DNA from: Sporolactobacillus kofuensis
Lineage (GTDB): Bacteria; Bacillota; Bacilli; Bacillales; Sporolactobacillaceae
DNA: 64,000 nt
Direction: 5' to 3'
Assembly: GCF_024125425.1 (NCBI RefSeq)
Contig: NZ_JAMXWN010000004.1
Coordinates: forward strand, 124,001 to 188,000
The position numbers and the translations under genes are program-made. Within the stretch, counting starts at the first letter, position 1. Each line of letters begins with the position of its first letter. Shown here in pieces: positions 1 through 64,000 of this stretch. The notes beneath the pieces were generated by a model, which was not told where the DNA came from, ran no database searches, and saw only the letters and a list, made by a program, of their open reading frames with translations.

Positions 1-2366
1 AGATCCATACTCATCGTGCAGGCAACCATTTTCACGCCAAGCTGTTTTGCACGCTCGATCATAACAGCAAGACTATCAACATTCTTGTCAGCCATGACCT
101 TTTTTATCATTTTCGGCCCTATGCCACCCATATTCATCCGTGAGAGCGGCAAATGATCCGCGCTCTTCGGCAGCATCATACTGAACAGTTTGTCGGTTCC
201 CGACTTGCTAATCTTTGTATTGGCATGCCTCTTAATAATATTTAGCCCCCAGAAGGTGAAGAAAAGCGTGACTGGCTTGCCCATCGCAGCCGATCCAGTC
301 GCAATAATAAACGTTGCGATTGCTTTATCCAAATCGCCGTCAAAAACCACCATCGTCGTTGCACCGCCAGTGTCTGGGGCAGCTTGCAACGTATGAGCAG
401 CATCGTCATGGCTAGCCTTTACTCCCTTCACCAGCGTCGCAACCACCTTATTGCCGACAATATCATTCGTCAGCAATTGATTACCTGTCGCATTTGCCCA
501 AGCAACAATATCCTTGTGAAAACCAAAATCAGAAGCCTGCACTTGCAAGATGTCTCCCTTATTCATCTTCTCCATGGATTGCTTGACCTTGAGAATAGGA
601 CCTGGGCACTGTAGCCCGCAAGCATCTACTTCAATTTTTGTACATTGCGGTGCTTGCTGCGCAGTTGTTGAATCCGATCCACTTTGAGCTGCAAGATGGG
701 GCTGCGTTTTCATCTGACCCGTCTCATACTTTGCTTGTTCATAAGTTTTTAAACCGCCGTCAAGATTATAGACTTCAAAACCATTTAGTGCCAAAATGCG
801 CGCGGCATTATAACCACGAAGTCCTACAGAGCAATAAACGTAAATCGGCTGTTCCTTGGGAAGCTCCGCCATCCGCCCTCTTAGTTCGCCTCGTGGAATA
901 TGATGACTGCCAGGAAGTTTTCCGGCAGCAAGCTCGAAGGATTCGCGAACATCCAAGAAATACGCCTGTTTCTCAATCAGTGCATCGACCTCATGCCATT
1001 CAATCGTCTTCACTAATCCTTGCCGCTGATCCGCAGCGATATAACCAGCATAGTTGATCGGATCTTTTGCCGATGCATACGGCGGCGCATACGCTACTTC
1101 AATCAACTGAAGATCCTCAACCGATCCGTTTAAACGCATCACTGCTGAAATCATGTCAATGCGTTTGTCCACGCCTTCCGTACCAATGGCTTGCGCACCG
1201 AGAATTTTCCCATGTTCACCATAGATCACTTTCAATTCAATGGGTGCTGCGCCAGGATAATAGCCTGCATGGGAATTGGGGTGTAAATGAACAACCTGAT
1301 AGGCAATGCCGGCCTGATTCAAAAGGCGCTCGTTTTTCCCTGTGGTTGCCACGGTGAGTGCAAAAACCTTAGCCACAGCTGTACCCTGCACAGGAGGATT
1401 CTTCGCATCCAACCCATTTAGATAGTCTGCGAGAAAACGTCCTTGCCGATTGGCCGGGCCGGCAAGGGGGATTAACGTTGGTGTACCAGTGATGAAATCT
1501 TTAACTTCGATCACATCGCCAATCGCAAAAATATCTGGAACATTTGTTTCAAAATGCTCGTTAACAACAATCGCACCTTTAATGCCCGTCTTCACACCCA
1601 CTTTTTGCGCCAATGTACTGTCGGGTAAGACGCCGATCGCCATCACGGTCAGGTCGGTGTCTATTTCTTTGCCGCTACTAAGCACTACCGTTTTCCCATT
1701 GTCGGAAAAACGTGCAACGCCATCGTTTAAGATGAGTTGAACACCATGAAGTTCAATTTGCTCATGAGCAAATTGCGCCATTTCAAAATCAAGCGGTGCC
1801 ATCACTTGCGGACTCGCTTCAACAAGTGTGACCTCCAAGCCGAGATCTGCAAGATTTTCAGTCATTTCTAGCCCAATAAAGCCGCCACCGATTACCGCAG
1901 CTTTGTGCACTATATGAGCATCGATATAATTTTTTATACGTTCAACATCCGGTATATTCCGTACGGAAAAGACATTATCCGCTTGATCAAGTCCCTGGAT
2001 CTTAGGTACAATCGGTTTTGCGCCAGTAGAAAGGATTAAACGATCGTAATGATCCGTTGCCGCTTCACCGTTCAACACATTTTTTACCGTAATGATGTGT
2101 TTTTCCGGATCTACATTAACCACTTCTCTGTTGTTGTGCACCTCAATATTGAATTCCTTGACCATGTTCTCAACCGATTCGACAAGCAGCGCGTCTTTTT
2201 CAAGGATGGTACCGCCGACATAATACGGCAACCCGCAATTAGCAAAAGAAATGTAGGTACCTTTTTCATACATGACAATTTCATTATCTTCACTTAATCG
2301 CCTGAGCCGTGTCGCTACACTTGCACCGCCGGCAACGCCGCCGACAATAATGATTCGCTGTTTCAC
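1..2366 (-). CDS. CoA-disulfide reductase / rhodanese / TusA / DsrE-like fusion protein (3' end outside window)
   Basis: Multidomain sulfur-handling flavoprotein, about 788 codons visible. The start is GTG at 2366, preceded by AGGAGG; no in-frame ATG lies nearby. Residues 5-20 carry a glycine-rich FAD-binding motif (IIIVGGVAGGAS). Cys44 sits in an NCGLPYY motif typical of the CoA-disulfide reductase/NADH oxidase family. A rhodanese domain begins near residue 450 with putative catalytic Cys512 (YVYCSVGLRGY). A TusA-like domain follows with CGLQCPGP (Cys583/Cys587), then a DsrE-like domain from about residue 645 to the window edge. Family knowledge suggests reduction of CoA disulfide or persulfide and sulfane-sulfur transfer; the exact substrate is inference. 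The promoter holds a CstR/CsoR-like palindrome, which suggests induction by sulfane sulfur. The next gene upstream is a glutaredoxin with the same operator. Confidence 0.9.
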   Translation of the reverse strand, partial: MKQRIIIVGGVAGGASVATRLRRLSEDNEIVMYEKGTYISFANCGLPYYVGGTILEKDALLVESVENMVKEFNIEVHNNREVVNVDPEKHIITVKNVLNGEAATDHYDRLILSTGAKPIVPKIQGLDQADNVFSVRNIPDVERIKNYIDAHIVHKAAVIGGGFIGLEMTENLADLGLEVTLVEASPQVMAPLDFEMAQFAHEQIELHGVQLILNDGVARFSDNGKTVVLSSGKEIDTDLTVMAIGVLPDSTLAQKVGVKTGIKGAIVVNEHFETNVPDIFAIGDVIEVKDFITGTPTLIPLAGPANRQGRFLADYLNGLDAKNPPVQGTAVAKVFALTVATTGKNERLLNQAGIAYQVVHLHPNSHAGYYPGAAPIELKVIYGEHGKILGAQAIGTEGVDKRIDMISAVMRLNGSVEDLQLIEVAYAPPYASAKDPINYAGYIAADQRQGLVKTIEWHEVDALIEKQAYFLDVRESFELAAGKLPGSHHIPRGELRGRMAELPKEQPIYVYCSVGLRGYNAARILALNGFEVYNLDGGLKTYEQAKYETGQMKTQPHLAAQSGSDSTTAQQAPQCTKIEVDACGLQCPGPILKVKQSMEKMNKGDILQVQASDFGFHKDIVAWANATGNQLLTNDIVGNKVVATLVKGVKASHDDAAHTLQAAPDTGGATTMVVFDGDLDKAIATFIIATGSAAMGKPVTLFFTFWGLNIIKRHANTKISKSGTDKLFSMMLPKSADHLPLSRMNMGGIGPKMIKKVMADKNVDSLAVMIERAKQLGVKMVACTMSMD

Positions 2367-2424
2367 AATGAGCCCTCCTGGTGCATGTATTCATGGCGAT
2401 GGATTCGCCAATGTTCAACCGTAT

Positions 2425-2442
2425 TATACCCTATGGGGTATA
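2425..2442 (-). promoter_or_regulatory. CstR/CsoR-family-like operator in the promoter of the CoA-disulfide reductase fusion
   Basis: TATACCC (2425-2431), 4-bp spacer, GGGTATA (2436-2442): perfect 7-bp arms. It lies between a plausible -35 (TTGTAA) and a TATAAT -10 (complement of 2423-2428), overlapping the -10, as expected for a repressor site. The ATACCC-N4-GGGTAT form resembles operators of CsoR/CstR-type repressors. CstR is the better guess because the regulated genes handle sulfur; no repressor gene is in the window. Confidence 0.65.
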
Positions 2443-2545
2443 TAGTTTACAATCTTTTCTCAATACCCAAAAAATGAGAAGGGGGTTTCCTGTTCTCTTT
2501 TTGGTCAATTATTGATTTCTTCAACCTATTGCTGGTCAAGCAAGA

Positions 2546-2779
2546 TTATGCATGAACAAAACTCATGATTCGATTAGGATCAAATCCGAGTACCCATTGA
2601 CCATTAACATTTGTTTGTGGCACACCCATTTGTCCGGTTGTTTCCACAAGACGTTGACCAGCAACTGGATCTTGTTGCACATTGACTTCTTTAAATGGCA
2701 ATCCTTGTTTTTCAAGAAAATTCTTCACCATATGGCAATAAGGACAAGTATTGGTCGTGTACACAGTAATTTCATTCAT
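2546..2779 (-). CDS. Glutaredoxin family protein (NrdH/YruB-like)
   Basis: A 77-residue thioredoxin-fold protein with the redox motif CPYC at residues 12-15 and the conserved GVPQTNVNGQWVLGFD segment, where the cis-Pro and the substrate/thiol-binding region lie. Its length matches the small glutaredoxin-like or NrdH-type redoxins, which reduce disulfides or mixed thiols in the cytoplasm. No nrd genes are nearby. Instead the gene lies directly upstream of the CoA-disulfide reductase fusion on the same strand, and both have the same ATACCC-N4-GGGTAT palindrome. A role in low-molecular-weight thiol or persulfide reduction is therefore a reasonable inference. ATG start with an AAAGGAG-like ribosome binding site. 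Confidence 0.88.
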   Translation of the reverse strand: MNEITVYTTNTCPYCHMVKNFLEKQGLPFKEVNVQQDPVAGQRLVETTGQMGVPQTNVNGQWVLGFDPNRIMSFVHA

Positions 2780-2891
2780 CGCTAATAACTCCTTTAAAAT
2801 GTTTTTTCAATCTTAAAGTCAAAAGTTTAATTGTTTATCACTAGCGAGCCGATATCCTCAAAACCTAACATGAGATTCCGACTACAATTGC

Positions 2892-2912
2892 AGTATATAC
2901 CCATACGGGTAT
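2892..2912 (-). promoter_or_regulatory. CstR/CsoR-family-like operator and -10 region of the glutaredoxin gene
   Basis: ATACCC (2897-2902), spacer ATAC, GGGTAT (2907-2912): perfect 6-bp arms with the same 4-bp spacing as the site at 2425-2442. A TATACT -10 (complement of 2892-2897) abuts it and the -35 region is weak (TTCCCT). The two matching sites suggest that one repressor controls both sulfur/thiol genes. Confidence 0.62.
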
Positions 2913-3038
2913 TCAGGGAACTATTTTGCTCACAAATTTTTCTCCATCCTCATTAATCACATGCACCTCGCGGCAGAGTATGGAGAATTGATCATTTTTA
3001 CTTTTTCTTCGATCTCAAAATGCTTTTAACCAGCTTTT

Positions 3039-3114
3039 ATCGGTCTCTTCGAAAAAAATATCGGTCTGTTTCACAGATTTATCGGTCACTTTTCAAAATT
3101 TATCGGTCTTATCG
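3039..3114 (+). repeat. 21-bp-period repeat array A (four units, core ATCGGTC)
   Basis: ATCGGTC occurs at 3039, 3060, 3081 and 3102, exactly 21 bp apart, with AT-rich linkers of the type TTTTCAAAAT. A partial ATCG follows at 3111. The rest of the 458-bp gap between the glutaredoxin and dagK holds only the operator above and the dagK terminator. See the related arrays at 4577, 52905, 54127 and 61501. Confidence 0.9.
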
Positions 3115-3190
3115 TAAAATCCACGTACAGAGTTGATTCATCTCTTTATAATAGAGCGATAAATACACAAACCGCTTGCACACGCATGCG

Positions 3191-3230
3191 AAAGTGCCAT
3201 GAACCCCATTGAGTTCATGGCACTTTTTTC
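3191..3230 (-). terminator. Hairpin terminator downstream of dagK (possibly bidirectional)
   Basis: Perfect 14-bp stem (3191-3204 with 3213-3226). The longest T-run is on the plus side (CTTTTTTC); the minus side has only TTT. It sits directly after the dagK stop codon, so it probably ends the gatCAB-dagK transcript and may also block plus-strand readthrough. Confidence 0.7.
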
Positions 3231-3237
3231 AGCCTGT

Positions 3238-4176
3238 TTACTGGAGTTGTTTCACTTCTTGCTCAATGTTCAGCAGATGCGCATCCTGCGTTTCTTTCGG
3301 GACCATCAAATGCAGATGGTGATAGAGATTAACGATTTCGCCGGGCAGATCACCGCCATATTCTCCGTCGATATTCAGCTGCATTTTTTCTTGGGATTCA
3401 ATCTTGATGCGGCTTGCTTGAGCATAGATGACTTTCTCATCTTTCATATGCTCACCGCGAGTGGCCATGGATGCGAGGCGAATGAACTCCGCCAGGTTGG
3501 CCGCCTTCAATATAATCAGGTCGAACAGACCGTCGTTCATTTTTGCTTCGGGAGCAAGCTTCTCGAATCCGCCGACTGAGTTGCTGTTGGATACGAGAAA
3601 CAGCATGATGTCGCCTTCAAAGGTGCGATCGTCATAATCAATTTTCACTTTGATTGGCCGGATCGATGGAAGCATTTCAATGCCCTTGATAAAATAGGCC
3701 ATCTGGCCAAGCATGGTTTTCAGCTTGCTCGGTACATCATAGGTCAACTCGGTCAGTTTCCCACCGCCGGCGATGTTAACGAAATAATTGTTGTTGACTT
3801 TGCCAATATCAATCGGCATCTCGTGACCGTTGCAAAGCACATCGCAAGCTTTGACAATGTCACGGGGAATGCCGACGGCGCGGGCAAAATCATTGGTTGT
3901 TCCTAATGGCAGGATGCCGAGCTTCGGGCGATAATCCATTTCCGCAAGTCCATTGATCACCTCATTAATGGTGCCGTCACCGCCTGCCGCCACTACCAAG
4001 TCAAATTTCCGCTTGACTGCTTTGCGCGCGCCTTTCGTTGCATCTCCCTCGGCTTTGGTCGCATAGGCTGATGCTTCATAACCTGCATCCTCAAGACGAT
4101 CCAGAATGTAGGCGATATTTCTCTTCGCCAGTTCGCGGCCTGACGTTGGATTGTAGATTAATCTTGCCTTCTTCAT
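3238..4176 (-). CDS. dagK: Diacylglycerol kinase (DagK)
   Basis: A 312-residue lipid kinase of the DgkB/DagK family, which phosphorylates diacylglycerol to phosphatidic acid at the inner membrane face and recycles diacylglycerol released during lipoteichoic acid synthesis. The start MKKARLIYNPTSGRE matches the family N-terminus; ATG 4176 is chosen because GGGTGA precedes it, over a GTG three codons upstream. The kinase signature GGDGT lies at residues 65-69, followed by a conserved PLGTTNDFARA segment. It sits directly downstream of gatB, as in Bacillus subtilis, and ends at a strong hairpin, so it is probably the last gene of the gatCAB-dagK transcript. A 704-bp gap with repeat arrays separates it from gatB, and a separate promoter there is possible. 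Confidence 0.93.
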   Translation of the reverse strand: MKKARLIYNPTSGRELAKRNIAYILDRLEDAGYEASAYATKAEGDATKGARKAVKRKFDLVVAAGGDGTINEVINGLAEMDYRPKLGILPLGTTNDFARAVGIPRDIVKACDVLCNGHEMPIDIGKVNNNYFVNIAGGGKLTELTYDVPSKLKTMLGQMAYFIKGIEMLPSIRPIKVKIDYDDRTFEGDIMLFLVSNSNSVGGFEKLAPEAKMNDGLFDLIILKAANLAEFIRLASMATRGEHMKDEKVIYAQASRIKIESQEKMQLNIDGEYGGDLPGEIVNLYHHLHLMVPKETQDAHLLNIEQEVKQLQ

Positions 4177-4576
4177 GATTATCACCCAATCAAACTCTAT
4201 ATATAAATATCTACGTTCAAATGTAGAAAAAGGAGTCTTCCTTATCGGCTTAAATTTAAGATGTCATATGTCATGGTACGATTTATCGGACGCTTTTGAT
4301 TGTTTTTATTCATTGTTTCCGATCTCACTTACTGCTAATCAGCGATTGGAACAAATCAATGGTTTCTGAGACAATCATGGATGCGTTTACGTAAAACTGC
4401 AACTGCACACAGTTCGCTCTCTTTTCACGAACTTCCTTATTTTATTATATTGTAAACAATTTTTAAAATCAAAATCGATCACGTGACGTTTCAATGGTTC
4501 GCTTTCCAATGCAGTCGGCATTTGCCGTGGCAAATGCCTGCCGATTTTAAACTGTATAAGTCAGTTTTACGAACTT

Positions 4577-4667
4577 ATCGATCAGTTTCAAAGTTTTATC
4601 GATCAGTTTGGAAAAAGTATCGATCACTTTCAAAAATTTATCGATCAGTTTGGAAAAAATATCGATC
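4577..4667 (+). repeat. 21-bp-period repeat array B1 (five units, core ATCGATC)
   Basis: ATCGATC occurs at 4577, 4598, 4619, 4640 and 4661, each exactly 21 bp apart. The linkers alternate between a TTTCAAA and a TTTGGAAAAA type. The period is a multiple of three, so the region stays open as a fake reading frame with a heptapeptide repeat. Two degenerate ATCGG matches further upstream (4244, 4285) may be decayed units. Confidence 0.9.
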
Positions 4668-4690
4668 ATTTCAACAGTTGCCAGCAATCA

Positions 4691-4799
4691 ATCCGGTCGT
4701 TATCGCGGATAATTCGTCGTTGCGGCGTTTCATTCGGTCATCGCAGATATTCCGGTCGTTACCGAAAATAATTCGGTCGTCTTCACGAATAATCCGGTC
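4691..4799 (+). repeat. 21-bp-type repeat array B2 (core ATTCGGTC/ATCCGGTC)
   Basis: CGGTC occurs at 4694, 4735, 4753, 4774 and 4795 with a degenerate CGTCG at 4715. Spacing is 21 bp for several steps and imperfect (about 20 and 18 bp) in the middle. The unit looks like AATTCGGTCGT followed by a GC-richer linker than in array B1. The same sub-type recurs near 61501. Confidence 0.75.
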
Positions 4800-4839
4800 T
4801 AAGTGCCAAATATGGTAGCGAACATCGGCGTTTTACCGC

Positions 4840-4876
4840 AAAAAAGCGGGATCCCGCACAATTAGGGGTCCCGCCT
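4840..4876 (-). terminator. Rho-independent terminator downstream of gatB
   Basis: Stem of 10 bp with one mismatch (4846-4855 with 4865-4874), GC-rich, followed on the minus strand by TTTTTT (complement of 4840-4845). It lies 15 bp past the gatB stop codon, so much gatCAB transcription probably ends before dagK. Confidence 0.85.
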
Positions 4877-4890
4877 TTACAGCTTTATTT

Positions 4891-6327
4891 TTACAGCTTG
4901 TCAATTTCTTCGAGAATGATCTTGTTGACCATCTTTGGATTGGCTTTGCCGTGTGTTTGTTTCATGACCTGTCCAACAAGGAAGCCGAGGGCACGGTCCT
5001 TGCCGTTCTTGTAGTCAATCATGGATTGCTTGTTGGCTTCGAGAATCGGTGCCAGCATTTCGCGAAGTGCGCCTTCGTCGGAGATCTGAACAAGGCCTTT
5101 GGCTTTGACAATTTCTTCCGGATCGCCACCCTTTTCGATCAGGTCTTTGAAGACCTTCTTGGCGATCTTGCTGGAAATCGTGCCTTTTTCAATCAGCTGC
5201 ACCAGTTTGGCCAAGCCTTTGGCGGTCATCGGTACTTGATCGATGGTCTTGTACTTGCTGTTCAGGTACGCAGACACATCGCCCATCAGCCAGTTAGACA
5301 CGAGTTTGGCATCGGCACCTTCAGCAACGGCATCCTGGAAGAAGTCGGACATCGTTTTCGCCTGTGTAAGCACCATTGCGTCGTACTCCGGAAGGCCGAA
5401 TTCTTCGACGTAGCGTTTCTGACGAGAATCCGGCAGCTCAGGAATTTCCGCTTCGATCCGGTCGATCCATTCCTGATCGATCTTCAGCTTGATGATATCC
5501 GGTTCCGGGAAGTAACGGTAGTCTTCGGAGCCTTCTTTACCACGCATTACAGTTGTCGCTTTAGTTGCGTCATTATAACGGCGCGTTTCCTGAACGACTT
5601 CGCCGCCGGAAAGCAAAACCTTTTCCTGACGTTTTTCTTCGTAAGCGAGCCCTTTTTCAACAAATGTGAATGAGTTCAGGTTCTTCAATTCGGTCTTTGT
5701 GCCAAATGTCGTCTGGCCGAAAGGACGGATGGAAATGTTGGCGTCACAGCGAAGCGAGCCTTCTTCCATCTTGACGTCGGAAACGTCGATGTACTGCATG
5801 ATCGCTTTCAATTTTTCCAGATAAAGATAAGCTTCATGTGGGTCGCGCATATCTGCTTCGGAAACGATTTCGATCAGCGGTGTGCCGACACGGTTGAAGT
5901 CGACAAGCGAACCGGAACCGTCTTCCAAGTGGTTCAGCTTTCCGGCGTCTTCTTCGAGGTGCAGACGGTGCACACCGATCCGTTTCTTTTCGCCATCGAG
6001 TTCGATTTCAATGTAGCCGTTGCGTCCGATTGGCTGATCGAACTGTGAAATCTGGTAGGCTTTCGGATTATCCGGATAGAAATAGTTTTTGCGGTCAAAT
6101 TTGGTCTCACGTGAGATTTCGCAATTCAGCGCAAGCGCTGCTTTAATTGCATAATCAACGGCTTCGTGGTTCAAAATCGGCAGAACACCAGGATGTCCGA
6201 GACAAATCGGGCATGTGTTGGTGTTCGGTTCGGCACCGAATTGGTTGGCGCAGCCGCAGAATGCTTTCGTTTTTGTTTTCAGTTCGACATGGACTTCAAG
6301 TCCGATGACTGTTTCAAAATTGCTCAT
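4891..6327 (-). CDS. gatB: Aspartyl/glutamyl-tRNA amidotransferase subunit B
   Basis: A 478-residue GatB, full length for the family. It is the kinase and tRNA-binding subunit of GatCAB: it phosphorylates Glu-tRNA(Gln) or Asp-tRNA(Asn) before the ammonia released by GatA is added. Visible family features are the N-terminal [12 protein letters not shown] motif, zinc-site cysteines (CGCAN and CPICLGHPG), the phosphotransfer core containing [16 protein letters not shown], and a C-terminal YqeY-like tail ending in [16 protein letters not shown]. Its ATG overlaps the gatA stop (ATGA), so translation is coupled. A terminator follows directly. Confidence 0.97.
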
Positions 6328-7784
6328 TTATTCATCGCCCCTTTGGCAGGCGTTAGTGTAAATCCGGCGGTTTGTTCATAGGCATGAGCCGCGCGATACA
6401 GTGTCTCTTCGCCGAATGGTCGACCGATCATCTGCAGACCGACCGGAAGTCCATCAGCAAGACCGCATGGAAGGCTGATCGCTGGAATGCCTGCAAGGTT
6501 GACTGGAATTGTTAAAAGGTCGTTTGCATACATCGTCAGCGGATCATCGATATTTTCACCGATCTTGAAGGCAGTGGTTGGTGTCGTTGGTCCGACAATG
6601 ATGTCGTGATCCTTGAACACTTTTTCAAAGTCTTGCTTGATCAGCGTGCGCACTTGCTGCGCTTTTTTATAGTAAGCATCATAATAGCCAGAACTCAGAG
6701 CAAAGGTACCAAGCATAATTCGGCGCTTCACTTCATCGCCGAAGCCTTCGCTTCTCGATTTGTTGTACATGTCGATCAAATCGTTTGTTTCCGCGCGGAC
6801 GCCGTAACGAACGCCGTCAAAACGTGCGAGGTTAGCCGACGCTTCAGATGAAGCAATAATATAGTAAGCAGGCACCGCATATTTCGAATGCGGCAAGGAC
6901 ACTTCGTCCACAACCGCACCCAGTGATTCGAGCTGCTTAATGGCTGCACGGATATTCGCTTTTACCGATTCATCGATACCTTCGCCGAGGTATTCTTTCG
7001 GAACAGCCACTCGGAGACCTTTGATGTCGCCGGTCAAAGCCGCGGCATAATGAGGTACAGCTAAATCGGCACTTGTTGAATCATGGCGGTCAAGTCCGGC
7101 AATGGTTTCAAGCAGGTACGCGTTATCTTCGACCGTACGTGTAATTGGTCCTGCCTGATCCAATGATGACGCAAAAGCAACCAATCCATAACGGGATACA
7201 CGCCCATAAGTCGGTTTCATGCCGACAACGCCGCAGAATGCGGATGGCTGGCGGATGGAACCACCTGTGTCGGTACCCAGCGCAAAAAGCACTTCGCCCG
7301 CAGCGACCGCCGCTGCGGAACCGCCGCTGGAGCCGCCCGGTACACGTTCGAGATCCCATGGATTTTTCGTAATCGCAAAAGACGATGTTTCAGTAGATGA
7401 ACCCATCGCGAACTCGTCCATGTTTAATTTTCCGATGGTAATCGCCTTTTGTGTTTTTACCTTCTCAACTACGGTAGCGTCATAGAGCGGATCGTAGTTT
7501 TCAAGAATATGGCTGGCACAAGTGGTTTTCAATCCCTTTGTGACCATGTTATCTTTAATTCCGATCGGCATGCCTGTAAGAATTGCATCTTCAGCGGATC
7601 CGTTTTCGTCAATGGCCTTTGCTTCTGATCTGGCTGCTTCTTCATTCAAGGTCAGAAACGCCTGCACATCACCATCGACATCATGAATACGCGTAAATGC
7701 TTCGTCGACAAGATCGGATGCCTTGATTTCCTTGCTATGTAACTTTTGAGACAAAGACACAAGGCCTTCTTCAAAAAGTGGCAT
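6324..7784 (-). CDS. gatA: Aspartyl/glutamyl-tRNA amidotransferase subunit A
   Basis: A 486-residue amidase-signature enzyme that hydrolyses glutamine to supply ammonia to GatB. The Ser-cisSer-Lys triad is visible: Lys77 (GIKDNM), cis-Ser152 ([10 protein letters not shown]) and nucleophile Ser176 ([11 protein letters not shown]). ATG 7784 is preferred because AAGGAGG lies 7 bp upstream and the protein then starts [11 protein letters not shown] like other GatA proteins; a TTG eight codons upstream would overlap the ribosome binding site. It lies 24 bp after gatC and overlaps gatB by 4 nt. Confidence 0.97.
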
Positions 7785-7808
7785 CACTATTTCCTCCTTC
7801 AGCTTCAA

Positions 7809-8105
7809 TCAATCCGCTTCCATAATCAGCGGTACTTTAACTTGTCCATCTTCCTGGAGCGGTGCGTTCTTGAGCGCTTCTTCGCGCGGCAATGATGGTT
7901 CAACAACATCCTCGCGCATCACATTATACATGTCCAGCACGTGGGTGGTCGGTTCAATGCCTTCTGTATCCAGTTCATTAAGCTGTTCTGCGAAACCAAT
8001 GATCGCATCCAACTGCGTCGTAAATGTTTTTATTTCCTGATCATTAAAAGACAATCGCGCCAGATTTGCGACATATTTTACTTGTTCTTCGTCGATCCTG
8101 CTCAT
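7809..8105 (-). CDS. gatC: Aspartyl/glutamyl-tRNA amidotransferase subunit C
   Basis: A 98-residue GatC, first gene of the gatCAB operon. GatC is a small belt-like subunit that stabilises the GatA-GatB interface. The sequence shows the family N-terminus ([20 protein letters not shown]) and a C-terminal region with an MREDV segment and a VPLIMEAD ending. ATG 8105 has GGAGGTG just upstream. The longer TTG reading (six codons) would consume that site. Confidence 0.96.
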
Positions 8106-8240
8106 CTTTTTCACCTCCGCCAATCGGCTTCATTTGCCACCTCTTGGCAAATTCCAACAATGCTTTAATCATATCAAATTCTCTCTGCACTATGCAATGA
8201 TTGCAGTGGGCAAACCACATAAATAGAATCGAAAGTTTCC

Positions 8241-8876
8241 TTAATACAACTCACTGATTTTGATCAGTACCTTGTAAAGGGCGGTAAGCCCAAATGCGAG
8301 AATAATGAGTGCAGAAAACCGGTTTATCCAGCCTAGTCGTGTTGTGTCCATCTTTTCCCGAAAATACCCGACACATACGCTGAGCAGCAACCACCATAAC
8401 GCCGACCCGCAAAAGACGCCGATCACTAATAGCATCGCAGCAGCAGGGTTTCCAGCCGGAATGCCCATGCCGGCAAAAATACTGATAAATGATAAGATCG
8501 TCATCGGATTCGTCAGCGTCAAAAAGAAAGTAGACAGATAGCTACCGATGATTTGCCCCGTCTGTCTCATCCCTTGAGGCTGATGTTTCGCTACAGCAGA
8601 CCGCCATGTTCTCATGCCCAAGAAGCAGAGAAAACAGCCACCAATCAGTTGGAGCCAAAACTGCTGTCCTAGCAAAAGTTGCGAGACTATAGTGAGGCCA
8701 AATGCTGCAATTGCCCCATAACAGGCGTCAGCGCTCGCCGCACCAAGACCGGATACCAATCCGTGGATGCGTCCCAATGCGAGTGTTCTTCGAATGCAAA
8801 GTACGCCAATTGGACCTACCGGCGCAGCGATTACAAAACCCAAAATGAGACCTCTCAGGAAAAAGGATACGTCCAT
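8241..8876 (-). CDS. LysE/RhtB-family amino acid exporter
   Basis: A 211-residue, strongly hydrophobic protein with about six membrane segments. The conserved LysE-superfamily N-terminus GFVIAAPVGPIGVLCIRRTL is at residues 13-32, and a TNPMTILSF motif lies near the middle. Family members export amino acids or small metabolites by proton antiport; the substrate here cannot be read from sequence. It starts 9 bp after an Lrp/AsnC regulator on the same strand, a common arrangement in which the regulator senses the exported amino acid. Confidence 0.88.
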   Translation of the reverse strand: MDVSFFLRGLILGFVIAAPVGPIGVLCIRRTLALGRIHGLVSGLGAASADACYGAIAAFGLTIVSQLLLGQQFWLQLIGGCFLCFLGMRTWRSAVAKHQPQGMRQTGQIIGSYLSTFFLTLTNPMTILSFISIFAGMGIPAGNPAAAMLLVIGVFCGSALWWLLLSVCVGYFREKMDTTRLGWINRFSALIILAFGLTALYKVLIKISELY

Positions 8877-8885
8877 TGGTTCACC

Positions 8886-9347
8886 TCATGCAAACCGATC
8901 AGAGTGAATCGGAAGCTTATTCGTTTCCTTCAATGAGTTCATCACAATCGTTGTGCGCGTCTTCACACCGGGCAATGCCTTCAATTCACAGCTGATCACT
9001 CGGTCCAAATCCTTCGTGTCTCGACATCGCACCTTCAGCAAATAATCATAGGCACCAGCAATGTGATGACATTCTTGGATCTCCTCAAGCTTAGCGACAA
9101 TGTCCAGAAAGTCGGCACGCTGCTCAGTCTTCTCTAGTGTCACTTCCACAAAAGCTGTGCACGTATTACCGACATGCTCCGTATCAACGACCGCCTCATA
9201 CGATTTGATCACCCCTCGCTCCTCTAAGCGTCGCACTCTTTCCGCAGTCGCAGGTGAAGACAAGCCAATCTCATTTGCCAAATCCGACCATGTTGCACGC
9301 CCGTCCTTCATTAATCGTACGACTAATTTATAATCATATGAATCCAA
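8886..9347 (-). CDS. Lrp/AsnC family transcriptional regulator
   Basis: A 153-residue Lrp-type regulator. An N-terminal winged helix-turn-helix lies at about residues 3-60 (ATWSDLANEIGLSSPATAERVRRLEERGVI), followed by a RAM/AsnC ligand-binding domain at about 65-140 containing GAYDYLLKVRC. The start is TTG at 9347 with AGAAGGCG upstream, giving LDSYDYKLVVRLMKDG, which fits the family N-terminus; no ATG is available. It is translated immediately before the LysE-family exporter and very likely controls it in response to an amino acid. Confidence 0.9.
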   Translation of the reverse strand: MDSYDYKLVVRLMKDGRATWSDLANEIGLSSPATAERVRRLEERGVIKSYEAVVDTEHVGNTCTAFVEVTLEKTEQRADFLDIVAKLEEIQECHHIAGAYDYLLKVRCRDTKDLDRVISCELKALPGVKTRTTIVMNSLKETNKLPIHSDRFA

Positions 9348-9500
9348 TATGTATCGCCTTCTTTTCTTAACTTATTACTCTAATTATACTAACATAACTA
9401 AATAGCACAATGTTTTCATCGAAAGATCTCCCATCAATGGCCATTTCGTCTTCTGTTTTTCGATGGAGATCATTACTAAAGAGCATCATGCTCTGAACGT

Positions 9501-9540
9501 AGAAAAAGAGTGAAGCCTTTAGTAACTGCTTCACTCTTAT
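9501..9540 (-). terminator. Rho-independent terminator downstream of camS
   Basis: An 11-bp perfect stem (9506-9516 with 9528-9538) followed on the minus strand by TTTTT (complement of 9503-9507). It separates the pcrA-ligA-camS transcript from lrp-lysE. Confidence 0.88.
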
Positions 9541-9573
9541 CGCCTAACTAGTAAATGTTTTCCTACACAAAGC

Positions 9574-10752
9574 TTAGTGTTGGAAAATATGGACATACGG
9601 TTCATCCATGCTGCTTGTGCGCTCGATCAACGCTTCCGGAACACTGCCTGTTGTGATATAAATGTGGATTGGCAAACTATGTGAAAATGGAATCCGGTCC
9701 TTCACCAATGAAGTCACATAGTTGGTAAAGCTCAGCATTTCCGTCTCATCAACAAATTTATTAAAGTTGATATCCAAAGTCAGATCACTCAATTGTTTGT
9801 TCCGATAATATGCTTTGCCGATCACACCGACATAATCAGGATAGTACTTCTGCACGAGACTCTTTACTTGATTGAATTTCTGCAGATCTTCCTTATAGTG
9901 GCTGGTTGCCGTATTCGATGGGAACAAGACATGATGTTCATCCACATTTGTCCATTTACTAACCGTTGTCGATCCGCTTGGAACTTCCGCCGTTGCGAAG
10001 AAGTCTCCCGGTACATACGATTGCGGCGCCGCGGTCATGTAGAGCGTCATGAAAATAGGTACATTTTGCAAATCACTGTGTAGATTTCTGATCCGCTGAA
10101 GGATTTGCCCAGCATGTGCCTTTCCCCACGCCTTTACTTTTGCCCGATTTAAATTCTCTGAAATCGGATAAATCTTGCCGTTATAGTTAATATTATCTGC
10201 ATACACGGAGTTCAAAGATACCGCAATGGATAGACCGGCAATCTTGTATTGTCCTTTATTGTTTTTCTTCAAATAATCCTGCTCAAGAACATAATTAATG
10301 TATTTCGGACTGCTCTTCGACTGATTAACAATATTATTTCCTTTTCCAAGTGCCGGATTTATTCCCGGTACATTTTTATGGGGTTCCTGTCCGCGTCTGT
10401 AGAGAATACTATTAATCGTTGATTCAGTCATATATTGTCCGCTCTGAAAAACATAATCTTTCGTACTGTATACACTTTTGGACAAATTCATCAGGCCGAG
10501 TTCGAGCTGATCCATATCGACACGATTCTTTGGCCCATACTGAATATAGCCGCGCGTTGGATCGGCTTCCTTTGGTTGCAACGATTGATAATCCGAATCA
10601 TTAGCATTAGGAATCAAACTGGCCGTCTCGGTCTTTCCACTATCTGTCTTCACTACTTTATTATCCGATGCATTACTAAACCAGCATCCTGACAAGACGA
10701 GCTGCAAGGAGAGCAACACTGATCCTACAGCTGCTGTTTTTTTCCATTTCAT
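9574..10752 (-). CDS. camS: CamS family sex pheromone-type lipoprotein
   Basis: A 392-residue lipoprotein precursor. The signal peptide (MKWKKTAAVGSVLLSLQLVL) ends in lipobox LSGC with the lipidated Cys23. The rest matches the CamS/YerH family, whose processed signal peptides act as sex pheromones in enterococci and staphylococci; the function of the mature protein is unclear. It follows ligA directly, as yerH follows ligA in Bacillus subtilis. ATG 10752 is preferred because the AGGGG site is well placed for it; an ATG three codons upstream (10761) abuts that site. Confidence 0.9.
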   Translation of the reverse strand: MKWKKTAAVGSVLLSLQLVLSGCWFSNASDNKVVKTDSGKTETASLIPNANDSDYQSLQPKEADPTRGYIQYGPKNRVDMDQLELGLMNLSKSVYSTKDYVFQSGQYMTESTINSILYRRGQEPHKNVPGINPALGKGNNIVNQSKSSPKYINYVLEQDYLKKNNKGQYKIAGLSIAVSLNSVYADNINYNGKIYPISENLNRAKVKAWGKAHAGQILQRIRNLHSDLQNVPIFMTLYMTAAPQSYVPGDFFATAEVPSGSTTVSKWTNVDEHHVLFPSNTATSHYKEDLQKFNQVKSLVQKYYPDYVGVIGKAYYRNKQLSDLTLDINFNKFVDETEMLSFTNYVTSLVKDRIPFSHSLPIHIYITTGSVPEALIERTSSMDEPYVHIFQH

Positions 10753-10764
10753 CTGGGACATCCC

Positions 10765-12783
<2,019 letters not shown>

Positions 12784-12852
12784 TTACAGGTATCCATGAA
12801 CTGCGCATATGCCGCGCCATCTATTCATGAACTTCATTCTATTATTAACCGA

Positions 12853-15081
12853 TCACACTTTTTCAATCGGTGCGAAAGCGCCAAGCAGTCGTTTGAGACC
12901 AATCGGGCTTGGGAATACGATATCCAGTTCAACACTATCCCCATCCCCGCGTTTGCCAACGATCGTCCCTTGGCCCCATTTCTTATGAAGAACCTTGTCT
13001 CCGGCTTGCCAAGTCTCTGTGTGATGATTTGATTTCTGCAGTACCGGTGTCGGACGACTTTGCGGAGTTGTAAATTTGCGTTCAAATGGAGAACCTGACA
13101 TTGATTTGGACGAGAATCTTCCGGTGATTTGACGTTCCTCAGAATCTTCTACCTCGAGCAACTCTTTAGGAATTTCTTTAATAAAACGAGAAGCCGGGTT
13201 AGCAATGGTTTTCCCGAACAACATGCGTACTTGTGCACTGGTCATAAAGAGTTGCTGCTTGGCACGTGTAATGCCAACGTACGCCAAGCGCCGCTCTTCC
13301 TCCATTTCCTCTTCATCATCCAAGGCACGAAGATGAGGGAAGATGCCTTCTTCCATCCCAACGAGGAATACAACTGGAAACTCCAGACCCTTAGCGGAGT
13401 GCAAGGTCATCAATGTCACTGCATCTTGCACCGTCTGATCTTCTTCTTCATCGATATCAGCATCTAAGGCGAGTTCGGTCAAGAAATTAATCAAGGACTT
13501 ATCTTCATGTGTACTCTCAAATTCCTTCGTCACAGAGAGCAATTCATCGAGGTTCTCCAACCGACTTTGTGCTTCAATCGTTCGTTCGGACTTCAAAGCC
13601 TCACGGTAGCCGGATTTATCAAGGACATCTTCAACTAACTCCGTAACCGAAAGAAATTCCTGCATTTTCGACCAGTTCATAATCATGTCGGCAAAGGCTT
13701 CTATTTTGTGAGCCGTCCGTGCAGCGATTCCCGTTTGTTCAACTTCGTCGATCGCTTTCATTAACGAAAGATCTGCAGCCAGTGCATAATCCGCCAGCTT
13801 ATCCATAGAAGAAGCGCCAATACCGCGCTTCGGTTCATTGATAACGCGTGCCAAACTGATTTCATCATCCGGATTGGCAATTAGGCGAAGATAAGCGAGC
13901 ATGTCTTTGATTTCTTTGCGGTCATAGAATTTAATACTTCCAACCATTCGGTAGGGAATATTTGATTTTACGAGCGTTTCTTCGATCACACGCGATTGGG
14001 CATTGGTTCGGTAAAGGACAGCCAGTTCCGAATACTTGAACCCATCTTTAGCTAACTCACGCATTTTCCCAGCAATATAATAGCCTTCTTCACGTTCCGT
14101 TGGTGCGCGATAATAGGCGATTTTCTTCCCATCGGCGTTTTCTGTCCATAGATTCTTCGGCTTGCGATCATGGTTGTTCTCAATCACGTGATTGGCAGCG
14201 TCCAGAATCTTCTTTGTCGAGCGGTAGTTTTGCTCCAGCTTAATCACTTCAGCATTTGGGTAGTCTTCCTCAAACGAGAGAATGTTATGAATGTCGGCAC
14301 CGCGCCAGCCGTAGATGGACTGATCCGAATCACCGACCACACATAAATTTTTGAAACAATCGGCCAGCATGTGTACAAGCAAGTACTGTGCTCTGTTCGT
14401 ATCCTGGTACTCATCAACATGAATATATTGAAACTTCTTTTGATAATAGTCCAATGCTTCAGGAACTCTTTGAAAAAGATGAACTGTAGTCATAATGAGG
14501 TCATCAAAATCAAGCGATTGGTTCTGAAGTAGTTTCTTTTCATAATCCTTATAGACATCACGCACCACTTCGTCATAAGGCCCTTGTGCAACCTTGGCAA
14601 ATTGAGCGGCAGTTTTCAGTTCGTTCTTAGCAGCGCTGATTTTTCCAAGAATGCCTCGTGGTGTAAATTTCTTCGGGTCCAAATTCTGATCCTTAAGAAT
14701 TTGCTTAACCACCGATAACTGGTCGGTACTGTCTAAGATCGTAAAATTCCGACTGATCCCTAAGCGATCAATATCGCGGCGCAAGATACGCACACACATG
14801 GAGTGAAACGTTGAAACCCACGCATCTTCAACAAGTGGTCCGGCAAGATTCGCCAGTCGTTCTTTCATCTCTTTTGCCGCTTTATTTGTAAACGTAATCG
14901 CCAATATATTCCATGGTGCAACATCACGTTCAATCATCATATACGCCATTCGGTGTGTCAGTACACGTGTCTTCCCACTACCTGCACCCGCCATAATCAA
15001 TAGCGGTCCTTCGTGATGTTTGACCGCCTTTAGTTGTTCCGGATTCAATCCTTCAAGCAGTTCTTGTGAAAGCCGGTTCAT
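12853..15081 (-). CDS. pcrA: ATP-dependent DNA helicase PcrA
   Basis: A 742-residue UvrD/Rep-type 3'-5' helicase acting in repair and rolling-circle replication and displacing RecA. Seen: Q motif LNPEQLKAV, Walker A GAGSGKT (residues 32-38), Walker B region VDEYQDTN, motif [17 protein letters not shown], motif IV LEQNYRS, and a C-terminal tudor-like tail ([18 protein letters not shown]) that contacts RNA polymerase in the family. ATG 15081 follows AGGAAGTG. A longer alternative frame start 23 codons upstream lacks a ribosome binding site and homologous sequence. Confidence 0.98.
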
Positions 15082-15296
15082 TTCATCACTTCCTAAATAA
15101 TAGAGTTGCTGTCGAATGAATAATTCAAAGAGAAATAAAGACTCCGCCACTATTCACCCATTTACCATATATCTGTCAATCGGTTTCTTTCTTCATTCAC
15201 ATAAATCGTGTGCAAATGCAAAGCCGGCGCATTCTGAACACTACCTGCAGAACACCCCGTCTTCTCATCTACCTGTTCATGTTTGCCTCGGTTAGA

Positions 15297-15593
15297 TTAC
15301 TTTTGCTCTTCCAACCGATCAAGCGTCATTTGATACCCGTCAGTGCCGAAATTGATGCAGCGCTTGACCCTGGATATCGTTGCTGTACTTGCACCTGTTT
15401 CTTCTTCAATCTGATGATATGTTTGTCCCGCCATCAGCATTCTTGCCACTTCCAGACGTTGCGACAGCGACTGAATTTCTCCCATTGTGCAAAGATCATC
15501 AAAGAATCGATAACATTCTTCACGATCTTTCAATGTCAGGATGGCATCAAACAGCTGATCAAGAGACTTGCCTCTCAATTTATCAATTTGCAA
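15297..15593 (-). CDS. yerC: YerC/YecD family TrpR-related protein
   Basis: A 98-residue DNA-binding protein of the TrpR-like YerC/YecD family. The helix-turn-helix is ETGASTATISRVKRCINFG. The start is TTG at 15593, preceded by AAAGGAA; the MQIDKLRGKSLDQLF N-terminus matches family members, and no ATG is in frame. The role is not established; family members are predicted regulators. In Bacillus subtilis yerC precedes pcrB and pcrA. Here pcrA follows after a 215-bp gap in which no pcrB gene is found. Confidence 0.88.
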   Translation of the reverse strand: MQIDKLRGKSLDQLFDAILTLKDREECYRFFDDLCTMGEIQSLSQRLEVARMLMAGQTYHQIEEETGASTATISRVKRCINFGTDGYQMTLDRLEEQK

Positions 15594-16070
15594 CCTTGTC
15601 CATTCCTTTCCCCACGGTTAATCCGTAACTTCATCACTTTCACACGTTTCTCGTTCCACAAATAGATGATCCATTTGCTCGAGCATACTTGTTCAAGCAG
15701 ATCTATCTTTATCTTTCATCTTAAATGCGAATATGTCCACATTTCGAAAACGACATTACTACTCCTTTTATCATCTTACATCAATTATGGCTAGTGATAA
15801 AGTCAGAGAAAAAAATGTTTTCATTCTGTACTGTGTGAAAATCTCTTATTCACTTAAATGTACACTGATCGTGACGGATCAGAACGAATCTCAGCAATTT
15901 TTATACATTTCTGTCCGAACAGATGGATGAGTTGAGTAGCAAAACTTTGGGGTATCGGTCTGTTTTGCAATTTTATTGGCCATTTAGCGATGAACGAGTA
16001 TAAGCTTGGTCGCGCATCTTCGTTGCATGTGTACACTCAATGTGTTTACCTTCTTATTTTTTTAAAAAAA
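15594..16070. other. Intergenic region upstream of yerC with few recognisable elements
   Basis: No convincing gene. Short frames on either strand lack ribosome binding sites and recognisable similarity. An imperfect 18-bp palindrome (CTGATC-N6-GATCAG, 15865-15882) could be a regulatory site. ATCGGTC at 15954 with a degenerate ATTGGCC exactly 21 bp later (15975) looks like a decayed two-unit copy of the 21-bp array family. Confidence 0.5.
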
Positions 16071-16107
16071 GCCCCCTCCACTGAGTGCGGTGATCAGCGA
16101 GGGGGCC
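16064..16107 (-). terminator. Rho-independent terminator downstream of the L-LDH gene
   Basis: GC-rich stem (16071-16078 with 16099-16106) followed on the minus strand by TTTTTTT (complement of 16064-16070). Located 20 bp after the L-LDH stop codon. Confidence 0.9.
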
Positions 16108-16126
16108 GTGCTATTTTTCAAAATCT

Positions 16127-17104
16127 TTATTTTGTTGTTTCTTCGTGTTCATCCAACGTTTGCTTAATGTATCCTTTGATGAGTTCAGCAGATGCATTAA
16201 AGCCTTGTTGTTCCTGATCATTCAATCTCAACTTAATGATCTTCTCCACACCATGCTTGCCGAGAACAATCGGCACACCTATTGCTAAATCAGTCTGGCC
16301 ATATTCACCGTCTTGAACGACTGATGCAGCGGTAACGATGTGCGCATTATTCAGAATTGATTTAGCAAAGAATGCCAGCTCATTTCCGATACCAAACTGT
16401 GTGTTGCCCTTTCGAGTAAGAATCTCCCATCCGAAATGCCTTGCTGTATCCTCTACAGACGGACGATCAATTTTTCCTAATTCATCCTGATTGTCTTCTT
16501 CGAATTGATCAAGCGGTTGGCCGCCGATGGTTACATGGGACCAGGCAGCAATCTGCGAATCCCCATGTTCACCGACCATGAATGCATTGATGCTTCGTGG
16601 ATCAATGCCGCCGACTACTTTAGAAATCTGTTTGCGTAACCTCATGCTGTCCAGTGATGTACCGGTTCCAATCACATGGCTCTTTGGAAGTCCTGAGAGT
16701 TTATAGAATAAATAGGTAATGATATCGCATGGGTTGGTTGCAATCACGTATTTTCCTTGAAAGCCAGCCTTCTTAAGTCTTGGGACAATATCATATGTAA
16801 TTGCCGCTGTTCCTTTTAATAGTTCAAGTCGAGACTGACTCGGAATCTGTGATCTTTCCGTTACCGCAACTAGAATGACGTCACATGCAGCAAGTCCTTC
16901 AAGTGGAACATCGATGACACGCGTTCTTGATTGGGTAAGTTCAATACTATCCTCGAAATCGTACGCTTCACCCTTTGCACGTTCCGAATCAATATCTGAA
17001 AGGTACAGTTCGTCCGCGATGTTCTCATGTACAATGGTAGAAGCCGCTGCTTTCCCAACATTACCAATGCCGACGATACCTACTTTTCGAATCGTTTCGT
17101 TCAC
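16127..17104 (-). CDS. L-lactate dehydrogenase family protein (L-LDH or L-2-hydroxyisocaproate dehydrogenase)
   Basis: A 325-residue NAD-dependent 2-hydroxyacid dehydrogenase of the LDH/MDH fold. The N-terminal Rossmann motif is GIVGIGNVG, with an acidic NAD-ribose segment at SDID (about residue 37). The catalytic loop reads TERSQIPSQSR, aligning Gln86 with the lactate-selecting Gln102 and Arg92 with Arg109 of classical numbering. The catalytic His lies in GEHGDSQ. The loop departs from the usual NQKPGETR, and parts (DPRSINAF) resemble Lactobacillus HicDH, so activity on bulkier 2-oxoacids is possible. GTG start with AAAGGAGAGG. Unlike adhE and the D-LDH gene, no Rex palindrome was seen upstream. 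Confidence 0.85.
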   Translation of the reverse strand: MNETIRKVGIVGIGNVGKAAASTIVHENIADELYLSDIDSERAKGEAYDFEDSIELTQSRTRVIDVPLEGLAACDVILVAVTERSQIPSQSRLELLKGTAAITYDIVPRLKKAGFQGKYVIATNPCDIITYLFYKLSGLPKSHVIGTGTSLDSMRLRKQISKVVGGIDPRSINAFMVGEHGDSQIAAWSHVTIGGQPLDQFEEDNQDELGKIDRPSVEDTARHFGWEILTRKGNTQFGIGNELAFFAKSILNNAHIVTAASVVQDGEYGQTDLAIGVPIVLGKHGVEKIIKLRLNDQEQQGFNASAELIKGYIKQTLDEHEETTK

Positions 17105-17230
17105 TTCAATCCTCTCCTTTGTTTTCTAATTTAGTATTCCTTATCTCGTTCCGTTATTTTACACCTTCGTACTCGTTGCATCAATAATTTTCGGATTATT
17201 TGCACTTGCCTCACTTGCCTATACTAAATT

Positions 17231-17260
17231 TAAAAATGATTGCTACTAGCATCATTTTTA
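17231..17260 (-). terminator. Hairpin terminator downstream of the PIN-domain gene
   Basis: Near-palindrome of 30 bp (arms TAAAAATGAT / ATCATTTTTA plus inner GCTA/TAGC, one bulge), with U-rich flanks in both directions. Located 45 bp after the PIN gene stop codon and upstream of the L-LDH gene. Confidence 0.6.
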
Positions 17261-17304
17261 TCTATCATAAATTTTGCGCTTGTTTTTATAGAGAAATCAG
17301 TCGA

Positions 17305-17895
17305 TTAGGGGTTACTAAGTTGCTCATAGAAATCACTTGGATGAATACGTTTAATATCACCTATTTGTTCTGGAAAACGTTTATGATTGGTCGTTAGTAT
17401 GTATTGGCATTTTTCTTGAATAGCTGTAACCCAAACATGAAAATCATCCTGGTCAAAAGCAGATAGAGGTTGTGTCATCTCTTGTGACGATACAATTTTC
17501 TTTGCCTGATCTGCATTACAATTGCTTAATTCCACTAATACTTCACCAATAGGCCTATTCTCTCTAATAATTGTTTCAATACTGTAACGACCTACCAAAC
17601 TATTTACTGGCAACCCCATATAATACTCAAGAATTGGATATAAAAAAAGCCGCAGGAATTCTTCAACTTCTGCAGGTGTATAAATAACTTTATTCATTCC
17701 GTCACCTAATCCTTCTAAAGCATGTCGCATGAATTCGAATAAACATACTCTCGAAACTATAGGTTGGAAAAAATTAGGATAACGTGCGGCTTTAAGAATT
17801 TTTCTATTTGTACCATCAACTCGAAGCGCACCGCACAATACCGTTGTATCAATAAACACTTTTGGAGGAACTTTAGCATCATAAATTAAATTCAT
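17305..17895 (-). CDS. PIN-domain protein, probable toxin of a toxin-antitoxin pair
   Basis: A 196-residue protein with PIN-like acidic positions: Asp16 in VFIDTTVL, Glu54 in CLFEFMR, Asp150/Asp151 in FDQDDFHVW, and a C-terminal ILTTNHKRF where Asn170 replaces the usual fourth Asp. PIN toxins are Mg-dependent ribonucleases. Its ATG overlaps the 3' end of the upstream HTH gene by 17 nt, so translation is coupled. It is longer than VapC-type toxins (about 130 residues), closer to the larger PIN families. The pair sits between the purine operon and the ldh/yerC region, interrupting otherwise conserved order. The toxin role is inferred from context. Confidence 0.72.
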   Translation of the reverse strand: MNLIYDAKVPPKVFIDTTVLCGALRVDGTNRKILKAARYPNFFQPIVSRVCLFEFMRHALEGLGDGMNKVIYTPAEVEEFLRLFLYPILEYYMGLPVNSLVGRYSIETIIRENRPIGEVLVELSNCNADQAKKIVSSQEMTQPLSAFDQDDFHVWVTAIQEKCQYILTTNHKRFPEQIGDIKRIHPSDFYEQLSNP

Positions 17896-18544
17896 CTATA
17901 TCCCCGCTCTGAAGATTTTTTTTATCTATTCTCTGCAAAATGGTTTCAGCTTGCTCATCTTGCATGCTTGTAGTGATAAACGCTTCTCGAGGAATTCTCC
18001 AGTGACCTCCATCCGTTTGATAGGCATTAGGAAATTTACCTTTTTCGCACATTCGTCGAATTGTTTGATCACTCAGTCCCAATTTGACTCCAACTTCTTT
18101 CGGTGTATAAAATGGCTTATCTTCTCTTTTCAAAAGGAGAACAGCTGCATTTTTTTCGCGATAAAGTTGATAATGGACACGTTTTCCTCTCCGATGCCTC
18201 GTTGCAGATGGAAGTATTTTATTTCTGACTGATGATAAATCATTTGCAGTCAGCGTGCTCATTTGTTCAATATATTCTGCTAATAATTCTTCAAATCTTA
18301 AATCGTTATTCTTTTCAAGTGAATCATTCAATTCCCCTTCTAGTTGTTGCAATCGCTGCAATTCTTCTGGTTCTGGTAAGGTCAGCGATTGACTAGAAGA
18401 TACAGGAAGAACAATTCCAAAATGACGAAACGATCTTTGAATTGTTACATTTAGTACTGCCTTCGCTTGTTCAACATTAATTTTTGACAAAGTCTGAATA
18501 CTGTTCCACATTTCTTTTTGATCGTAGATTATTGTTCGGGTCAT
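17879..18544 (-). CDS. Excisionase/MerR-type HTH protein, probable antitoxin partner of the PIN protein
   Basis: A 221-residue protein. The C-terminal third (residues 144-190) carries an excisionase/MerR-like helix-turn-helix (YTPKEVGVKLGLSDQTIRRM) with a wing segment ending HWRIPREAF. Residues 58-100 are rich in Glu, Leu and Gln and probably helical. The extreme C-terminus is acidic and could bind the PIN partner. ATG 18544 is used because AAGGAGG lies just upstream; a longer frame (to 18655) runs through the promoter and repeats. It probably represses its own operon through the tandem repeats at 18589-18624. No named family was recognised for the N-terminal half. Confidence 0.7.
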   Translation of the reverse strand: MTRTIIYDQKEMWNSIQTLSKINVEQAKAVLNVTIQRSFRHFGIVLPVSSSQSLTLPEPEELQRLQQLEGELNDSLEKNNDLRFEELLAEYIEQMSTLTANDLSSVRNKILPSATRHRRGKRVHYQLYREKNAAVLLLKREDKPFYTPKEVGVKLGLSDQTIRRMCEKGKFPNAYQTDGGHWRIPREAFITTSMQDEQAETILQRIDKKNLQSGDIDEFNL

Positions 18545-18565
18545 TTCAACAACCTCCTTATTTCC

Positions 18566-18624
18566 ATTATAACCGATTGCCATCAAAATACTCAACAATC
18601 TCAACATACTCAACAATCCCAACA
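18566..18624 (-). promoter_or_regulatory. Promoter and tandem 18-bp operator-like repeats of the HTH-PIN operon
   Basis: Minus-strand -10 TATAAT (complement of 18566-18571) with a TTGAGT -35, 18-bp spacer. Two directly adjacent 18-bp repeats, TACTCAACAATCTCAACA (18589-18606) and TACTCAACAATCCCAACA (18607-18624), differ at one base and overlap the -35. This fits cooperative autorepression by the HTH protein (inference). Confidence 0.65.
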
Positions 18625-18639
18625 AACAATAATAGATAA

Positions 18640-18675
18640 TAAAAACTGCCTTCATTTTTACGGTGAAGGCAGTTT
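18640..18675 (-). terminator. Terminator at the end of the purine operon
   Basis: A 12-bp perfect stem (18643-18654 with 18664-18675) followed on the minus strand by TTTTTATTA. It begins 19 bp past the purD stop codon and separates the purine operon from the HTH-PIN promoter. Confidence 0.9.
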
Positions 18676-18693
18676 AGCTTGTGACAAATTCTA

Positions 18694-19989
<1,296 letters not shown>

Positions 19990-21531
19990 TTAATGCTTGA
20001 AGTGGCGCATACCGGTGAAGACCATTGCGATGTTGTATTTGTTCGCCATATCAATTGAATCTTGATCTTTAATCGATCCGCCAGGTTGAATAATTGCAGT
20101 GATTCCTGCTTTTGCTGCTGCTTCTACAGTGTCATTCATTGGGAAGAATGCATCCGAGGAAAGAACGGCGCCTTTTGTTTTTTCACCTGCTTCTTCAAGT
20201 GCGATTTTCGCAGCACCAACGCGGTTTGTTTGTCCGCCGCCCATGCCTACCATCCGTCCGTCATTAACAAGGGCAATGGCGTTTGATTTCACATGCTTTA
20301 CAATTGTCCAAGCAAATTTCAGGCTTTCCATTTCTGCTTCTGTTGGTTTACGGTCTGTGACCACCTTCAGATTTTCTTCAATGTCGGCATAGCCCTTTGT
20401 ATCCAAGTCTTGAACGAGCATACCGCCGCGAACAGATGTATATTGTGCGAAATCTTGTGGTTCATCGCTCATTGCTACTTGAAGTAAACGAATGTTTTTC
20501 TTCTTTTCGAGAATTGCAAGTGCTTCATCAGAATAAGAAGGAGCAATGACAATTTCAAGGAAAATCTTGTGCAGTTCTTCTGCTAATGCTGCGTCAACTT
20601 CACAGTTTAATGCAACGATTCCGCCGAAGATGGAAATAGGATCGGTCTCATAGGCTTTATCATAAGCTTCATTGACAGTCTCGCCAATACCGATACCGCA
20701 TGGATTCATATGTTTGACCGCAACAGCAGCAGGTTGCTTGAATTCTTTGACAATCCCGAGTGCAGCATCAGCGTCACGGATGTTGTTATAAGAGAGTTCC
20801 TTACCGTGTAACTGTTTTGCTGCGGCGATCGTTGAAACATCTTCAATCGGTTCACTGTAGAAGGCAGCCATCTGATGTGGATTTTCACCGTAACGAAGGG
20901 CTTGTTTCTTTTCATAAGTAAGCGTCAGTTTTTCTGGGAATTCTTCCCCAACTTGTTTCGTGAAGTAATCCGCAATCAGTGCGTCATAGGCTGCAGTATG
21001 GCGGAAGACCTTAGCCGCCAGCTTTTGTTTCAGTTCAAAAGGAACATCCGCATTGTCATCGAGACTTTCTGCAACAAGGTCATAGTCAGCAGGATCACAG
21101 ACAACCGTGACACTGCGATGATTCTTCGCTGCGGAACGAAGCATACTTGGTCCGCCAATATCAATATTTTCAACCGCGTCATCATAAGCAACATCCGGTT
21201 TTGAGATTGTTTCCTTAAATGGATAAAGGTTAACCACAACAAAATCAATCGGCTGAATCCCCAGTTCCTTGATTGCTTCCATATGGGACTGTTTCCCGCG
21301 AACAGCGAGCAAACCGCCATGAACGGCTGGATGCAATGTTTTTACACGTCCATCAAGAATTTCAGGAAATTCGGTGACTTCGCTAATTGACATCACAGGA
21401 AGACCTGCAGCTTCAATTGCTTTTTTCGTTCCGCCAGTTGAAATAATTTCAATACCTGCATCTACTAATTTTTTCATAAAATCAATAAGGCCTGTCTTAT
21501 CTGAAACACTGACTAATGCTCTTTTTGCCAC
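19990..21531 (-). CDS. purH: Bifunctional AICAR formyltransferase / IMP cyclohydrolase
   Basis: A 513-residue bifunctional enzyme for the last two steps of IMP synthesis. The N-terminal IMP cyclohydrolase (MGS-like) domain begins [18 protein letters not shown]. The C-terminal AICAR transformylase carries KHMNPCG (Lys-His catalytic pair), the SNAIALV region and a C-terminal GMRHFKH. GTG start at 21531 with GGGAGAA upstream. Lies between purN and purD. Confidence 0.98.
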
Positions 21532-21587
21532 TTCAATTCTCCCTTTCTCTTTTCGGATGTTCTCAATAACTGATTCTGTGTTTTTGG

Positions 21588-22157
21588 TTATTCACTCAAT
21601 AGTTTCGCGATCGTTTCGGGATACAGTTTGTGCTCTGTTTCATGAATGCGCGTTTCTAGCGTCTCAATTGTATCGTCATCTTTTACCGGAACAGCAGCTT
21701 GTGCAATAATCGGTCCGGTATCCATGCCTTCATCGACATAGTGGATCGTGATGCCCGTAATCTTAACGCCCTTTTCAAAGGCTTGGCCAATCGCATCCAA
21801 TCCCGTAAAAGACGGTAACAATGAAGGATGTATATTAATAATGCGATGCGGATAAGCAGTCAGCATCACTTTGCCAAGAATCCGCATATAGCCTGCAAGA
21901 AAAATATAAGCTACTTCATGTTCTCTACATGCATCTGCAATGGCTTGTTCAAAGGCTGCTTTGGACGCATAGTCTTTTCTTGAAACAACCAACGTGCTCA
22001 CTCCGGCTTCTTTCGCGCGTTCTATGACCGCTGCGCCCGGTTGATCACAAACGAGCAATTCGATGGTTGCCGGAATTTTTCCCATTTGAACAGCCTCGTT
22101 AATCGCAACAAAATTTGTTCCATGTCCCGATGCAAATACGGCAATTTTATGCTTCAT
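21588..22157 (-). CDS. purN: Phosphoribosylglycinamide formyltransferase
   Basis: A 189-residue 10-formyl-THF-dependent GAR transformylase. Seen: N-terminal [20 protein letters not shown], and the catalytic segment [18 protein letters not shown] (Asn-His pair) with an [13 protein letters not shown] motif near residue 140. The usual SGxGSN reads SGHGTN. The gene overlaps the end of purM by 11 nt. Confidence 0.97.
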
Positions 22158-23187
22158 TACGGTTCACCAACGTCAATTCATGACCTTCAATAACTTTTCC
22201 AATCTCATAGGGCGTTTCCCCGGAAGCAACCAGTGTTTCCATCGTCTTCTTTTTATCTTCAGGAGCAATCGCCAAGACCAAACCAATGCCCATATTAAAG
22301 GTGTGGAACATGTCATCTTTTTGGAGATTGCCCAGCTTTTTCAGCCACTGGAATACAGTAGGCATTTGCCAAGCATCCGTACGAATTTCTGCAGTAACCC
22401 CTTCAGGGAACATTCGCGGTACGTTCTCGTAAAAGCCGCCTCCGGTGATATGAGCGATCCCATGTACATCGATCGATTTGAGCAGATGAAGTACCGGTTT
22501 GACATAGATTCTTGTCGGGGTTAGGAGTACGTCGCCAACGGTTTGATCAGGATTGGGAGCAAAGGCGTCGCTATACTTGAGACCGGCATCGGCCACAAGC
22601 TTTCGAACGAGTGAAAAGCCATTACTGTGGATGCCATTAGATGCTAGACCGATCAGCACATCACCCGGCTTCACTTTGTCCCCGGTAATTCGTTTCGATT
22701 TTTCAACAACACCCACCGAAAAACCGGCAATGTCATAATCGTCTTCTTGATACATTCCCGGCATTTCCGCAGTCTCACCACCAATTAGTGCACAGCCAGC
22801 ATCCGCACAGCCATCGGCAATGCCCTTGACAATCGCTTCTGCTTTTTCCGGTTTCAGTGCTGAACAGGCAAGATAATCTAGAAAATAGAGCGGTTCTGCG
22901 CCTTGCGTCACGATATCGTTCACGCACATTGCTACCGCATCAATGCCTACGGTGTCATGACGATCCGTTGCAAAAGCGATCATCAACTTCGTACCGACAC
23001 CATCAGTGCCTGAAACAAGCACAGGTTCTTTCATATTCATCTGCGACAAATCAATGGCTCCGCCGAAACCGCCCAAACCGCCAATTACTTCCGGACGGAA
23101 GGTACGTTGTACATGTTTCTTGATTCGTCCCACAGTCTCATAGCCGGCTTCTATGTTCACGCCAGCCTTCTTATACGCATTCGCCAT
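22147..23187 (-). CDS. purM: Phosphoribosylformylglycinamidine cyclo-ligase (AIR synthetase)
   Basis: A 346-residue PurM-fold ATPase that closes the imidazole ring to give AIR. Seen: [14 protein letters not shown] at the N-terminus, [28 protein letters not shown] and [13 protein letters not shown] motifs. Start ATG preceded by GAGGAGG; ends inside purN, so translation is coupled. Confidence 0.98.
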
Positions 23188-23198
23188 TATGAACCTCC

Positions 23199-24623
23199 TC
23201 AGACAAGCAGTTCTTTTTCATGCGGCAGGACCGTATCCGGATAAATTTCCGTTGGGTACTTGCCCGTGAAGCAAGCCATGCACTGTCCGCAGTTCTTCAT
23301 TGCAGGATTGCGTCCGATTGCCTTTTGCATACCTTCAACACTCAGATAAACAAGTGAGTCCGCACCAATCAATTTGCGGATATCTTCTACTGAATGCGTC
23401 GATGCAATCAGTTCTGATGTGGTGGAAGTATCGATACCGTAGAAGCAAGGATGGGTAATCGGCGGTGAACTGATGCGGACATGAACTTCAGTTGCACCAG
23501 CATCACGAAGCATGCCGACAATTCTTCGGCTTGTCGTACCGCGAACGATTGAATCGTCAACCATCACCACACGCTTGCCTTCGACAATTGCACGTACTGC
23601 AGAGAGCTTCATCTTAACCCCTTGTTCACGCAATTCTTGAGACGGCTGAATGAACGTTCGACCAACATAACGGTTCTTGATCATCCCTAATTCATACGGA
23701 ATACCTGTTGTTTCCGCATAACCGATTGCAGCAGAAATACTGGAATCGGGAACACCGGTAACAACATCCGCTTCAACCGGCGCTTCTTGTGCAAGCATAC
23801 GACCGAGATTCTTTCGCGCCGCATGGATATTGATTCCTTGAATGTTGCTGTCAGGCCGCGAAAAGTAGATGTATTCCATACTGCAGATTGCGGGTTCCGT
23901 CCGGTTGGTAAAGAAATCCGAATGAAGCCCTTCATTATCAATCACCAGAATTTCACCCGGATTGATATCACGAACAAAGGTTGCACCAATCAGATCAAAC
24001 GCACAGGTTTCCGATGCGACAACCCAAGCATCACCTAACTTACCAAGAGAGAGTGGACGCAGTCCATTCGGATCAAGAGCAGCAATGAGTTGATGTTCAG
24101 TCAGCATGGCAAGCGCATAGGCGCCTTTAATTACAGACAACGCATGTTTTACACTTTCAATAAAATTCTCAGCATAATCACGCTTAATTAGGTGGGCAAT
24201 CACTTCTGTATCGGAAGTGGTTTGAAAAATGCTACCGCGTTCTTCAAGTTCACCCTTCAGTTTATGAGCATTCACCAAATTTCCATTATGTGCGATCGAC
24301 AGTGAATCTTTTTGTGAACGGAAAACAAGTGGCTGTACATTGGCGTAACTGTTCCCGCCTTGTGTTGAGTAACGGACATGACCAATGGCTGCATGACCTA
24401 TACTTAGTTCTTCCAGTTTATCGTGATCAAACACATCATTAACCAATCCAAGTCCCTTATGGTCATAGATGTGTTTTCCATCGGATACCGCAATGCCTGC
24501 ACCTTCCTGGCCGCGGTGCTGCATGCTGTGAAGACCGTAGTACGTCAACTTCGCCGCATTTTCATGTCCCCAAATACCAAATACCGCACATTCTTCATTC
24601 AGTTCTTTGCCGACATAATGCAT
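23199..24623 (-). CDS. purF: Amidophosphoribosyltransferase (PurF)
   Basis: A 474-residue glutamine PRPP amidotransferase, committing step of purine synthesis. With ATG 24623 the protein begins [12 protein letters not shown], giving an 11-residue propeptide before the catalytic Cys12, the same layout as the processed Bacillus enzyme. A GAGAGGTG site precedes this ATG; the longer ATG 24641 has none. The PRPP motif [13 protein letters not shown] is present. C-terminal cysteines NCGQCMAC indicate an oxygen-sensitive Fe-S type. Overlaps purL by 25 nt. Confidence 0.97.
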
Positions 24624-26821
24624 GACAGAGCACCTCTCCATTCATTTTCAAGTTCTGTCCGGTTCAGAGTTACGGTTGATGCTTCAAAGTCTAGGTTTAT
24701 CTTTTCACTACGTGTAACTTTACCTACAAGAACGGCATCTTCAATCAGAGATTCGAAAGCGCTCTTCGATGCTTCTGGAACAGTAACGAGATAACGTGAT
24801 TGTGTTTCAGCGAAAAGCTCTACTGCAGGATCCGAATTAAAATGGAGATCACAGCCAAATTCTGTGCCAAATAACGATTCAGCAATTGCAAGCGCAAGCC
24901 CGCCTTCAGAAATGTCATGTGCCGAAGCAAGATAACCTGATTTAATCGCTTTGAGCACGAGTCCCTGACGATTTTTTTCAAGTTCAAGATCAAGAACAGG
25001 AGCTTTGCCACTTACTTCGCCATCCATCAAAATCTGCAATGCGCTTCCGCCAAATTCCGGATTTGCTTGACCAATGACATACACTGCGTCACCTTCATTT
25101 TTGAACGGTGCGGTCATTACATGATCAAGATTCTCAACAAGACCAACCATACCGACGACCGGAGTTGGATCAATGGCTCCGCGATCTGTTTCATTGTAAA
25201 GAGAAACATTTCCGGAAATAACCGGCGTTTTCAATACGTCGCATGCCTTGGCCATACCTTTAACGGATTCATCGATTTGCCAGAAAACTTCCGGATTTTC
25301 AGGGCTACCAAAGTTCAGGCAATCGGTAATTGCGAGTGGAACACCGCCGGAGCAGATAATGTTTCTTGAAGCTTCTGCGACTGCAATTTTCCCGCCTACA
25401 TTCGGATCAAGGGCCAGATATTTTGCATTACAATCTGTAGTCATGGCGAGGCCTTTATTTGTTCCACGAACACGAACAACTGCTGCGTCGGAACCCGGTG
25501 CAACAACTGTATTGGTTTGCACCATATAGTCATACTGGCGAGTCACCCATTCCTTAGAAGCATGGGTTGGCTGAGCAAGTAATTTCTTAATTGTTTTTTC
25601 AAAATTAGTAATCTCCGGAATCCATGCCGATGCGGATTGATTTGCAAGATAAGAAGCCGGAACTTTGGATGGCATATGACGAACTGGAGCAGAAGCCAGT
25701 GAATCAGAAGGAACATCCGCAACAATCTTACCTTTATGTTCAAGGCGAAGTACTTCTTCTTCGATAACCTCACCAACAGCGACGGCGTGAAGACCCCAGC
25801 GAGCAAAAATCGCTTTGATCTCTTCTTCGCTACCTTTCTTAATCACAATAAGCATCCGTTCCTGTGATTCAGAAAGCATCATTTCATATGGTGTCATTTC
25901 TGTTTCACGTTGGGGAATAAGATCCAAATTCATATGGATACCAACACCAGCTTTTGCCGCCATTTCACTTGCGGAAGAAACGAGACCTGCAGCACCCATA
26001 TCCTGAATGCCGACAAGTGCTTCATGTTTCGTGAGTTCCAGACATGCTTCAACAAGCAGTTTTTCCATGAATGGATCGCCAACCTGCACAGCCGAACGCT
26101 TTTCATCCGATTTCTCGGAAATTTCTTCAGAAGCGAACGTTGCTCCATTAATCCCGTCGCGGCCTGTACTTGCACCTACATACATCACCGTGTTTCCAAT
26201 GCCTCGTGCTTGACCAACCTGGATATCTTCATGGTTCATGATGCCGACACACATCGCATTAACGAGCGGATTACCGTTATAACAAGGATCAAACTGCAGT
26301 TCTCCGCCTACAGTTGGGATGCCAATGCAGTTACCATAGCCAGCTATGCCGCTGACCACTTCTTCAAACAAATAGCGGACACGTGAATTGTCCAGATTTC
26401 CAAAGCGTAGTGAGTCAAGCAGTGCAACCGGGCGAGCACCCATCGAGAAGACGTCGCGGATAATACCGCCGACGCCGGTTGCAGCGCCTTGATACGGTTC
26501 AATGGCAGAAGGATGATTATGACTTTCAATTTTAAAAACCACAGCCTGTCCATCACCAATATCGACGATTCCAGCACCTTCACCCGGTCCTTGAAGCACA
26601 TGCTCCCCAGTTGTCGGGAAATATTTCAGTACCGGTTTTGAGGTTTTATAGCTGCAGTGTTCCGACCACATTACCGAAAATAAACCTGTTTCGGTATAAT
26701 TCGGTTTACGACCAAGCAGTTTTTTAACCTTCTGATATTCTTCCTCAGTCAGACCCATTGTTCGATACACTTTGTCTTGTTCGATCTGATCCGGTGATGG
26801 TTCAAGATGTGTAAGCGGCAT
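24599..26821 (-). CDS. purL: Phosphoribosylformylglycinamidine synthase subunit II
   Basis: A 740-residue small-type PurL, which needs separate PurS and PurQ subunits, both encoded directly upstream. Visible motifs: [18 protein letters not shown] near residue 50, [23 protein letters not shown], and [10 protein letters not shown]. It converts FGAR to FGAM using ATP and ammonia from PurQ. GGAGGGAA precedes the ATG. It overlaps purQ by 20 nt and purF by 25 nt, indicating tight translational coupling. Confidence 0.98.
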
Positions 26822-27494
26822 GTGTGGATTCCCTCCAATGATTTAGGATTGACTGGAACAAGCGTAGACCATCGGCGCTGCCGAGCAGTGCATCTGCGGC
26901 GCGTTCCGGATGCGGCATCATACCAAGCACATTTCCAGCAGGGTTAATAATGCCGGCGATATCAGCTCTTGATCCATTTGGATTCTCTCCTGAATAAGTG
27001 AAGACAATACGATTATTGTCTTGTAATTCTTTCAATGTCGCGTCATCGCAGAAATAGTTGCCTTCGCCATGCGCAATCGGAATGCCAATGATTTCGTTTT
27101 TATCATAGAGCTTCGTAAATTGTGTTTGATTATTCTCTACCTTAAGATTCACCATATCGCAGATGAATTTCAAATGTTTGTTCTTCAGCATCGCTCCGGG
27201 AAGCAAACCTGCTTCGAGAAGAATCTGAAAACCATTGCAGACACCAAGCACTGGTTTGCCCTGGTTTGCAGCTTCAATAACTGCAGGCATGATGCCTGCG
27301 AAACGGGCAATCGCACCTGAACGTAAATAGTCACCATAGGAAAAGCCGCCTGGAATCATAATTGCATCATAGCCGTCCAGCGAGGTTTCCGCATGCCACA
27401 CATAGTCTACTTCTTCACCGAGTCCGTCTTTAATCGCATAATACATATCCTGATCGCAGTTTGAACCGGGAAAAACAATGACTGCGGTTTTCAC
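26802..27494 (-). CDS. purQ: Phosphoribosylformylglycinamidine synthase subunit I (glutaminase)
   Basis: A 230-residue class I glutamine amidotransferase supplying ammonia to PurL. Catalytic Cys lies in LGVCNGFQ (near residue 86) and the His/Glu pair in MMPHPERA near residue 199. GTG start overlapping the purS stop (GTGA), with GAGGAGG upstream. Confidence 0.98.
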
Positions 27495-27742
27495 GAATGA
27501 ACATCCTCCTCGATTTCATATCGATAATTCTCAATCACAGTATTCGCGAGCAGTTTGTCACAAACCGTATCGACCTGCGTTGCAACATCTGCTGAATCTT
27601 CCATTTGGAGTTCAATATATTTACCAATACGGACGTCTTTAACATTTTTATAGTCCATATTATGAAGCGACTGCATGACAGCCTGTCCTTGAGGATCAAG
27701 CACGCTTTCCTTCAATGTAATGTACACCTTCACCTTTTTCAT
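27491..27742 (-). CDS. purS: Phosphoribosylformylglycinamidine synthase subunit PurS
   Basis: An 83-residue PurS, the small dimeric subunit bridging PurL and PurQ. Starts [19 protein letters not shown], the typical family N-terminus, and contains VRIGKYIEL. Overlaps purC and purQ by 4 nt each. Confidence 0.97.
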
Positions 27743-28449
27743 TTGACATCCTCCAAACGTTTCAGCAATTTTTCATAGGTTTCCGGAAGATCAGCTATAT
27801 TGCGACGGAACACATCTTTATCCAGTTTCTCATGCGTTTCCTTATCCCATAGACGACAGCTGTCCGGCGAGATTTCATCAGCGAGCACAATCTTGCCTGT
27901 TTCTTTCAGTTTGCCAAATTCTAGTTTGAAGTCGACAAGAAGAATGCCTGCTTCTGAGAAAAAGGCCTGAAGGGCGTCATTTACGGTCAGTGCCAAGCGA
28001 CGGATTTCCGCCAGTTCGTCTTTTGTTGCGATCTCCATCGCCAGTGCGTGATCGCTGTTAATCATCGGATCGCCAAGTTCGTCACTTTTGTAGTAATATT
28101 CAACGATTGTCCGACCAAGTGTCTCACCTTCGTCAACACCAAGACGCTTGGATAGGCTACCTGCAACCACATTACGAACAACGACTTCAATCGGAACAAT
28201 TGAAACGGCTTTTACTAATTGTTCGGTCTCCGAAATGGTGTCAATGTAGTGGGTGGGTACATTTTTCTGCTGAAGCATTTTGAAAATTTTTGTGCAGATC
28301 GCATTGTTCAAGCGTCCTTTACCTTCAAATGACGCTTTTTTCTGTCCATTAAATGCAGTCGCATCATTTTTATAAACGACACGCAACACATTCGGGTCAT
28401 CCGTTGTGAACATTTTTTTCGCTTTGCCTTCATATAAAAGCTGACTCAT
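27739..28449 (-). CDS. purC: Phosphoribosylaminoimidazole-succinocarboxamide synthase
   Basis: A 236-residue SAICAR synthetase. Begins MSQLLYEGKAKKMF and carries VVRNVVAGSLSKRLG and LVDFKLEFG, plus EISPDSCRLWD, which are signature regions of ATP and aspartate binding. 61 bp after purB, overlapping purS by 4 nt. Confidence 0.98.
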   Translation of the reverse strand: MSQLLYEGKAKKMFTTDDPNVLRVVYKNDATAFNGQKKASFEGKGRLNNAICTKIFKMLQQKNVPTHYIDTISETEQLVKAVSIVPIEVVVRNVVAGSLSKRLGVDEGETLGRTIVEYYYKSDELGDPMINSDHALAMEIATKDELAEIRRLALTVNDALQAFFSEAGILLVDFKLEFGKLKETGKIVLADEISPDSCRLWDKETHEKLDKDVFRRNIADLPETYEKLLKRLEDVK

Positions 28450-28510
28450 GTAATCTTCCCCTTTTACACTATTGATCAGAATTACGATCGTCTGGTTATT
28501 TTAGAAGCAA

Positions 28511-29809
28511 TTAGTCATTCAAGCCTAAACGTTCAAAGATAAAGTCAACATTTTTCAGATGATAGGTTTCATCAAAGCAAGCGTCAATTTCTGCCTGAGA
28601 CAGTTTGTTCGTAATTCGTTCATCGTTTTCAACGATTTCTTTAAATGGTGTTTCCGTCTCCCAAGACTTCATGGCATTTGGTTGAACAATGTCATAGGCA
28701 GCCTCTCGGCTTAGTCCTTTTTCAATCAAAGCAAGCAGTACATGCTGTGAGAAGATCAAACCAAAGGTACGTTTCATGTTCCGTTTCATATTTTCAGGGA
28801 ATACAGTCAGTTTCTCTAGAATATTAGAGAAACGGCTCAGCATATAATCCAATCCGATCGTCGCGTCCGGAAGAATAATGCGTTCTGCTGAGGAGTGTGA
28901 AATATCGCGTTCATGCCAGAGTGGCACGTCATCGTAAGCCGTCATCATATAGCCGCGAATCACACGTGCAATCCCGCACATATTCTCCGAGCCAATTGGG
29001 TTGCGCTTATGCGGCATTGCGGACGAACCTTTTTGCCCTTTTGCAAAGTACTCTTCAACTTCACGTACTTCGGAACGCTGCAGGCCACGGACCTCAACCG
29101 CAAATTTTTCAATTGAAGTAGCGATTAATGCAAGCACAGACATATAATGTGCATGGCGGTCACGTTGCAACACCTGTGTCGAAATCGGGGCCGGCTTAAT
29201 CCCAAGATGTTCACAAACATAGTTTTCAACGGCCGGATCAATATTTGCATAAGTGCCGACTGCTCCGGAAAGTTTGCCGTATTGTACTTCATCAGCCGCC
29301 CGTTTGAAGCGTTCCAGGTTGCGTTTCATTTCCTCATACCACAAGGCCATAACCAGGCCGAACGTTGTTGGTTCCGCATGTACACCATGGGTACGGCCCA
29401 TCATGACCGTATTTTTATATTTTTTCGCCTTCTGGCGGATCACTTCAATAAAGTGTTCAATATCTTTTACTAGAATCTCATTCGCTTGCTTGAGCAGGTA
29501 ACCTTGTGCAGTGTCAACAACATCGGTTGATGTTAAGCCATAATGCACCCATTTCTTTTCTTCGCCAAGCGATTCGGAAACTGTTCTTGTGAATGCAACC
29601 ACATCATGGCGCGTTTGTTGTTCGATCTCGTGAATTCGGTCAACCGTAAACGTTGCGTTCTTCCTTAATCTTTCAACATCTTCCTTAGGAATTTCCCCGA
29701 GTTCGGACCAACCTGCACAGGCAAGAATCTCGACTTCCAGCCAAGCCTTATATCTATTTTCTTCTGTCCAAATGGCGCCCATTTCCGGTCGCGTATAACG
29801 ATCAATCAT
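28511..29809 (-). CDS. purB: Adenylosuccinate lyase
   Basis: A 432-residue fumarase/aspartase-superfamily lyase acting twice in AMP synthesis (SAICAR and adenylosuccinate cleavage). The superfamily signature [16 protein letters not shown] is present near residue 262. The N-terminus [19 protein letters not shown] fits the Bacillus type. ATG overlaps the purK stop by 4 nt. Confidence 0.98.
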
Positions 29810-30957
29810 GAATGCTTACCTACTTCCTGTTCAATTTTCCATATCCCTAATTTCTCTGCTCTCTCGATAGCTTCTTGCACAGTCTCACCAAGAATGGTGA
29901 GATGTCCCATCTTACGTCCGGTTTTCGCCTCATCTTTTCCATATAGATGAAGATGGGCTTCTGATAATAATGCAATCTTGTCCAAAACCGGCTGAACATG
30001 TTCACCAAGAATATTGATCATAATGACCGGTTTCAGAAGCTGTGTGCTGGAAAGCGGCAATCCACATATTGCACGGATGTGCTGTTCAAATTGAGAGGTC
30101 TCACATGCATTGATTGAGAAATGGCCGGAATTATGTGGACGTGGTGCTGTCTCGTTGACGTAAACCTTTCCATCCGTACCGACAAACATTTCAACAGCCA
30201 GCGTGCCGACGAGTTCAAGAGCTTCGGCGAGATGCAAAGCATGTTCGGTTGCTTCGATACGCAGACTTTCAGATATTCTTGCGGGCACTAGAGTATGATG
30301 AAGGATATTATGACGATGTATATTTTCAGCGACTGGAAAGACTGAGGTTTCTCCAGCCGTACTGCGTACAACAATAACCGAAATTTCTTTTTCAAAAGGC
30401 AGCCATTTCTCCAGTTCAAACGGTGTCTTTCCCACATAAGGAAGAGCTTCCTGAAGGTCTTCTTCAGAATTAAGAACGTATTGTCCCTTCCCATCATAAC
30501 CGCCTTGCGTTGTTTTCAGAACAGAGGGAAATCCAATCTCATCAATCGCTGCCTTTAATTCATCCTGCGTACGGACAGGCATATAGGGAACAACCGGCAA
30601 CCCTGCTTCACGGATTGCCGCTTTCTCATTAAGTCTGTCTTTTGTTATTTCAAGCAGGTGGCCGCCTTGAGGAAGATAGCTGTGTTCCTGCAAGTAGTCC
30701 ACCGTTTGTACAGCTACATTTTCAAATTCATAGGTTACGACGTCGGCACATGCTGCCATTTTCTTTGCGCCTTCGGGATCGTCATAATCCGCAACAATGG
30801 CGACATCGGCAACTTGAGCACACGGACAATCGTCAACCGGATCAAGCACAGCGATTCGATACCCCATTTGTTTGGCACTGATCGCCATCATCCGGCCCAG
30901 CTGACCGCCGCCGAGAATGCCTATGGTTTGTCCTGGCAAAATCGTTTTTTGCTTCAT
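29806..30957 (-). CDS. purK: N5-carboxyaminoimidazole ribonucleotide synthase
   Basis: A 383-residue ATP-grasp enzyme making N5-CAIR from AIR, ATP and bicarbonate. Seen: [21 protein letters not shown] (shown here only as the start of the glycine-rich region), [13 protein letters not shown] and [12 protein letters not shown] motifs. Overlaps purE and purB by 4 nt. Confidence 0.98.
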
Positions 30958-31439
30958 TTCAGTTCACTTTCCTTTGCCTTTTTGGCGAGAGATTCACGAT
31001 AGGCTTCCAGTCGATCCTTCAATTGTTCGTCAAAAGCCGACAGCATCTGTGCTGCTAAGAGGGCAGCATTTTTTGCACCTGAATCACCGATTGCCACCGT
31101 CGCCACCGGAATTCCGGCCGGCATTTGCACGATTGACAACAGCGAATCCATGCCGCTGAGCGCGCGCGACTTCACCGGAACACCAATAACCGGTAACGTC
31201 GTCTTTGCTGCCGTCATACCCGGCAAGTGTGCTGCTCCGCCCGCACCGGCAATAATCACCTTTAATCCGCGATCGCGGGCAGTCTCTGCATAGTCAAACA
31301 TCAGATCCGGTGTTCGATGTGCAGAAACTACTTTCTTCTCATAAGGAATGTCCAATTCATCTAAAATGTCACATGCATGCTTCATGGTTTCCCAATCCGA
31401 ACTACTTCCCATGATCACACCAACTACTGCTTGACTCAC
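30954..31439 (-). CDS. purE: 5-(carboxyamino)imidazole ribonucleotide mutase
   Basis: A 161-residue class I PurE converting N5-CAIR to CAIR. First gene of the operon. The start is GTG 31439 ([18 protein letters not shown]), with GGGGAGG upstream; longer frames extend into the riboswitch terminator region. Conserved SAHRTP (catalytic His) and [11 protein letters not shown] motifs are present. Confidence 0.97.
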
Positions 31440-31574
31440 GATATTGCCTCCCCAAAAAGTACCAAATAAATTTAAAGTCTGGGAATATTTTTCGCTCAAT
31501 CTCGACATTGAACGACTCGACGCACAACAGTTCCAATCTTTCTTGACCGTCATAATAGGGCTCGAAATCCAGAC

Positions 31575-31628
31575 AATAAAAAGCCCAGAACAGCTGTTTT
31601 CCCGGAAAAAGAGAAAACAACCGTCTGG
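31575..31628 (-). terminator. Riboswitch-controlled terminator in the purE leader
   Basis: Long interrupted stem (ccaga at 31585-31589 paired with tctgg at 31624-31628, plus the inner arm around CTGTTTTCC / GAAAACA) followed on the minus strand by GCTTTTTATT. It lies between the guanine aptamer and purE, as expected for an OFF-type transcriptional riboswitch. Confidence 0.82.
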
Positions 31629-31670
31629 TCTTTTACCGCGGGCAGCGGTTTAAAACAAAACGTAACATTT

Positions 31671-31744
31671 TCCCTTCATAGTCCGGCAATTATCGGTCGC
31701 CAGGTAGAAACAGTTGGGCCATATTCCCAAAAATATATGAGGGT
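31671..31744 (-). ncRNA. Guanine riboswitch aptamer upstream of purE
   Basis: Read on the minus strand the element has the purine-riboswitch order: P1 strand CCCTCATA, an ATATGGCCC region, the core TTTCTACC, and a 3' GGACTATGAAGGG closing P1 with one bulged A. The J3/1 segment GACTATG has C at the discriminator position (position 74 in xpt numbering), which selects guanine or hypoxanthine over adenine. It turns off purEKBCSQLFMNHD when guanine is plentiful through the terminator at 31575-31628. Confidence 0.94.
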
Positions 31745-31768
31745 TCGCTTTTCTTTTTTGACACTCTC

Positions 31769-31815
31769 ATCATAACAACAATATTCACAGCATGTCAACC
31801 GGATTATCGAACATT
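31769..31815 (-). promoter_or_regulatory. Promoter and PurR box of the purine operon
   Basis: -35 TTGACA (complement of 31793-31798) and -10 TATGAT (complement of 31769-31774) with an 18-bp spacer. ATTATCGAACATT at 31803-31815 matches the Bacillus PurBox consensus AWWWCCGAACWWT at 12 of 13 positions. The operon is therefore probably under both PurR and guanine riboswitch control. I did not find a clear second inverted box. Confidence 0.8.
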
Positions 31816-31832
31816 AAGTAGGCAAAGAGAAT

Positions 31833-32099
31833 CTATTGTTCGCCTTTTGAGGGTATCTTTCGTCCTTCCATTACGCATTCTCTCCCAATGCATTCTGGAC
31901 CTTCTGGCGTTTCACGGAATAGTGGCTGCTCAGAGCGTCTGATTGGCGTGTATCCTTCGCTTTTCATTCGATCAAGACATTGAGCGATTGTTTCCGCTTC
32001 GCCAACAACAAATTTTTTCTTTAGTGGTTGATCAGTCTGGTTGTTGCTCTTTCTTTTTTTGCTCAAGTACCAATCACGGATTTCATACTCCCTCACCAA
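31833..32099 (-). CDS. NETI-motif protein (YebG-like), function unknown
   Basis: Up to 88 residues. The core KKKFVVGEAETIAQCLDRMKSEGYTP matches the NETI-motif family, a short conserved protein found beside purE in many Bacillales. No catalytic motif is known. The start is uncertain: TTG 32099 gives the longest frame, but no good ribosome binding site is visible, and a TTG near residue 12 is possible. It lies upstream of the purE promoter on the same strand. Confidence 0.7.
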   Translation of the reverse strand: MVREYEIRDWYLSKKRKSNNQTDQPLKKKFVVGEAETIAQCLDRMKSEGYTPIRRSEQPLFRETPEGPECIGRECVMEGRKIPSKGEQ

Positions 32100-32185
32100 T
32101 GTAGACTTTTAGCAACTTTTATCGAATTTTGTACATTTATTATATCAGTTGCACCTCAATTTCGACAATTTGAAAATGCAAACAG

Positions 32186-32464
32186 TCAATGGAAATAAAA
32201 AGCGAGCGCAACAAAACCAATAACAAAAAACATGGAGCCAAGGACAGCGCCTACAAGATGAAGAACATAGCTTGGAATATGGTCAAGAATAGCTCCCTCA
32301 ATAGTTCGCGCAATGCTGGCGGAGTTGTCTTTCCCTTCCTCATGTTCAGCATCCTCAAGTAAATGATCGCTTGCTTCACGCATTTTCTTAGTTAAGAAAA
32401 AGCCCGCATTCATCAAGATCATACCCAGCACCCAAAATAAAATAGCTAATACTAAAGACATCAT
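32186..32464 (-). CDS. Small membrane protein of unknown function
   Basis: A 92-residue protein with two predicted membrane segments: residues 1-22 (MMSLVLAILFWVLGMILMNA) and the C-terminal VLHLVGAVLGSMFFVIGFVALAF, joined by a charged, Glu-rich linker. ATG 32464 has AAAGG 10 bp upstream; a GTG three codons further up has no room for one. It lies between the pbuG-like permease and the NETI gene, as small unknown membrane proteins do in this region of Bacillus chromosomes. No function can be assigned. Confidence 0.65.
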   Translation of the reverse strand: MMSLVLAILFWVLGMILMNAGFFLTKKMREASDHLLEDAEHEEGKDNSASIARTIEGAILDHIPSYVLHLVGAVLGSMFFVIGFVALAFYFH

Positions 32465-32639
32465 TATTTTCACGCCTTTCAGGATTCATTAATCCTTAGC
32501 ATGTCTCTGATTATCTTTAGGTATTCTCATGTATTTAGACTTAACGGACTCGGATGAATATACTGAGAAAAATTGGGCAAAAAACCGCCAAGTTCTTACG
32601 TTCTCATGATGTGGTAGCTTCTGCTTTGCATTTGGCTTT

Positions 32640-32800
32640 GAATAGCTCCGGTTGCTCGCATCAGCTCGGACAGCCCCGGGCGATCCGTGAGCCTCCATGA
32701 TCAACCGGTAATCTCTGGGGTCTTACTTCGCTCACATGAACTGGAACGGTCCCGCAGGAGTTTCGCATCTTCGCATTCTGTCCCCTAACTTTGCTTCGTC
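32640..32800 (-). repeat. Degenerate Bacillus-type dispersed intergenic repeat
   Basis: On the minus strand: ACTCCTGCGGGA, then AAGACCCC, GGAGGCTCACGG, CCCG and CCGGAGC in order. This resembles a common dispersed intergenic element of Bacillaceae (ACTCCTGCGGGA ... GAGACCCC ... GAGGAGGCTC ... CCCGCGG), recalled from general knowledge and not searched. It occupies most of the gap between the permease terminator and the small membrane protein; a 71-codon frame inside it is probably not a gene. Confidence 0.5.
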
Positions 32801-32825
32801 AAAAATTACAAACTTGCCTTACTTG

Positions 32826-32864
32826 CAAAAAAAATCTCCTCCAATATACCTGGAGGAGATTTTT
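32826..32864 (-). terminator. Rho-independent terminator downstream of the purine permease
   Basis: A 14-bp perfect stem (32830-32843 with 32851-32864), with TTTTTTTT on the minus strand (complement of 32827-32834). Located 15 bp past the permease stop codon. Confidence 0.9.
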
Positions 32865-32878
32865 CTTAGTGGATTCGT

Positions 32879-34186
32879 TTATACAAGTGCAAAGAAGATA
32901 ATAAAGACAAAGAACAGTACATAAACAATCGGATGAATTTCTTTCCAACGTTTAGCGGCAATCATCGTAATTGGGTAAACGATGAAACCAATTGCGATAC
33001 CGTCTGAGATGCTGTAAGTCAGCGGCATGCCCAGTACTGTTAAGAAGGCAGGAACTGCAATTTCGAACTTATCCCAAGGAATCTGTTTCAGGGCACTTGC
33101 CATCAGCACACCAACAATAATCAGTGCAGGAGCCGTTACTTGTGCAGTAACAACTGACAAGAGCGGCGAGAATAGCATGCCGAAAAGGAACAGAATACCA
33201 GTGACAACAGCAGTGAATCCGGAGCGTCCACCAACAGCAATACCTGTAGAGGATTCGATATAAGCTGATGTTGGTGATGTACCTACTACAGAACCAACAA
33301 GCATCGACGTTGAATCGGCAAGTAGAGCCTGTCCAACTCTTGGCATCTTGTTATTCTTAATGAATCCCGCTTGTTCAGCGAGTCCGATTAACGTACCGGC
33401 AGTATCAAAGAACGTCACGAGCAAGAAAGTCAGAACAACAACACCAAGTTGCAGTGTATTAATATCAGGAACATGGGTTATCGCCTTGCCAAAAGTAGGA
33501 GCGAGGCTTGGTGCAGCGGAAACAATTGATGTAGGTAGCGAAATCAATTTGAAAATGATGCCGACAATTGAAGTCAAAACCATACCGATAAAGATAGCGC
33601 CCGGAACTTTTCTAACCATCAAAATAATTGTTACAATCAAACCGAAAATCGTCAGCCATGTTGTGCCGACATTCAATGGTCCAAAAGCTACCGTTGTTGC
33701 CTTATCTGCAACAATCAAGCCGCCTTCATGTAAACCGATGAATGCAATAAAGAGACCGATACCAGCAGCCATTGCCAGTTTCAAGCTCTGTGGAATCGCA
33801 TCAATGATTATTTCACGTAGTTTAAAAATAGTAATAATAAAGAAGATAATTGACGCAATGAATACACCTGCTAACGCAGTTTCCCAAGGAATTTTCATGC
33901 CGATGCAGACAGAATAAGCAAAGAATGCATTGACTCCGAGTCCAGGTGCAATCGCAATTGGATACTTAGCAACAATACCCATGATCAGGCAGCCCAACGC
34001 GCTGGCAATAGCTGTGGCGGTGAATACCGCACCTTTGTCCATGCCGGAAGCACTGAGCACGCTTGGATTGACGAAGAGTATGTACGCCATCGAAATAAAA
34101 GTAGTTAGTCCTGCCAACGTTTCACGGCCCAAAGTGGTCTTCAACTCTGAAAACTGAAAATAACGTGACAACCAGTTCTCGTTCAC
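32879..34186 (-). CDS. AzgA/PbuG-type purine (guanine/hypoxanthine) permease
   Basis: A 435-residue NCS2-superfamily permease with about 12-13 membrane segments, closest to the PbuG/PbuO/AzgA branch. Seen: GLTTFISMAYILFVNPSVLS near residue 26, APGLGVNAFFAYSV near 80, FFDTAGTLIGLAEQAG, and the substrate-site-like SPTSAYIESSTGIAVGGRSG. It should import guanine and hypoxanthine by proton symport. GTG start with AAGGGGG. Paired PurR boxes and a leader terminator upstream indicate purine-responsive control. I cannot decide between pbuG and pbuO. Confidence 0.92.
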   Translation of the reverse strand: MNENWLSRYFQFSELKTTLGRETLAGLTTFISMAYILFVNPSVLSASGMDKGAVFTATAIASALGCLIMGIVAKYPIAIAPGLGVNAFFAYSVCIGMKIPWETALAGVFIASIIFFIITIFKLREIIIDAIPQSLKLAMAAGIGLFIAFIGLHEGGLIVADKATTVAFGPLNVGTTWLTIFGLIVTIILMVRKVPGAIFIGMVLTSIVGIIFKLISLPTSIVSAAPSLAPTFGKAITHVPDINTLQLGVVVLTFLLVTFFDTAGTLIGLAEQAGFIKNNKMPRVGQALLADSTSMLVGSVVGTSPTSAYIESSTGIAVGGRSGFTAVVTGILFLFGMLFSPLLSVVTAQVTAPALIIVGVLMASALKQIPWDKFEIAVPAFLTVLGMPLTYSISDGIAIGFIVYPITMIAAKRWKEIHPIVYVLFFVFIIFFALV

Positions 34187-34282
34187 AATAATCCCCCTTA
34201 TGGTCTTATTTTGCTCGTATCAATCTTATTATTCTTTGCATTTCAACCCGTATTCAAACACAGTAGCTCATGAACAAAAAAA

Positions 34283-34310
34283 CAAAAAAAGCTTCAAAGC
34301 CATTGAAGCA
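34283..34310 (-). terminator. Intrinsic terminator inside the purine permease leader (possible attenuator)
   Basis: GCTTCAA/TTGAAGC stem (34291-34297 with 34303-34309) followed on the minus strand by TTTTTTT (complement of 34284-34290). It lies about 100 nt downstream of the permease promoter and about 100 nt before the start codon. The minus-strand segment ATTATTTTTCTTTGCAT before it is largely complementary to ATGCAAAGAATAATAAG after it, which could form an alternative structure. No known purine aptamer motif (TTTCTACC core) was found. Confidence 0.65.
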
Positions 34311-34399
34311 CGAAGAATAAATGCTAATGCAAGGTGATATGCAAAGAAAAATAATTCTTTTGAAACAGGAACAAAATAATAACTCTTTTTACCTCGTTC

Positions 34400-34476
34400 A
34401 TTATATCAGCAGAATGCACGATACGTCAACGAAACAACGAACGCTATATTAAATTCATCAAATAACGTTCGGAAAT
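34400..34476 (-). promoter_or_regulatory. Promoter and inverted PurR box pair of the purine permease
   Basis: -35 TTGACG (complement of 34424-34429) and -10 TATAAT (complement of 34400-34405), 18-bp spacer. Just upstream are two inverted PurBox-like sites: ATTTCCGAACGTT on the minus strand (34464-34476) and AACAACGAACGCT on the plus strand (34433-34445), 18 bp apart. The first matches AWWWCCGAACWWT at 12 of 13 positions, the second less well. This matches Bacillus PurR operator architecture. Confidence 0.78.
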
Positions 34477-34512
34477 AAGAAAATAAGAGTAGGAAATCCG
34501 AGTATACTAAAG

Positions 34513-34552
34513 AAGCCGATGATCCAATTGAATTGAACGGATCATTCGGCTT
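34513..34552 (-). terminator. Terminator overlapping the end of the histidine kinase gene
   Basis: Stem AAGCCGATGATCC (34513-34525) with GGATCATTCGGCTT (34539-34552), one bulge. The T-rich tract on the minus strand (CTTCTTTAG) is weak. The 5' arm lies within the last codons of the kinase gene. Confidence 0.65.
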
Positions 34553-35915
34553 TTGGTAATGTGATCACTACTTTGGTTCCAGATTTAAGGTCACTGGTTA
34601 TTGATAAAGTTCCCCCATGGAGGTCAATGATGTTCTTTGATATCGCAAGGCCAAGACCCGACCCACGACCATTTGATTTTGTTTGATAGAAGGGATCCGT
34701 TAATTTTGGAATCTCGTTTTGTTCAATCACGACTCCCCAATCCTTAATCGATATACGAATTGACGTTTGATCTTCGTCAATCGAAGCGATAATTTGCGTA
34801 CCGGCATCCGCAAATTTTATTGCATTAGCGAGCAAATTGATCAGGACCTGTTGCATTCTGTTTGCATCGGCATCAACGACGACTTTTTTATCATGCTGAA
34901 TAACAACGCGACAATTTTTTGCGGCTGCTTTCATTTGAATTGAGCGAATGGATCGTTTGAGCACCTCATCAATTCTTATTCTTTCGCGATGTATCGTTAA
35001 TGTATTCTGTTTCAATTTCGATAAATCAAGTAGATCACCGACTAATTGTGTTAATCGATTAGATTCTTTGCTGATCACAGTCAAACCTTCGCGAAATTCA
35101 TCTATGGTCGTTGCCTCATCCATAAGCATCGTTTCACTCCACCCTTTGATGCCTGTTAATGGGGTCAATAAATCATGCGATATTGAAGAAATGAATGTGT
35201 TCTGTAACCGCTCATTTTTTTGAATCTCATCAGCCATACTATTCAGTGTCTTTGCCAAGTCCCCCAATTCATCCTGATAATCTTCATGCATCCGTATCGT
35301 AAAATTACCCGATGCCATTTTTGATGAAACATCAATCATCTGTTTCATCGGTGTCGCAATGGATTGCGCAAGTTTTAAGCTCACAACGAAAACGAGCAAC
35401 GCGACAGCTCCACCGCAAAGAAGGGATGCAAGCAAGATGATACGCAATTCGTGATCAACAGGAATAAGTGAAGAAAGATAGCGGAGAATGTACACTTTTC
35501 CCCTGACATGAACTGGAAAGTACACGGCCATGACCTTTTCACCAGTCGATGCGAGCCGTTCCACCTGAGCGAACTCATTGTTATAAAACAGGGATGCGTT
35601 CAGTTCGATTTTAGATGGATCGATTACGTTTGTTGATGAATCGACCATATTGCCACTTGCATCATAGATTTCCAAGGTCGTCCCGGAAAATTTAAAACTA
35701 TCCATGACCTCATTCAGCGGATTGCTCCATCGATGAATGACCAGTTTGCTATTGAATTTCTTATAGAGGCTATTCGAGTCTTGTGCATGTACTTGTAATG
35801 TATTTTCAACGCGATCATAGAAATAATGGCGAACAGCCCAGAACAGCACTGTTTCACTCAAGGCGAGGGTAAGTAAAATAATGATCATAAAATGTAAAAC
35901 TAATTTGCGCGTCAT
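34542..35915 (-). CDS. Two-component sensor histidine kinase
   Basis: A 457-residue membrane kinase. Membrane helices at about residues 8-28 and 160-180 bracket an extracytoplasmic sensor domain; HAMP at about 182-234. The HisKA phosphoacceptor is His247 in SISHDLLTPLTGIKGW; HATPase_c has N-box NLLANAIKFA and G2-like GSGLGLAIS. The G1 box reads DWGVVIEQNEI instead of DxGxGI, so ATP-lid behaviour may differ. It overlaps the response regulator stop (ATGA) and is last in a lipoprotein-RR-HK cluster. The signal is unknown. Confidence 0.92.
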   Translation of the reverse strand: MTRKLVLHFMIIILLTLALSETVLFWAVRHYFYDRVENTLQVHAQDSNSLYKKFNSKLVIHRWSNPLNEVMDSFKFSGTTLEIYDASGNMVDSSTNVIDPSKIELNASLFYNNEFAQVERLASTGEKVMAVYFPVHVRGKVYILRYLSSLIPVDHELRIILLASLLCGGAVALLVFVVSLKLAQSIATPMKQMIDVSSKMASGNFTIRMHEDYQDELGDLAKTLNSMADEIQKNERLQNTFISSISHDLLTPLTGIKGWSETMLMDEATTIDEFREGLTVISKESNRLTQLVGDLLDLSKLKQNTLTIHRERIRIDEVLKRSIRSIQMKAAAKNCRVVIQHDKKVVVDADANRMQQVLINLLANAIKFADAGTQIIASIDEDQTSIRISIKDWGVVIEQNEIPKLTDPFYQTKSNGRGSGLGLAISKNIIDLHGGTLSITSDLKSGTKVVITLPKAE

Positions 35916-36607
35916 TTACTGCCACCATGCCAGAAGTAACCTCTACCCCAATGCGTACAAATATATTGAGGATCAGATGGATCCTCTTCTATTTTCTGCC
36001 TCAAGCGTCGAATATTAACATCAACAATTTTTGCATCGCCAAAATGAGTGCCCCATACATGTTCAAGCAATTCATCCCGTGAAAGCAGACTATCTTCATG
36101 TTCCATTAATGTTTCGATCAACAGAAATTCTGTTGGTGTCAATTCAATTAATTGATCGTCCTTAAAAAACTGTTCATTTTTCTTTGAAAGCTTAAATGGA
36201 GATGATGTAATATACTCATTTTGAACTTGAGAAACAGGGTCATTCAGGCGACGTAACACCGCTTTTACACGTGCAATCATTTCAGCAGGACTAAATGGTT
36301 TTGTAATATAATCATCAGCACCCAAATCAAGCCCCTGCACCTTATCAGCTTCTTGTATTTTCGCTGTGAGTAGGATGATGCCTATGGATTTATTCCATGC
36401 GCGCACTTGTTTTGCAACATCAAATCCATTGATACCTGGAAGCATCACATCTAATAAAATAATTTGTATCATCGGTTTCTCTTCAAGAATCTCCAATGCT
36501 TCTTCTCCGGTTTCCGCCTGGAGCACATCAAACCCGGCATGTTTCAGACTTAATACAATAAATCCCCGGATTGATGCTTCATCTTCTACAACCATTATTT
36601 GTTCCAT
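35912..36607 (-). CDS. OmpR/PhoB-family response regulator
   Basis: A 231-residue regulator. Receiver domain at residues 1-118 with acidic pocket EDE, phosphoacceptor Asp53 (LLDVMLPG), conserved Thr (ILLTAK) and Lys (ITKPF). C-terminal winged helix at about 140-231 contains LTPTEFLLIETLM and VDVNIRRLRQKIE. ATG 36607 is preferred (GAGGTGA upstream) over the GTG 12 nt further up. Pairs with the overlapping histidine kinase; targets are unknown, the adjacent lipoprotein gene being the obvious candidate. Confidence 0.93.
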   Translation of the reverse strand: MEQIMVVEDEASIRGFIVLSLKHAGFDVLQAETGEEALEILEEKPMIQIILLDVMLPGINGFDVAKQVRAWNKSIGIILLTAKIQEADKVQGLDLGADDYITKPFSPAEMIARVKAVLRRLNDPVSQVQNEYITSSPFKLSKKNEQFFKDDQLIELTPTEFLLIETLMEHEDSLLSRDELLEHVWGTHFGDAKIVDVNIRRLRQKIEEDPSDPQYICTHWGRGYFWHGGSK

Positions 36608-36674
36608 TTGATCGTTCACCTCGTATTACCGCTTTGCTCCATGCAAAGCTAATTTCTCTTACTTTTTTTCATCA

Positions 36675-37862
36675 TTATTCATGATAAGCACCCGCAATAA
36701 CGCCACTTGCCACGTCTCTATATTCTCTTGGCACTGCAAACACATAGTTGCGTGAAGCACCGATTTTCTCCCAACGGCTCTTGTTTCTCGTTAGCCAATT
36801 CGTTCTTTTGAATCGAAACACCTCAAGATAAGTTGATCCATTTTTTCCAATGAATTGAACATGATCTCCGGACAATTTCACGCTATTGATTTTCATAGCC
36901 GCACCGACGGGTAGATCAATGAAAAATCGTTTCAAACTATCATAATACCTTTCTACAATCGGTATTTGTGACCTGGTCAAGGTGTTCTGGGTAAAAGGGT
37001 TCCATCGGAGCGGTATGCGTGCATGAAGATAAACACCTTTTGGTATCCACGTAGGGTCTCTCCATCGCACGACAGAAGTAGTCGTTCCGAAAACGAGCTC
37101 TTTTCCCTTGAATAGTGGATTTCTGGAATCAAACCACTGGTTTTGAATCGTTATCCCATCATTTGAGTGCGCACCGCGTTGGTTCATCATCCACTTTTCA
37201 AAATGCATCATCTGCGCGCTTCTGTTCTCTCGTTGGATTAACACCGGTACATTTTGTTTCGAAAATTGATAAAGGTCCATCCCAATATTCTGAGATGCTT
37301 GAATAGGTCGAAAAACAGCCAATTCAAGAAGTTGATTGTTATTCCCCCATACACCTGTAGCCATACTTGCGAATGGTGAAGACAGCTGTTTGATCAGCCG
37401 GCCATGCTTGACTGTGTACACATTCAATTGATTTTGAGGCACACTTTCTCGTGCAATAAAAATTTCTGCTTCTTCATGATGACCCAAAGCAGTAATGGCA
37501 ACTTTTGAGATGCTTGAAGCATTCATTTCTTCGTCATATATTTTTCGCCATTTGTCTTTGTATTGTGCGATTGCAACAAAATGAATATGATTTTCAATCA
37601 CATAAAAAAAGAGTGCTGTCCTCCGTCCAAAGACCTCTGGTTTCACCACCATAACTTTTCCCTTATAGTTGGACTGGATCGGAGCAATCAACTGTGCATG
37701 TTCTGGTACCGTTTGATTCACAAATTTTAACATTCTTGTATTTGTTTCAGACAATCTTGGTTGCTGAATTAATCTTTGTGGTTGCTCATTGAGTGAGCAG
37801 CCTGAAATGATAAAAAGCAGTATAAGCGCAAAGCTCATGATTCTTTTTTTCTGCAAATGCAT
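36675..37862 (-). CDS. Predicted lipoprotein of unknown function
   Basis: A 395-residue lipoprotein precursor: signal sequence MHLQKKRIMSFALILLF followed by lipobox ISGC (Cys at about residue 22). The mature part looks globular and all-beta (many short alternating segments such as GKVMVVKPEVFGRR and ENHIHFVAIAQYKDKW). I do not recognise the family. ATG 37862 has AGAGAGG upstream; the frame stays open a further 53 codons but those are not convincing. It is cotranscribed with or adjacent to the response regulator (about 70 bp downstream), so it may be an accessory sensor or a target of the two-component system. Confidence 0.75.
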   Translation of the reverse strand: MHLQKKRIMSFALILLFIISGCSLNEQPQRLIQQPRLSETNTRMLKFVNQTVPEHAQLIAPIQSNYKGKVMVVKPEVFGRRTALFFYVIENHIHFVAIAQYKDKWRKIYDEEMNASSISKVAITALGHHEEAEIFIARESVPQNQLNVYTVKHGRLIKQLSSPFASMATGVWGNNNQLLELAVFRPIQASQNIGMDLYQFSKQNVPVLIQRENRSAQMMHFEKWMMNQRGAHSNDGITIQNQWFDSRNPLFKGKELVFGTTTSVVRWRDPTWIPKGVYLHARIPLRWNPFTQNTLTRSQIPIVERYYDSLKRFFIDLPVGAAMKINSVKLSGDHVQFIGKNGSTYLEVFRFKRTNWLTRNKSRWEKIGASRNYVFAVPREYRDVASGVIAGAYHE

Positions 37863-38198
37863 GATTTCCTCTCTTTTGAGCGACCTTTTATCAATCGAAT
37901 GGAGTGCTCTAACTTTATTGAGTACTGATTTAATTATACTTCGTCTATACTCATTGATCATGCGATGAAGTGAAACATCCTGATGGTCTTTCCTATTTGG
38001 TAAGGTGAGCCACCACGTCACACTAATACTATAAAAAAATATTCACCAATTGGGTAACAAAAAAGTTACGATCTGCCGATTTAAGACATTTTCTGCATCT
38101 GGTTGACTAATGTTTGTTGTGATCAGCAAAGGATCTTCAGAGGGTATCGCCCTTAATGATCTGATCTAAAACCGTGCGTTTTCTGAGAAAGGGTAACG
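37863..38198. other. Divergent promoter region between the lipoprotein and the serine hydrolase-dlt operon
   Basis: AT-rich, no gene seen. It must contain promoters in both directions, but none is convincing enough to place. A small GTAAC-N6-GTTAC inverted repeat lies near 38050. Either could be a target of the adjacent OmpR-type regulator. Confidence 0.4.
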
Positions 38199-39374
38199 AT
38201 GAAAACAAAAAACATACTCTCAATCTTAATCTGCAGTCTTTTACTAGGAGGTGGAATTCTAGCTGCGCTAATGACATTTAAACAAAACAAGAATCTCATT
38301 AGCGCACATCATGCAGTTCAGCCGTTAATTACTAAATCAGCATCTAAGAAGTTATTAACGGTAGATGTGTCTCAATCGAAAATTTTCAAAGAGCGTCTGG
38401 TGATTGACCGCCTTATTCATCAAAGTGGGTTCTCAGGCAGTGCACTCATCATCAGTCACGGAAAAGTTATCTTGAGTAAGGGTTATTATTTGAGCAATCT
38501 TCGTTCAAAAAAATATAATCAACCGTTGACCGCCTACTATATTGGATCCATTACAAAGTCAGTGACCGCAATTGCTTATATGCAGATGCAAGAACGTGGT
38601 TGGATCCATTTAAATGATACAGTATCCAAATTTTATCCTTATTTTCCGAATGGAAACAGGATATCCATGCTTGATCTGTTATGTCACATGTCTGGTCTTC
38701 GTGATGTTCCCGAAACCACGCAACCTATGACACGCGATGAAGTGGTTCAAACTATTGAACGGCATTCCGAGAGACTTGCATCGAGACCAGGCACAGTCTG
38801 GCACTACTCAGATACCAATTACGCACTTCTTGCTGCCATTCTCGACAGAGTGGTACAGAAAAATGATCACGAATCGTTGCATGACTACATTCGACAGTTT
38901 ATTTTCCAACGAGCAGGCATGCTTCACTCCGGATTTGGAGATGAAATGCTTCATTACGCTTACCCATCCACCGGATATGTCTTTCAAGATGAGCATGCAT
39001 TTGTAGAACGTATTCCCTCGTTTACACAGCTGATTGGATGCGGTGATGTGTACGCGACCAGTTGGGATCTTTATCTGTTTGATCGCACAATTGCTCATGC
39101 AACGATTATTTCACGAACAAGTCGGCAACAAATCTTAAGCCGCCATTTTCCCGGCGTTTCTTATAGCTGCGGATGGTATATCAACCGAAAAGGCTGGGGA
39201 GCCAATACCTATTCCAGTCACGGGGTTCTTGGCGGTTGGAATGGAAGCAACGCCTTTACGAAGGATAAACAAAATTATATTATCCTACTTTCTAATGTGA
39301 ATACACCAAGAGTGCAATTCAGCAAGTTGAACAGGACGATTTTCCACATTCTTCGTTCAAATTCTCATCATTAA
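38199..39374 (+). CDS. Beta-lactamase-fold serine hydrolase, FmtA/PBP4*-like, leading the dlt operon
   Basis: A 391-residue protein with an N-terminal membrane anchor (residues 5-27) and an extracytoplasmic class C beta-lactamase/PBP-like domain. Catalytic motifs: Ser117-x-x-Lys120 in YIGSITKS, Tyr203-Ser-Asp in HYSDTNY, and SHGVLGG near residue 345. It ends 14 bp before dltX with no terminator between, so it is probably cotranscribed with dlt. In Staphylococcus aureus the related FmtA is a D-amino esterase that removes D-Ala from teichoic acids, which makes that role attractive here. This is inference; a carboxypeptidase or other esterase role is possible. Confidence 0.85.
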   Translation: MKTKNILSILICSLLLGGGILAALMTFKQNKNLISAHHAVQPLITKSASKKLLTVDVSQSKIFKERLVIDRLIHQSGFSGSALIISHGKVILSKGYYLSNLRSKKYNQPLTAYYIGSITKSVTAIAYMQMQERGWIHLNDTVSKFYPYFPNGNRISMLDLLCHMSGLRDVPETTQPMTRDEVVQTIERHSERLASRPGTVWHYSDTNYALLAAILDRVVQKNDHESLHDYIRQFIFQRAGMLHSGFGDEMLHYAYPSTGYVFQDEHAFVERIPSFTQLIGCGDVYATSWDLYLFDRTIAHATIISRTSRQQILSRHFPGVSYSCGWYINRKGWGANTYSSHGVLGGWNGSNAFTKDKQNYIILLSNVNTPRVQFSKLNRTIFHILRSNSHH

Positions 39375-39388
39375 GGAGTGATGCAACA

Positions 39389-39535
39389 ATGAAACTTATT
39401 AAATTTGGACGCACAAATCCTGCTCTTTTCTGGACTGTTCGTACACTTTTCTACACAGCAATTCTGTTTGGCCTTGTAATTATTTATGGCTTTTCAGCGG
39501 CGCATACCGGCACGTTTATCTACAGTGATTTCTAA
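39389..39535 (+). CDS. dltX: DltX, small membrane protein of teichoic acid D-alanylation
   Basis: A 48-residue protein. One membrane segment (WTVRTLFYTAILFGLVIIYGF region, residues 15-35) and the family-typical C-terminus GTFIYSDF, related to the FIYNEF ending that interacts with DltB/DltD. Start ATG 39389 with AAGGAG 10 bp upstream. It sits between the serine hydrolase and dltA, its usual position. Confidence 0.93.
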   Translation: MKLIKFGRTNPALFWTVRTLFYTAILFGLVIIYGFSAAHTGTFIYSDF

Positions 39536-39549
39536 GGAGGACTTCAATA

Positions 39550-41064
39550 ATGGATATTCTTGACCACATCAATGAATGGGCGTTGAAAGCGCCCAATCGT
39601 CTTTGCTATATTCATCGAGATCATCAACTTACCTATGGTGAATTGAAAGGTGAGTCAGACACAATTGCTCAGTGGATGATTGAAAAATTCGGTACAGATC
39701 GATCGCCGATCATTGTTCATGGCCATATGGACCCGATGATGCCTGTCCTTTTTCTCGCATGTGTGAAATCAGGCCATGCCTATATTCCTGTGGATGAATC
39801 CGTACCCTCCGAAAGAGTAAGTATGATCGCTCAAAGTTCACAGTCAAAACTTGTATTCAGTAGCACACCAGATTCATTACCCCTACTTAAGGCAGAGATT
39901 ATCGATGTTCATGAACTGGAAGTTAAACTTCAAAATTCAGTTTATCCACACTTTGATAATCGTTATGCTGTTCAAGATGAGGAAACCTTCTATATCATTT
40001 ACACATCGGGGAGTACCGGAAAACCAAAGGGAGTACAGATTCCAAGACGTGCACTGACGAGCTTTACAACATGGATGCTCGATGATTTTCAACTTGAAGA
40101 AGGATTAACATTTATGAACCAAGCACCTTATTCTTTTGATCTTTCGGTGATGGATCTCTATCCTGCACTGATCTCCGGAGGAACACTATGGGCTATTGAT
40201 CAAGAGATGATTGCACGTCCAAAAGAATTGTTCGCGTCGCTTGCGCAATCTGGGATCAATGTTTGGACATCAACACCATCATTTGCCGAAATGTGCTTGA
40301 TGGAACCTAGTTTTTCATCGAGACTTTTGCCGAATTTACGCACCCTACTCTTTTGTGGCGAAACGCTCCCTGTTTCAGTGGCAAAACGGTTGAAAGAACG
40401 GTTTCCGAATGCGGACATTATCAACACATATGGTCCAACCGAAACAACAGTTGCTGTCACAAGTATTAAGATCACTCAAGATATGATTGATTCAGGAAAT
40501 CCCTTTCCTGTAGGCCGTTGCAAGCCAGACTGTACGATTGCCATTCTAGATCAGGACGGTTTGCCCGTACCCGAAGGTGATAAAGGTGAAATTGTTATCT
40601 GTGGACCGAGTGTTGGTCAGGGCTACCTTGGTGAATTGGAAAAAACAAAGGCAAGTTTTAATACGGTTCATCGTATGCCTGCCTACCATACGCGCGATGT
40701 TGGCAGTCTGATTGACGGTGTGCTCTATTATTTTGGACGTATGGATCATCAGATCAAACTCCATGGATTCAGAATGGAGCTTGAGGAAATTGAGCATGTA
40801 CTCACTGCATGCCACTATGTGAAACAAGCAATTGTGATTCCAATTAAATCTGGTGACCGATATGACCACCTCGTTGCCGTTGTCGTCCCGGATGAACACC
40901 CTTTTGAATCAACATTTAAATTATCATCTGCGTTGCGCCAAGAACTCGCACGTGTCTTACCAAGCTATATGATTCCAAGAAAGTTCACCTATCGGTCATC
41001 TCTTCCCATGACAGCCAATGGAAAAGTTGATCGCAGCGTTCCGTTAAAAGAGGTTATTCAATGA
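39550..41064 (+). CDS. dltA: D-alanine-D-alanyl carrier protein ligase
   Basis: A 504-residue adenylation enzyme that activates D-Ala and loads it onto DltC. Seen: the core motif YIIYTSGSTGKPKGVQ (about residue 150), FCGETLPV, NTYGPTE, a YHTRD hinge-region motif, and the C-terminal catalytic Lys in NGKVDRS. GGAGG precedes the ATG; overlaps dltB by 4 nt. Confidence 0.98.
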   Translation: MDILDHINEWALKAPNRLCYIHRDHQLTYGELKGESDTIAQWMIEKFGTDRSPIIVHGHMDPMMPVLFLACVKSGHAYIPVDESVPSERVSMIAQSSQSKLVFSSTPDSLPLLKAEIIDVHELEVKLQNSVYPHFDNRYAVQDEETFYIIYTSGSTGKPKGVQIPRRALTSFTTWMLDDFQLEEGLTFMNQAPYSFDLSVMDLYPALISGGTLWAIDQEMIARPKELFASLAQSGINVWTSTPSFAEMCLMEPSFSSRLLPNLRTLLFCGETLPVSVAKRLKERFPNADIINTYGPTETTVAVTSIKITQDMIDSGNPFPVGRCKPDCTIAILDQDGLPVPEGDKGEIVICGPSVGQGYLGELEKTKASFNTVHRMPAYHTRDVGSLIDGVLYYFGRMDHQIKLHGFRMELEEIEHVLTACHYVKQAIVIPIKSGDRYDHLVAVVVPDEHPFESTFKLSSALRQELARVLPSYMIPRKFTYRSSLPMTANGKVDRSVPLKEVIQ

Positions 41065-42230
41065 TTTCCTTTATTCCTTATGCCTCTTTTCGTTTTTTTT
41101 GTTTAATCGCTGTCCTACTCTTACCAGTCATTATTCTTGGACTCATGGGAAAGCGGAACTTGCTGTACAACGATTGTGTTGCCATTTTGATGACTTTCTT
41201 GATCTTTGCCGCCCAACCAGCACAACTTATTTCTTTTCTTATTTTTATTATCTGGGAAGCGGTATTAATCAGAGGTTATCTTGCACTACGAGCCAGAAAG
41301 AATACGGGTCTTTATTTCTATATCGCCATTGTGCTTTCTGTTCTTCCGCTTTTTCTTGTTAAACTCTCAGCAGATGTTACGTCGTTAAGCGTTCTTGGTT
41401 TTCTAGGGATCTCTTATGTCTCTTTTAAGTCAATTCAAATGATTATTGACATTCGCGATGGTTTATTAAAAGAGGTTCCACTTAGTCAATTTTTCCGATT
41501 CATTACGTTCTTTCCGACAATTTCTTCCGGACCAATTGACCGCTACAGACGGTTCAAGAGCGATATGGATCAAATTCCGTCAGCATTGACGTATCGGACG
41601 CTTTTGTATCATGGATTAAATAAAATTTTTCTTGGCTTTCTGTACAAGTACATCATTGGCTATCTGATTCACAAGTACTGGATGGGCTCACCACTACTTG
41701 ACTCAAACACATTTTCAAGTATTCTGCTCTATATGTACGGATACAGCATGTATTTATTTTTCGACTTTGCGGGTTACAGTCATTTTGCCATTGGCGTTAG
41801 CTCCCTAATGGGAATCCAGACGCCTGAGAACTTTAACAAACCGTTTCTTAGCCGCAATATTAAAGACTTCTGGAATCGTTGGCATATGAGCCTGTCTTTT
41901 TGGTTTCGTGATTTTATCTACATGCGTTTCGTCTATACCGCAGTGAAAAATAAATGGCTAAAAAATCGATACTTGATTTCTGATATTGGCATCACAGTGA
42001 ACTTTCTCGTGATGGGCTTCTGGCATGGATTCATGCTACACTACATCATTTATGGAATTTATCATGCCATCGCATTTATCTTATTTGACAAATTTGAGCG
42101 TTGGAACAAGACCCATCATCTTTGGGCCAAAGATAATCCATGGGTACATGGTCTTTCCATTGTCATTACATTCCATGTGGTCTGTTTCAGCTTTCTTATT
42201 TTCTCGGGGCGGCTTAATTTTCTATGGTAG
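41061..42230 (+). CDS. dltB: DltB, MBOAT-family D-alanyl transferase
   Basis: A 389-residue polytopic MBOAT protein that moves D-Ala across the membrane for teichoic acid modification. Seen: FISFFPTISSGPIDRYRRF-like region, FWNRWHMSLSFWFRDFIYMR, and the conserved His in MGFWHGFMLHYIIYG. About 11 membrane segments. Overlaps dltA stop by 4 nt. Confidence 0.97.
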   Translation: MISFIPYASFRFFCLIAVLLLPVIILGLMGKRNLLYNDCVAILMTFLIFAAQPAQLISFLIFIIWEAVLIRGYLALRARKNTGLYFYIAIVLSVLPLFLVKLSADVTSLSVLGFLGISYVSFKSIQMIIDIRDGLLKEVPLSQFFRFITFFPTISSGPIDRYRRFKSDMDQIPSALTYRTLLYHGLNKIFLGFLYKYIIGYLIHKYWMGSPLLDSNTFSSILLYMYGYSMYLFFDFAGYSHFAIGVSSLMGIQTPENFNKPFLSRNIKDFWNRWHMSLSFWFRDFIYMRFVYTAVKNKWLKNRYLISDIGITVNFLVMGFWHGFMLHYIIYGIYHAIAFILFDKFERWNKTHHLWAKDNPWVHGLSIVITFHVVCFSFLIFSGRLNFLW

Positions 42231-42293
42231 TTCACTACCAATCGATTCAATAGAGAATTGATACTATATTTTTTACACTATGGGGGTTTTACA

Positions 42294-42545
42294 ATGATCG
42301 AAATAACTCAAGAATTTACAGATAAAGTATTCTCTATCCTTGCAGACGTTTGTGACTCTGAGGAAATAAAAGCAAATCCAAATATGAAACTCTTTGATGA
42401 AGGATTACTTGATTCATTCGGTACAATTTCACTTGTGGTTGAATTTGAGCAACAGCTGAACATCTCTGTACCCATTTCTGATTTCAACAGAGATGATTGG
42501 GCAACACCAATGATGATTGTTCAACAGTTGGCGAAACGCAAATGA
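42294..42545 (+). CDS. dltC: D-alanyl carrier protein
   Basis: An 83-residue acyl-carrier-like protein. The phosphopantetheine attachment site is Ser41 in GLLDSFGT. ATG 42294 follows GGGGG; the longer frame upstream is spurious. Its stop overlaps the dltD ATG (ATGA). Confidence 0.97.
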   Translation: MIEITQEFTDKVFSILADVCDSEEIKANPNMKLFDEGLLDSFGTISLVVEFEQQLNISVPISDFNRDDWATPMMIVQQLAKRK

Positions 42546-43729
42546 AGTTTAACCGATTCGGGCCAATGATCCTTGCAGTCGTGCTTGTTTGCGCGATTAT
42601 CTTCATGCCCACATCAATAGAACGTAGGATGGTCAGCTCTAAAGATATGGCGAATGCTGCGCAGAGCCTTGATCCTCATGTTTTTCAAGGCATTCTTGCA
42701 CAACAGAAAATGTTAGAGAACAAGCAGTATCTGCCAATGTATGGTTCATCCGAATTGTTACGACTTGACCGCTATCATCCGGCAAACTATTTCAAGGTGA
42801 AACCAGACGGATTTACCCCTTTTCTTATTGGTCGAGGCGGCATGTATTCACTCGTACATTTTCTAAATCTCGCGACCACAGCAAATGAACTAAAGGGCCA
42901 TAAAATCGTATTCATCCTTTCACCGGAGTGGTTCACGAAAACGGGTCTGGATCCATTACATTTTAAGCCGAATTTTTCCAAAGAACAGGCTTATCATTTT
43001 GCATTAAGTAATACAATCAGTCCGGCATTAAAGGAAAAGGTGGCAAAACGTCTCGTACAATTCAAGTTTATTCGTGATGAAGGTACTTTAGGTCGCGTTT
43101 TGGAGGATGTCGCCTATCCGAACAGAAGATCACCAATGCTTAAGATTGCAGATCAATTCAGAGCTTATGGCACCTATAAAATACTTACATTACACGACTT
43201 GATTGAAATGCACAGAATTAAACCTGGTTATAAACACGCGCAATATCAAAAGCCTGATTTTCGATTGGCAAGTGATAACTGGAGGCAATTGAAACAATCA
43301 GCGCGTGAAATGGCAATCCAAAAAACTCGATCTAATTGTTTTCATATTGATCAACCCTTGTACGATAAGTTCATACGTCACCACTTAAATAAATTTAAGA
43401 ATTATCGTGCCAGCGAAAGTTATGGTCAATCACCCGAATATGCGGATCTCCAACTGGTCCTTGATCTGCTGAAAGAAAAGCATGTCGATGCGCTTTTTAT
43501 TTCCGTGCCCTTCAATGGAAAATGGTACGATTATGCGGGTGTACCAAAACAGCGACGTGAAATCGCTTATAAAAAAATTGCTGATGAAATTCGAAGCAAT
43601 GGCTTTAAATTAGCCGATTTCACTCGATTTGATAGTAAACCCTATTTTTTGCAAGACACAATGCATATTGGCCCGATGGGTTGGGCTTATATTGATCAGT
43701 CAATAAAAAAGTTCTATGATCATAACTAA
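42542..43729 (+). CDS. dltD: DltD, D-alanyl transfer protein
   Basis: A 395-residue protein with an N-terminal membrane anchor (about residues 7-23) and an extracytoplasmic SGNH-like domain: LPMYGSSELLR contains the catalytic Ser, and the His lies in DTMHIGPMGW near the C-terminus. It completes D-Ala transfer to lipoteichoic acid. Translation is coupled to dltC through an ATGA overlap; no strong separate ribosome binding site. Last gene of the operon. Confidence 0.97.
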   Translation: MKFNRFGPMILAVVLVCAIIFMPTSIERRMVSSKDMANAAQSLDPHVFQGILAQQKMLENKQYLPMYGSSELLRLDRYHPANYFKVKPDGFTPFLIGRGGMYSLVHFLNLATTANELKGHKIVFILSPEWFTKTGLDPLHFKPNFSKEQAYHFALSNTISPALKEKVAKRLVQFKFIRDEGTLGRVLEDVAYPNRRSPMLKIADQFRAYGTYKILTLHDLIEMHRIKPGYKHAQYQKPDFRLASDNWRQLKQSAREMAIQKTRSNCFHIDQPLYDKFIRHHLNKFKNYRASESYGQSPEYADLQLVLDLLKEKHVDALFISVPFNGKWYDYAGVPKQRREIAYKKIADEIRSNGFKLADFTRFDSKPYFLQDTMHIGPMGWAYIDQSIKKFYDHN

Positions 43730-43745
43730 AGAAAAAGACAAATGG

Positions 43746-43776
43746 AGATGCCTTTTAATGAGGCATCTTTTTTTCT
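43746..43776 (+). terminator. Rho-independent terminator of the dlt operon
   Basis: Stem AGATGCCT (43746-43753) with AGGCATCT (43761-43768) followed by TTTTTTTC. Confidence 0.9.
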
Positions 43777-43876
43777 TTAGTTCATCTACCTCTGCTCTTC
43801 TCCAACCCCTTACATCCTATGGCAGAACACGATTTTAAAAAATTCACAAATTATACATAAACGTTTTAATAAATTG

Positions 43877-43946
43877 TGTCAGCGCTTTCAATAATGTTGC
43901 AATTACGTATCGTGTGCCGTAAATTATACATGTGAAATATTTCACA
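43877..43946 (+). promoter_or_regulatory. cre (CcpA) and Rex operator region of adhE
   Basis: TGTCAGCGCTTTCA (43877-43890) matches the CcpA cre consensus TGWAARCGYTWNCW at 13 of 14 positions. TGTGAAATATTTCACA (43931-43946) is a perfect palindrome matching the Rex operator core TTGTGA-N6-TCACAA. The promoter between is probably TTGCAA (43897) or TTACGT (43903) with a TAAATT/TATACA -10 (about 43920-43930). This predicts repression by Rex at low NADH and catabolite control by CcpA. Confidence 0.82.
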
Positions 43947-43983
43947 ATGTCATAATTGATTCATATCTAAGGAGGAAAATCAA

Positions 43984-46599
43984 ATGGCTATTCATGAAGA
44001 GGCGTTAAACGCAAAGGAAACAAAAAGCGTATCACTAAACGAAACAATTGATCAATTGGTTTCAAACGCACAGAAAGCTTTGGAAGCATTTCGTCCCCTG
44101 AATCAAGAACAAATCGATGAGATTGTCCGACAAATGGCTTTAGCCGGCCTTGATCAACACATGTACTTAGCAAAAATGGCCGTTGAAGAAACTAAGCGCG
44201 GCGTTTACGAAGATAAAATGATTAAGAACATATTTGCAACGGAATATATCTATAACTCCATTAAAAAGAATAAGACGGTCGGCGTGATTACTGAAGATCC
44301 ATACGATGAAGTTGTTCAAATTGCAGAGCCGGTGGGTGTGATTGCAGGCGTTACCCCTGTCACGAACCCAACATCAACCACCTTGTTCAAATCACTAATT
44401 TCACTTAAGACGAAGAATCCAATCATCTTTGCCTTCCATCCTTCTGCTCAGAAATGTAGCAGTGAGGCAGCCCGCATCGTTCGGGATGCAGCAATTCGAG
44501 CAGGCGCACCGGAAAATTGTATTCAGTGGATCGAGACCCCTTCACTCGAAGCTACTCAACTTCTCATGCACCATCCTGGTGTTGCGTTGATTCTTGCTAC
44601 CGGCGGATCCGGAATGGTAAAGGCTGCCTATAGTTCCGGCAAACCAGCCATCGGTGTTGGTCCTGGAAATGTGCCTGCCTACATTGAAAAAACAGCCGAC
44701 ATCAAACAGGCAGTGAATGATTTGATTCTTTCAAAGACTTTCGATAATGGGATGATCTGTGCCTCTGAACAGGCGGTTGTCATTGATCAACAAATCTATG
44801 AGGCCGTGAAACAAGAAATGATTGCGAACAAGTGCTACTTCCTTTCCAGTGATGAAGAGAAGAACGTAGAAAAATTGGTCATTGATGAACGTCGTTGCGC
44901 GGTAAATCCGCAAATTGTTGGAAAATCTGCTGCGTATATTGCCGGTCTCGCGGGTATCAAGGTACCTGAGGACACAAAAGTGATCATTGCCGAACTGCAA
45001 AGTGTCGGTCCTGAATCGCCGTTATCACGAGAAAAATTGAGTCCTGTACTTGCCTGCTTTAAGGCAAAAACAACCGAAGAAGGATTCAAACGCTGCGAGG
45101 AAATGCTTAACTTCGGGGGCATCGGGCACTCTGCTGTCATTCATTCAAACGAGCAACACGTTATCGATGCATTTGCTTTAAGAATGAAAGCCGGACGCCT
45201 GATCGTCAATGCACCTTCTTCTTTAGGCGGTATTGGCGATATCTACAATCACTTCATTCCGTCACTCACTTTAGGCTGCGGTACTTATGGGGGAAATTCG
45301 GTATCGACAAACGTCGGCACAGCCAACCTCATTAATATTAAAACGATGGCGAATCGCCGCAATACTATGCAATGGTTTAAAGTTCCGCCGAAGATTTATT
45401 TTGAAAAAAATGCGACCAAATATCTTTCAGTAATGCCGGACATTACACGGGCATTCATCGTCGCCGATCCTGGTATGGTGAAATTCGGCTATGTGGATCG
45501 TGTCCTGCACTTTCTGAGAAAGAGAAACACACCCGTTCATTATGAGGTCTTCTCAGATGTTGAACCTGATCCATCCGTGACGACTGTTATGAAGGGTACA
45601 GAAATGATGCGGAAGTTTGAACCGGATGTCATCATTGCCCTTGGTGGCGGTTCAGCAATGGATGCTGCAAAAGGAATGTGGCTCTTCTACGAAAGTCCAG
45701 ACACCGACTTTTTCGGACTGAAACAGAAATTCTTAGATATACGAAAACGTGTCTTCAAATTCCCGGAACTCGGTAAAAAAGCAAAATTTGTTGCGATTCC
45801 AACAACCTCGGGTACCGGATCGGAAGTCACTTCCTTCTCTGTGATTACCGACAAAGAAAATGATATGAAATACCCGCTTGCAGATTACGCATTGACACCA
45901 AATGTGGCGATTATTGATCCCGAATTCGTGATGACTGTTCCGAAACGCGTGCTTGCCGACTCCGGTATGGATGTGCTCACGCATGCTATTGAAGCCTATG
46001 TATCGAACATGGCAAACGACTTCACTGACGGACTTTGTATCAAAGCCATTCAGCTTGTATTCAACTATTTGCCAAGATCCTATAAAGACGACACTGATAA
46101 AGAAGCAAAGGAAAAAATGCATAACGCATCAACAATAGCCGGCATGGCATTCTCCAATGCTTTTCTAGGAATCAACCATAGTTTAGCACACAAGCTTGGC
46201 AATGAATTTCATCTGGCACATGGACGCTGCTGTGCGCTCTTATTGCCACATGTCATTCGTTATAATGCTCAGAAGCCAACCAAGTTTTCGGCATTTCCAA
46301 AGTATAAACATTTCATTGCTGACGAACGTTATGCAGAAATCGCTCAAATAATCGGCGTTGGCGGTAAGACTACTGAAGAAAGTGTAGAAAATCTTGTTCA
46401 AGCCATTAAGAAACTCACGCAAGACCTGAACATGCCGATGAGTATTGAAGCGAATGGTGTAAGCAAAGAAGCGTTTGAGAAAGCCGTAGATAAATTGGCA
46501 GACCGAGCATTCGGTGACCAATGTACACCTGCCAATCCTAAAATGCCGCTGGTTACTGAACTTGCAGCTATTTACCGTGAGGCATTTAAAGGCATTTGA
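43984..46599 (+). CDS. adhE: Bifunctional acetaldehyde-CoA/alcohol dehydrogenase
   Basis: An 871-residue fusion. Residues 1-440 are a CoA-dependent aldehyde dehydrogenase with catalytic Cys259 in DNGMICASEQ; residues 460-871 are an Fe-dependent alcohol dehydrogenase with GGGSAMDAAKGMW and the metal-site region GINHSLAHKLG ... HLAHGRCC. It reduces acetyl-CoA to ethanol, reoxidising two NADH, during mixed-acid fermentation. Upstream Rex and cre sites agree with redox control. Terminator follows. Start ATG with AAGGAGG. Confidence 0.97.
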   Translation: MAIHEEALNAKETKSVSLNETIDQLVSNAQKALEAFRPLNQEQIDEIVRQMALAGLDQHMYLAKMAVEETKRGVYEDKMIKNIFATEYIYNSIKKNKTVGVITEDPYDEVVQIAEPVGVIAGVTPVTNPTSTTLFKSLISLKTKNPIIFAFHPSAQKCSSEAARIVRDAAIRAGAPENCIQWIETPSLEATQLLMHHPGVALILATGGSGMVKAAYSSGKPAIGVGPGNVPAYIEKTADIKQAVNDLILSKTFDNGMICASEQAVVIDQQIYEAVKQEMIANKCYFLSSDEEKNVEKLVIDERRCAVNPQIVGKSAAYIAGLAGIKVPEDTKVIIAELQSVGPESPLSREKLSPVLACFKAKTTEEGFKRCEEMLNFGGIGHSAVIHSNEQHVIDAFALRMKAGRLIVNAPSSLGGIGDIYNHFIPSLTLGCGTYGGNSVSTNVGTANLINIKTMANRRNTMQWFKVPPKIYFEKNATKYLSVMPDITRAFIVADPGMVKFGYVDRVLHFLRKRNTPVHYEVFSDVEPDPSVTTVMKGTEMMRKFEPDVIIALGGGSAMDAAKGMWLFYESPDTDFFGLKQKFLDIRKRVFKFPELGKKAKFVAIPTTSGTGSEVTSFSVITDKENDMKYPLADYALTPNVAIIDPEFVMTVPKRVLADSGMDVLTHAIEAYVSNMANDFTDGLCIKAIQLVFNYLPRSYKDDTDKEAKEKMHNASTIAGMAFSNAFLGINHSLAHKLGNEFHLAHGRCCALLLPHVIRYNAQKPTKFSAFPKYKHFIADERYAEIAQIIGVGGKTTEESVENLVQAIKKLTQDLNMPMSIEANGVSKEAFEKAVDKLADRAFGDQCTPANPKMPLVTELAAIYREAFKGI

Positions 46600-46616
46600 A
46601 CGGAGCAGTATTGATG

Positions 46617-46648
46617 GCATCCACTCAATATAGGGTGGGTGCTTTTTT
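46617..46648 (+). terminator. Rho-independent terminator of adhE
   Basis: Stem GCATCCAC (46617-46624) with GTGGGTGC (46635-46642), one G-T pair, followed by TTTTTT. The remaining gap to the D-LDH promoter (about 46650-46840) holds nothing recognisable. Confidence 0.88.
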
Positions 46649-46844
46649 GATGAAAGTAAATCTGTGAATCAGGATAAACTCTTTTAAATAGGCTGTTTTC
46701 TGTCCTAGGAGCAATGTGTGAGGCGCCTGAGGCAAACGAATACAGGGCAATAGCACCAAAAAACAACAGCGTATCTAAACAAAGCCTTAACTATAAACAA
46801 TTATCTTTAGCACATAAAAGCATCTACGCTTTAAATTGGATACG

Positions 46845-46894
46845 TTTACACTATTGAATAAATCCGTTAAAATTAATTGTGAAATCAATCACAT
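46845..46894 (+). promoter_or_regulatory. Promoter and Rex operator of the D-lactate dehydrogenase gene
   Basis: -35 TTTACA (46845-46850), 17-bp spacer, -10 TAAAAT (46868-46873). TTGTGAAATCAATCACAT (46877-46894) fits the Rex form TTGTGA-N6-TCACAA with one mismatch and covers the expected transcription start, an ideal repressor position. Confidence 0.8.
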
Positions 46895-46963
46895 GATTAA
46901 AAAATGGTCCACCCCATGGAACAATCACCACAACGTGTTGCGACTGAAGGAGGAAGAAATACG

Positions 46964-47962
46964 ATGAAAATTCTCATGTATGGCGTACAGGATCACGAAA
47001 AGGCTATTATTCAACACTGGGCGGATAATCATCAGGCTGAAATCACCACCACTTCTGATTTTCTTTCAGAACAAACGGTTACCGCAGTAGAAGGGTTTGA
47101 CGGAATTTGCATTCAGCAGCCCGTAGTACTTGGTGGGCCCCATCTGTATGCTCAATTGAAAAGTTATGGAATCAAACAGATTGCGACACGTACTGCCGGC
47201 TATGACATGATCGACTTGAACGAAGCTAAGAATAATGGGCTGCTCGTAACCAATGTCCCTGCTTATTCGCCTTATGCTGTCGCTGAATTAGCCGTTACAC
47301 AGGCGATGCAATTGGTACGTCACATTCCCGCCTTCCAAAAACGCATAGCAAATAAGGATTTCCGTTGGAGTGGCCTGCTTTCCAGAGAAATCCGTTCACT
47401 GACCATCGGTATTATCGGCACCGGTCGTATTGGCGCAACTGCTGCCGAGCTCTTTAAGGGATTAGGTGCGAACGTCATCGGCTTTGATCAATTCCCAAAT
47501 GATCAATTGACGAATATTCTTAATTATCGATCATCTTTAGAAGAAGTGCTCAGGGAAGCAGACATCGTTTCGCTACACACTCCACTATTTAATTCAACAC
47601 GTCACTTGATTAATAAAGATACATTAAAAATAATGAAGAATAGTGCTTATCTGATCAATATTGCTCGAGGCGGGCTGATCAATACCGCTGATTTAATTGA
47701 AGCCCTTGAGCATGGTGAAATCGCCGGCGCTGCTCTCGATACCTTTGAAGACGAAACGGTAATTAATAAAAAGTTGAGTGGTCAGCCACTTGGTGACCCG
47801 CTCCTTGAAAAATTAATCACCATGGACCAAGTTATGCTCACGCCGCATGTCGGTTTTTTCACGGAGACAGCCATTCAGAACATCGTTGAAGGCGCACTGG
47901 ATAGCGTAGCTGACGTGCTGGAAACAGGAACTAGTCAAAATCTAGTTCAAGTACATGATTAA
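46964..47962 (+). CDS. ldhD: D-lactate dehydrogenase
   Basis: A 332-residue D-2-hydroxyacid dehydrogenase. NAD-binding motif GIIGTGRIG at about residues 149-157; catalytic Arg235 (NIARGG), Glu264 (TFEDE) and His295 (TPHVGFF) are in the usual order. The family reduces pyruvate to D-lactate; the closest type by motif is lactic-acid-bacterial D-LDH, though related D-2-hydroxyisocaproate enzymes cannot be excluded. ATG 46964 with AAGGAGG is preferred over a frame extension of 20 codons. Rex control implies induction at high NADH/NAD+. Confidence 0.93.
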   Translation: MKILMYGVQDHEKAIIQHWADNHQAEITTTSDFLSEQTVTAVEGFDGICIQQPVVLGGPHLYAQLKSYGIKQIATRTAGYDMIDLNEAKNNGLLVTNVPAYSPYAVAELAVTQAMQLVRHIPAFQKRIANKDFRWSGLLSREIRSLTIGIIGTGRIGATAAELFKGLGANVIGFDQFPNDQLTNILNYRSSLEEVLREADIVSLHTPLFNSTRHLINKDTLKIMKNSAYLINIARGGLINTADLIEALEHGEIAGAALDTFEDETVINKKLSGQPLGDPLLEKLITMDQVMLTPHVGFFTETAIQNIVEGALDSVADVLETGTSQNLVQVHD

Positions 47963-47975
47963 GTTTCTCAAATAA

Positions 47976-48023
47976 AGAGCAGGCGCACGCACCTTCCCGG
48001 TGTGTACCCCTGCTCTATTTTTT
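47976..48023 (+). terminator. Terminator between ldhD and the TetR gene
   Basis: Stem AGAGCAGG (47976-47983) with CCTGCTCT (48009-48016) followed by ATTTTTTT on the plus strand. The opposite side is AT-rich, so it may also serve the convergent TetR gene. Confidence 0.85.
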
Positions 48024-48637
48024 TACTTATCATGCTTCTGTAATCCCCGTAAACTCATTGCGTTCATTGCCAAATATTGATTAATAAATGGTCTTAATTC
48101 ATCGATGGTTGTTTCAGGATGTTTTTTCAAATGGTCCATTGCTTGACTCGAATAATACTGATAATGTGAAAACAGTACATGTTGCAAAGTCTTCGTATCA
48201 ACATCATCTTTCAAATCTAATGCGTTAATCATTTGATTAATAAATTGCGGGACCATTAACTGTAGATCTTTGAAAAGACGGCCCATTTTATCCGTCAATT
48301 GCTTCGGTGGTCTGGTAAATGCCTGAACAATCAATTGGTAGAAATCAGGATAGTTTTTACAAAAGAGCAATTCCTGTTCACAATAACCCTTTAATTTTTC
48401 CATCAGGTCATCACTTAAATCCCACTTTTTGAAGTCGAGAGCCTTCATTGAGAAATCAAGTGCATAGTTGACGCTTTCCTCAAAGAGCTTTTCTTTGTAC
48501 CCATAATAGTGAAAGATCAGCCCTTTTGAGGCACCTGCCGACTGTGCAATCTGATTTGTCGATGCTTGCGCGTACCCTTTTACCGCAAATTCATGAATGG
48601 CCGCAATCAAGATCGCGTGTTCTTTCGATTCTTCCAT
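48023..48637 (-). CDS. TetR/AcrR family repressor
   Basis: A 204-residue TetR-type regulator. The N-terminal HTH STNQIAQSAGASKGLIFHYYGYKEKLFEE (residues about 26-54, shown here in part) precedes a divergent ligand-binding domain. It is the last gene of the operon with the ABC transporter genes, starting 1 bp after the permease stop. The two TTGACC-N4-GGTCAA palindromes at 50369-50418 are its likely operators, so it probably represses its own exporter until an unknown ligand appears. Confidence 0.88.
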   Translation of the reverse strand: MEESKEHAILIAAIHEFAVKGYAQASTNQIAQSAGASKGLIFHYYGYKEKLFEESVNYALDFSMKALDFKKWDLSDDLMEKLKGYCEQELLFCKNYPDFYQLIVQAFTRPPKQLTDKMGRLFKDLQLMVPQFINQMINALDLKDDVDTKTLQHVLFSHYQYYSSQAMDHLKKHPETTIDELRPFINQYLAMNAMSLRGLQKHDK

Positions 48638-49447
48638 TTATACTTTCAAATCCTTCCTTTTGTAAAACCAGAACGTCAACAAACAAGTGATAAAGAGCAC
48701 GACCAGATCAGTCATTATATAGTTCCACTCGATACCATTTTTGAATACGGCACTTGGCAGCGCTGCATCTACCGGTGAAAAATAGACGAGTACTTGGAAA
48801 TCATCCTTTAGCTTTCCGACAACTCCCAAAATAAACGTTAGAAAAACAAGGCCAAGTGACAAAGAGGTTGCTGATTTGTTGGAAGAAAGCAAGGAGGATA
48901 AAAGAAATCCAACCATGAGAAAAGTTAGCCCCATGATCCAACCGGCAAAGGTCAGTTGCGCAAAAGCTTTGAACAGGTTCGATACAGATGCCCCGGCTTC
49001 CTTAAAAATAAGACAACTTACAAAGGCAAAAATCATTGAAATGAGCCAGTAAGTCGTATAGATGAGACTGTTTGCGACCATTTTCGATGCAACAATGGAT
49101 AAACGCGAAATCGGTTGTGCGTACAGATAACTGATTGTCCCCTCCGATTCTTCTCGTGCCAATGCATTTGTACCAAGCATCGCTGAAAAAATGCCGGTTG
49201 CGATCATCACATATTGAAATTCGTAGCCAAAATATCCTTTAATTGTAGACAGTGCCGCCATATCTGAAAGGTTGAATGCCTTCAGCATTTCCTTTGGCAT
49301 CGCCTTCAAATCCATTTGCTGAAGACCCATATCCTTCATCGCAGGAAAAAGTGAAACCAATCCAAGGGTCAGTAGCGCAACCACAATGATCCAAACCAAC
49401 AGCGTTTTCCTATGCGTTTTGCACTCCAGTCTGAAAAGTGTCATCAC
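48638..49447 (-). CDS. ABC-2 type transporter permease
   Basis: A 269-residue membrane protein with six predicted membrane segments and a large loop between segments 1 and 2, typical of ABC-2 exporter permeases. The sequence ALAREESEGTISYLYAQPISR is a common cytoplasmic coupling region of this family. It overlaps the ATPase gene by 4 nt. Probably exports a drug, lipid or peptide; substrate unknown. Confidence 0.88.
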   Translation of the reverse strand: MMTLFRLECKTHRKTLLVWIIVVALLTLGLVSLFPAMKDMGLQQMDLKAMPKEMLKAFNLSDMAALSTIKGYFGYEFQYVMIATGIFSAMLGTNALAREESEGTISYLYAQPISRLSIVASKMVANSLIYTTYWLISMIFAFVSCLIFKEAGASVSNLFKAFAQLTFAGWIMGLTFLMVGFLLSSLLSSNKSATSLSLGLVFLTFILGVVGKLKDDFQVLVYFSPVDAALPSAVFKNGIEWNYIMTDLVVLFITCLLTFWFYKRKDLKV

Positions 49448-50340
49448 CGTGCCGCCTCCTGATTCTCATACATTGCCATAAATTGTTCTTCGAGATCACG
49501 ATCACCTACCGTGATATCGTCGAGATCCGCCGCAAACTGAGATAAGGTCGCAAAAAGTCTGCCTAATTCTTGTTCATAGATAAAACGTGCTTCATGATCT
49601 TCTTGTTTGATACATTCGGCACCAATCGCTTCCATCTGTTCAACAGGCAGTTTTTCACCTTTTAGGGTTATGATCTTCACCTTTTTATTGACGGTGGTCA
49701 AATCTTCCACACCGACGAGACGACCCGCTTTGATAAACGCCACTTTTGAACAGTAATCCTCTACTTCTTTCAGGTTGTGGCTGGATAAAAAAATGGTGAC
49801 CCCTTGATTTTGTTTTTCCTTCAATAAACGGAAGAGTCTGGCATGCATCAATGGATCCAGCCCGTTGGTTGGTTCATCCATGATCAGTAGCTCTGGATGA
49901 TGAATCATTGAACAGACAAGGGCCACTTTCTTTTTATTTCCCAGTGAAAGATCACCAAATTTCTTTTTCCGATCAATTTGAAAAAGATCACAATAGCGAT
50001 CAATTTCCGCCTTGTCTCCTTTGATGTGATGAAAGTCGAGTGTATAGTGAATTAAATCCTGAACACTTAGCTGTGGATAGAAGCGCACATCACTTGGGAC
50101 ATAACCAATCCTTATTTTCACATCAAGCTCATGTTCGGGTATTTGTTGACCGAACAACGCGATTTCACCACGACTCTGTTTGATAAAATTTAAGATCATG
50201 TTCATTGTTGTAGATTTACCTGCACCATTAGGTCCGATAAAGCCAAAAAATTCGCCTTTTTCCACGGTAAACGACAAATCATCGACCGCAACAAACTTTC
50301 CAAAGCGCTTGCTAATATGGCTCAATTCAATCACGGACAT
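49444..50340 (-). CDS. ABC transporter ATP-binding protein
   Basis: A 298-residue ATPase. Walker A GPNGAGKST (about residues 37-45), signature LSLGNKKKVALV (a variant of LSGGQ), Walker B LLIMDEPTNGLDP and H-loop SSHNLKEV. ATG 50340 (MSVIELSH) is placed with AGGAGG nine bases upstream; ATG 50346 has too short a spacing. Partners with the ABC-2 permease downstream. First gene of the TetR-controlled operon. Confidence 0.92.
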   Translation of the reverse strand: MSVIELSHISKRFGKFVAVDDLSFTVEKGEFFGFIGPNGAGKSTTMNMILNFIKQSRGEIALFGQQIPEHELDVKIRIGYVPSDVRFYPQLSVQDLIHYTLDFHHIKGDKAEIDRYCDLFQIDRKKKFGDLSLGNKKKVALVCSMIHHPELLIMDEPTNGLDPLMHARLFRLLKEKQNQGVTIFLSSHNLKEVEDYCSKVAFIKAGRLVGVEDLTTVNKKVKIITLKGEKLPVEQMEAIGAECIKQEDHEARFIYEQELGRLFATLSQFAADLDDITVGDRDLEEQFMAMYENQEAAR

Positions 50341-50368
50341 CTCCATGAACCTCCTCTTCTCAAACACA

Positions 50369-50418
50369 TTGACCACTCGGTCAACAATAACTATATACCC
50401 CGTTGACCATGTGGTCAA
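50369..50418 (-). promoter_or_regulatory. Twin TetR-type operators and promoter of the ABC exporter operon
   Basis: Two 16-bp palindromes: TTGACCACTCGGTCAA (50369-50384) and TTGACCATGTGGTCAA (50403-50418), same arms, centres 34 bp apart. The upstream one contains the -35 (TTGACC), with -10 TATAGT 17 bp on, and the second lies just downstream of the -10. Binding of the encoded TetR protein at both would block the promoter. Confidence 0.85.
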
Positions 50419-50523
50419 TACGTTAAATTCTATGGCAGATCATATAACAAATTACCCCTAGTTTTTATGCAGAGTGTTAACCTTTATTTGTAAATAAATG
50501 ATGATCTGGGAGGCATTGCAACT

Positions 50524-50967
50524 ATGGCTTATTCTTCAGCAACAGAATTACTATTGGAAGCAAAAGAAAAGAAAAATCTTACTTTTTCCCAAATTGCAGA
50601 AGCCGCGGGTTGTTCAGAGGTATTTTGCACAGCCGCCCTCTATGGACAGCAGACACTAAGTCCCGATCAGGCAAAAGCGGTCACTGAATTACTTGAATTA
50701 CCAGAAGAAGTTGAACGGGAATTAAAATCGATCCCATACCGCGGTACGAATTTCTCCTTGCCGCCAACAGATCCAACCATTTATCGTCTTTACGAACTTG
50801 TCCTTGTCTATGGTGATACCATAAAAGCATTGATCCATGAAAAGTTTGGTGACGGCATCATGAGTGCGATTGACTTTAAGATGGATCTGGATAAAGAGGA
50901 GGATCCACACGGTGATCGTGTCGTCATTACGCTGAATGGTAAATTTCTCAACTATAAAACATTCTGA
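50524..50967 (+). CDS. cynS: Cyanate hydratase (cyanase)
   Basis: A 147-residue cyanase converting cyanate and bicarbonate to ammonia and CO2. The N-terminal HTH-like domain is followed by the catalytic C-terminal domain; Arg88, Glu91 (IYRLYE) and Ser114 (GIMSAID) align with the E. coli catalytic residues Arg96, Glu99 and Ser122. Length is close to the usual 156. GGGAGG precedes ATG. No carbonic anhydrase (cynT) or transporter (cynX) gene is nearby, so it stands alone. Confidence 0.95.
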   Translation: MAYSSATELLLEAKEKKNLTFSQIAEAAGCSEVFCTAALYGQQTLSPDQAKAVTELLELPEEVERELKSIPYRGTNFSLPPTDPTIYRLYELVLVYGDTIKALIHEKFGDGIMSAIDFKMDLDKEEDPHGDRVVITLNGKFLNYKTF

Positions 50968-50995
50968 TACCTGCGCTGTATCCTTAGAATTTTAG

Positions 50996-51024
50996 GTATA
51001 TCTCTCCCCCAAGGTCGCATAATA
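50996..51024 (+). promoter_or_regulatory. Sigma-G-type promoter of tlp
   Basis: GTATA (50996-51000), 17-bp spacer, CATAATA (51018-51024). These fit Bacillus sigma-G consensus elements (GHATR and CATNHTA). It lies about 30 bp before the tlp start codon, as expected for a forespore gene. Confidence 0.72.
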
Positions 51025-51052
51025 AGGAGCGAAAAATGAGGAGGGATATACA

Positions 51053-51280
51053 ATGGCTAAACCGGATGATCGTTCAGATAATGTAGAAAAAATTTCGAAG
51101 AACATCGGTCATACCCTAAAAAACATGGATGAAGCGAATGACTACTTGAAAGCGCATGGGCAACAAATGAGTGAAGAAGAAAAGCAACAAATTAAAGAAA
51201 AGAATCAGCGCCGTGAGCAAAGCATTGAAGGCTTACGCGAAGAAATCAAAGACGAAGCTGCATTTAGTAAATCTAGATAA
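51053..51280 (+). CDS. tlp: Small acid-soluble spore protein Tlp
   Basis: A 75-residue, highly charged protein matching the Tlp (thioredoxin-like) spore protein family: KPDDRSDNVEKISKNIGHTL and the helical EEEKQQIKEKNQRREQSIEGL segment. Made in the forespore; direct evidence for endospore formation by this organism. GAGGAGGG precedes ATG. A sigma-G-like promoter lies upstream. Confidence 0.92.
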   Translation: MAKPDDRSDNVEKISKNIGHTLKNMDEANDYLKAHGQQMSEEEKQQIKEKNQRREQSIEGLREEIKDEAAFSKSR

Positions 51281-51286
51281 CTAAGA

Positions 51287-51322
51287 AGAGCGTCACCAGG
51301 ATTCCGGTTGACGCTCTTTATT
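51287..51322 (+). terminator. Terminator of tlp
   Basis: Stem AGAGCGTCA (51287-51295) with TGACGCTCT (51309-51317) plus an inner ACC/GGT pairing; followed by TTATTTC. Confidence 0.75.
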
Positions 51323-51361
51323 TCATTAAGCGAAAAAAAACAGCAGAAGAACACACCAAAA

Positions 51362-51859
51362 TTAGATATACTTCACCATCAAATATTCATCCACGTAGCC
51401 ATCTTTCTCCTTCATCGCATCCCGGTCTTCCCCATAGATGACGAACCCGAATTTTTTGTAAGCTCTGATCGCCGGCTCATTATCTGTCATGACAAAGAGA
51501 TATATTTTCGTAACACCTGTTTCTTTTACCGCATCAATCATATACTCAATAATCTTTCTTGAAATTTGCTGACCGCGATAATCGGGGTGAACATAAACAC
51601 TTGTGAGCGTGGCACGGTGGGCCATTTTTGGTAAAGACTCCCGATGAAGCGAGGCAATTGCAATAAGCCGGTCACCATCAAATCCTCCGACGACCAGCAT
51701 CTGCTCATCGGATAAATGGGTTCTAAAATGATCCATTGATCGATTTTGCTCTGTTTCAAAATCAGAAGCATAGGCTTCAGGATGCGTTTTTAACGCTTCT
51801 AATCTAACGGTTCTGTAGAGTTCGGCATGTTCTGCGGTTAATTTTTTAAAAATGACCAC
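51362..51859 (-). CDS. GNAT family N-acetyltransferase
   Basis: A 165-residue GNAT. The acetyl-CoA-binding motif A is visible at VHPDYRGQQISRKII and the C-terminal motif at NEPAIRAYKKFGF. Substrate unknown. GTG start with GGAGG. It is divergent from the NUDIX gene at 51934, the two starts being about 75 bp apart. Confidence 0.88.
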   Translation of the reverse strand: MVIFKKLTAEHAELYRTVRLEALKTHPEAYASDFETEQNRSMDHFRTHLSDEQMLVVGGFDGDRLIAIASLHRESLPKMAHRATLTSVYVHPDYRGQQISRKIIEYMIDAVKETGVTKIYLFVMTDNEPAIRAYKKFGFVIYGEDRDAMKEKDGYVDEYLMVKYI

Positions 51860-51933
51860 GGGCGGACGCCTCCAAAAAGTATTCTCTGTGTTATTATGAG
51901 CGTATTCTCTAAATTTATTGGAAGGTGAATCTC

Positions 51934-52389
51934 ATGCGGATTTTTGGAACAGGCATGAGCAATGTTGATTATTTTGTTCGAAAAGGTGCTTATGCTGTTA
52001 TCTTCTCCGAAGAAGATCCGGAAAAAGTTGCGCTGATTCGCGCCCATGGCAATCAATATTTTCTGCCTGGTGGAGGGATTGAATCCGGTGAAACAGACGA
52101 GCAATGCCTTCGACGTGAACTGCTGGAGGAAACGGGGCATTTGATTGATACGATCCAGTATCTTGGTCATGCGCAACGCTATTTCTTATCAACACTACCC
52201 GTTGTTCAGCCGATGATCAATGACGGCTACTTTTACACCGCGCGTTTCGGTCCGAAGATTCAAACTCCTGTTGAACCCGACAACTTTCTAGAATGGGTTG
52301 ATGTTCAGCAAAGTGCGGATCTCATGTTTCATGAGCACCAGGCATGGGCGATTCAAAAAGCACTTGATCACTTAAAGAACCGACCATGA
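51934..52389 (+). CDS. NUDIX hydrolase (first)
   Basis: A 151-residue NUDIX protein with a complete box at [23 protein letters not shown] (shown only as its start and end: GGGIES ... REL.EE). It hydrolyses a nucleoside diphosphate derivative; substrate unknown. ATG 51934 has GGAAGG upstream; a GTG three codons earlier overlaps that site. The 3' end overlaps the opposite-strand NUDIX gene by 18 nt, tail to tail. Confidence 0.87.
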
Positions 52390-52860
52390 ATCATACACGG
52401 TGGCTTCGCTTGGTATCTCTTGGTGCTTGAGCCATTCTACTGCTTTTAACACAAGCGGTGATGCATTTTCTAAGTTCAGTTCGCTCAGACTGACCCAATG
52501 TGCACCTGAAGAATCCTGGCCATCAAACTGCTTCGGAAGTTCAAATTGACCTTCCATCTGTGTAATCTGGTAGAACACCGCAACGTGATGCACATGTGTA
52601 AAATTTCGCCACATCCACGGCAGAAAGAAATCAAACGTACCAATTTGTGAGTAGTTGGAAACCGTCATGCCGGTTTCCTCCTTAATTTCTCGAATTAATG
52701 TTGCTTCCAATGATTCACCCGGCTCCTGGCTTCCGCCCGGCAGATCATAGCGATGAATGTACGGTCCGCCAGTCTTGTCGATCACAATCATTTTGCCGTC
52801 ACGAGCGGCAATACCGTAGCAACCAAACGCCGTGTGGTACTGTTTTTTCTGCTCATTCAT
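52372..52860 (-). CDS. NUDIX hydrolase (second)
   Basis: A 162-residue NUDIX protein. The box begins [12 protein letters not shown] and ends [11 protein letters not shown] 52860 has GGAGGTGA upstream; the longer frame would start inside it. It is not closely similar to the adjacent NUDIX gene on the plus strand, so it is probably not a recent duplicate. Converges with it; substrate unknown. Confidence 0.87.
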
Positions 52861-52904
52861 GTTGATCACCTCCAAATCGCAGATATTTAGTGCGTGCAGC
52901 GTTT

Positions 52905-53031
52905 ATCGATCATTTTCAAAATTTTATCAGTCATTTTGAAATTTTTATCGATCACTTTTAATTTTTTATCGATCGTTTTGAAAAATTTATCAGTCATTTT
53001 CAAAATTTTATCGATCATTTTCAATTTTCAT
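52905..53031 (+). repeat. 21-bp-period repeat array C (six units)
   Basis: ATCGATC or ATCAGTC at 52905, 52926, 52947, 52968, 52989 and 53010, exactly 21 bp apart. The order of core variants is GATC, AGTC, GATC, GATC, AGTC, GATC. The final unit runs into the stop codon of the NERD gene. Nearly identical to array D at 54127. Confidence 0.93.
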
Positions 53032-53989
53032 GGAGTATATCCCTCGATAAATAGTAAATTCTGGCTTTATTTTTTCCTTCAAAGTAATCGCATAGTGTAT
53101 GAAGTAATCGTCTAGCAGTTAATTCAGATTTTAATAGTAGAAAATCCCTGCATTTCTGATTCGTGATCTCTGGACCATAGATCAAAAAATAATCACGAAG
53201 CGCAGCTAAATGAGTATTTCGTGAGGCATGGCCGCAATTGCATACCCACTTTTGTTTCATTTTGAGTATTGGTACCGTATCGCAATTCGGGCACTGGACA
53301 CCTTTTATTATATCGTTAGGTTTTAGTTTAGTCGTGAATTTTTTAATCACCCGTGTTTGATGGTTTGCGAGAAGTGCATCAGCTACCTTTTTCAGCGACT
53401 CATACGAGACATAGTCTTTAGAAAATTGTTGATTCACTTGGAGAAGTTCCGCTTTGAGTTTGGCTCTTCGCACAATTTTTTTAATCCGATCATTTTTTAA
53501 ATCGGTGACCTGAAGCTGGGCGGAAGAAGCAATAACGACTCGATCTACAATCGGTATGGATATCCCGTAGTATCGCTCCAGCCAATCAAGCAACTGCATG
53601 TTTAGATTCTCAGCTTGCAAAATTGGATCATCAAACACATCAGTTGAATCATCCACTTCCCGAATTAATTGATTTAAATCGGTATCAAAAGTCAGCTTTC
53701 CGATAATATTTTTCACTTCTAAAATGAGTGCAAATCTTGAGCATAGGATAAGAAAATCGATCTGAAAATGGTGATGGCCATCAAATAAGCGAAGATCATG
53801 AAAAATGAAGAAATCATCCTTGGGGAGATAACTAAGCGGATAGTCCAGCGACTGTTCACCGCGAAAGCCTGCCATTGCTCTTTTGTAGAGCGACGTTAGA
53901 TCGTCACGATACGCGCTCGGTTTTACTCGACGAATCAGTACCTCAAGCTGTGACACATGGTAAGGAAGTTGAATGGGTTTTACGTACAC
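53021..53989 (-). CDS. NERD domain (nuclease-related) protein with C-terminal zinc ribbon
   Basis: A 322-residue protein. Residues about 40-150 form a NERD domain: QIDFLILCSRFALILEVKN holds the acidic/ExK residues of the restriction-endonuclease-like fold. A four-cysteine zinc ribbon (CPNCDTVPILKMKQKWVCNCG region, about residues 245-265) follows, then a helical tail. NERD proteins are predicted DNA-processing enzymes; the substrate is unknown. GTG start with AGGCGG. It is bracketed by arrays C and D, and its last codons overlap array C. Confidence 0.85.
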   Translation of the reverse strand: MYVKPIQLPYHVSQLEVLIRRVKPSAYRDDLTSLYKRAMAGFRGEQSLDYPLSYLPKDDFFIFHDLRLFDGHHHFQIDFLILCSRFALILEVKNIIGKLTFDTDLNQLIREVDDSTDVFDDPILQAENLNMQLLDWLERYYGISIPIVDRVVIASSAQLQVTDLKNDRIKKIVRRAKLKAELLQVNQQFSKDYVSYESLKKVADALLANHQTRVIKKFTTKLKPNDIIKGVQCPNCDTVPILKMKQKWVCNCGHASRNTHLAALRDYFLIYGPEITNQKCRDFLLLKSELTARRLLHTLCDYFEGKNKARIYYLSRDILHEN

Positions 53990-54126
53990 GCCACCGCCTC
54001 ACTTTCTTTTAAAAAAAGTTCGCCGGTAACGCTGTGCATTCCTTTTTGCATGAGGCCACTATTGAGACTATTTTGTGAACAATCTGTATGTATCGCTTAA
54101 GTAGATCCTACCTTTGTACTGCGTAT

Positions 54127-54253
54127 ATCGATCATTTTAAAAATTTTATCAGTCATTTTGAAATTTTTATCGATCACTTTTAAATTTTTATCGATCGTTT
54201 TGAAAAATTTATCAGTCACTTTCAAAATTTTATCGATCATTTTCGAAATTCAC
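54127..54253 (+). repeat. 21-bp-period repeat array D (six units)
   Basis: ATCGATC or ATCAGTC at 54127, 54148, 54169, 54190, 54211 and 54232, exactly 21 bp apart, with the same order of core variants as array C and only a few base differences in the linkers. It lies upstream of the NERD gene. The first unit begins after GCGTAT instead of GCGTTT, so even the left flank is similar. Confidence 0.93.
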
Positions 54254-54259
54254 TTACAA

Positions 54260-54526
54260 TCAGCTCTCTAAAATCAGATCAAGGCTCTGCTTGCCCCCAT
54301 CGACGATCTCCTGGTTTTTCAGATCATGGCCATACATCAGCAAAGAAACAGTTGTGAAAATCGCTTTCCATCGAGCACGTACCCTCGTCGAAGCATCTGC
54401 TTCCCCATATTGTGAATAAAATAATTCTCGCCCGATTCTCGGCAAGAAACTGTACACAATCGATAGGTCTACAGCAGGATCACCGATATGGGCATCGCCC
54501 TTTTTCCTTCCATCATACCCTCTCAT
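54260..54526 (-). pseudogene. Truncated aminoglycoside-phosphotransferase-family gene (C-terminal part)
   Basis: An 88-codon frame containing GDAHIGDPAVDLSIVYSFLP, the C-terminal catalytic/Mg-binding region of the APH/choline kinase fold, where the usual preceding DW is replaced by unrelated sequence. The N-terminal two thirds, with the ATP-binding and catalytic HGD region, is missing. It starts MRGYDGRKKGD. Most likely a remnant; intact function is not expected. Confidence 0.7.
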
Positions 54527-54599
54527 TGTCTTTTCCTTTTATTAAAGATAATATTAAGTCAAATAAATACAACTTTTCACTGTTTGAATGTGAGTTGAG

Positions 54600-54815
54600 A
54601 AAGATATTCTTCCTACGCTTCCCTTCCCCACCGATGTAAAAGAAGCACTGATGGGTCAAGACAATGAACTTAGAACCCATCTGAGCGGCGTCCTATTACT
54701 CGAACAAGCACATTGGGCAGCATTAATCGACTACTTAGAACAATTCACAATTCCAAAACATGCCTACATGACAGCTTATCTCGATGCAATCCGGTGGCAG
54801 CAATATCTTCCTTAA
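54600..54815 (+). pseudogene. Remnant of an EAL-HDOD (YuxH-like) protein gene, C-terminal end only
   Basis: The plus frame from 54600 reads DILPTLPFPTDVKEAL and later VLLLEQAHWAALIDYLEQ, ending RWQQYLP-stop at 54815. This matches the C-terminal end of YuxH-type EAL-HDOD proteins (recognised by eye). No start codon context, and a stop lies directly upstream (54597). The junction with the phosphotransferase relic lies in between. Confidence 0.5.
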
Positions 54816-54819
54816 TCAT

Positions 54820-56010
54820 TTATAACCAATTCCGAGTGTTCTTTGTCAGCTGCGGAAGTGCCAACACTAATAATGCCAGCACACCGCCCATCACTCCGAA
54901 ACTGATTGAAAAATTCACCCGCTCAATCAGCCATCCTGTAAACGGGAAAAGGACAATCATCGTCACACTGAACAGCATGCTGGACACACTAAGCAATGTT
55001 GCACGGCTAGACGACGGAATCAGTTGATTAAAATAGTTGCTGAAGATTGGCTGACTAATCGCGATCAGCACATTCATGCAGATAAAGCAGATGATCAGAA
55101 CCGCAAGCTGATTTGTAAATGATACGAGAAGAAAAATGCAGAGCAAGAGCGAAAACGTGTGAATAAGCATCATCTGCCCAGCTCTTTTTTCAATTTGAGG
55201 AGATATTTTCGCCCCGATGATTTGGAATACTGCAGACACAATCATTAATAGGCTGATTTGAACGCCTTTAAATCCATTCTTGTCGATCAGTGATTGAAAG
55301 TAAAAATAATAGGTTGCGGCGACCCCTTGAAAAAGCGCAAAGAAGATCATTAGGAAGCGTAGCCGACTATTTTCCTTGAGAAAGCGTGCTGCATTCTTCA
55401 AGATCGTAAAATAACCAGTAACTTTTTCAGTCTTCTTCTCTTTTTTCTCCGGCTCCACCATCATGAACACAGATACTATCGCAAATAATGAGATGACAAT
55501 CTGAATCCAATACACGCCTTCAAAGTAGCTGTTGACAAACCACCCGGCTACAAAAATCCCTAAAGTATCCGCAAATTCATATATGGCATTAGTATTCGCC
55601 GACACCTTAATGTACTTATCTTTCGCATTCAGATTGCGCAATGATTCATAGACGAGCGCGTCAATCGTTCCGGAATTCAAATTATAGGACCATGCGGAAA
55701 TGATGAACCCAACTGCAAACCAAAGGAAATCATGCGAAAAAATAAGGATGATGCTACTGATTATTGCGCAAACGCGTCCCAAAATCAGAACGGCTCGATA
55801 GTTCAGCCGATCCGCAAGTGCACCGCTCGGCACCTCAAAAAGAAAACTGCTGACGTGAAAAATACTTTCCAGCAAGCCCACTTCGACAAGTGACATGCCG
55901 CGATGAGTCAAATACAGTACCCAAAGTGCCGTCACACCAAAAAAGGAACAGAAATTATAAATATAGTTGTAACGCACATTGTTGCTTTTGCTTCTTCCCC
56001 ACACCATCAT
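54820..56010 (-). CDS. MFS transporter
   Basis: A 396-residue major facilitator with about 12 membrane segments. Seen: an N-terminal YNYIYNFCSFFGVTALW segment, the loop 2-3 motif EVPSGALADRLNYR (resembling GxLADRxGRR), and a second-half counterpart after a charged central loop (VEPEKKEKKTEK). Substrate unknown; drug-efflux-like. The ATG/ATG/GTG cluster at 56010-56005 leaves the exact start uncertain. A terminator-like hairpin lies in the upstream region (56075-56110). Confidence 0.86.
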   Translation of the reverse strand: MMVWGRSKSNNVRYNYIYNFCSFFGVTALWVLYLTHRGMSLVEVGLLESIFHVSSFLFEVPSGALADRLNYRAVLILGRVCAIISSIILIFSHDFLWFAVGFIISAWSYNLNSGTIDALVYESLRNLNAKDKYIKVSANTNAIYEFADTLGIFVAGWFVNSYFEGVYWIQIVISLFAIVSVFMMVEPEKKEKKTEKVTGYFTILKNAARFLKENSRLRFLMIFFALFQGVAATYYFYFQSLIDKNGFKGVQISLLMIVSAVFQIIGAKISPQIEKRAGQMMLIHTFSLLLCIFLLVSFTNQLAVLIICFICMNVLIAISQPIFSNYFNQLIPSSSRATLLSVSSMLFSVTMIVLFPFTGWLIERVNFSISFGVMGGVLALLVLALPQLTKNTRNWL

Positions 56011-56347
56011 CCACTCCGTCCGTGCACATCAAAGAATACTCCTTATGTAAGACAATCAACCTATTTATCGTATCAAAAAAGGGTTCCCTGGCATAGGGGA
56101 CCCCTTATTATTGAAAGAACCGAATGGGTTCATCAATGACAAAATGCTTTAAACTTAGGCCCCTAGGTTTTGAAACTTATCCCTTAGACAAGCCAACAGG
56201 AGAGAAGCTCATTTTATTCAATTAACGATTGTCCTAGTAAACGATTGATTTTTATCCCAGACAGATATACCGTTAATGATGAGCACATTAGTTTCCGCTC
56301 GATCCTATCTCTTAATCCTTTTTAGTGATTAATGATTTTTTTCAGGA
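56011..56347. other. Intergenic region between MFS gene and the HPr-sigma-54 activator
   Basis: A hairpin (GGGTTCCCT / AGGGGACCCCTT, 56081-56104) is followed on the minus strand by TTTTTT (complement of 56075-56080). It points toward the MFS gene, so it would act as an attenuator of MFS transcription or be a leftover terminator. No gene and no second element is seen; the promoter of the activator gene must lie near its right end. Confidence 0.55.
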
Positions 56348-56356
56348 GTGATTTTC

Positions 56357-58378
56357 TTGAGGAGTCGCGAAGTTATATTAAATTATGCAAAGGGTTTGCA
56401 TACACGTACGGCTGCAGCTGTTGTCAATACGGCCGACGTGATTCAGAACAAATACCAGGTCCGCTTATTCATTAACTTTCGTGACCGACGTGTACCCGCC
56501 ACCAGTCTAATGCCGCTGGTTAATTTAAAGATCCGAGACAAGGACAGGCTAATACTTATCGCATCAGGATCGCATGAAGAACAGGCATTGAATGAATTTG
56601 AGCACTTATTTGAAAGCGGATTCGAAGATTTAACCACTCAAACAATCAATGATATTGATGACATTTTAAACGAAAATATGATTACGAACGAAGAAATTTT
56701 TCATAACATCGCAAATGGGATTATCGTCACGGATCAAGCCGATCGCGTGATTCTCTTTAACTCGTTTGCTGAACGTTTGTTCAAAATGTCGAGCGATCAT
56801 GTCATTGGCGAACCATTCGCCTCATTACTCCCCTATCCTGATCTAGAGCTTAAAGCAGATGCGCCTGAAACGATGATCCGCAAGGTTATTCATAACCAGG
56901 TGCTCTTAATTACCCGACGACCGCTGGTAATCGATGGGAAGGCCCGAGGAACAATTGCCATTTTGCAAAACATCTCCCGGCTGGAAAAAGTCAAAGGAGA
57001 ATTGAAAGAGGTCAAAGAATTAAAAGAACGCCTTCAATTAATTTTGAAATTTGTGCAAGACGGGATCTGCGTCATGGATAAACAAGGCATCATCAATTAT
57101 GTCAACGATGCCTATTTAAAAATACAGAAGCTCAAAAGGTCAGATGTTATCGGAAAAAGTATCAGTGAGCTGTCTCCTCATGGCGTCAGACAGACTGTAT
57201 TAAAAACCGGCCATGGCGTAAAGAACAAAATTATTAAGAAAAACAACGACGTCATGATCATCTCGAACGTCAGCCCGATTGTTGTCGACGATGAGCAAGT
57301 CGGCGCGATTTCGATCGTTAAAGATTTTCGTGAAATCCAACACCTTACTGAAAAATTGAATCGCGTGACCTCGCGTGCCGAATATCTTGAAGAGGAATTG
57401 ATCCGTTCGCGGAATCCAGAGAAGATCTTCAGCAATTTTATTGGTAAAAGTGGAAAGATTATCGATGCCCTATCCGTTGCCCTTAAAGCTGCACGCACGA
57501 AAGCAACGATCTTGATCCGCGGAGAAAGCGGTACAGGCAAAGAAATGATCGCCAAAGGAATTCACTATGCGAGCGCTTATCGCAATGGCCCATTCATTCG
57601 CGTCAATTGCGCATCGATTCCAGAGAATCTGTTTGAGAGCGAACTGTTTGGCCATGAAAAAGGATCGTTCACCGGAGCTATCTCCCGCCGGCTTGGTAAA
57701 TTTGAACTGGCGCAGCACGGTACGATTTTTCTCGATGAAATCGGTGAACTGAATACACATATGCAGGCAAAAATTCTCCGCGTGCTGCAAGAAAAAGAGA
57801 TCCAGCGTATCGGAAGTGAAACGGTTCAGAAGCTGGATATCCGGATCATCGCTGCAACCAACCGCGATTTAGAAGCGATGGTCAAAACCGGTGATTTCCG
57901 CGAAGATCTCTATTATCGCTTAAATGTCATTCCGATCTATTTGCCGCCGCTGCGCGAACGAAAGCAAGACATCGCCCTGCTCGTAGACTACTTCATGAAT
58001 CGATTTCAAAATGATCGCGAGCACCCGCTTCTGGGTATCTCCAATGATGCAATGGAGTCCCTGCTCGCCTATGCATGGCCCGGAAATGTGCGAGAGATCG
58101 AGAACTTATTTGAACGTTTATTCACTCTGGTCGACAATGATTACATTGAAGCGGAAGACCTTCCCGCCTACATTCGCGGCAAAAAATTAAGCACGCAACA
58201 TGTACAGGACCATGATCTATTCGCCTCCGACCGCGTGCTGCCGATGGATGACTATGAAAAAGCAATCATCAAAAAAGCGCTGGAGAAATACGGGAGCTGC
58301 AATGCCGCGGGCAAAGCGCTGCATTTAAATCATAAGACCGTTGCTGCCAAAGCAAGAAAATTTAATCTTATCCAATAG
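56357..58378 (+). CDS. Sigma-54-dependent activator with N-terminal HPr-like domain (DhaR/LevR-like regulator of the dha operon)
   Basis: A 673-residue enhancer-binding protein. With TTG 56357 as start (AGGAG eight bases upstream) the N-terminus is an HPr-like domain with His15 in KGLHTRTAA, the exact position of the phosphorylated histidine in HPr, and a Ser49 near the HPr-Ser46 region. Then come two PAS-like domains, an AAA+ domain with Walker A GESGTGKE (residue 389) and a GSFTGA loop (residue 436, an A-to-S variant of GAFTGA), and a Fis-type HTH. It probably activates the sigma-54 promoter of glpF-dhaKLM at 58491, possibly when its HPr domain is phosphorylated by DhaM or PTS proteins. Confidence 0.9.
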   Translation: MRSREVILNYAKGLHTRTAAAVVNTADVIQNKYQVRLFINFRDRRVPATSLMPLVNLKIRDKDRLILIASGSHEEQALNEFEHLFESGFEDLTTQTINDIDDILNENMITNEEIFHNIANGIIVTDQADRVILFNSFAERLFKMSSDHVIGEPFASLLPYPDLELKADAPETMIRKVIHNQVLLITRRPLVIDGKARGTIAILQNISRLEKVKGELKEVKELKERLQLILKFVQDGICVMDKQGIINYVNDAYLKIQKLKRSDVIGKSISELSPHGVRQTVLKTGHGVKNKIIKKNNDVMIISNVSPIVVDDEQVGAISIVKDFREIQHLTEKLNRVTSRAEYLEEELIRSRNPEKIFSNFIGKSGKIIDALSVALKAARTKATILIRGESGTGKEMIAKGIHYASAYRNGPFIRVNCASIPENLFESELFGHEKGSFTGAISRRLGKFELAQHGTIFLDEIGELNTHMQAKILRVLQEKEIQRIGSETVQKLDIRIIAATNRDLEAMVKTGDFREDLYYRLNVIPIYLPPLRERKQDIALLVDYFMNRFQNDREHPLLGISNDAMESLLAYAWPGNVREIENLFERLFTLVDNDYIEAEDLPAYIRGKKLSTQHVQDHDLFASDRVLPMDDYEKAIIKKALEKYGSCNAAGKALHLNHKTVAAKARKFNLIQ

Positions 58379-58430
58379 AAACCGTTGATATTGGTGCTTA
58401 TTACCAATATCAACGGTTTTCTTGTTCTTT
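58379..58430 (+). terminator. Terminator downstream of the sigma-54 activator gene
   Basis: Perfect 17-bp stem (58379-58395 with 58403-58419) with a 7-base loop, then TTTTCTTGTTCTTTTTT. The 5' arm begins at the activator stop codon. The symmetry is unusually long for a terminator, so a protein-binding role at the adjacent sigma-54 promoter cannot be excluded. Confidence 0.75.
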
Positions 58431-58490
58431 TTTACCATGTTCCTATTTGGATAATTCAATTCTCATGCCCTTTTCGCTCTCCCACTCAAT

Positions 58491-58506
58491 TGGCATCAAA
58501 ATTGCT
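58491..58506 (+). promoter_or_regulatory. Sigma-54 (-24/-12) promoter of glpF-dhaKLM
   Basis: TGGCATCAAAATTGCT matches the sigma-54 consensus TGGCAC-N5-TTGCW with only C-to-T at one position. -24 GG lies at 58492-58493 and -12 GC at 58504-58505. It sits about 36 bp before the glpF start codon and directly downstream of the activator gene. Confidence 0.88.
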
Positions 58507-58541
58507 TAAGTAATTATGGCAAGAGAAAGGGGAGACGGACT

Positions 58542-59249
58542 ATGGAAGCGTTTTTGGGTGAATTGGTTGGTACGTTTATTATGGTTCTCTTAGGCGACGG
58601 CGCTGTTGCCAATGTCATTTTGAAAAAATCCAAGGCAGAAAATTCGGGCTGGATCGTGATCAGCGCTGGATGGGCATTCGCGGTCGCTCTTCCGGTTTGG
58701 CTTTTCGGTAGCATCAGCGGTGCGCATTTTAATCCTGCTGTGACCTTGGGACTTGCCTGCATTGGAAAGTTTCCTTGGAGCAGCGTGGGCTTATATATCA
58801 CCGCGCAGTTTATCGGAGCCTTTCTTGCGGCTGTTGTTCTTTTCCTTCATTTCTACAAGCATTTTGAAGCAACAACAGATCCAGCAGTTAAATTAGGCGT
58901 ATTCTCCACTGGACCGGCAATTCGAAGCAAATTTTTCAACTTCTTTGGCGAATTCGTCAATACCTTTGTACTTTTGTTTGGCATTATTGGCATTGTTTCA
59001 CAGAAAATGGCACCCGGGCTCATGGGGCTCGCAATTGGGATTCTGATCTTTGCTATCGGACTATCGCTTGGGGGAACAACCGGATACGCTATTAACCCCG
59101 CGCGGGACCTGGCTCCGAGAATTGCCCATGCACTTCTCCCCATTCCCGGAAAGGGTAGCTCGGACTGGGCCTATGCTTGGGTACCCGTCGCCGCCCCAAT
59201 TCTCGGCGGTATTTTCGGTGCAGCTGCCTATATTCTTCTCTTCCATTGA
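58542..59249 (+). CDS. glpF: Glycerol facilitator (aquaglyceroporin)
   Basis: A 235-residue MIP channel with six membrane segments and two half-helices carrying NPAVTL (about residue 68) and NPARDLAPR (about residue 187); the Asp after the second NPAR is the GlpF/aquaglyceroporin mark. It passes glycerol and perhaps dihydroxyacetone. First gene of the dha operon under the sigma-54 promoter, with GGGGAG before the ATG. Confidence 0.93.
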   Translation: MEAFLGELVGTFIMVLLGDGAVANVILKKSKAENSGWIVISAGWAFAVALPVWLFGSISGAHFNPAVTLGLACIGKFPWSSVGLYITAQFIGAFLAAVVLFLHFYKHFEATTDPAVKLGVFSTGPAIRSKFFNFFGEFVNTFVLLFGIIGIVSQKMAPGLMGLAIGILIFAIGLSLGGTTGYAINPARDLAPRIAHALLPIPGKGSSDWAYAWVPVAAPILGGIFGAAAYILLFH

Positions 59250-59288
59250 ATAAAATAGCTTATCAAACGGAGACAGGGAGGCATCAAG

Positions 59289-60290
59289 ATGAAAAAATTG
59301 ATCAATCAACCGGAAAACAGTTTGAATGAAATGCTGATTGGCATGGCGAAAGCATACCCTGATTATTTAACAAGACTCGACAATACAAACGTCCTTGTTC
59401 GTAAAAACTTAACTGAACAGAAGGTAGCCGTTGTCAGTGGTGGCGGCAGCGGCCATGAACCAACGCACGCTGGTTATATTGGCCAAGGCATGCTCGACGC
59501 TGCTGTTGCCGGCGACATTTTCACCTCACCAACACCGGATCAAATCTATGAAGCAATCAAAGCCGTGGACAGAGGCAAAGGCGTGCTGCTGGTCGTAAAA
59601 AATTACAGTGGTGACGTGATGAACTTTGACATGGCGAAAGAAATGGCTGAAATGGAAGGCATTGCGGTTGAACAAGTTATTGTGAATGATGATGTCGCTG
59701 TGGAAGACAGCACGTTTACTACAGGACGCCGCGGAATCGCAGGAACCGTCCTTATTCATAAAATTGCCGGTGCAGCCGCAGAACGTGGATGGGACCTGCA
59801 AAAAGTTAAAGAAACAGCAGAAAAAGCGATCAAAAGTATTCACAGTATGGGCATGGCACTCAGTCCATGTATCGTCCCTTCCGCCGGAAAGCCCAACTTC
59901 ACGTTAGCTGAGGATGAAGTCGAAATCGGCACCGGTATTCACGGCGAACCGGGTACTCATCGTGAAAAGATCAAGTCGGCTGATGAAATTACGCAAGAAC
60001 TTTTTGATAAAATCCAGGCGGATGCCCCGATTCAGTCAGGCGATGACGTTGCGCTAATGGTAAACGGTATGGGCGCTACCCCACTGATGGAACTTTATAT
60101 CGTCAATAACAAAGCTCATGATCTTCTCGTATCGCTCGGTGCACACATCCACCGCACCTTTGTCGGTGAATTTATGACCTCGATTGAAATGGCCGGAATG
60201 TCGCTGACCGTGCTGAAATTGGACGATCAACTGAAATCGCTTCTTGACGATGCCGCAGATACACCGGCACTCAAAGTAATCAAAAAATAA
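59289..60290 (+). CDS. dhaK: PTS-dependent dihydroxyacetone kinase, DhaK subunit
   Basis: A 333-residue DhaK. It binds dihydroxyacetone covalently through His218 in GTGIHGEPG; the N-terminal GGGSGHEPTHAGYIG motif is present. It works with DhaL and DhaM to phosphorylate dihydroxyacetone using PEP. Lies 39 bp after glpF. ATG with GGGAGG upstream. Confidence 0.97.
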   Translation: MKKLINQPENSLNEMLIGMAKAYPDYLTRLDNTNVLVRKNLTEQKVAVVSGGGSGHEPTHAGYIGQGMLDAAVAGDIFTSPTPDQIYEAIKAVDRGKGVLLVVKNYSGDVMNFDMAKEMAEMEGIAVEQVIVNDDVAVEDSTFTTGRRGIAGTVLIHKIAGAAAERGWDLQKVKETAEKAIKSIHSMGMALSPCIVPSAGKPNFTLAEDEVEIGTGIHGEPGTHREKIKSADEITQELFDKIQADAPIQSGDDVALMVNGMGATPLMELYIVNNKAHDLLVSLGAHIHRTFVGEFMTSIEMAGMSLTVLKLDDQLKSLLDDAADTPALKVIKK

Positions 60291-60308
60291 ATAAGGGATG
60301 GATGACTT

Positions 60309-60941
60309 ATGGCAGAACTGAATCAACTAATTGGCGCTTTGAATCACGCCGCAGACGTCATTGAAGAAAACAAACAGCATTTGACGGAGCTAGACGGAGC
60401 GATCGGCGATGGAGATCACGGAATCAACATGAGCCGCGGCTTCTCCTTCGTGAAGAAAACACTCGATGAAGGCGGGTTTCAAACACCGGCCGATCTATTC
60501 AAAAAAAGCGGTATGGCACTCGTTGCCCATGTTGGTGGAGCATCTGGTCCACTGTTCGGCACTGCATTCCTAAGAGCCTCAATGGCACTCAAGGATAAAA
60601 CAGAGATCAATTCTGAAGATTATATCAGTATCCTCAAGGCTGCCGCTGAAGGAATTAAAATGCGCGGAAAATCGCAAGCCGGTGAAAAAACAATGCTTGA
60701 TGCCCTGATCCCCGCTTATGAGGCCGGCGAAACAGCATTGTCTCAAGGTAAAGATACTCAGGAAGTTCTTCAGGCAGTCAAAGCAGCCGCAAGAACAGGC
60801 GCTACAGATACTGAAAAATTAGTCGCTAAAAAAGGTAGATCCAGCTATCTCGGTGAACGAAGCCTCGGCCACCAGGATCCGGGAGCTGCATCCACCGCAC
60901 TCATTCTCGGTGCAATTGCTGATTATTTTGCAGCTCTGTAA
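60309..60941 (+). CDS. dhaL: Dihydroxyacetone kinase, ADP-binding subunit DhaL
   Basis: A 210-residue DhaL. The Mg/ADP-binding motif DGAIGDGDHGINM lies near residue 29 and GEKTMLDAL near residue 122. It transfers phosphate from DhaM to dihydroxyacetone bound to DhaK. 18 bp after dhaK. Confidence 0.97.
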   Translation: MAELNQLIGALNHAADVIEENKQHLTELDGAIGDGDHGINMSRGFSFVKKTLDEGGFQTPADLFKKSGMALVAHVGGASGPLFGTAFLRASMALKDKTEINSEDYISILKAAAEGIKMRGKSQAGEKTMLDALIPAYEAGETALSQGKDTQEVLQAVKAAARTGATDTEKLVAKKGRSSYLGERSLGHQDPGAASTALILGAIADYFAAL

Positions 60942-61018
60942 GACAAAATGGGTACTCTTTTTCATCCCCGACTTTTCATTAAGAACGTCACAATTAATAG
61001 AGAAAGGATTTGTTGAAA

Positions 61019-61405
61019 ATGGTTGGAATCGTATTAGTTTCACACAGTCGTAAAATTGTTGAAGGGATAAAAGAACTCGCTTCTCAAATGTCAAAAGATG
61101 CACCTGTAGCGCTTGCAGGAGGAACCGACGATGATCGGCTCGGTACCGACATTACAAAAATCAGCAGCGCGATCCATGACGTGTACTCTGATGACGGCGT
61201 CCTTGTTTTCTTTGACATGGGCAGTGCTTACATGAACGCACAAATGGCACTCGATTTTCTGGAAGAGGATAGCAGCAAAGTGGAGATCGTCGACGCAGCA
61301 TTTGTTGAAGGCGCGATCACCGCAATTGTTGACAGCGGATTAAACAAAAGTATGGATGAAATCAAAGCAGACATTGCCTCGATGAAACTCGGAAAGATGC
61401 CGTGA
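61019..61405 (+). CDS. dhaM: DhaM, PTS phosphotransfer subunit (EIIA domain only)
   Basis: A 128-residue protein of the mannose-EIIA type; His9 in IVLVSHS is the phosphorylated residue. It is the short single-domain DhaM: the HPr and EI-like domains found in E. coli DhaM are absent, so the general HPr must donate phosphate. Interestingly the activator upstream has its own HPr-like domain. ATG 61019 is preferred (AAAGGA upstream) over a TTG three codons earlier. Confidence 0.94.
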   Translation: MVGIVLVSHSRKIVEGIKELASQMSKDAPVALAGGTDDDRLGTDITKISSAIHDVYSDDGVLVFFDMGSAYMNAQMALDFLEEDSSKVEIVDAAFVEGAITAIVDSGLNKSMDEIKADIASMKLGKMP

Positions 61406-61432
61406 TCAAGTAGCCACTTGAACACTAAAAAT

Positions 61433-61485
61433 AACAACAGCCCCATCTGCGCAGCAACTACGCGGAAGGGGCTGTTGTTTAATGT
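61433..61485 (+). terminator. Terminator of the glpF-dhaKLM operon
   Basis: A 12-bp perfect stem (61433-61444 with 61468-61479), GC-rich, followed by a short T tract (TTTAAT). Confidence 0.8.
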
Positions 61486-61500
61486 CCGGATTAATTATCC

Positions 61501-61610
61501 CAGTCGTGGATAAGCGGAATCCGGTCGTTCCAGTGGTTTATCCGGTCTTCGGAAAAATTAATCTGGGCATTTTCGAGCATAATTCGGTCGTTATCTCAAT
61601 TTTTCCGATC
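61501..61610 (+). repeat. 21-bp-period repeat array E (core CGGTC)
   Basis: In exact 21-bp register: CAGTC 61501, CGGTC 61522, CGGTC 61543, TGGGC 61564, CGGTC 61585, CGATC 61606. Degenerate units still keep the phase, so the period has been maintained while the sequence decayed. Same sub-type as array B2. Confidence 0.85.
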
Positions 61611-61623
61611 CCTATCTAATGTT

Positions 61624-61669
61624 ATAAAAAAAGGGCGTCCCACAGTCCATAACTGACTTTTGGGACACC
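61624..61669 (-). terminator. Terminator of the LPXTG surface protein gene
   Basis: A 9-bp stem (61634-61642 with 61661-61669, one G-T) followed on the minus strand by CCTTTTTTT. About 20 bp past the stop codon. Confidence 0.88.
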
Positions 61670-61689
61670 TCCATTAATCCATTATTCTT

Positions 61690-64000
61690 TTAGGATCTTC
61701 TCTTTTTTCTCCTGTTGCGAACCGTCAAGAACAGCCCAGACAATACAAGGATCATTCCAGCGATAATCGAATTTCTATCAAATTCGTCTCCCGTTTTCGG
61801 CAAGGAAGCCTTTGATTTTGTATCCTTGGAAGGACTTGCTGATCCTGTTTTCTTCTCCGCGGGCTGCGTTGTGCTGCTTCCATGATCTTTTCCCTTAGCT
61901 CCTTGATGTTGATCCGTAGTTCCAGATGTTTTGGCAAATAATTTATCTGCGTTTTTCACATACAGCATGGTAAAGGTAGAAAACTTCGTAACGTCAAACT
62001 GGATGCCGCGTACACCGGATTCATAGTTTACCAATTGACCACGGATAACTTCTCGCGTTCCATCGCTATGCTCGATAAAGATCACCAAATTATTGAGCAT
62101 CTCATCCGTTAATTGGACATCCGTCGGAATTGGCAACGTCAATGTCACACGATGATTCTGCATGTTGGTTTCAATTTGCATCGGTTGGCCCAGGACTTGC
62201 ATAGATGATGAATCCCCGTTAAGTACCGCTCTAACAATGGATTGTTGGGTCGCTTGTTCAACGATTCGTTGTCGATCTGATTGGTTTCTCACTGGAACAA
62301 GAGAGAAATACAAATCCTGATTAAAATCAGCAAGCGAACGATGGGGCACAAGGATATGTGCATCATTCGTGATGATTTGCAGACCCGTTCTCGATTGGGA
62401 TAGAGTGTCCACTGCTTGGTTCGGGACGGAAACATTCACTTTCGACACTGGATCTTTTCCATCAGGAATAACGATACTGATAACCTTATTATTGGTGTCG
62501 TTAAGATTTTTCACTGCTTCCAACGCATTTGCATTGGTTAACGAAACAGAATTCGTTACTGTACCATCGCTATTTTCAGATTGAGTGATCGGCGTTTTGG
62601 TAAGCGTATCTTTTATACTCTTCGATGTGACATCAGCATAGATAATCTTTGATGTAGATTTAGCAGCTTCAGCTCGTGTCACATGCAGTGTATAGGTTCT
62701 TTTTGTCACGCCATCAGCAGCTGTGACCACAATCTTGATTGTATTTTTTCCAACAGTGAGCGGAACGTTCGCATGATCACCTTCGACTGGTGATCCGTCT
62801 ACTGTAACGTTTTGGCTTCCTTCACTTCTAGAAAAAGTAATCGTTAATTGCGCAATCTTATTATCTACCATTGCCATATAATCCGATTGACCAACATTAA
62901 ATACCGGTGACAAAGTAGCTGAATCTGGAAGTTTCAAAGCTGACAATGTGCTTTCTGCTGACAGCCATTTCGCATAGAATGTTGTATCTCCGGTAACCGG
63001 TGTATCGAAATCATACGGTCTATTAAACGCTGAATCACTATACCAACCAGCAAACGTATAACCAGCTCGTATTGGCTCTGCGGGTTTGTTTGCTTTGTCC
63101 TCAAAATCAATGGTTTGATCCGAAACGCTACTTCCACCGTTCGAGTCATAAGTGACCGTATAGCGGTTTTTATCCCACTTAGCATACAGTGTTGTGTTCC
63201 CTGTTACCGGCGAATGGAAATCATATGGTTCCGTTAGGTCCGAATCCTTGTACCAACCAGCAAATGTATAGCCGGTTCGTGTTGGCTCTGCGGGCTGGCT
63301 TGCCTTGTCTTCAAAATCGATGGTTTGATTTGAAATGGCGCTCCCACCGTTCGAATCAAAAGCAACTATATAATGGTTTTTGTTCCATTTCGCATAAAGT
63401 GTTGCGTGCCCGGTAACCGGTGTATCGAAATCATATGGGCTATTAAACTCTGTATCACTATACCATCCAGCAAACGTATAACCCGTCCTTGTTGGGTCCG
63501 CAGGCTGGCTTGCCTGGTCCTCATAATCGATGTGTTGATCACCTATAGCACTTCCGCCGTTCGAATCAAACGTTACATCATAGCTATTTTTGTCCCACTT
63601 CGCATAAAGCTTTACGTTCCCAGTTACCGGTGTCGTGAAATCATATGGGCTATTAAACTCTGTATCACTATACCATCCAGCAAACGTATAACCAGTTCGT
63701 GTTGGGTCCGCAGGCTGGCTTGCCTGGTCCTCATAATCGATGTGTTGATCACCTATAGCACTTCCGCCGTTCGAGTCATAAGTGACCGTATAGCTATTTT
63801 TGTCCCACTTCGCATAAAGCTTTACGTTCCCAGTTACCGGTGTCGTGAAATCATATGGGCTATTTAACTCTGTATCACTATACCATCCGGCAAACGTATA
63901 ACCAGTTCGTGTTGGGTCCGCAGGCTGGCTTGCCTTGTCCTCATAATCGATGTGTTGATCACCTATAGCACTTCCACCGTTCGAGTCATAAGTGAACGTA
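61690..64000 (-). CDS. LPXTG-anchored surface protein with InlB-type (Flg_new) repeats (5' end outside window)
   Basis: About 770 codons visible, open to the window edge. From the N-terminal side visible here: at least five 70-residue repeats (210 bp each, boundaries 62971, 63181, 63391, 63601, 63811), each with YDSNGGS, GYTFAGWYSD and a final AKW, typical of InlB B-repeats. Then a cadherin-like beta-sandwich (LSALKLPDSATLSPVFN to YTLHVTRA), a globular stalk domain (about 280 residues), a Ser/Thr/Lys-rich linker and a sortase signal LPKTG followed by a hydrophobic segment and RRKKRR tail. Likely a cell-wall-anchored adhesin. Units at 63391 and 63601 are almost identical, so copy number may vary. 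Confidence 0.92.
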   Translation of the reverse strand, partial: TFTYDSNGGSAIGDQHIDYEDKASQPADPTRTGYTFAGWYSDTELNSPYDFTTPVTGNVKLYAKWDKNSYTVTYDSNGGSAIGDQHIDYEDQASQPADPTRTGYTFAGWYSDTEFNSPYDFTTPVTGNVKLYAKWDKNSYDVTFDSNGGSAIGDQHIDYEDQASQPADPTRTGYTFAGWYSDTEFNSPYDFDTPVTGHATLYAKWNKNHYIVAFDSNGGSAISNQTIDFEDKASQPAEPTRTGYTFAGWYKDSDLTEPYDFHSPVTGNTTLYAKWDKNRYTVTYDSNGGSSVSDQTIDFEDKANKPAEPIRAGYTFAGWYSDSAFNRPYDFDTPVTGDTTFYAKWLSAESTLSALKLPDSATLSPVFNVGQSDYMAMVDNKIAQLTITFSRSEGSQNVTVDGSPVEGDHANVPLTVGKNTIKIVVTAADGVTKRTYTLHVTRAEAAKSTSKIIYADVTSKSIKDTLTKTPITQSENSDGTVTNSVSLTNANALEAVKNLNDTNNKVISIVIPDGKDPVSKVNVSVPNQAVDTLSQSRTGLQIITNDAHILVPHRSLADFNQDLYFSLVPVRNQSDRQRIVEQATQQSIVRAVLNGDSSSMQVLGQPMQIETNMQNHRVTLTLPIPTDVQLTDEMLNNLVIFIEHSDGTREVIRGQLVNYESGVRGIQFDVTKFSTFTMLYVKNADKLFAKTSGTTDQHQGAKGKDHGSSTTQPAEKKTGSASPSKDTKSKASLPKTGDEFDRNSIIAGMILVLSGLFLTVRNRRKKRRS
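62971..64000 (-). repeat. 210-bp tandem repeats inside the surface protein gene
   Basis: Period is exactly 210 bp, five complete steps (62971, 63181, 63391, 63601, 63811), continuing past the window edge. The outermost units nearest the edge are the most similar, and those near 62971 the most diverged, suggesting recent expansion at the N-terminal side. Confidence 0.92.

Follow-up and report, generated by a model that had tools for sequence, protein, structure and literature searches.

The tandem intergenic repeats found in a 64,000-nucleotide stretch of the Sporolactobacillus kofuensis genome (hereafter the window) are probably one half of a gene-repeat system that resembles RAYT/REP, in which a chromosomal NERD-domain protein, the other half, would bind the array on one face of the DNA. 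NERD genes and arrays are linked, mostly with a core that is specific to the paralogue and with a regular geometry between gene and array, the period is fixed at two helical turns, and arrays resemble one another as blocks with sharp edges. In Sporolactobacillus these blocks frequently contain six units, and scattered solo arrays lie mostly at gene 3' ends. The original prediction, which had read the repeats as an array of protein-binding sites, is partly supported; it missed that six is the commonest number of units, a second core, the position of two arrays on either side of a likely cognate gene, and the paralogue-specific cores.

Arrays in the window

The arrays and the NERD gene of the window are as follows.

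3039..3108, + strand: array A, 4 units, core ATCGGTC, step 21 bp; intergenic, 3' side of dagK
4556..4667, + strand: array B1, 6 units, step 21 bp; between dagK and the gatB 3' end
4691..4800 (about), + strand: array B2, six units, core YCGGTCG, steps 18-21 bp
52905..53016, + strand: array C, 6 units, step 21 bp; begins at the NERD stop codon (3' array)
53021..53989, - strand: NERD-domain gene, 322 aa; Pfam PF08378, E 3.4e-14; putative array-binding protein
54127..54238, + strand: array D, the 5' array of the NERD gene, ~135 bp ahead of its start; 6 units, step 21 bp
61500..61611, + strand: 61.5-kb array, six-register, degenerate, YCGGTCG type; between two convergent genes

Arrays A and B1 had been described with four and five units at an exact 21-bp step, and both are real; B1 additionally has a decayed sixth unit, reading ATAAGTC (at 4556), ahead of the five clean ATCGATC units (4577-4667), and its counterpart in G002 opens with ATCAGTC. 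Similar arrays had also been placed at 52.9, 54.1 and 61.5 kb. All are present, and the first two have six units at 21 bp, but the 61.5-kb array has another core, with four units readable by core and two by register only. Two different cores therefore occur within the 64-kb window, ATCGRTC (A, B1, C and D) and YCGGTCG (B2 and the 61.5-kb array). C and D, which flank the NERD gene, are 97% identical over 112 bp while their own flanks, at ~40%, are unrelated; at six other two-sided NERD loci the 3' and 5' arrays are 63-88% identical. In S. putidus (G006) similar arrays share a common 3' tail of ~90 bp at several loci, and this, together with the identity of C and D between unrelated flanks, indicates that the array behaves as a block with sharp edges. 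This conserved tail, 3' of the last unit at G006 L187, L189, L192, L198 and L199, suggests a longer dispersed element.

Period, unit number and conservation

In the window genome (G000, 2.96 Mb) we counted 30 ATCGRTC-N14-ATCGRTC pairs, with none for the reversed-pattern control, and the gap was exactly 14 bp in 30 of the 35 ATCGRTC pairs separated by 3-33 bp. A core-free 7-mer scan of array loci from five species, chosen because they hold arrays, returned 41 arrays over the lags 14-30, every one of them at lag 21. The 21-bp spacing is not universal, as arrays of Peribacillus and some other Bacillales mix 20 and 21 bp or are purely 20 bp, a mixture that fits two helical turns and not a reading frame. 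Neither are the arrays confined to one clone, a possibility raised at the outset: at least one two-unit match occurs in 13 of 15 genus genomes, some of them probably by chance.

When decayed end units are counted in, arrays most often have six units, as do 29 of 58 from five species (G000 7/12, G002 2/10, G003 2/6, G004 3/5, G006 15/25), where G002, G004 and G006 are taken as Sporolactobacillus laevolacticus, S. nakayamae and S. putidus; in G002 four units are commonest (10 arrays). In Sporosarcina a conserved terminal unit served as anchor for 26 arrays, several of which come from strains of a single species; five more units lie upstream of it in 18 of them, and clearly more than five in none. 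Some arrays reach 46 units, and whole units are lost or gained between arrays (L161 vs L169).

At the position of array C there are corresponding arrays in G004 (L182), G003 (L178) and G006 (L197), and at that of D in G006 (L197). Each of these has six units and the same core, with linkers alike in little but their T-rich ends. Over the short distance between G000 and G002 the core is not clearly more conserved, with changes at 4/105 core and 12/163 linker positions in the three alignable pairs, a fourth pair being out of register.

Three other explanations of the repeats as such were tried and rejected. For a structured RNA, folding z averaged -0.54 and -0.62 over 50 arrays, and Rfam gave no match beyond the purine riboswitch of the window. 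For a coding heptad repeat, the best reverse frame was open in only 30 of 51 arrays, and the 20/21-bp mixtures break the frame. A linker palindrome amounted to a weak dyad in Sporosarcina only (z 3.7).

Linkage of NERD genes and arrays

A search of 15 genus genomes with the NERD protein of the window gave 62 matches in 56 places, all of which were examined, in two batches (24 and 32), by an array scan that used no known core. An array of 20- or 21-bp period lay within ~1.5 kb at 47 of the 56 places (23/24 and 24/32), which are related by descent and so not independent; other lags from 12 to 33 produced a single match, at lag 12, inside the NERD coding region of L315. Sorted by open-frame length, an array stood beside 42 of 46 NERD genes of at least 290 aa vs five of 10 shorter or broken ones (Fisher p 0.006). 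The full-length genes with no detected array are L302, L305, L313 and L317, and at L305 the contig ends 85 bp after the stop. The same scan found arrays at 4/15 gatB loci, a control that is if anything high because gatB was chosen for adjoining arrays in the window, and in 297 of 1771 unselected 3.9-kb windows of an array-rich Sporosarcina.

The geometry is also regular. A 3' array follows 32 of the 38 NERD genes classed intact, at a median gap of ~20 bp from the stop codon, and a 5' array is present at 11 of the 56 places, in six cases 119-155 bp upstream of the start.

Seven loci from outside the genus have a NERD gene, or a piece of one, next to an array; five of them had been chosen for arrays of that type, while the NERD-side arrays of L214 and L217 had not.

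L040, Bacillus litorisediminis: NERD gene or piece beside array
L041, Sporosarcina luteola: NERD gene or piece beside array
L212, L214 and L217, Sporosarcina thermotolerans: NERD beside array; frames look interrupted or short
L239 and L244: NERD gene or piece beside array

At L217 (Sporosarcina thermotolerans 1-20000) the NERD gene is accompanied by 20-bp TTTATGCG arrays, with several copies in 20 kb. As to wider spread, Bacillales make up 44 of 107 stretches among the matches listed from a genome-wide scan. Of 26 family genomes, seven have the three-unit ATCGRTC pattern, and these all belong to the genus of the window; a related TTATCG pattern with various cores occurs in 19 of 299 genomes of the order.

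The NERD protein

The protein of the window matches PF08378 with 53.7 bits against a gathering score of 22.1, and all 22 aligned members match this family, with E up to 0.01. It is the only confident Pfam match; weak zinc-ribbon matches appear in a few members (Zn_ribbon_IS1595 in 3/22, best E 0.0021). D78 is kept in 22/23 relatives and E91 and K93 in 23/23, all three being invariant in the 22-row alignment, and we read them as putative catalytic residues of the PD-(D/E)XK nuclease type. Four cysteines are likewise invariant in the relatives, and the C-terminal part may form HTH-like helices, judging by its residues. The protein would then probably consist of a nuclease-like domain, a zinc ribbon and a C-terminal helical part. 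An AlphaFold model had a pLDDT of 43, and searches of the PDB gave either no match or ribosomal zinc ribbons alone, none better than E 0.075.

A plasmid or phage origin of the gene was considered and is not borne out, as tblastn found no match in plasmids (E 1e-8) or phages (1e-5) and none in viral contigs. PHROGs returned one family of unknown function with a weak match to residues 40-248 (E 0.00019), so distant phage relatives exist. PADLOC reported a marginal similarity to PglW (E 0.0027).

Repeat dialects and protein divergence

Most NERD paralogues have their own repeat core. Over 36 loci the similarity of motifs rises with NERD identity, on the same strand only, and in a Mantel test the observed values, one for each half of the protein, were reached by none of 500 permutations. 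When the C-terminal part was considered given the N-terminal part, its partial correlation was reached by 84 of 500 permutations set-wide, and for this reason we rejected the C-terminal part as sole carrier of the dialect over the whole set. One pair of orthologues is suggestive of a core switch alongside C-terminal divergence: the NERD proteins of G000 and G002 share 82% identity over residues 1-215 and 50% over residues 216-322, with the cores ATCGRTC and YCGGTCG respectively. The whole protein, at 72%, is not exceptional, since 14 neighbouring proteins share 65-94%. The ATCGRTC arrays of G002 are shorter than those of G000 (p 0.035).

We also matched seven scattered arrays to 47 NERD-flank motifs. 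For four of the seven (B1, L195, L200 and L262) the best flank was in the same genome. Array A of the window matches sister species best, the G004 gatB array matches a place in G011 best, and for B2 and the 61.5-kb array the best of the 47 flanks is that of the G002 orthologue of the window NERD. At L262 (G012, 3' of gatB) we noted very long TTCGGTCTAACTTTT arrays and a separate GGTGCGACTTT array in the same intergenic place.

Presence of the 21-bp ATCGRTC array follows NERD only loosely. Arrays of at least three such units occur in 7 of 15 genus genomes. In G000, G003, G004 and G006 the NERD gene has the ATCGRTC core; G002 keeps 18 three-unit matches though its NERD has the YCGGTCG core; and G008 and G011 have few (1 and 4), the close NERD relatives there being broken. 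The remaining eight genus genomes have no three-unit 21-bp ATCGRTC array, and among them a NERD of G005 carries the ATCGRTC core at a 20-bp step.

Genomic surroundings

Arrays avoid divergent promoter regions: these hold 5 of 72 arrays from seven genomes, yet make up 71 of the 323 intergenic regions that are 150 bp or longer (p 0.003), the genes having been called by a simple purpose-made caller. In Sporosarcina thermotolerans 8 of 13 arrays lie between convergent genes vs 19 of 152. Across G000, G002, G003 and G004, 29 of 33 arrays face the 3' end of an opposite-strand gene as their first neighbour on the 3' side, and 24 of 33 are antisense to both neighbours; orthologous arrays enter these counts separately, so the cases are not all independent. 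This orientation bias is absent in S. putidus G006 (7/16) and Peribacillus (4/10). The 20 proteins that neighbour arrays at 12 places, taken with the genes of the window, have mixed functions and none in common, including a ribosome hibernation factor, SecA, a PEP-utilising enzyme, transporters, GatB and diacylglycerol kinase; a functional regulon of array neighbours was rejected on these grounds.

The suggestion to plot the arrays by strand, position and distance to the origin was followed on one closed chromosome, that of Sporosarcina thermotolerans, and yielded only a weak enrichment on the origin side: its 22 arrays, which occupy either strand on each side of the origin, have a mean distance to dnaA of 0.62 Mb vs 0.91 expected (p 0.004). 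A replication-strand or terminus rule is not borne out by these strands and positions. The dnaA gene itself (G026:C1:487413-488722) was matched as two overlapping pieces, one with internal stops, possibly a sequencing frameshift.

Comparison with known systems

In the RAYT/REP system, according to the available text of its description, a gene is flanked by its cognate repeat, many solo copies are scattered elsewhere, the dialect of the repeat tracks the protein, and repeat number is linked to presence of the gene (PMC2817692). The NERD gene likewise stands beside cognate repeats that are also scattered elsewhere, with the exceptions of A, B2, the 61.5-kb array and the G004 gatB array, which match NERDs of other species better. 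There are also differences. The protein belongs to the NERD family and is not a Y1/HUH transposase, the repeat is a direct array of 20-21-bp units and not a palindrome, and the copies flanking the NERD gene are direct and not inverted. We would thus describe the NERD/array pair as working, by analogy, like RAYT/REP, and not as a member of that family, given that the protein is no Y1 transposase and the repeat no palindrome.

Iterons of plasmid origins are direct repeats spaced about two helical turns apart and bound by one protein. The NERD arrays share this spacing and a single putative binding protein, but are chromosomal and scattered, with no tie to a replication initiator. Chromosome sites of the RacA, Noc or parS type, as published, are inverted repeats; the arrays, being direct 21-bp repeats, are unlikely to belong with them. 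Intergenic direct repeats with the motif TAACTGA in marine Beggiatoaceae differ in lying mostly just upstream of start codons, and the available text reads them as sites of a post-transcriptional regulator and names no cognate gene beside them (PMC4679880). A limited literature search, covering openly licensed papers and the top of long lists, found no described family of this form, in agreement with the original prediction, no link in print between NERD domains and repeat arrays, and no earlier description of a NERD-array system, so novelty is not proven.

Interpretation and rival explanations

The account that we judge the likeliest starts from a NERD gene which usually carries an array of its own dialect just past the stop codon, with another at times ahead of the start. 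The protein would bind the core through its zinc-ribbon and C-terminal part, and several molecules would line up next to one another along a single face of the DNA. Arrays may be copied as whole blocks within and between loci, aided by the NERD protein as REP depends on RAYT, and a shift in the specificity of the protein would leave the old arrays to decay.

The placement of arrays at gene 3' ends could instead mean that NERD serves the host by organising the chromosome or insulating transcripts, with arrays as stations selected at these positions. The shared position of array C in four species and of D in two, with core and six-unit length constant and linkers different, would suit such a role, as would the avoidance of divergent promoter regions, the preference for convergent genes in Sporosarcina thermotolerans, the opposite-strand gene 3' of most arrays in G000, G002, G003 and G004, and neighbours of no common function. 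Yet a preference for 3' ends is equally expected of repeats that are merely tolerated, the orientation bias does not extend to S. putidus or Peribacillus, and arrays that occur patchily, change dialect fast, coexist in several dialects within a genome, occupy both strands and are no more than weakly enriched on the origin side sit poorly with it, so that we regard this explanation as unlikely, if worth keeping in view. Conservation of the nuclease-type residues, several NERD paralogues per genome and the PglW similarity could also point to defence, where a NERD nuclease would attack foreign DNA while chromosomal arrays titrate it or mark self; with a PADLOC score that is marginal and no tblastn relatives in phage and plasmid records or viral contigs, we consider this improbable.

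A 5' array at a minority of NERD places, in some of them 119-155 bp from the start, is what would be seen if NERD were an autoregulated transcription factor and the scattered arrays its regulon. Those arrays are mostly at gene 3' ends, however, and their neighbours form no regulon, which makes operator arrays a very improbable explanation. Least credible of all are neutral slippage satellites functionally unrelated to NERD. The loss and gain of whole units and the arrays of up to 46 units might speak for them, but the NERD linkage scans and the covariation of dialects already contradict them: periods are 20-21 only, half of the arrays have six units, nearly all full-length NERD genes are linked to an array, and the core is kept where linkers are replaced. 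The preference of the original prediction for protein-binding sites over slippage therefore appears well founded as far as sequence can tell, with core and spacing kept, linkers turning over and a putative cognate gene adjoining.

Beyond the RAYT/REP-like account, we offer tentatively, and with rather less conviction than that account, a bolder proposal: that NERD proteins may be specificity-evolving nucleases which write the arrays that they bind, copy them and keep them up throughout Bacillales. Gene and repeats, whether domesticated or selfish, would then form a gene-repeat system of a new class, whose dialects would arise by C-terminal divergence, after which the whole array set is replaced or decays. 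If true, NERD proteins, known here only as nuclease-related, would gain a predicted DNA target and a testable role, and a family of tandem intergenic repeats would be explained. It would also be a second, independent case of a protein co-evolving with scattered repeats, in which natural dialect pairs make the rules of recognition readable.

Other features

In G000 and G002 one intergenic array adjoining dagK seems to lie in two parts or two copies on either side of a ~8-kb insertion (L161/L162 and L169/L170 vs L184 and L177); the other gene that flanks it we take, by eye, to be RNA methyltransferase-like. The window also contains a purine riboswitch at 31659-31760 on the - strand (Rfam RF00167, 81.5 bits) and, at its end (62996-63995), a ~210-bp tandem repeat of 4.8 copies adjoining an ORF with an LPXTG anchor.
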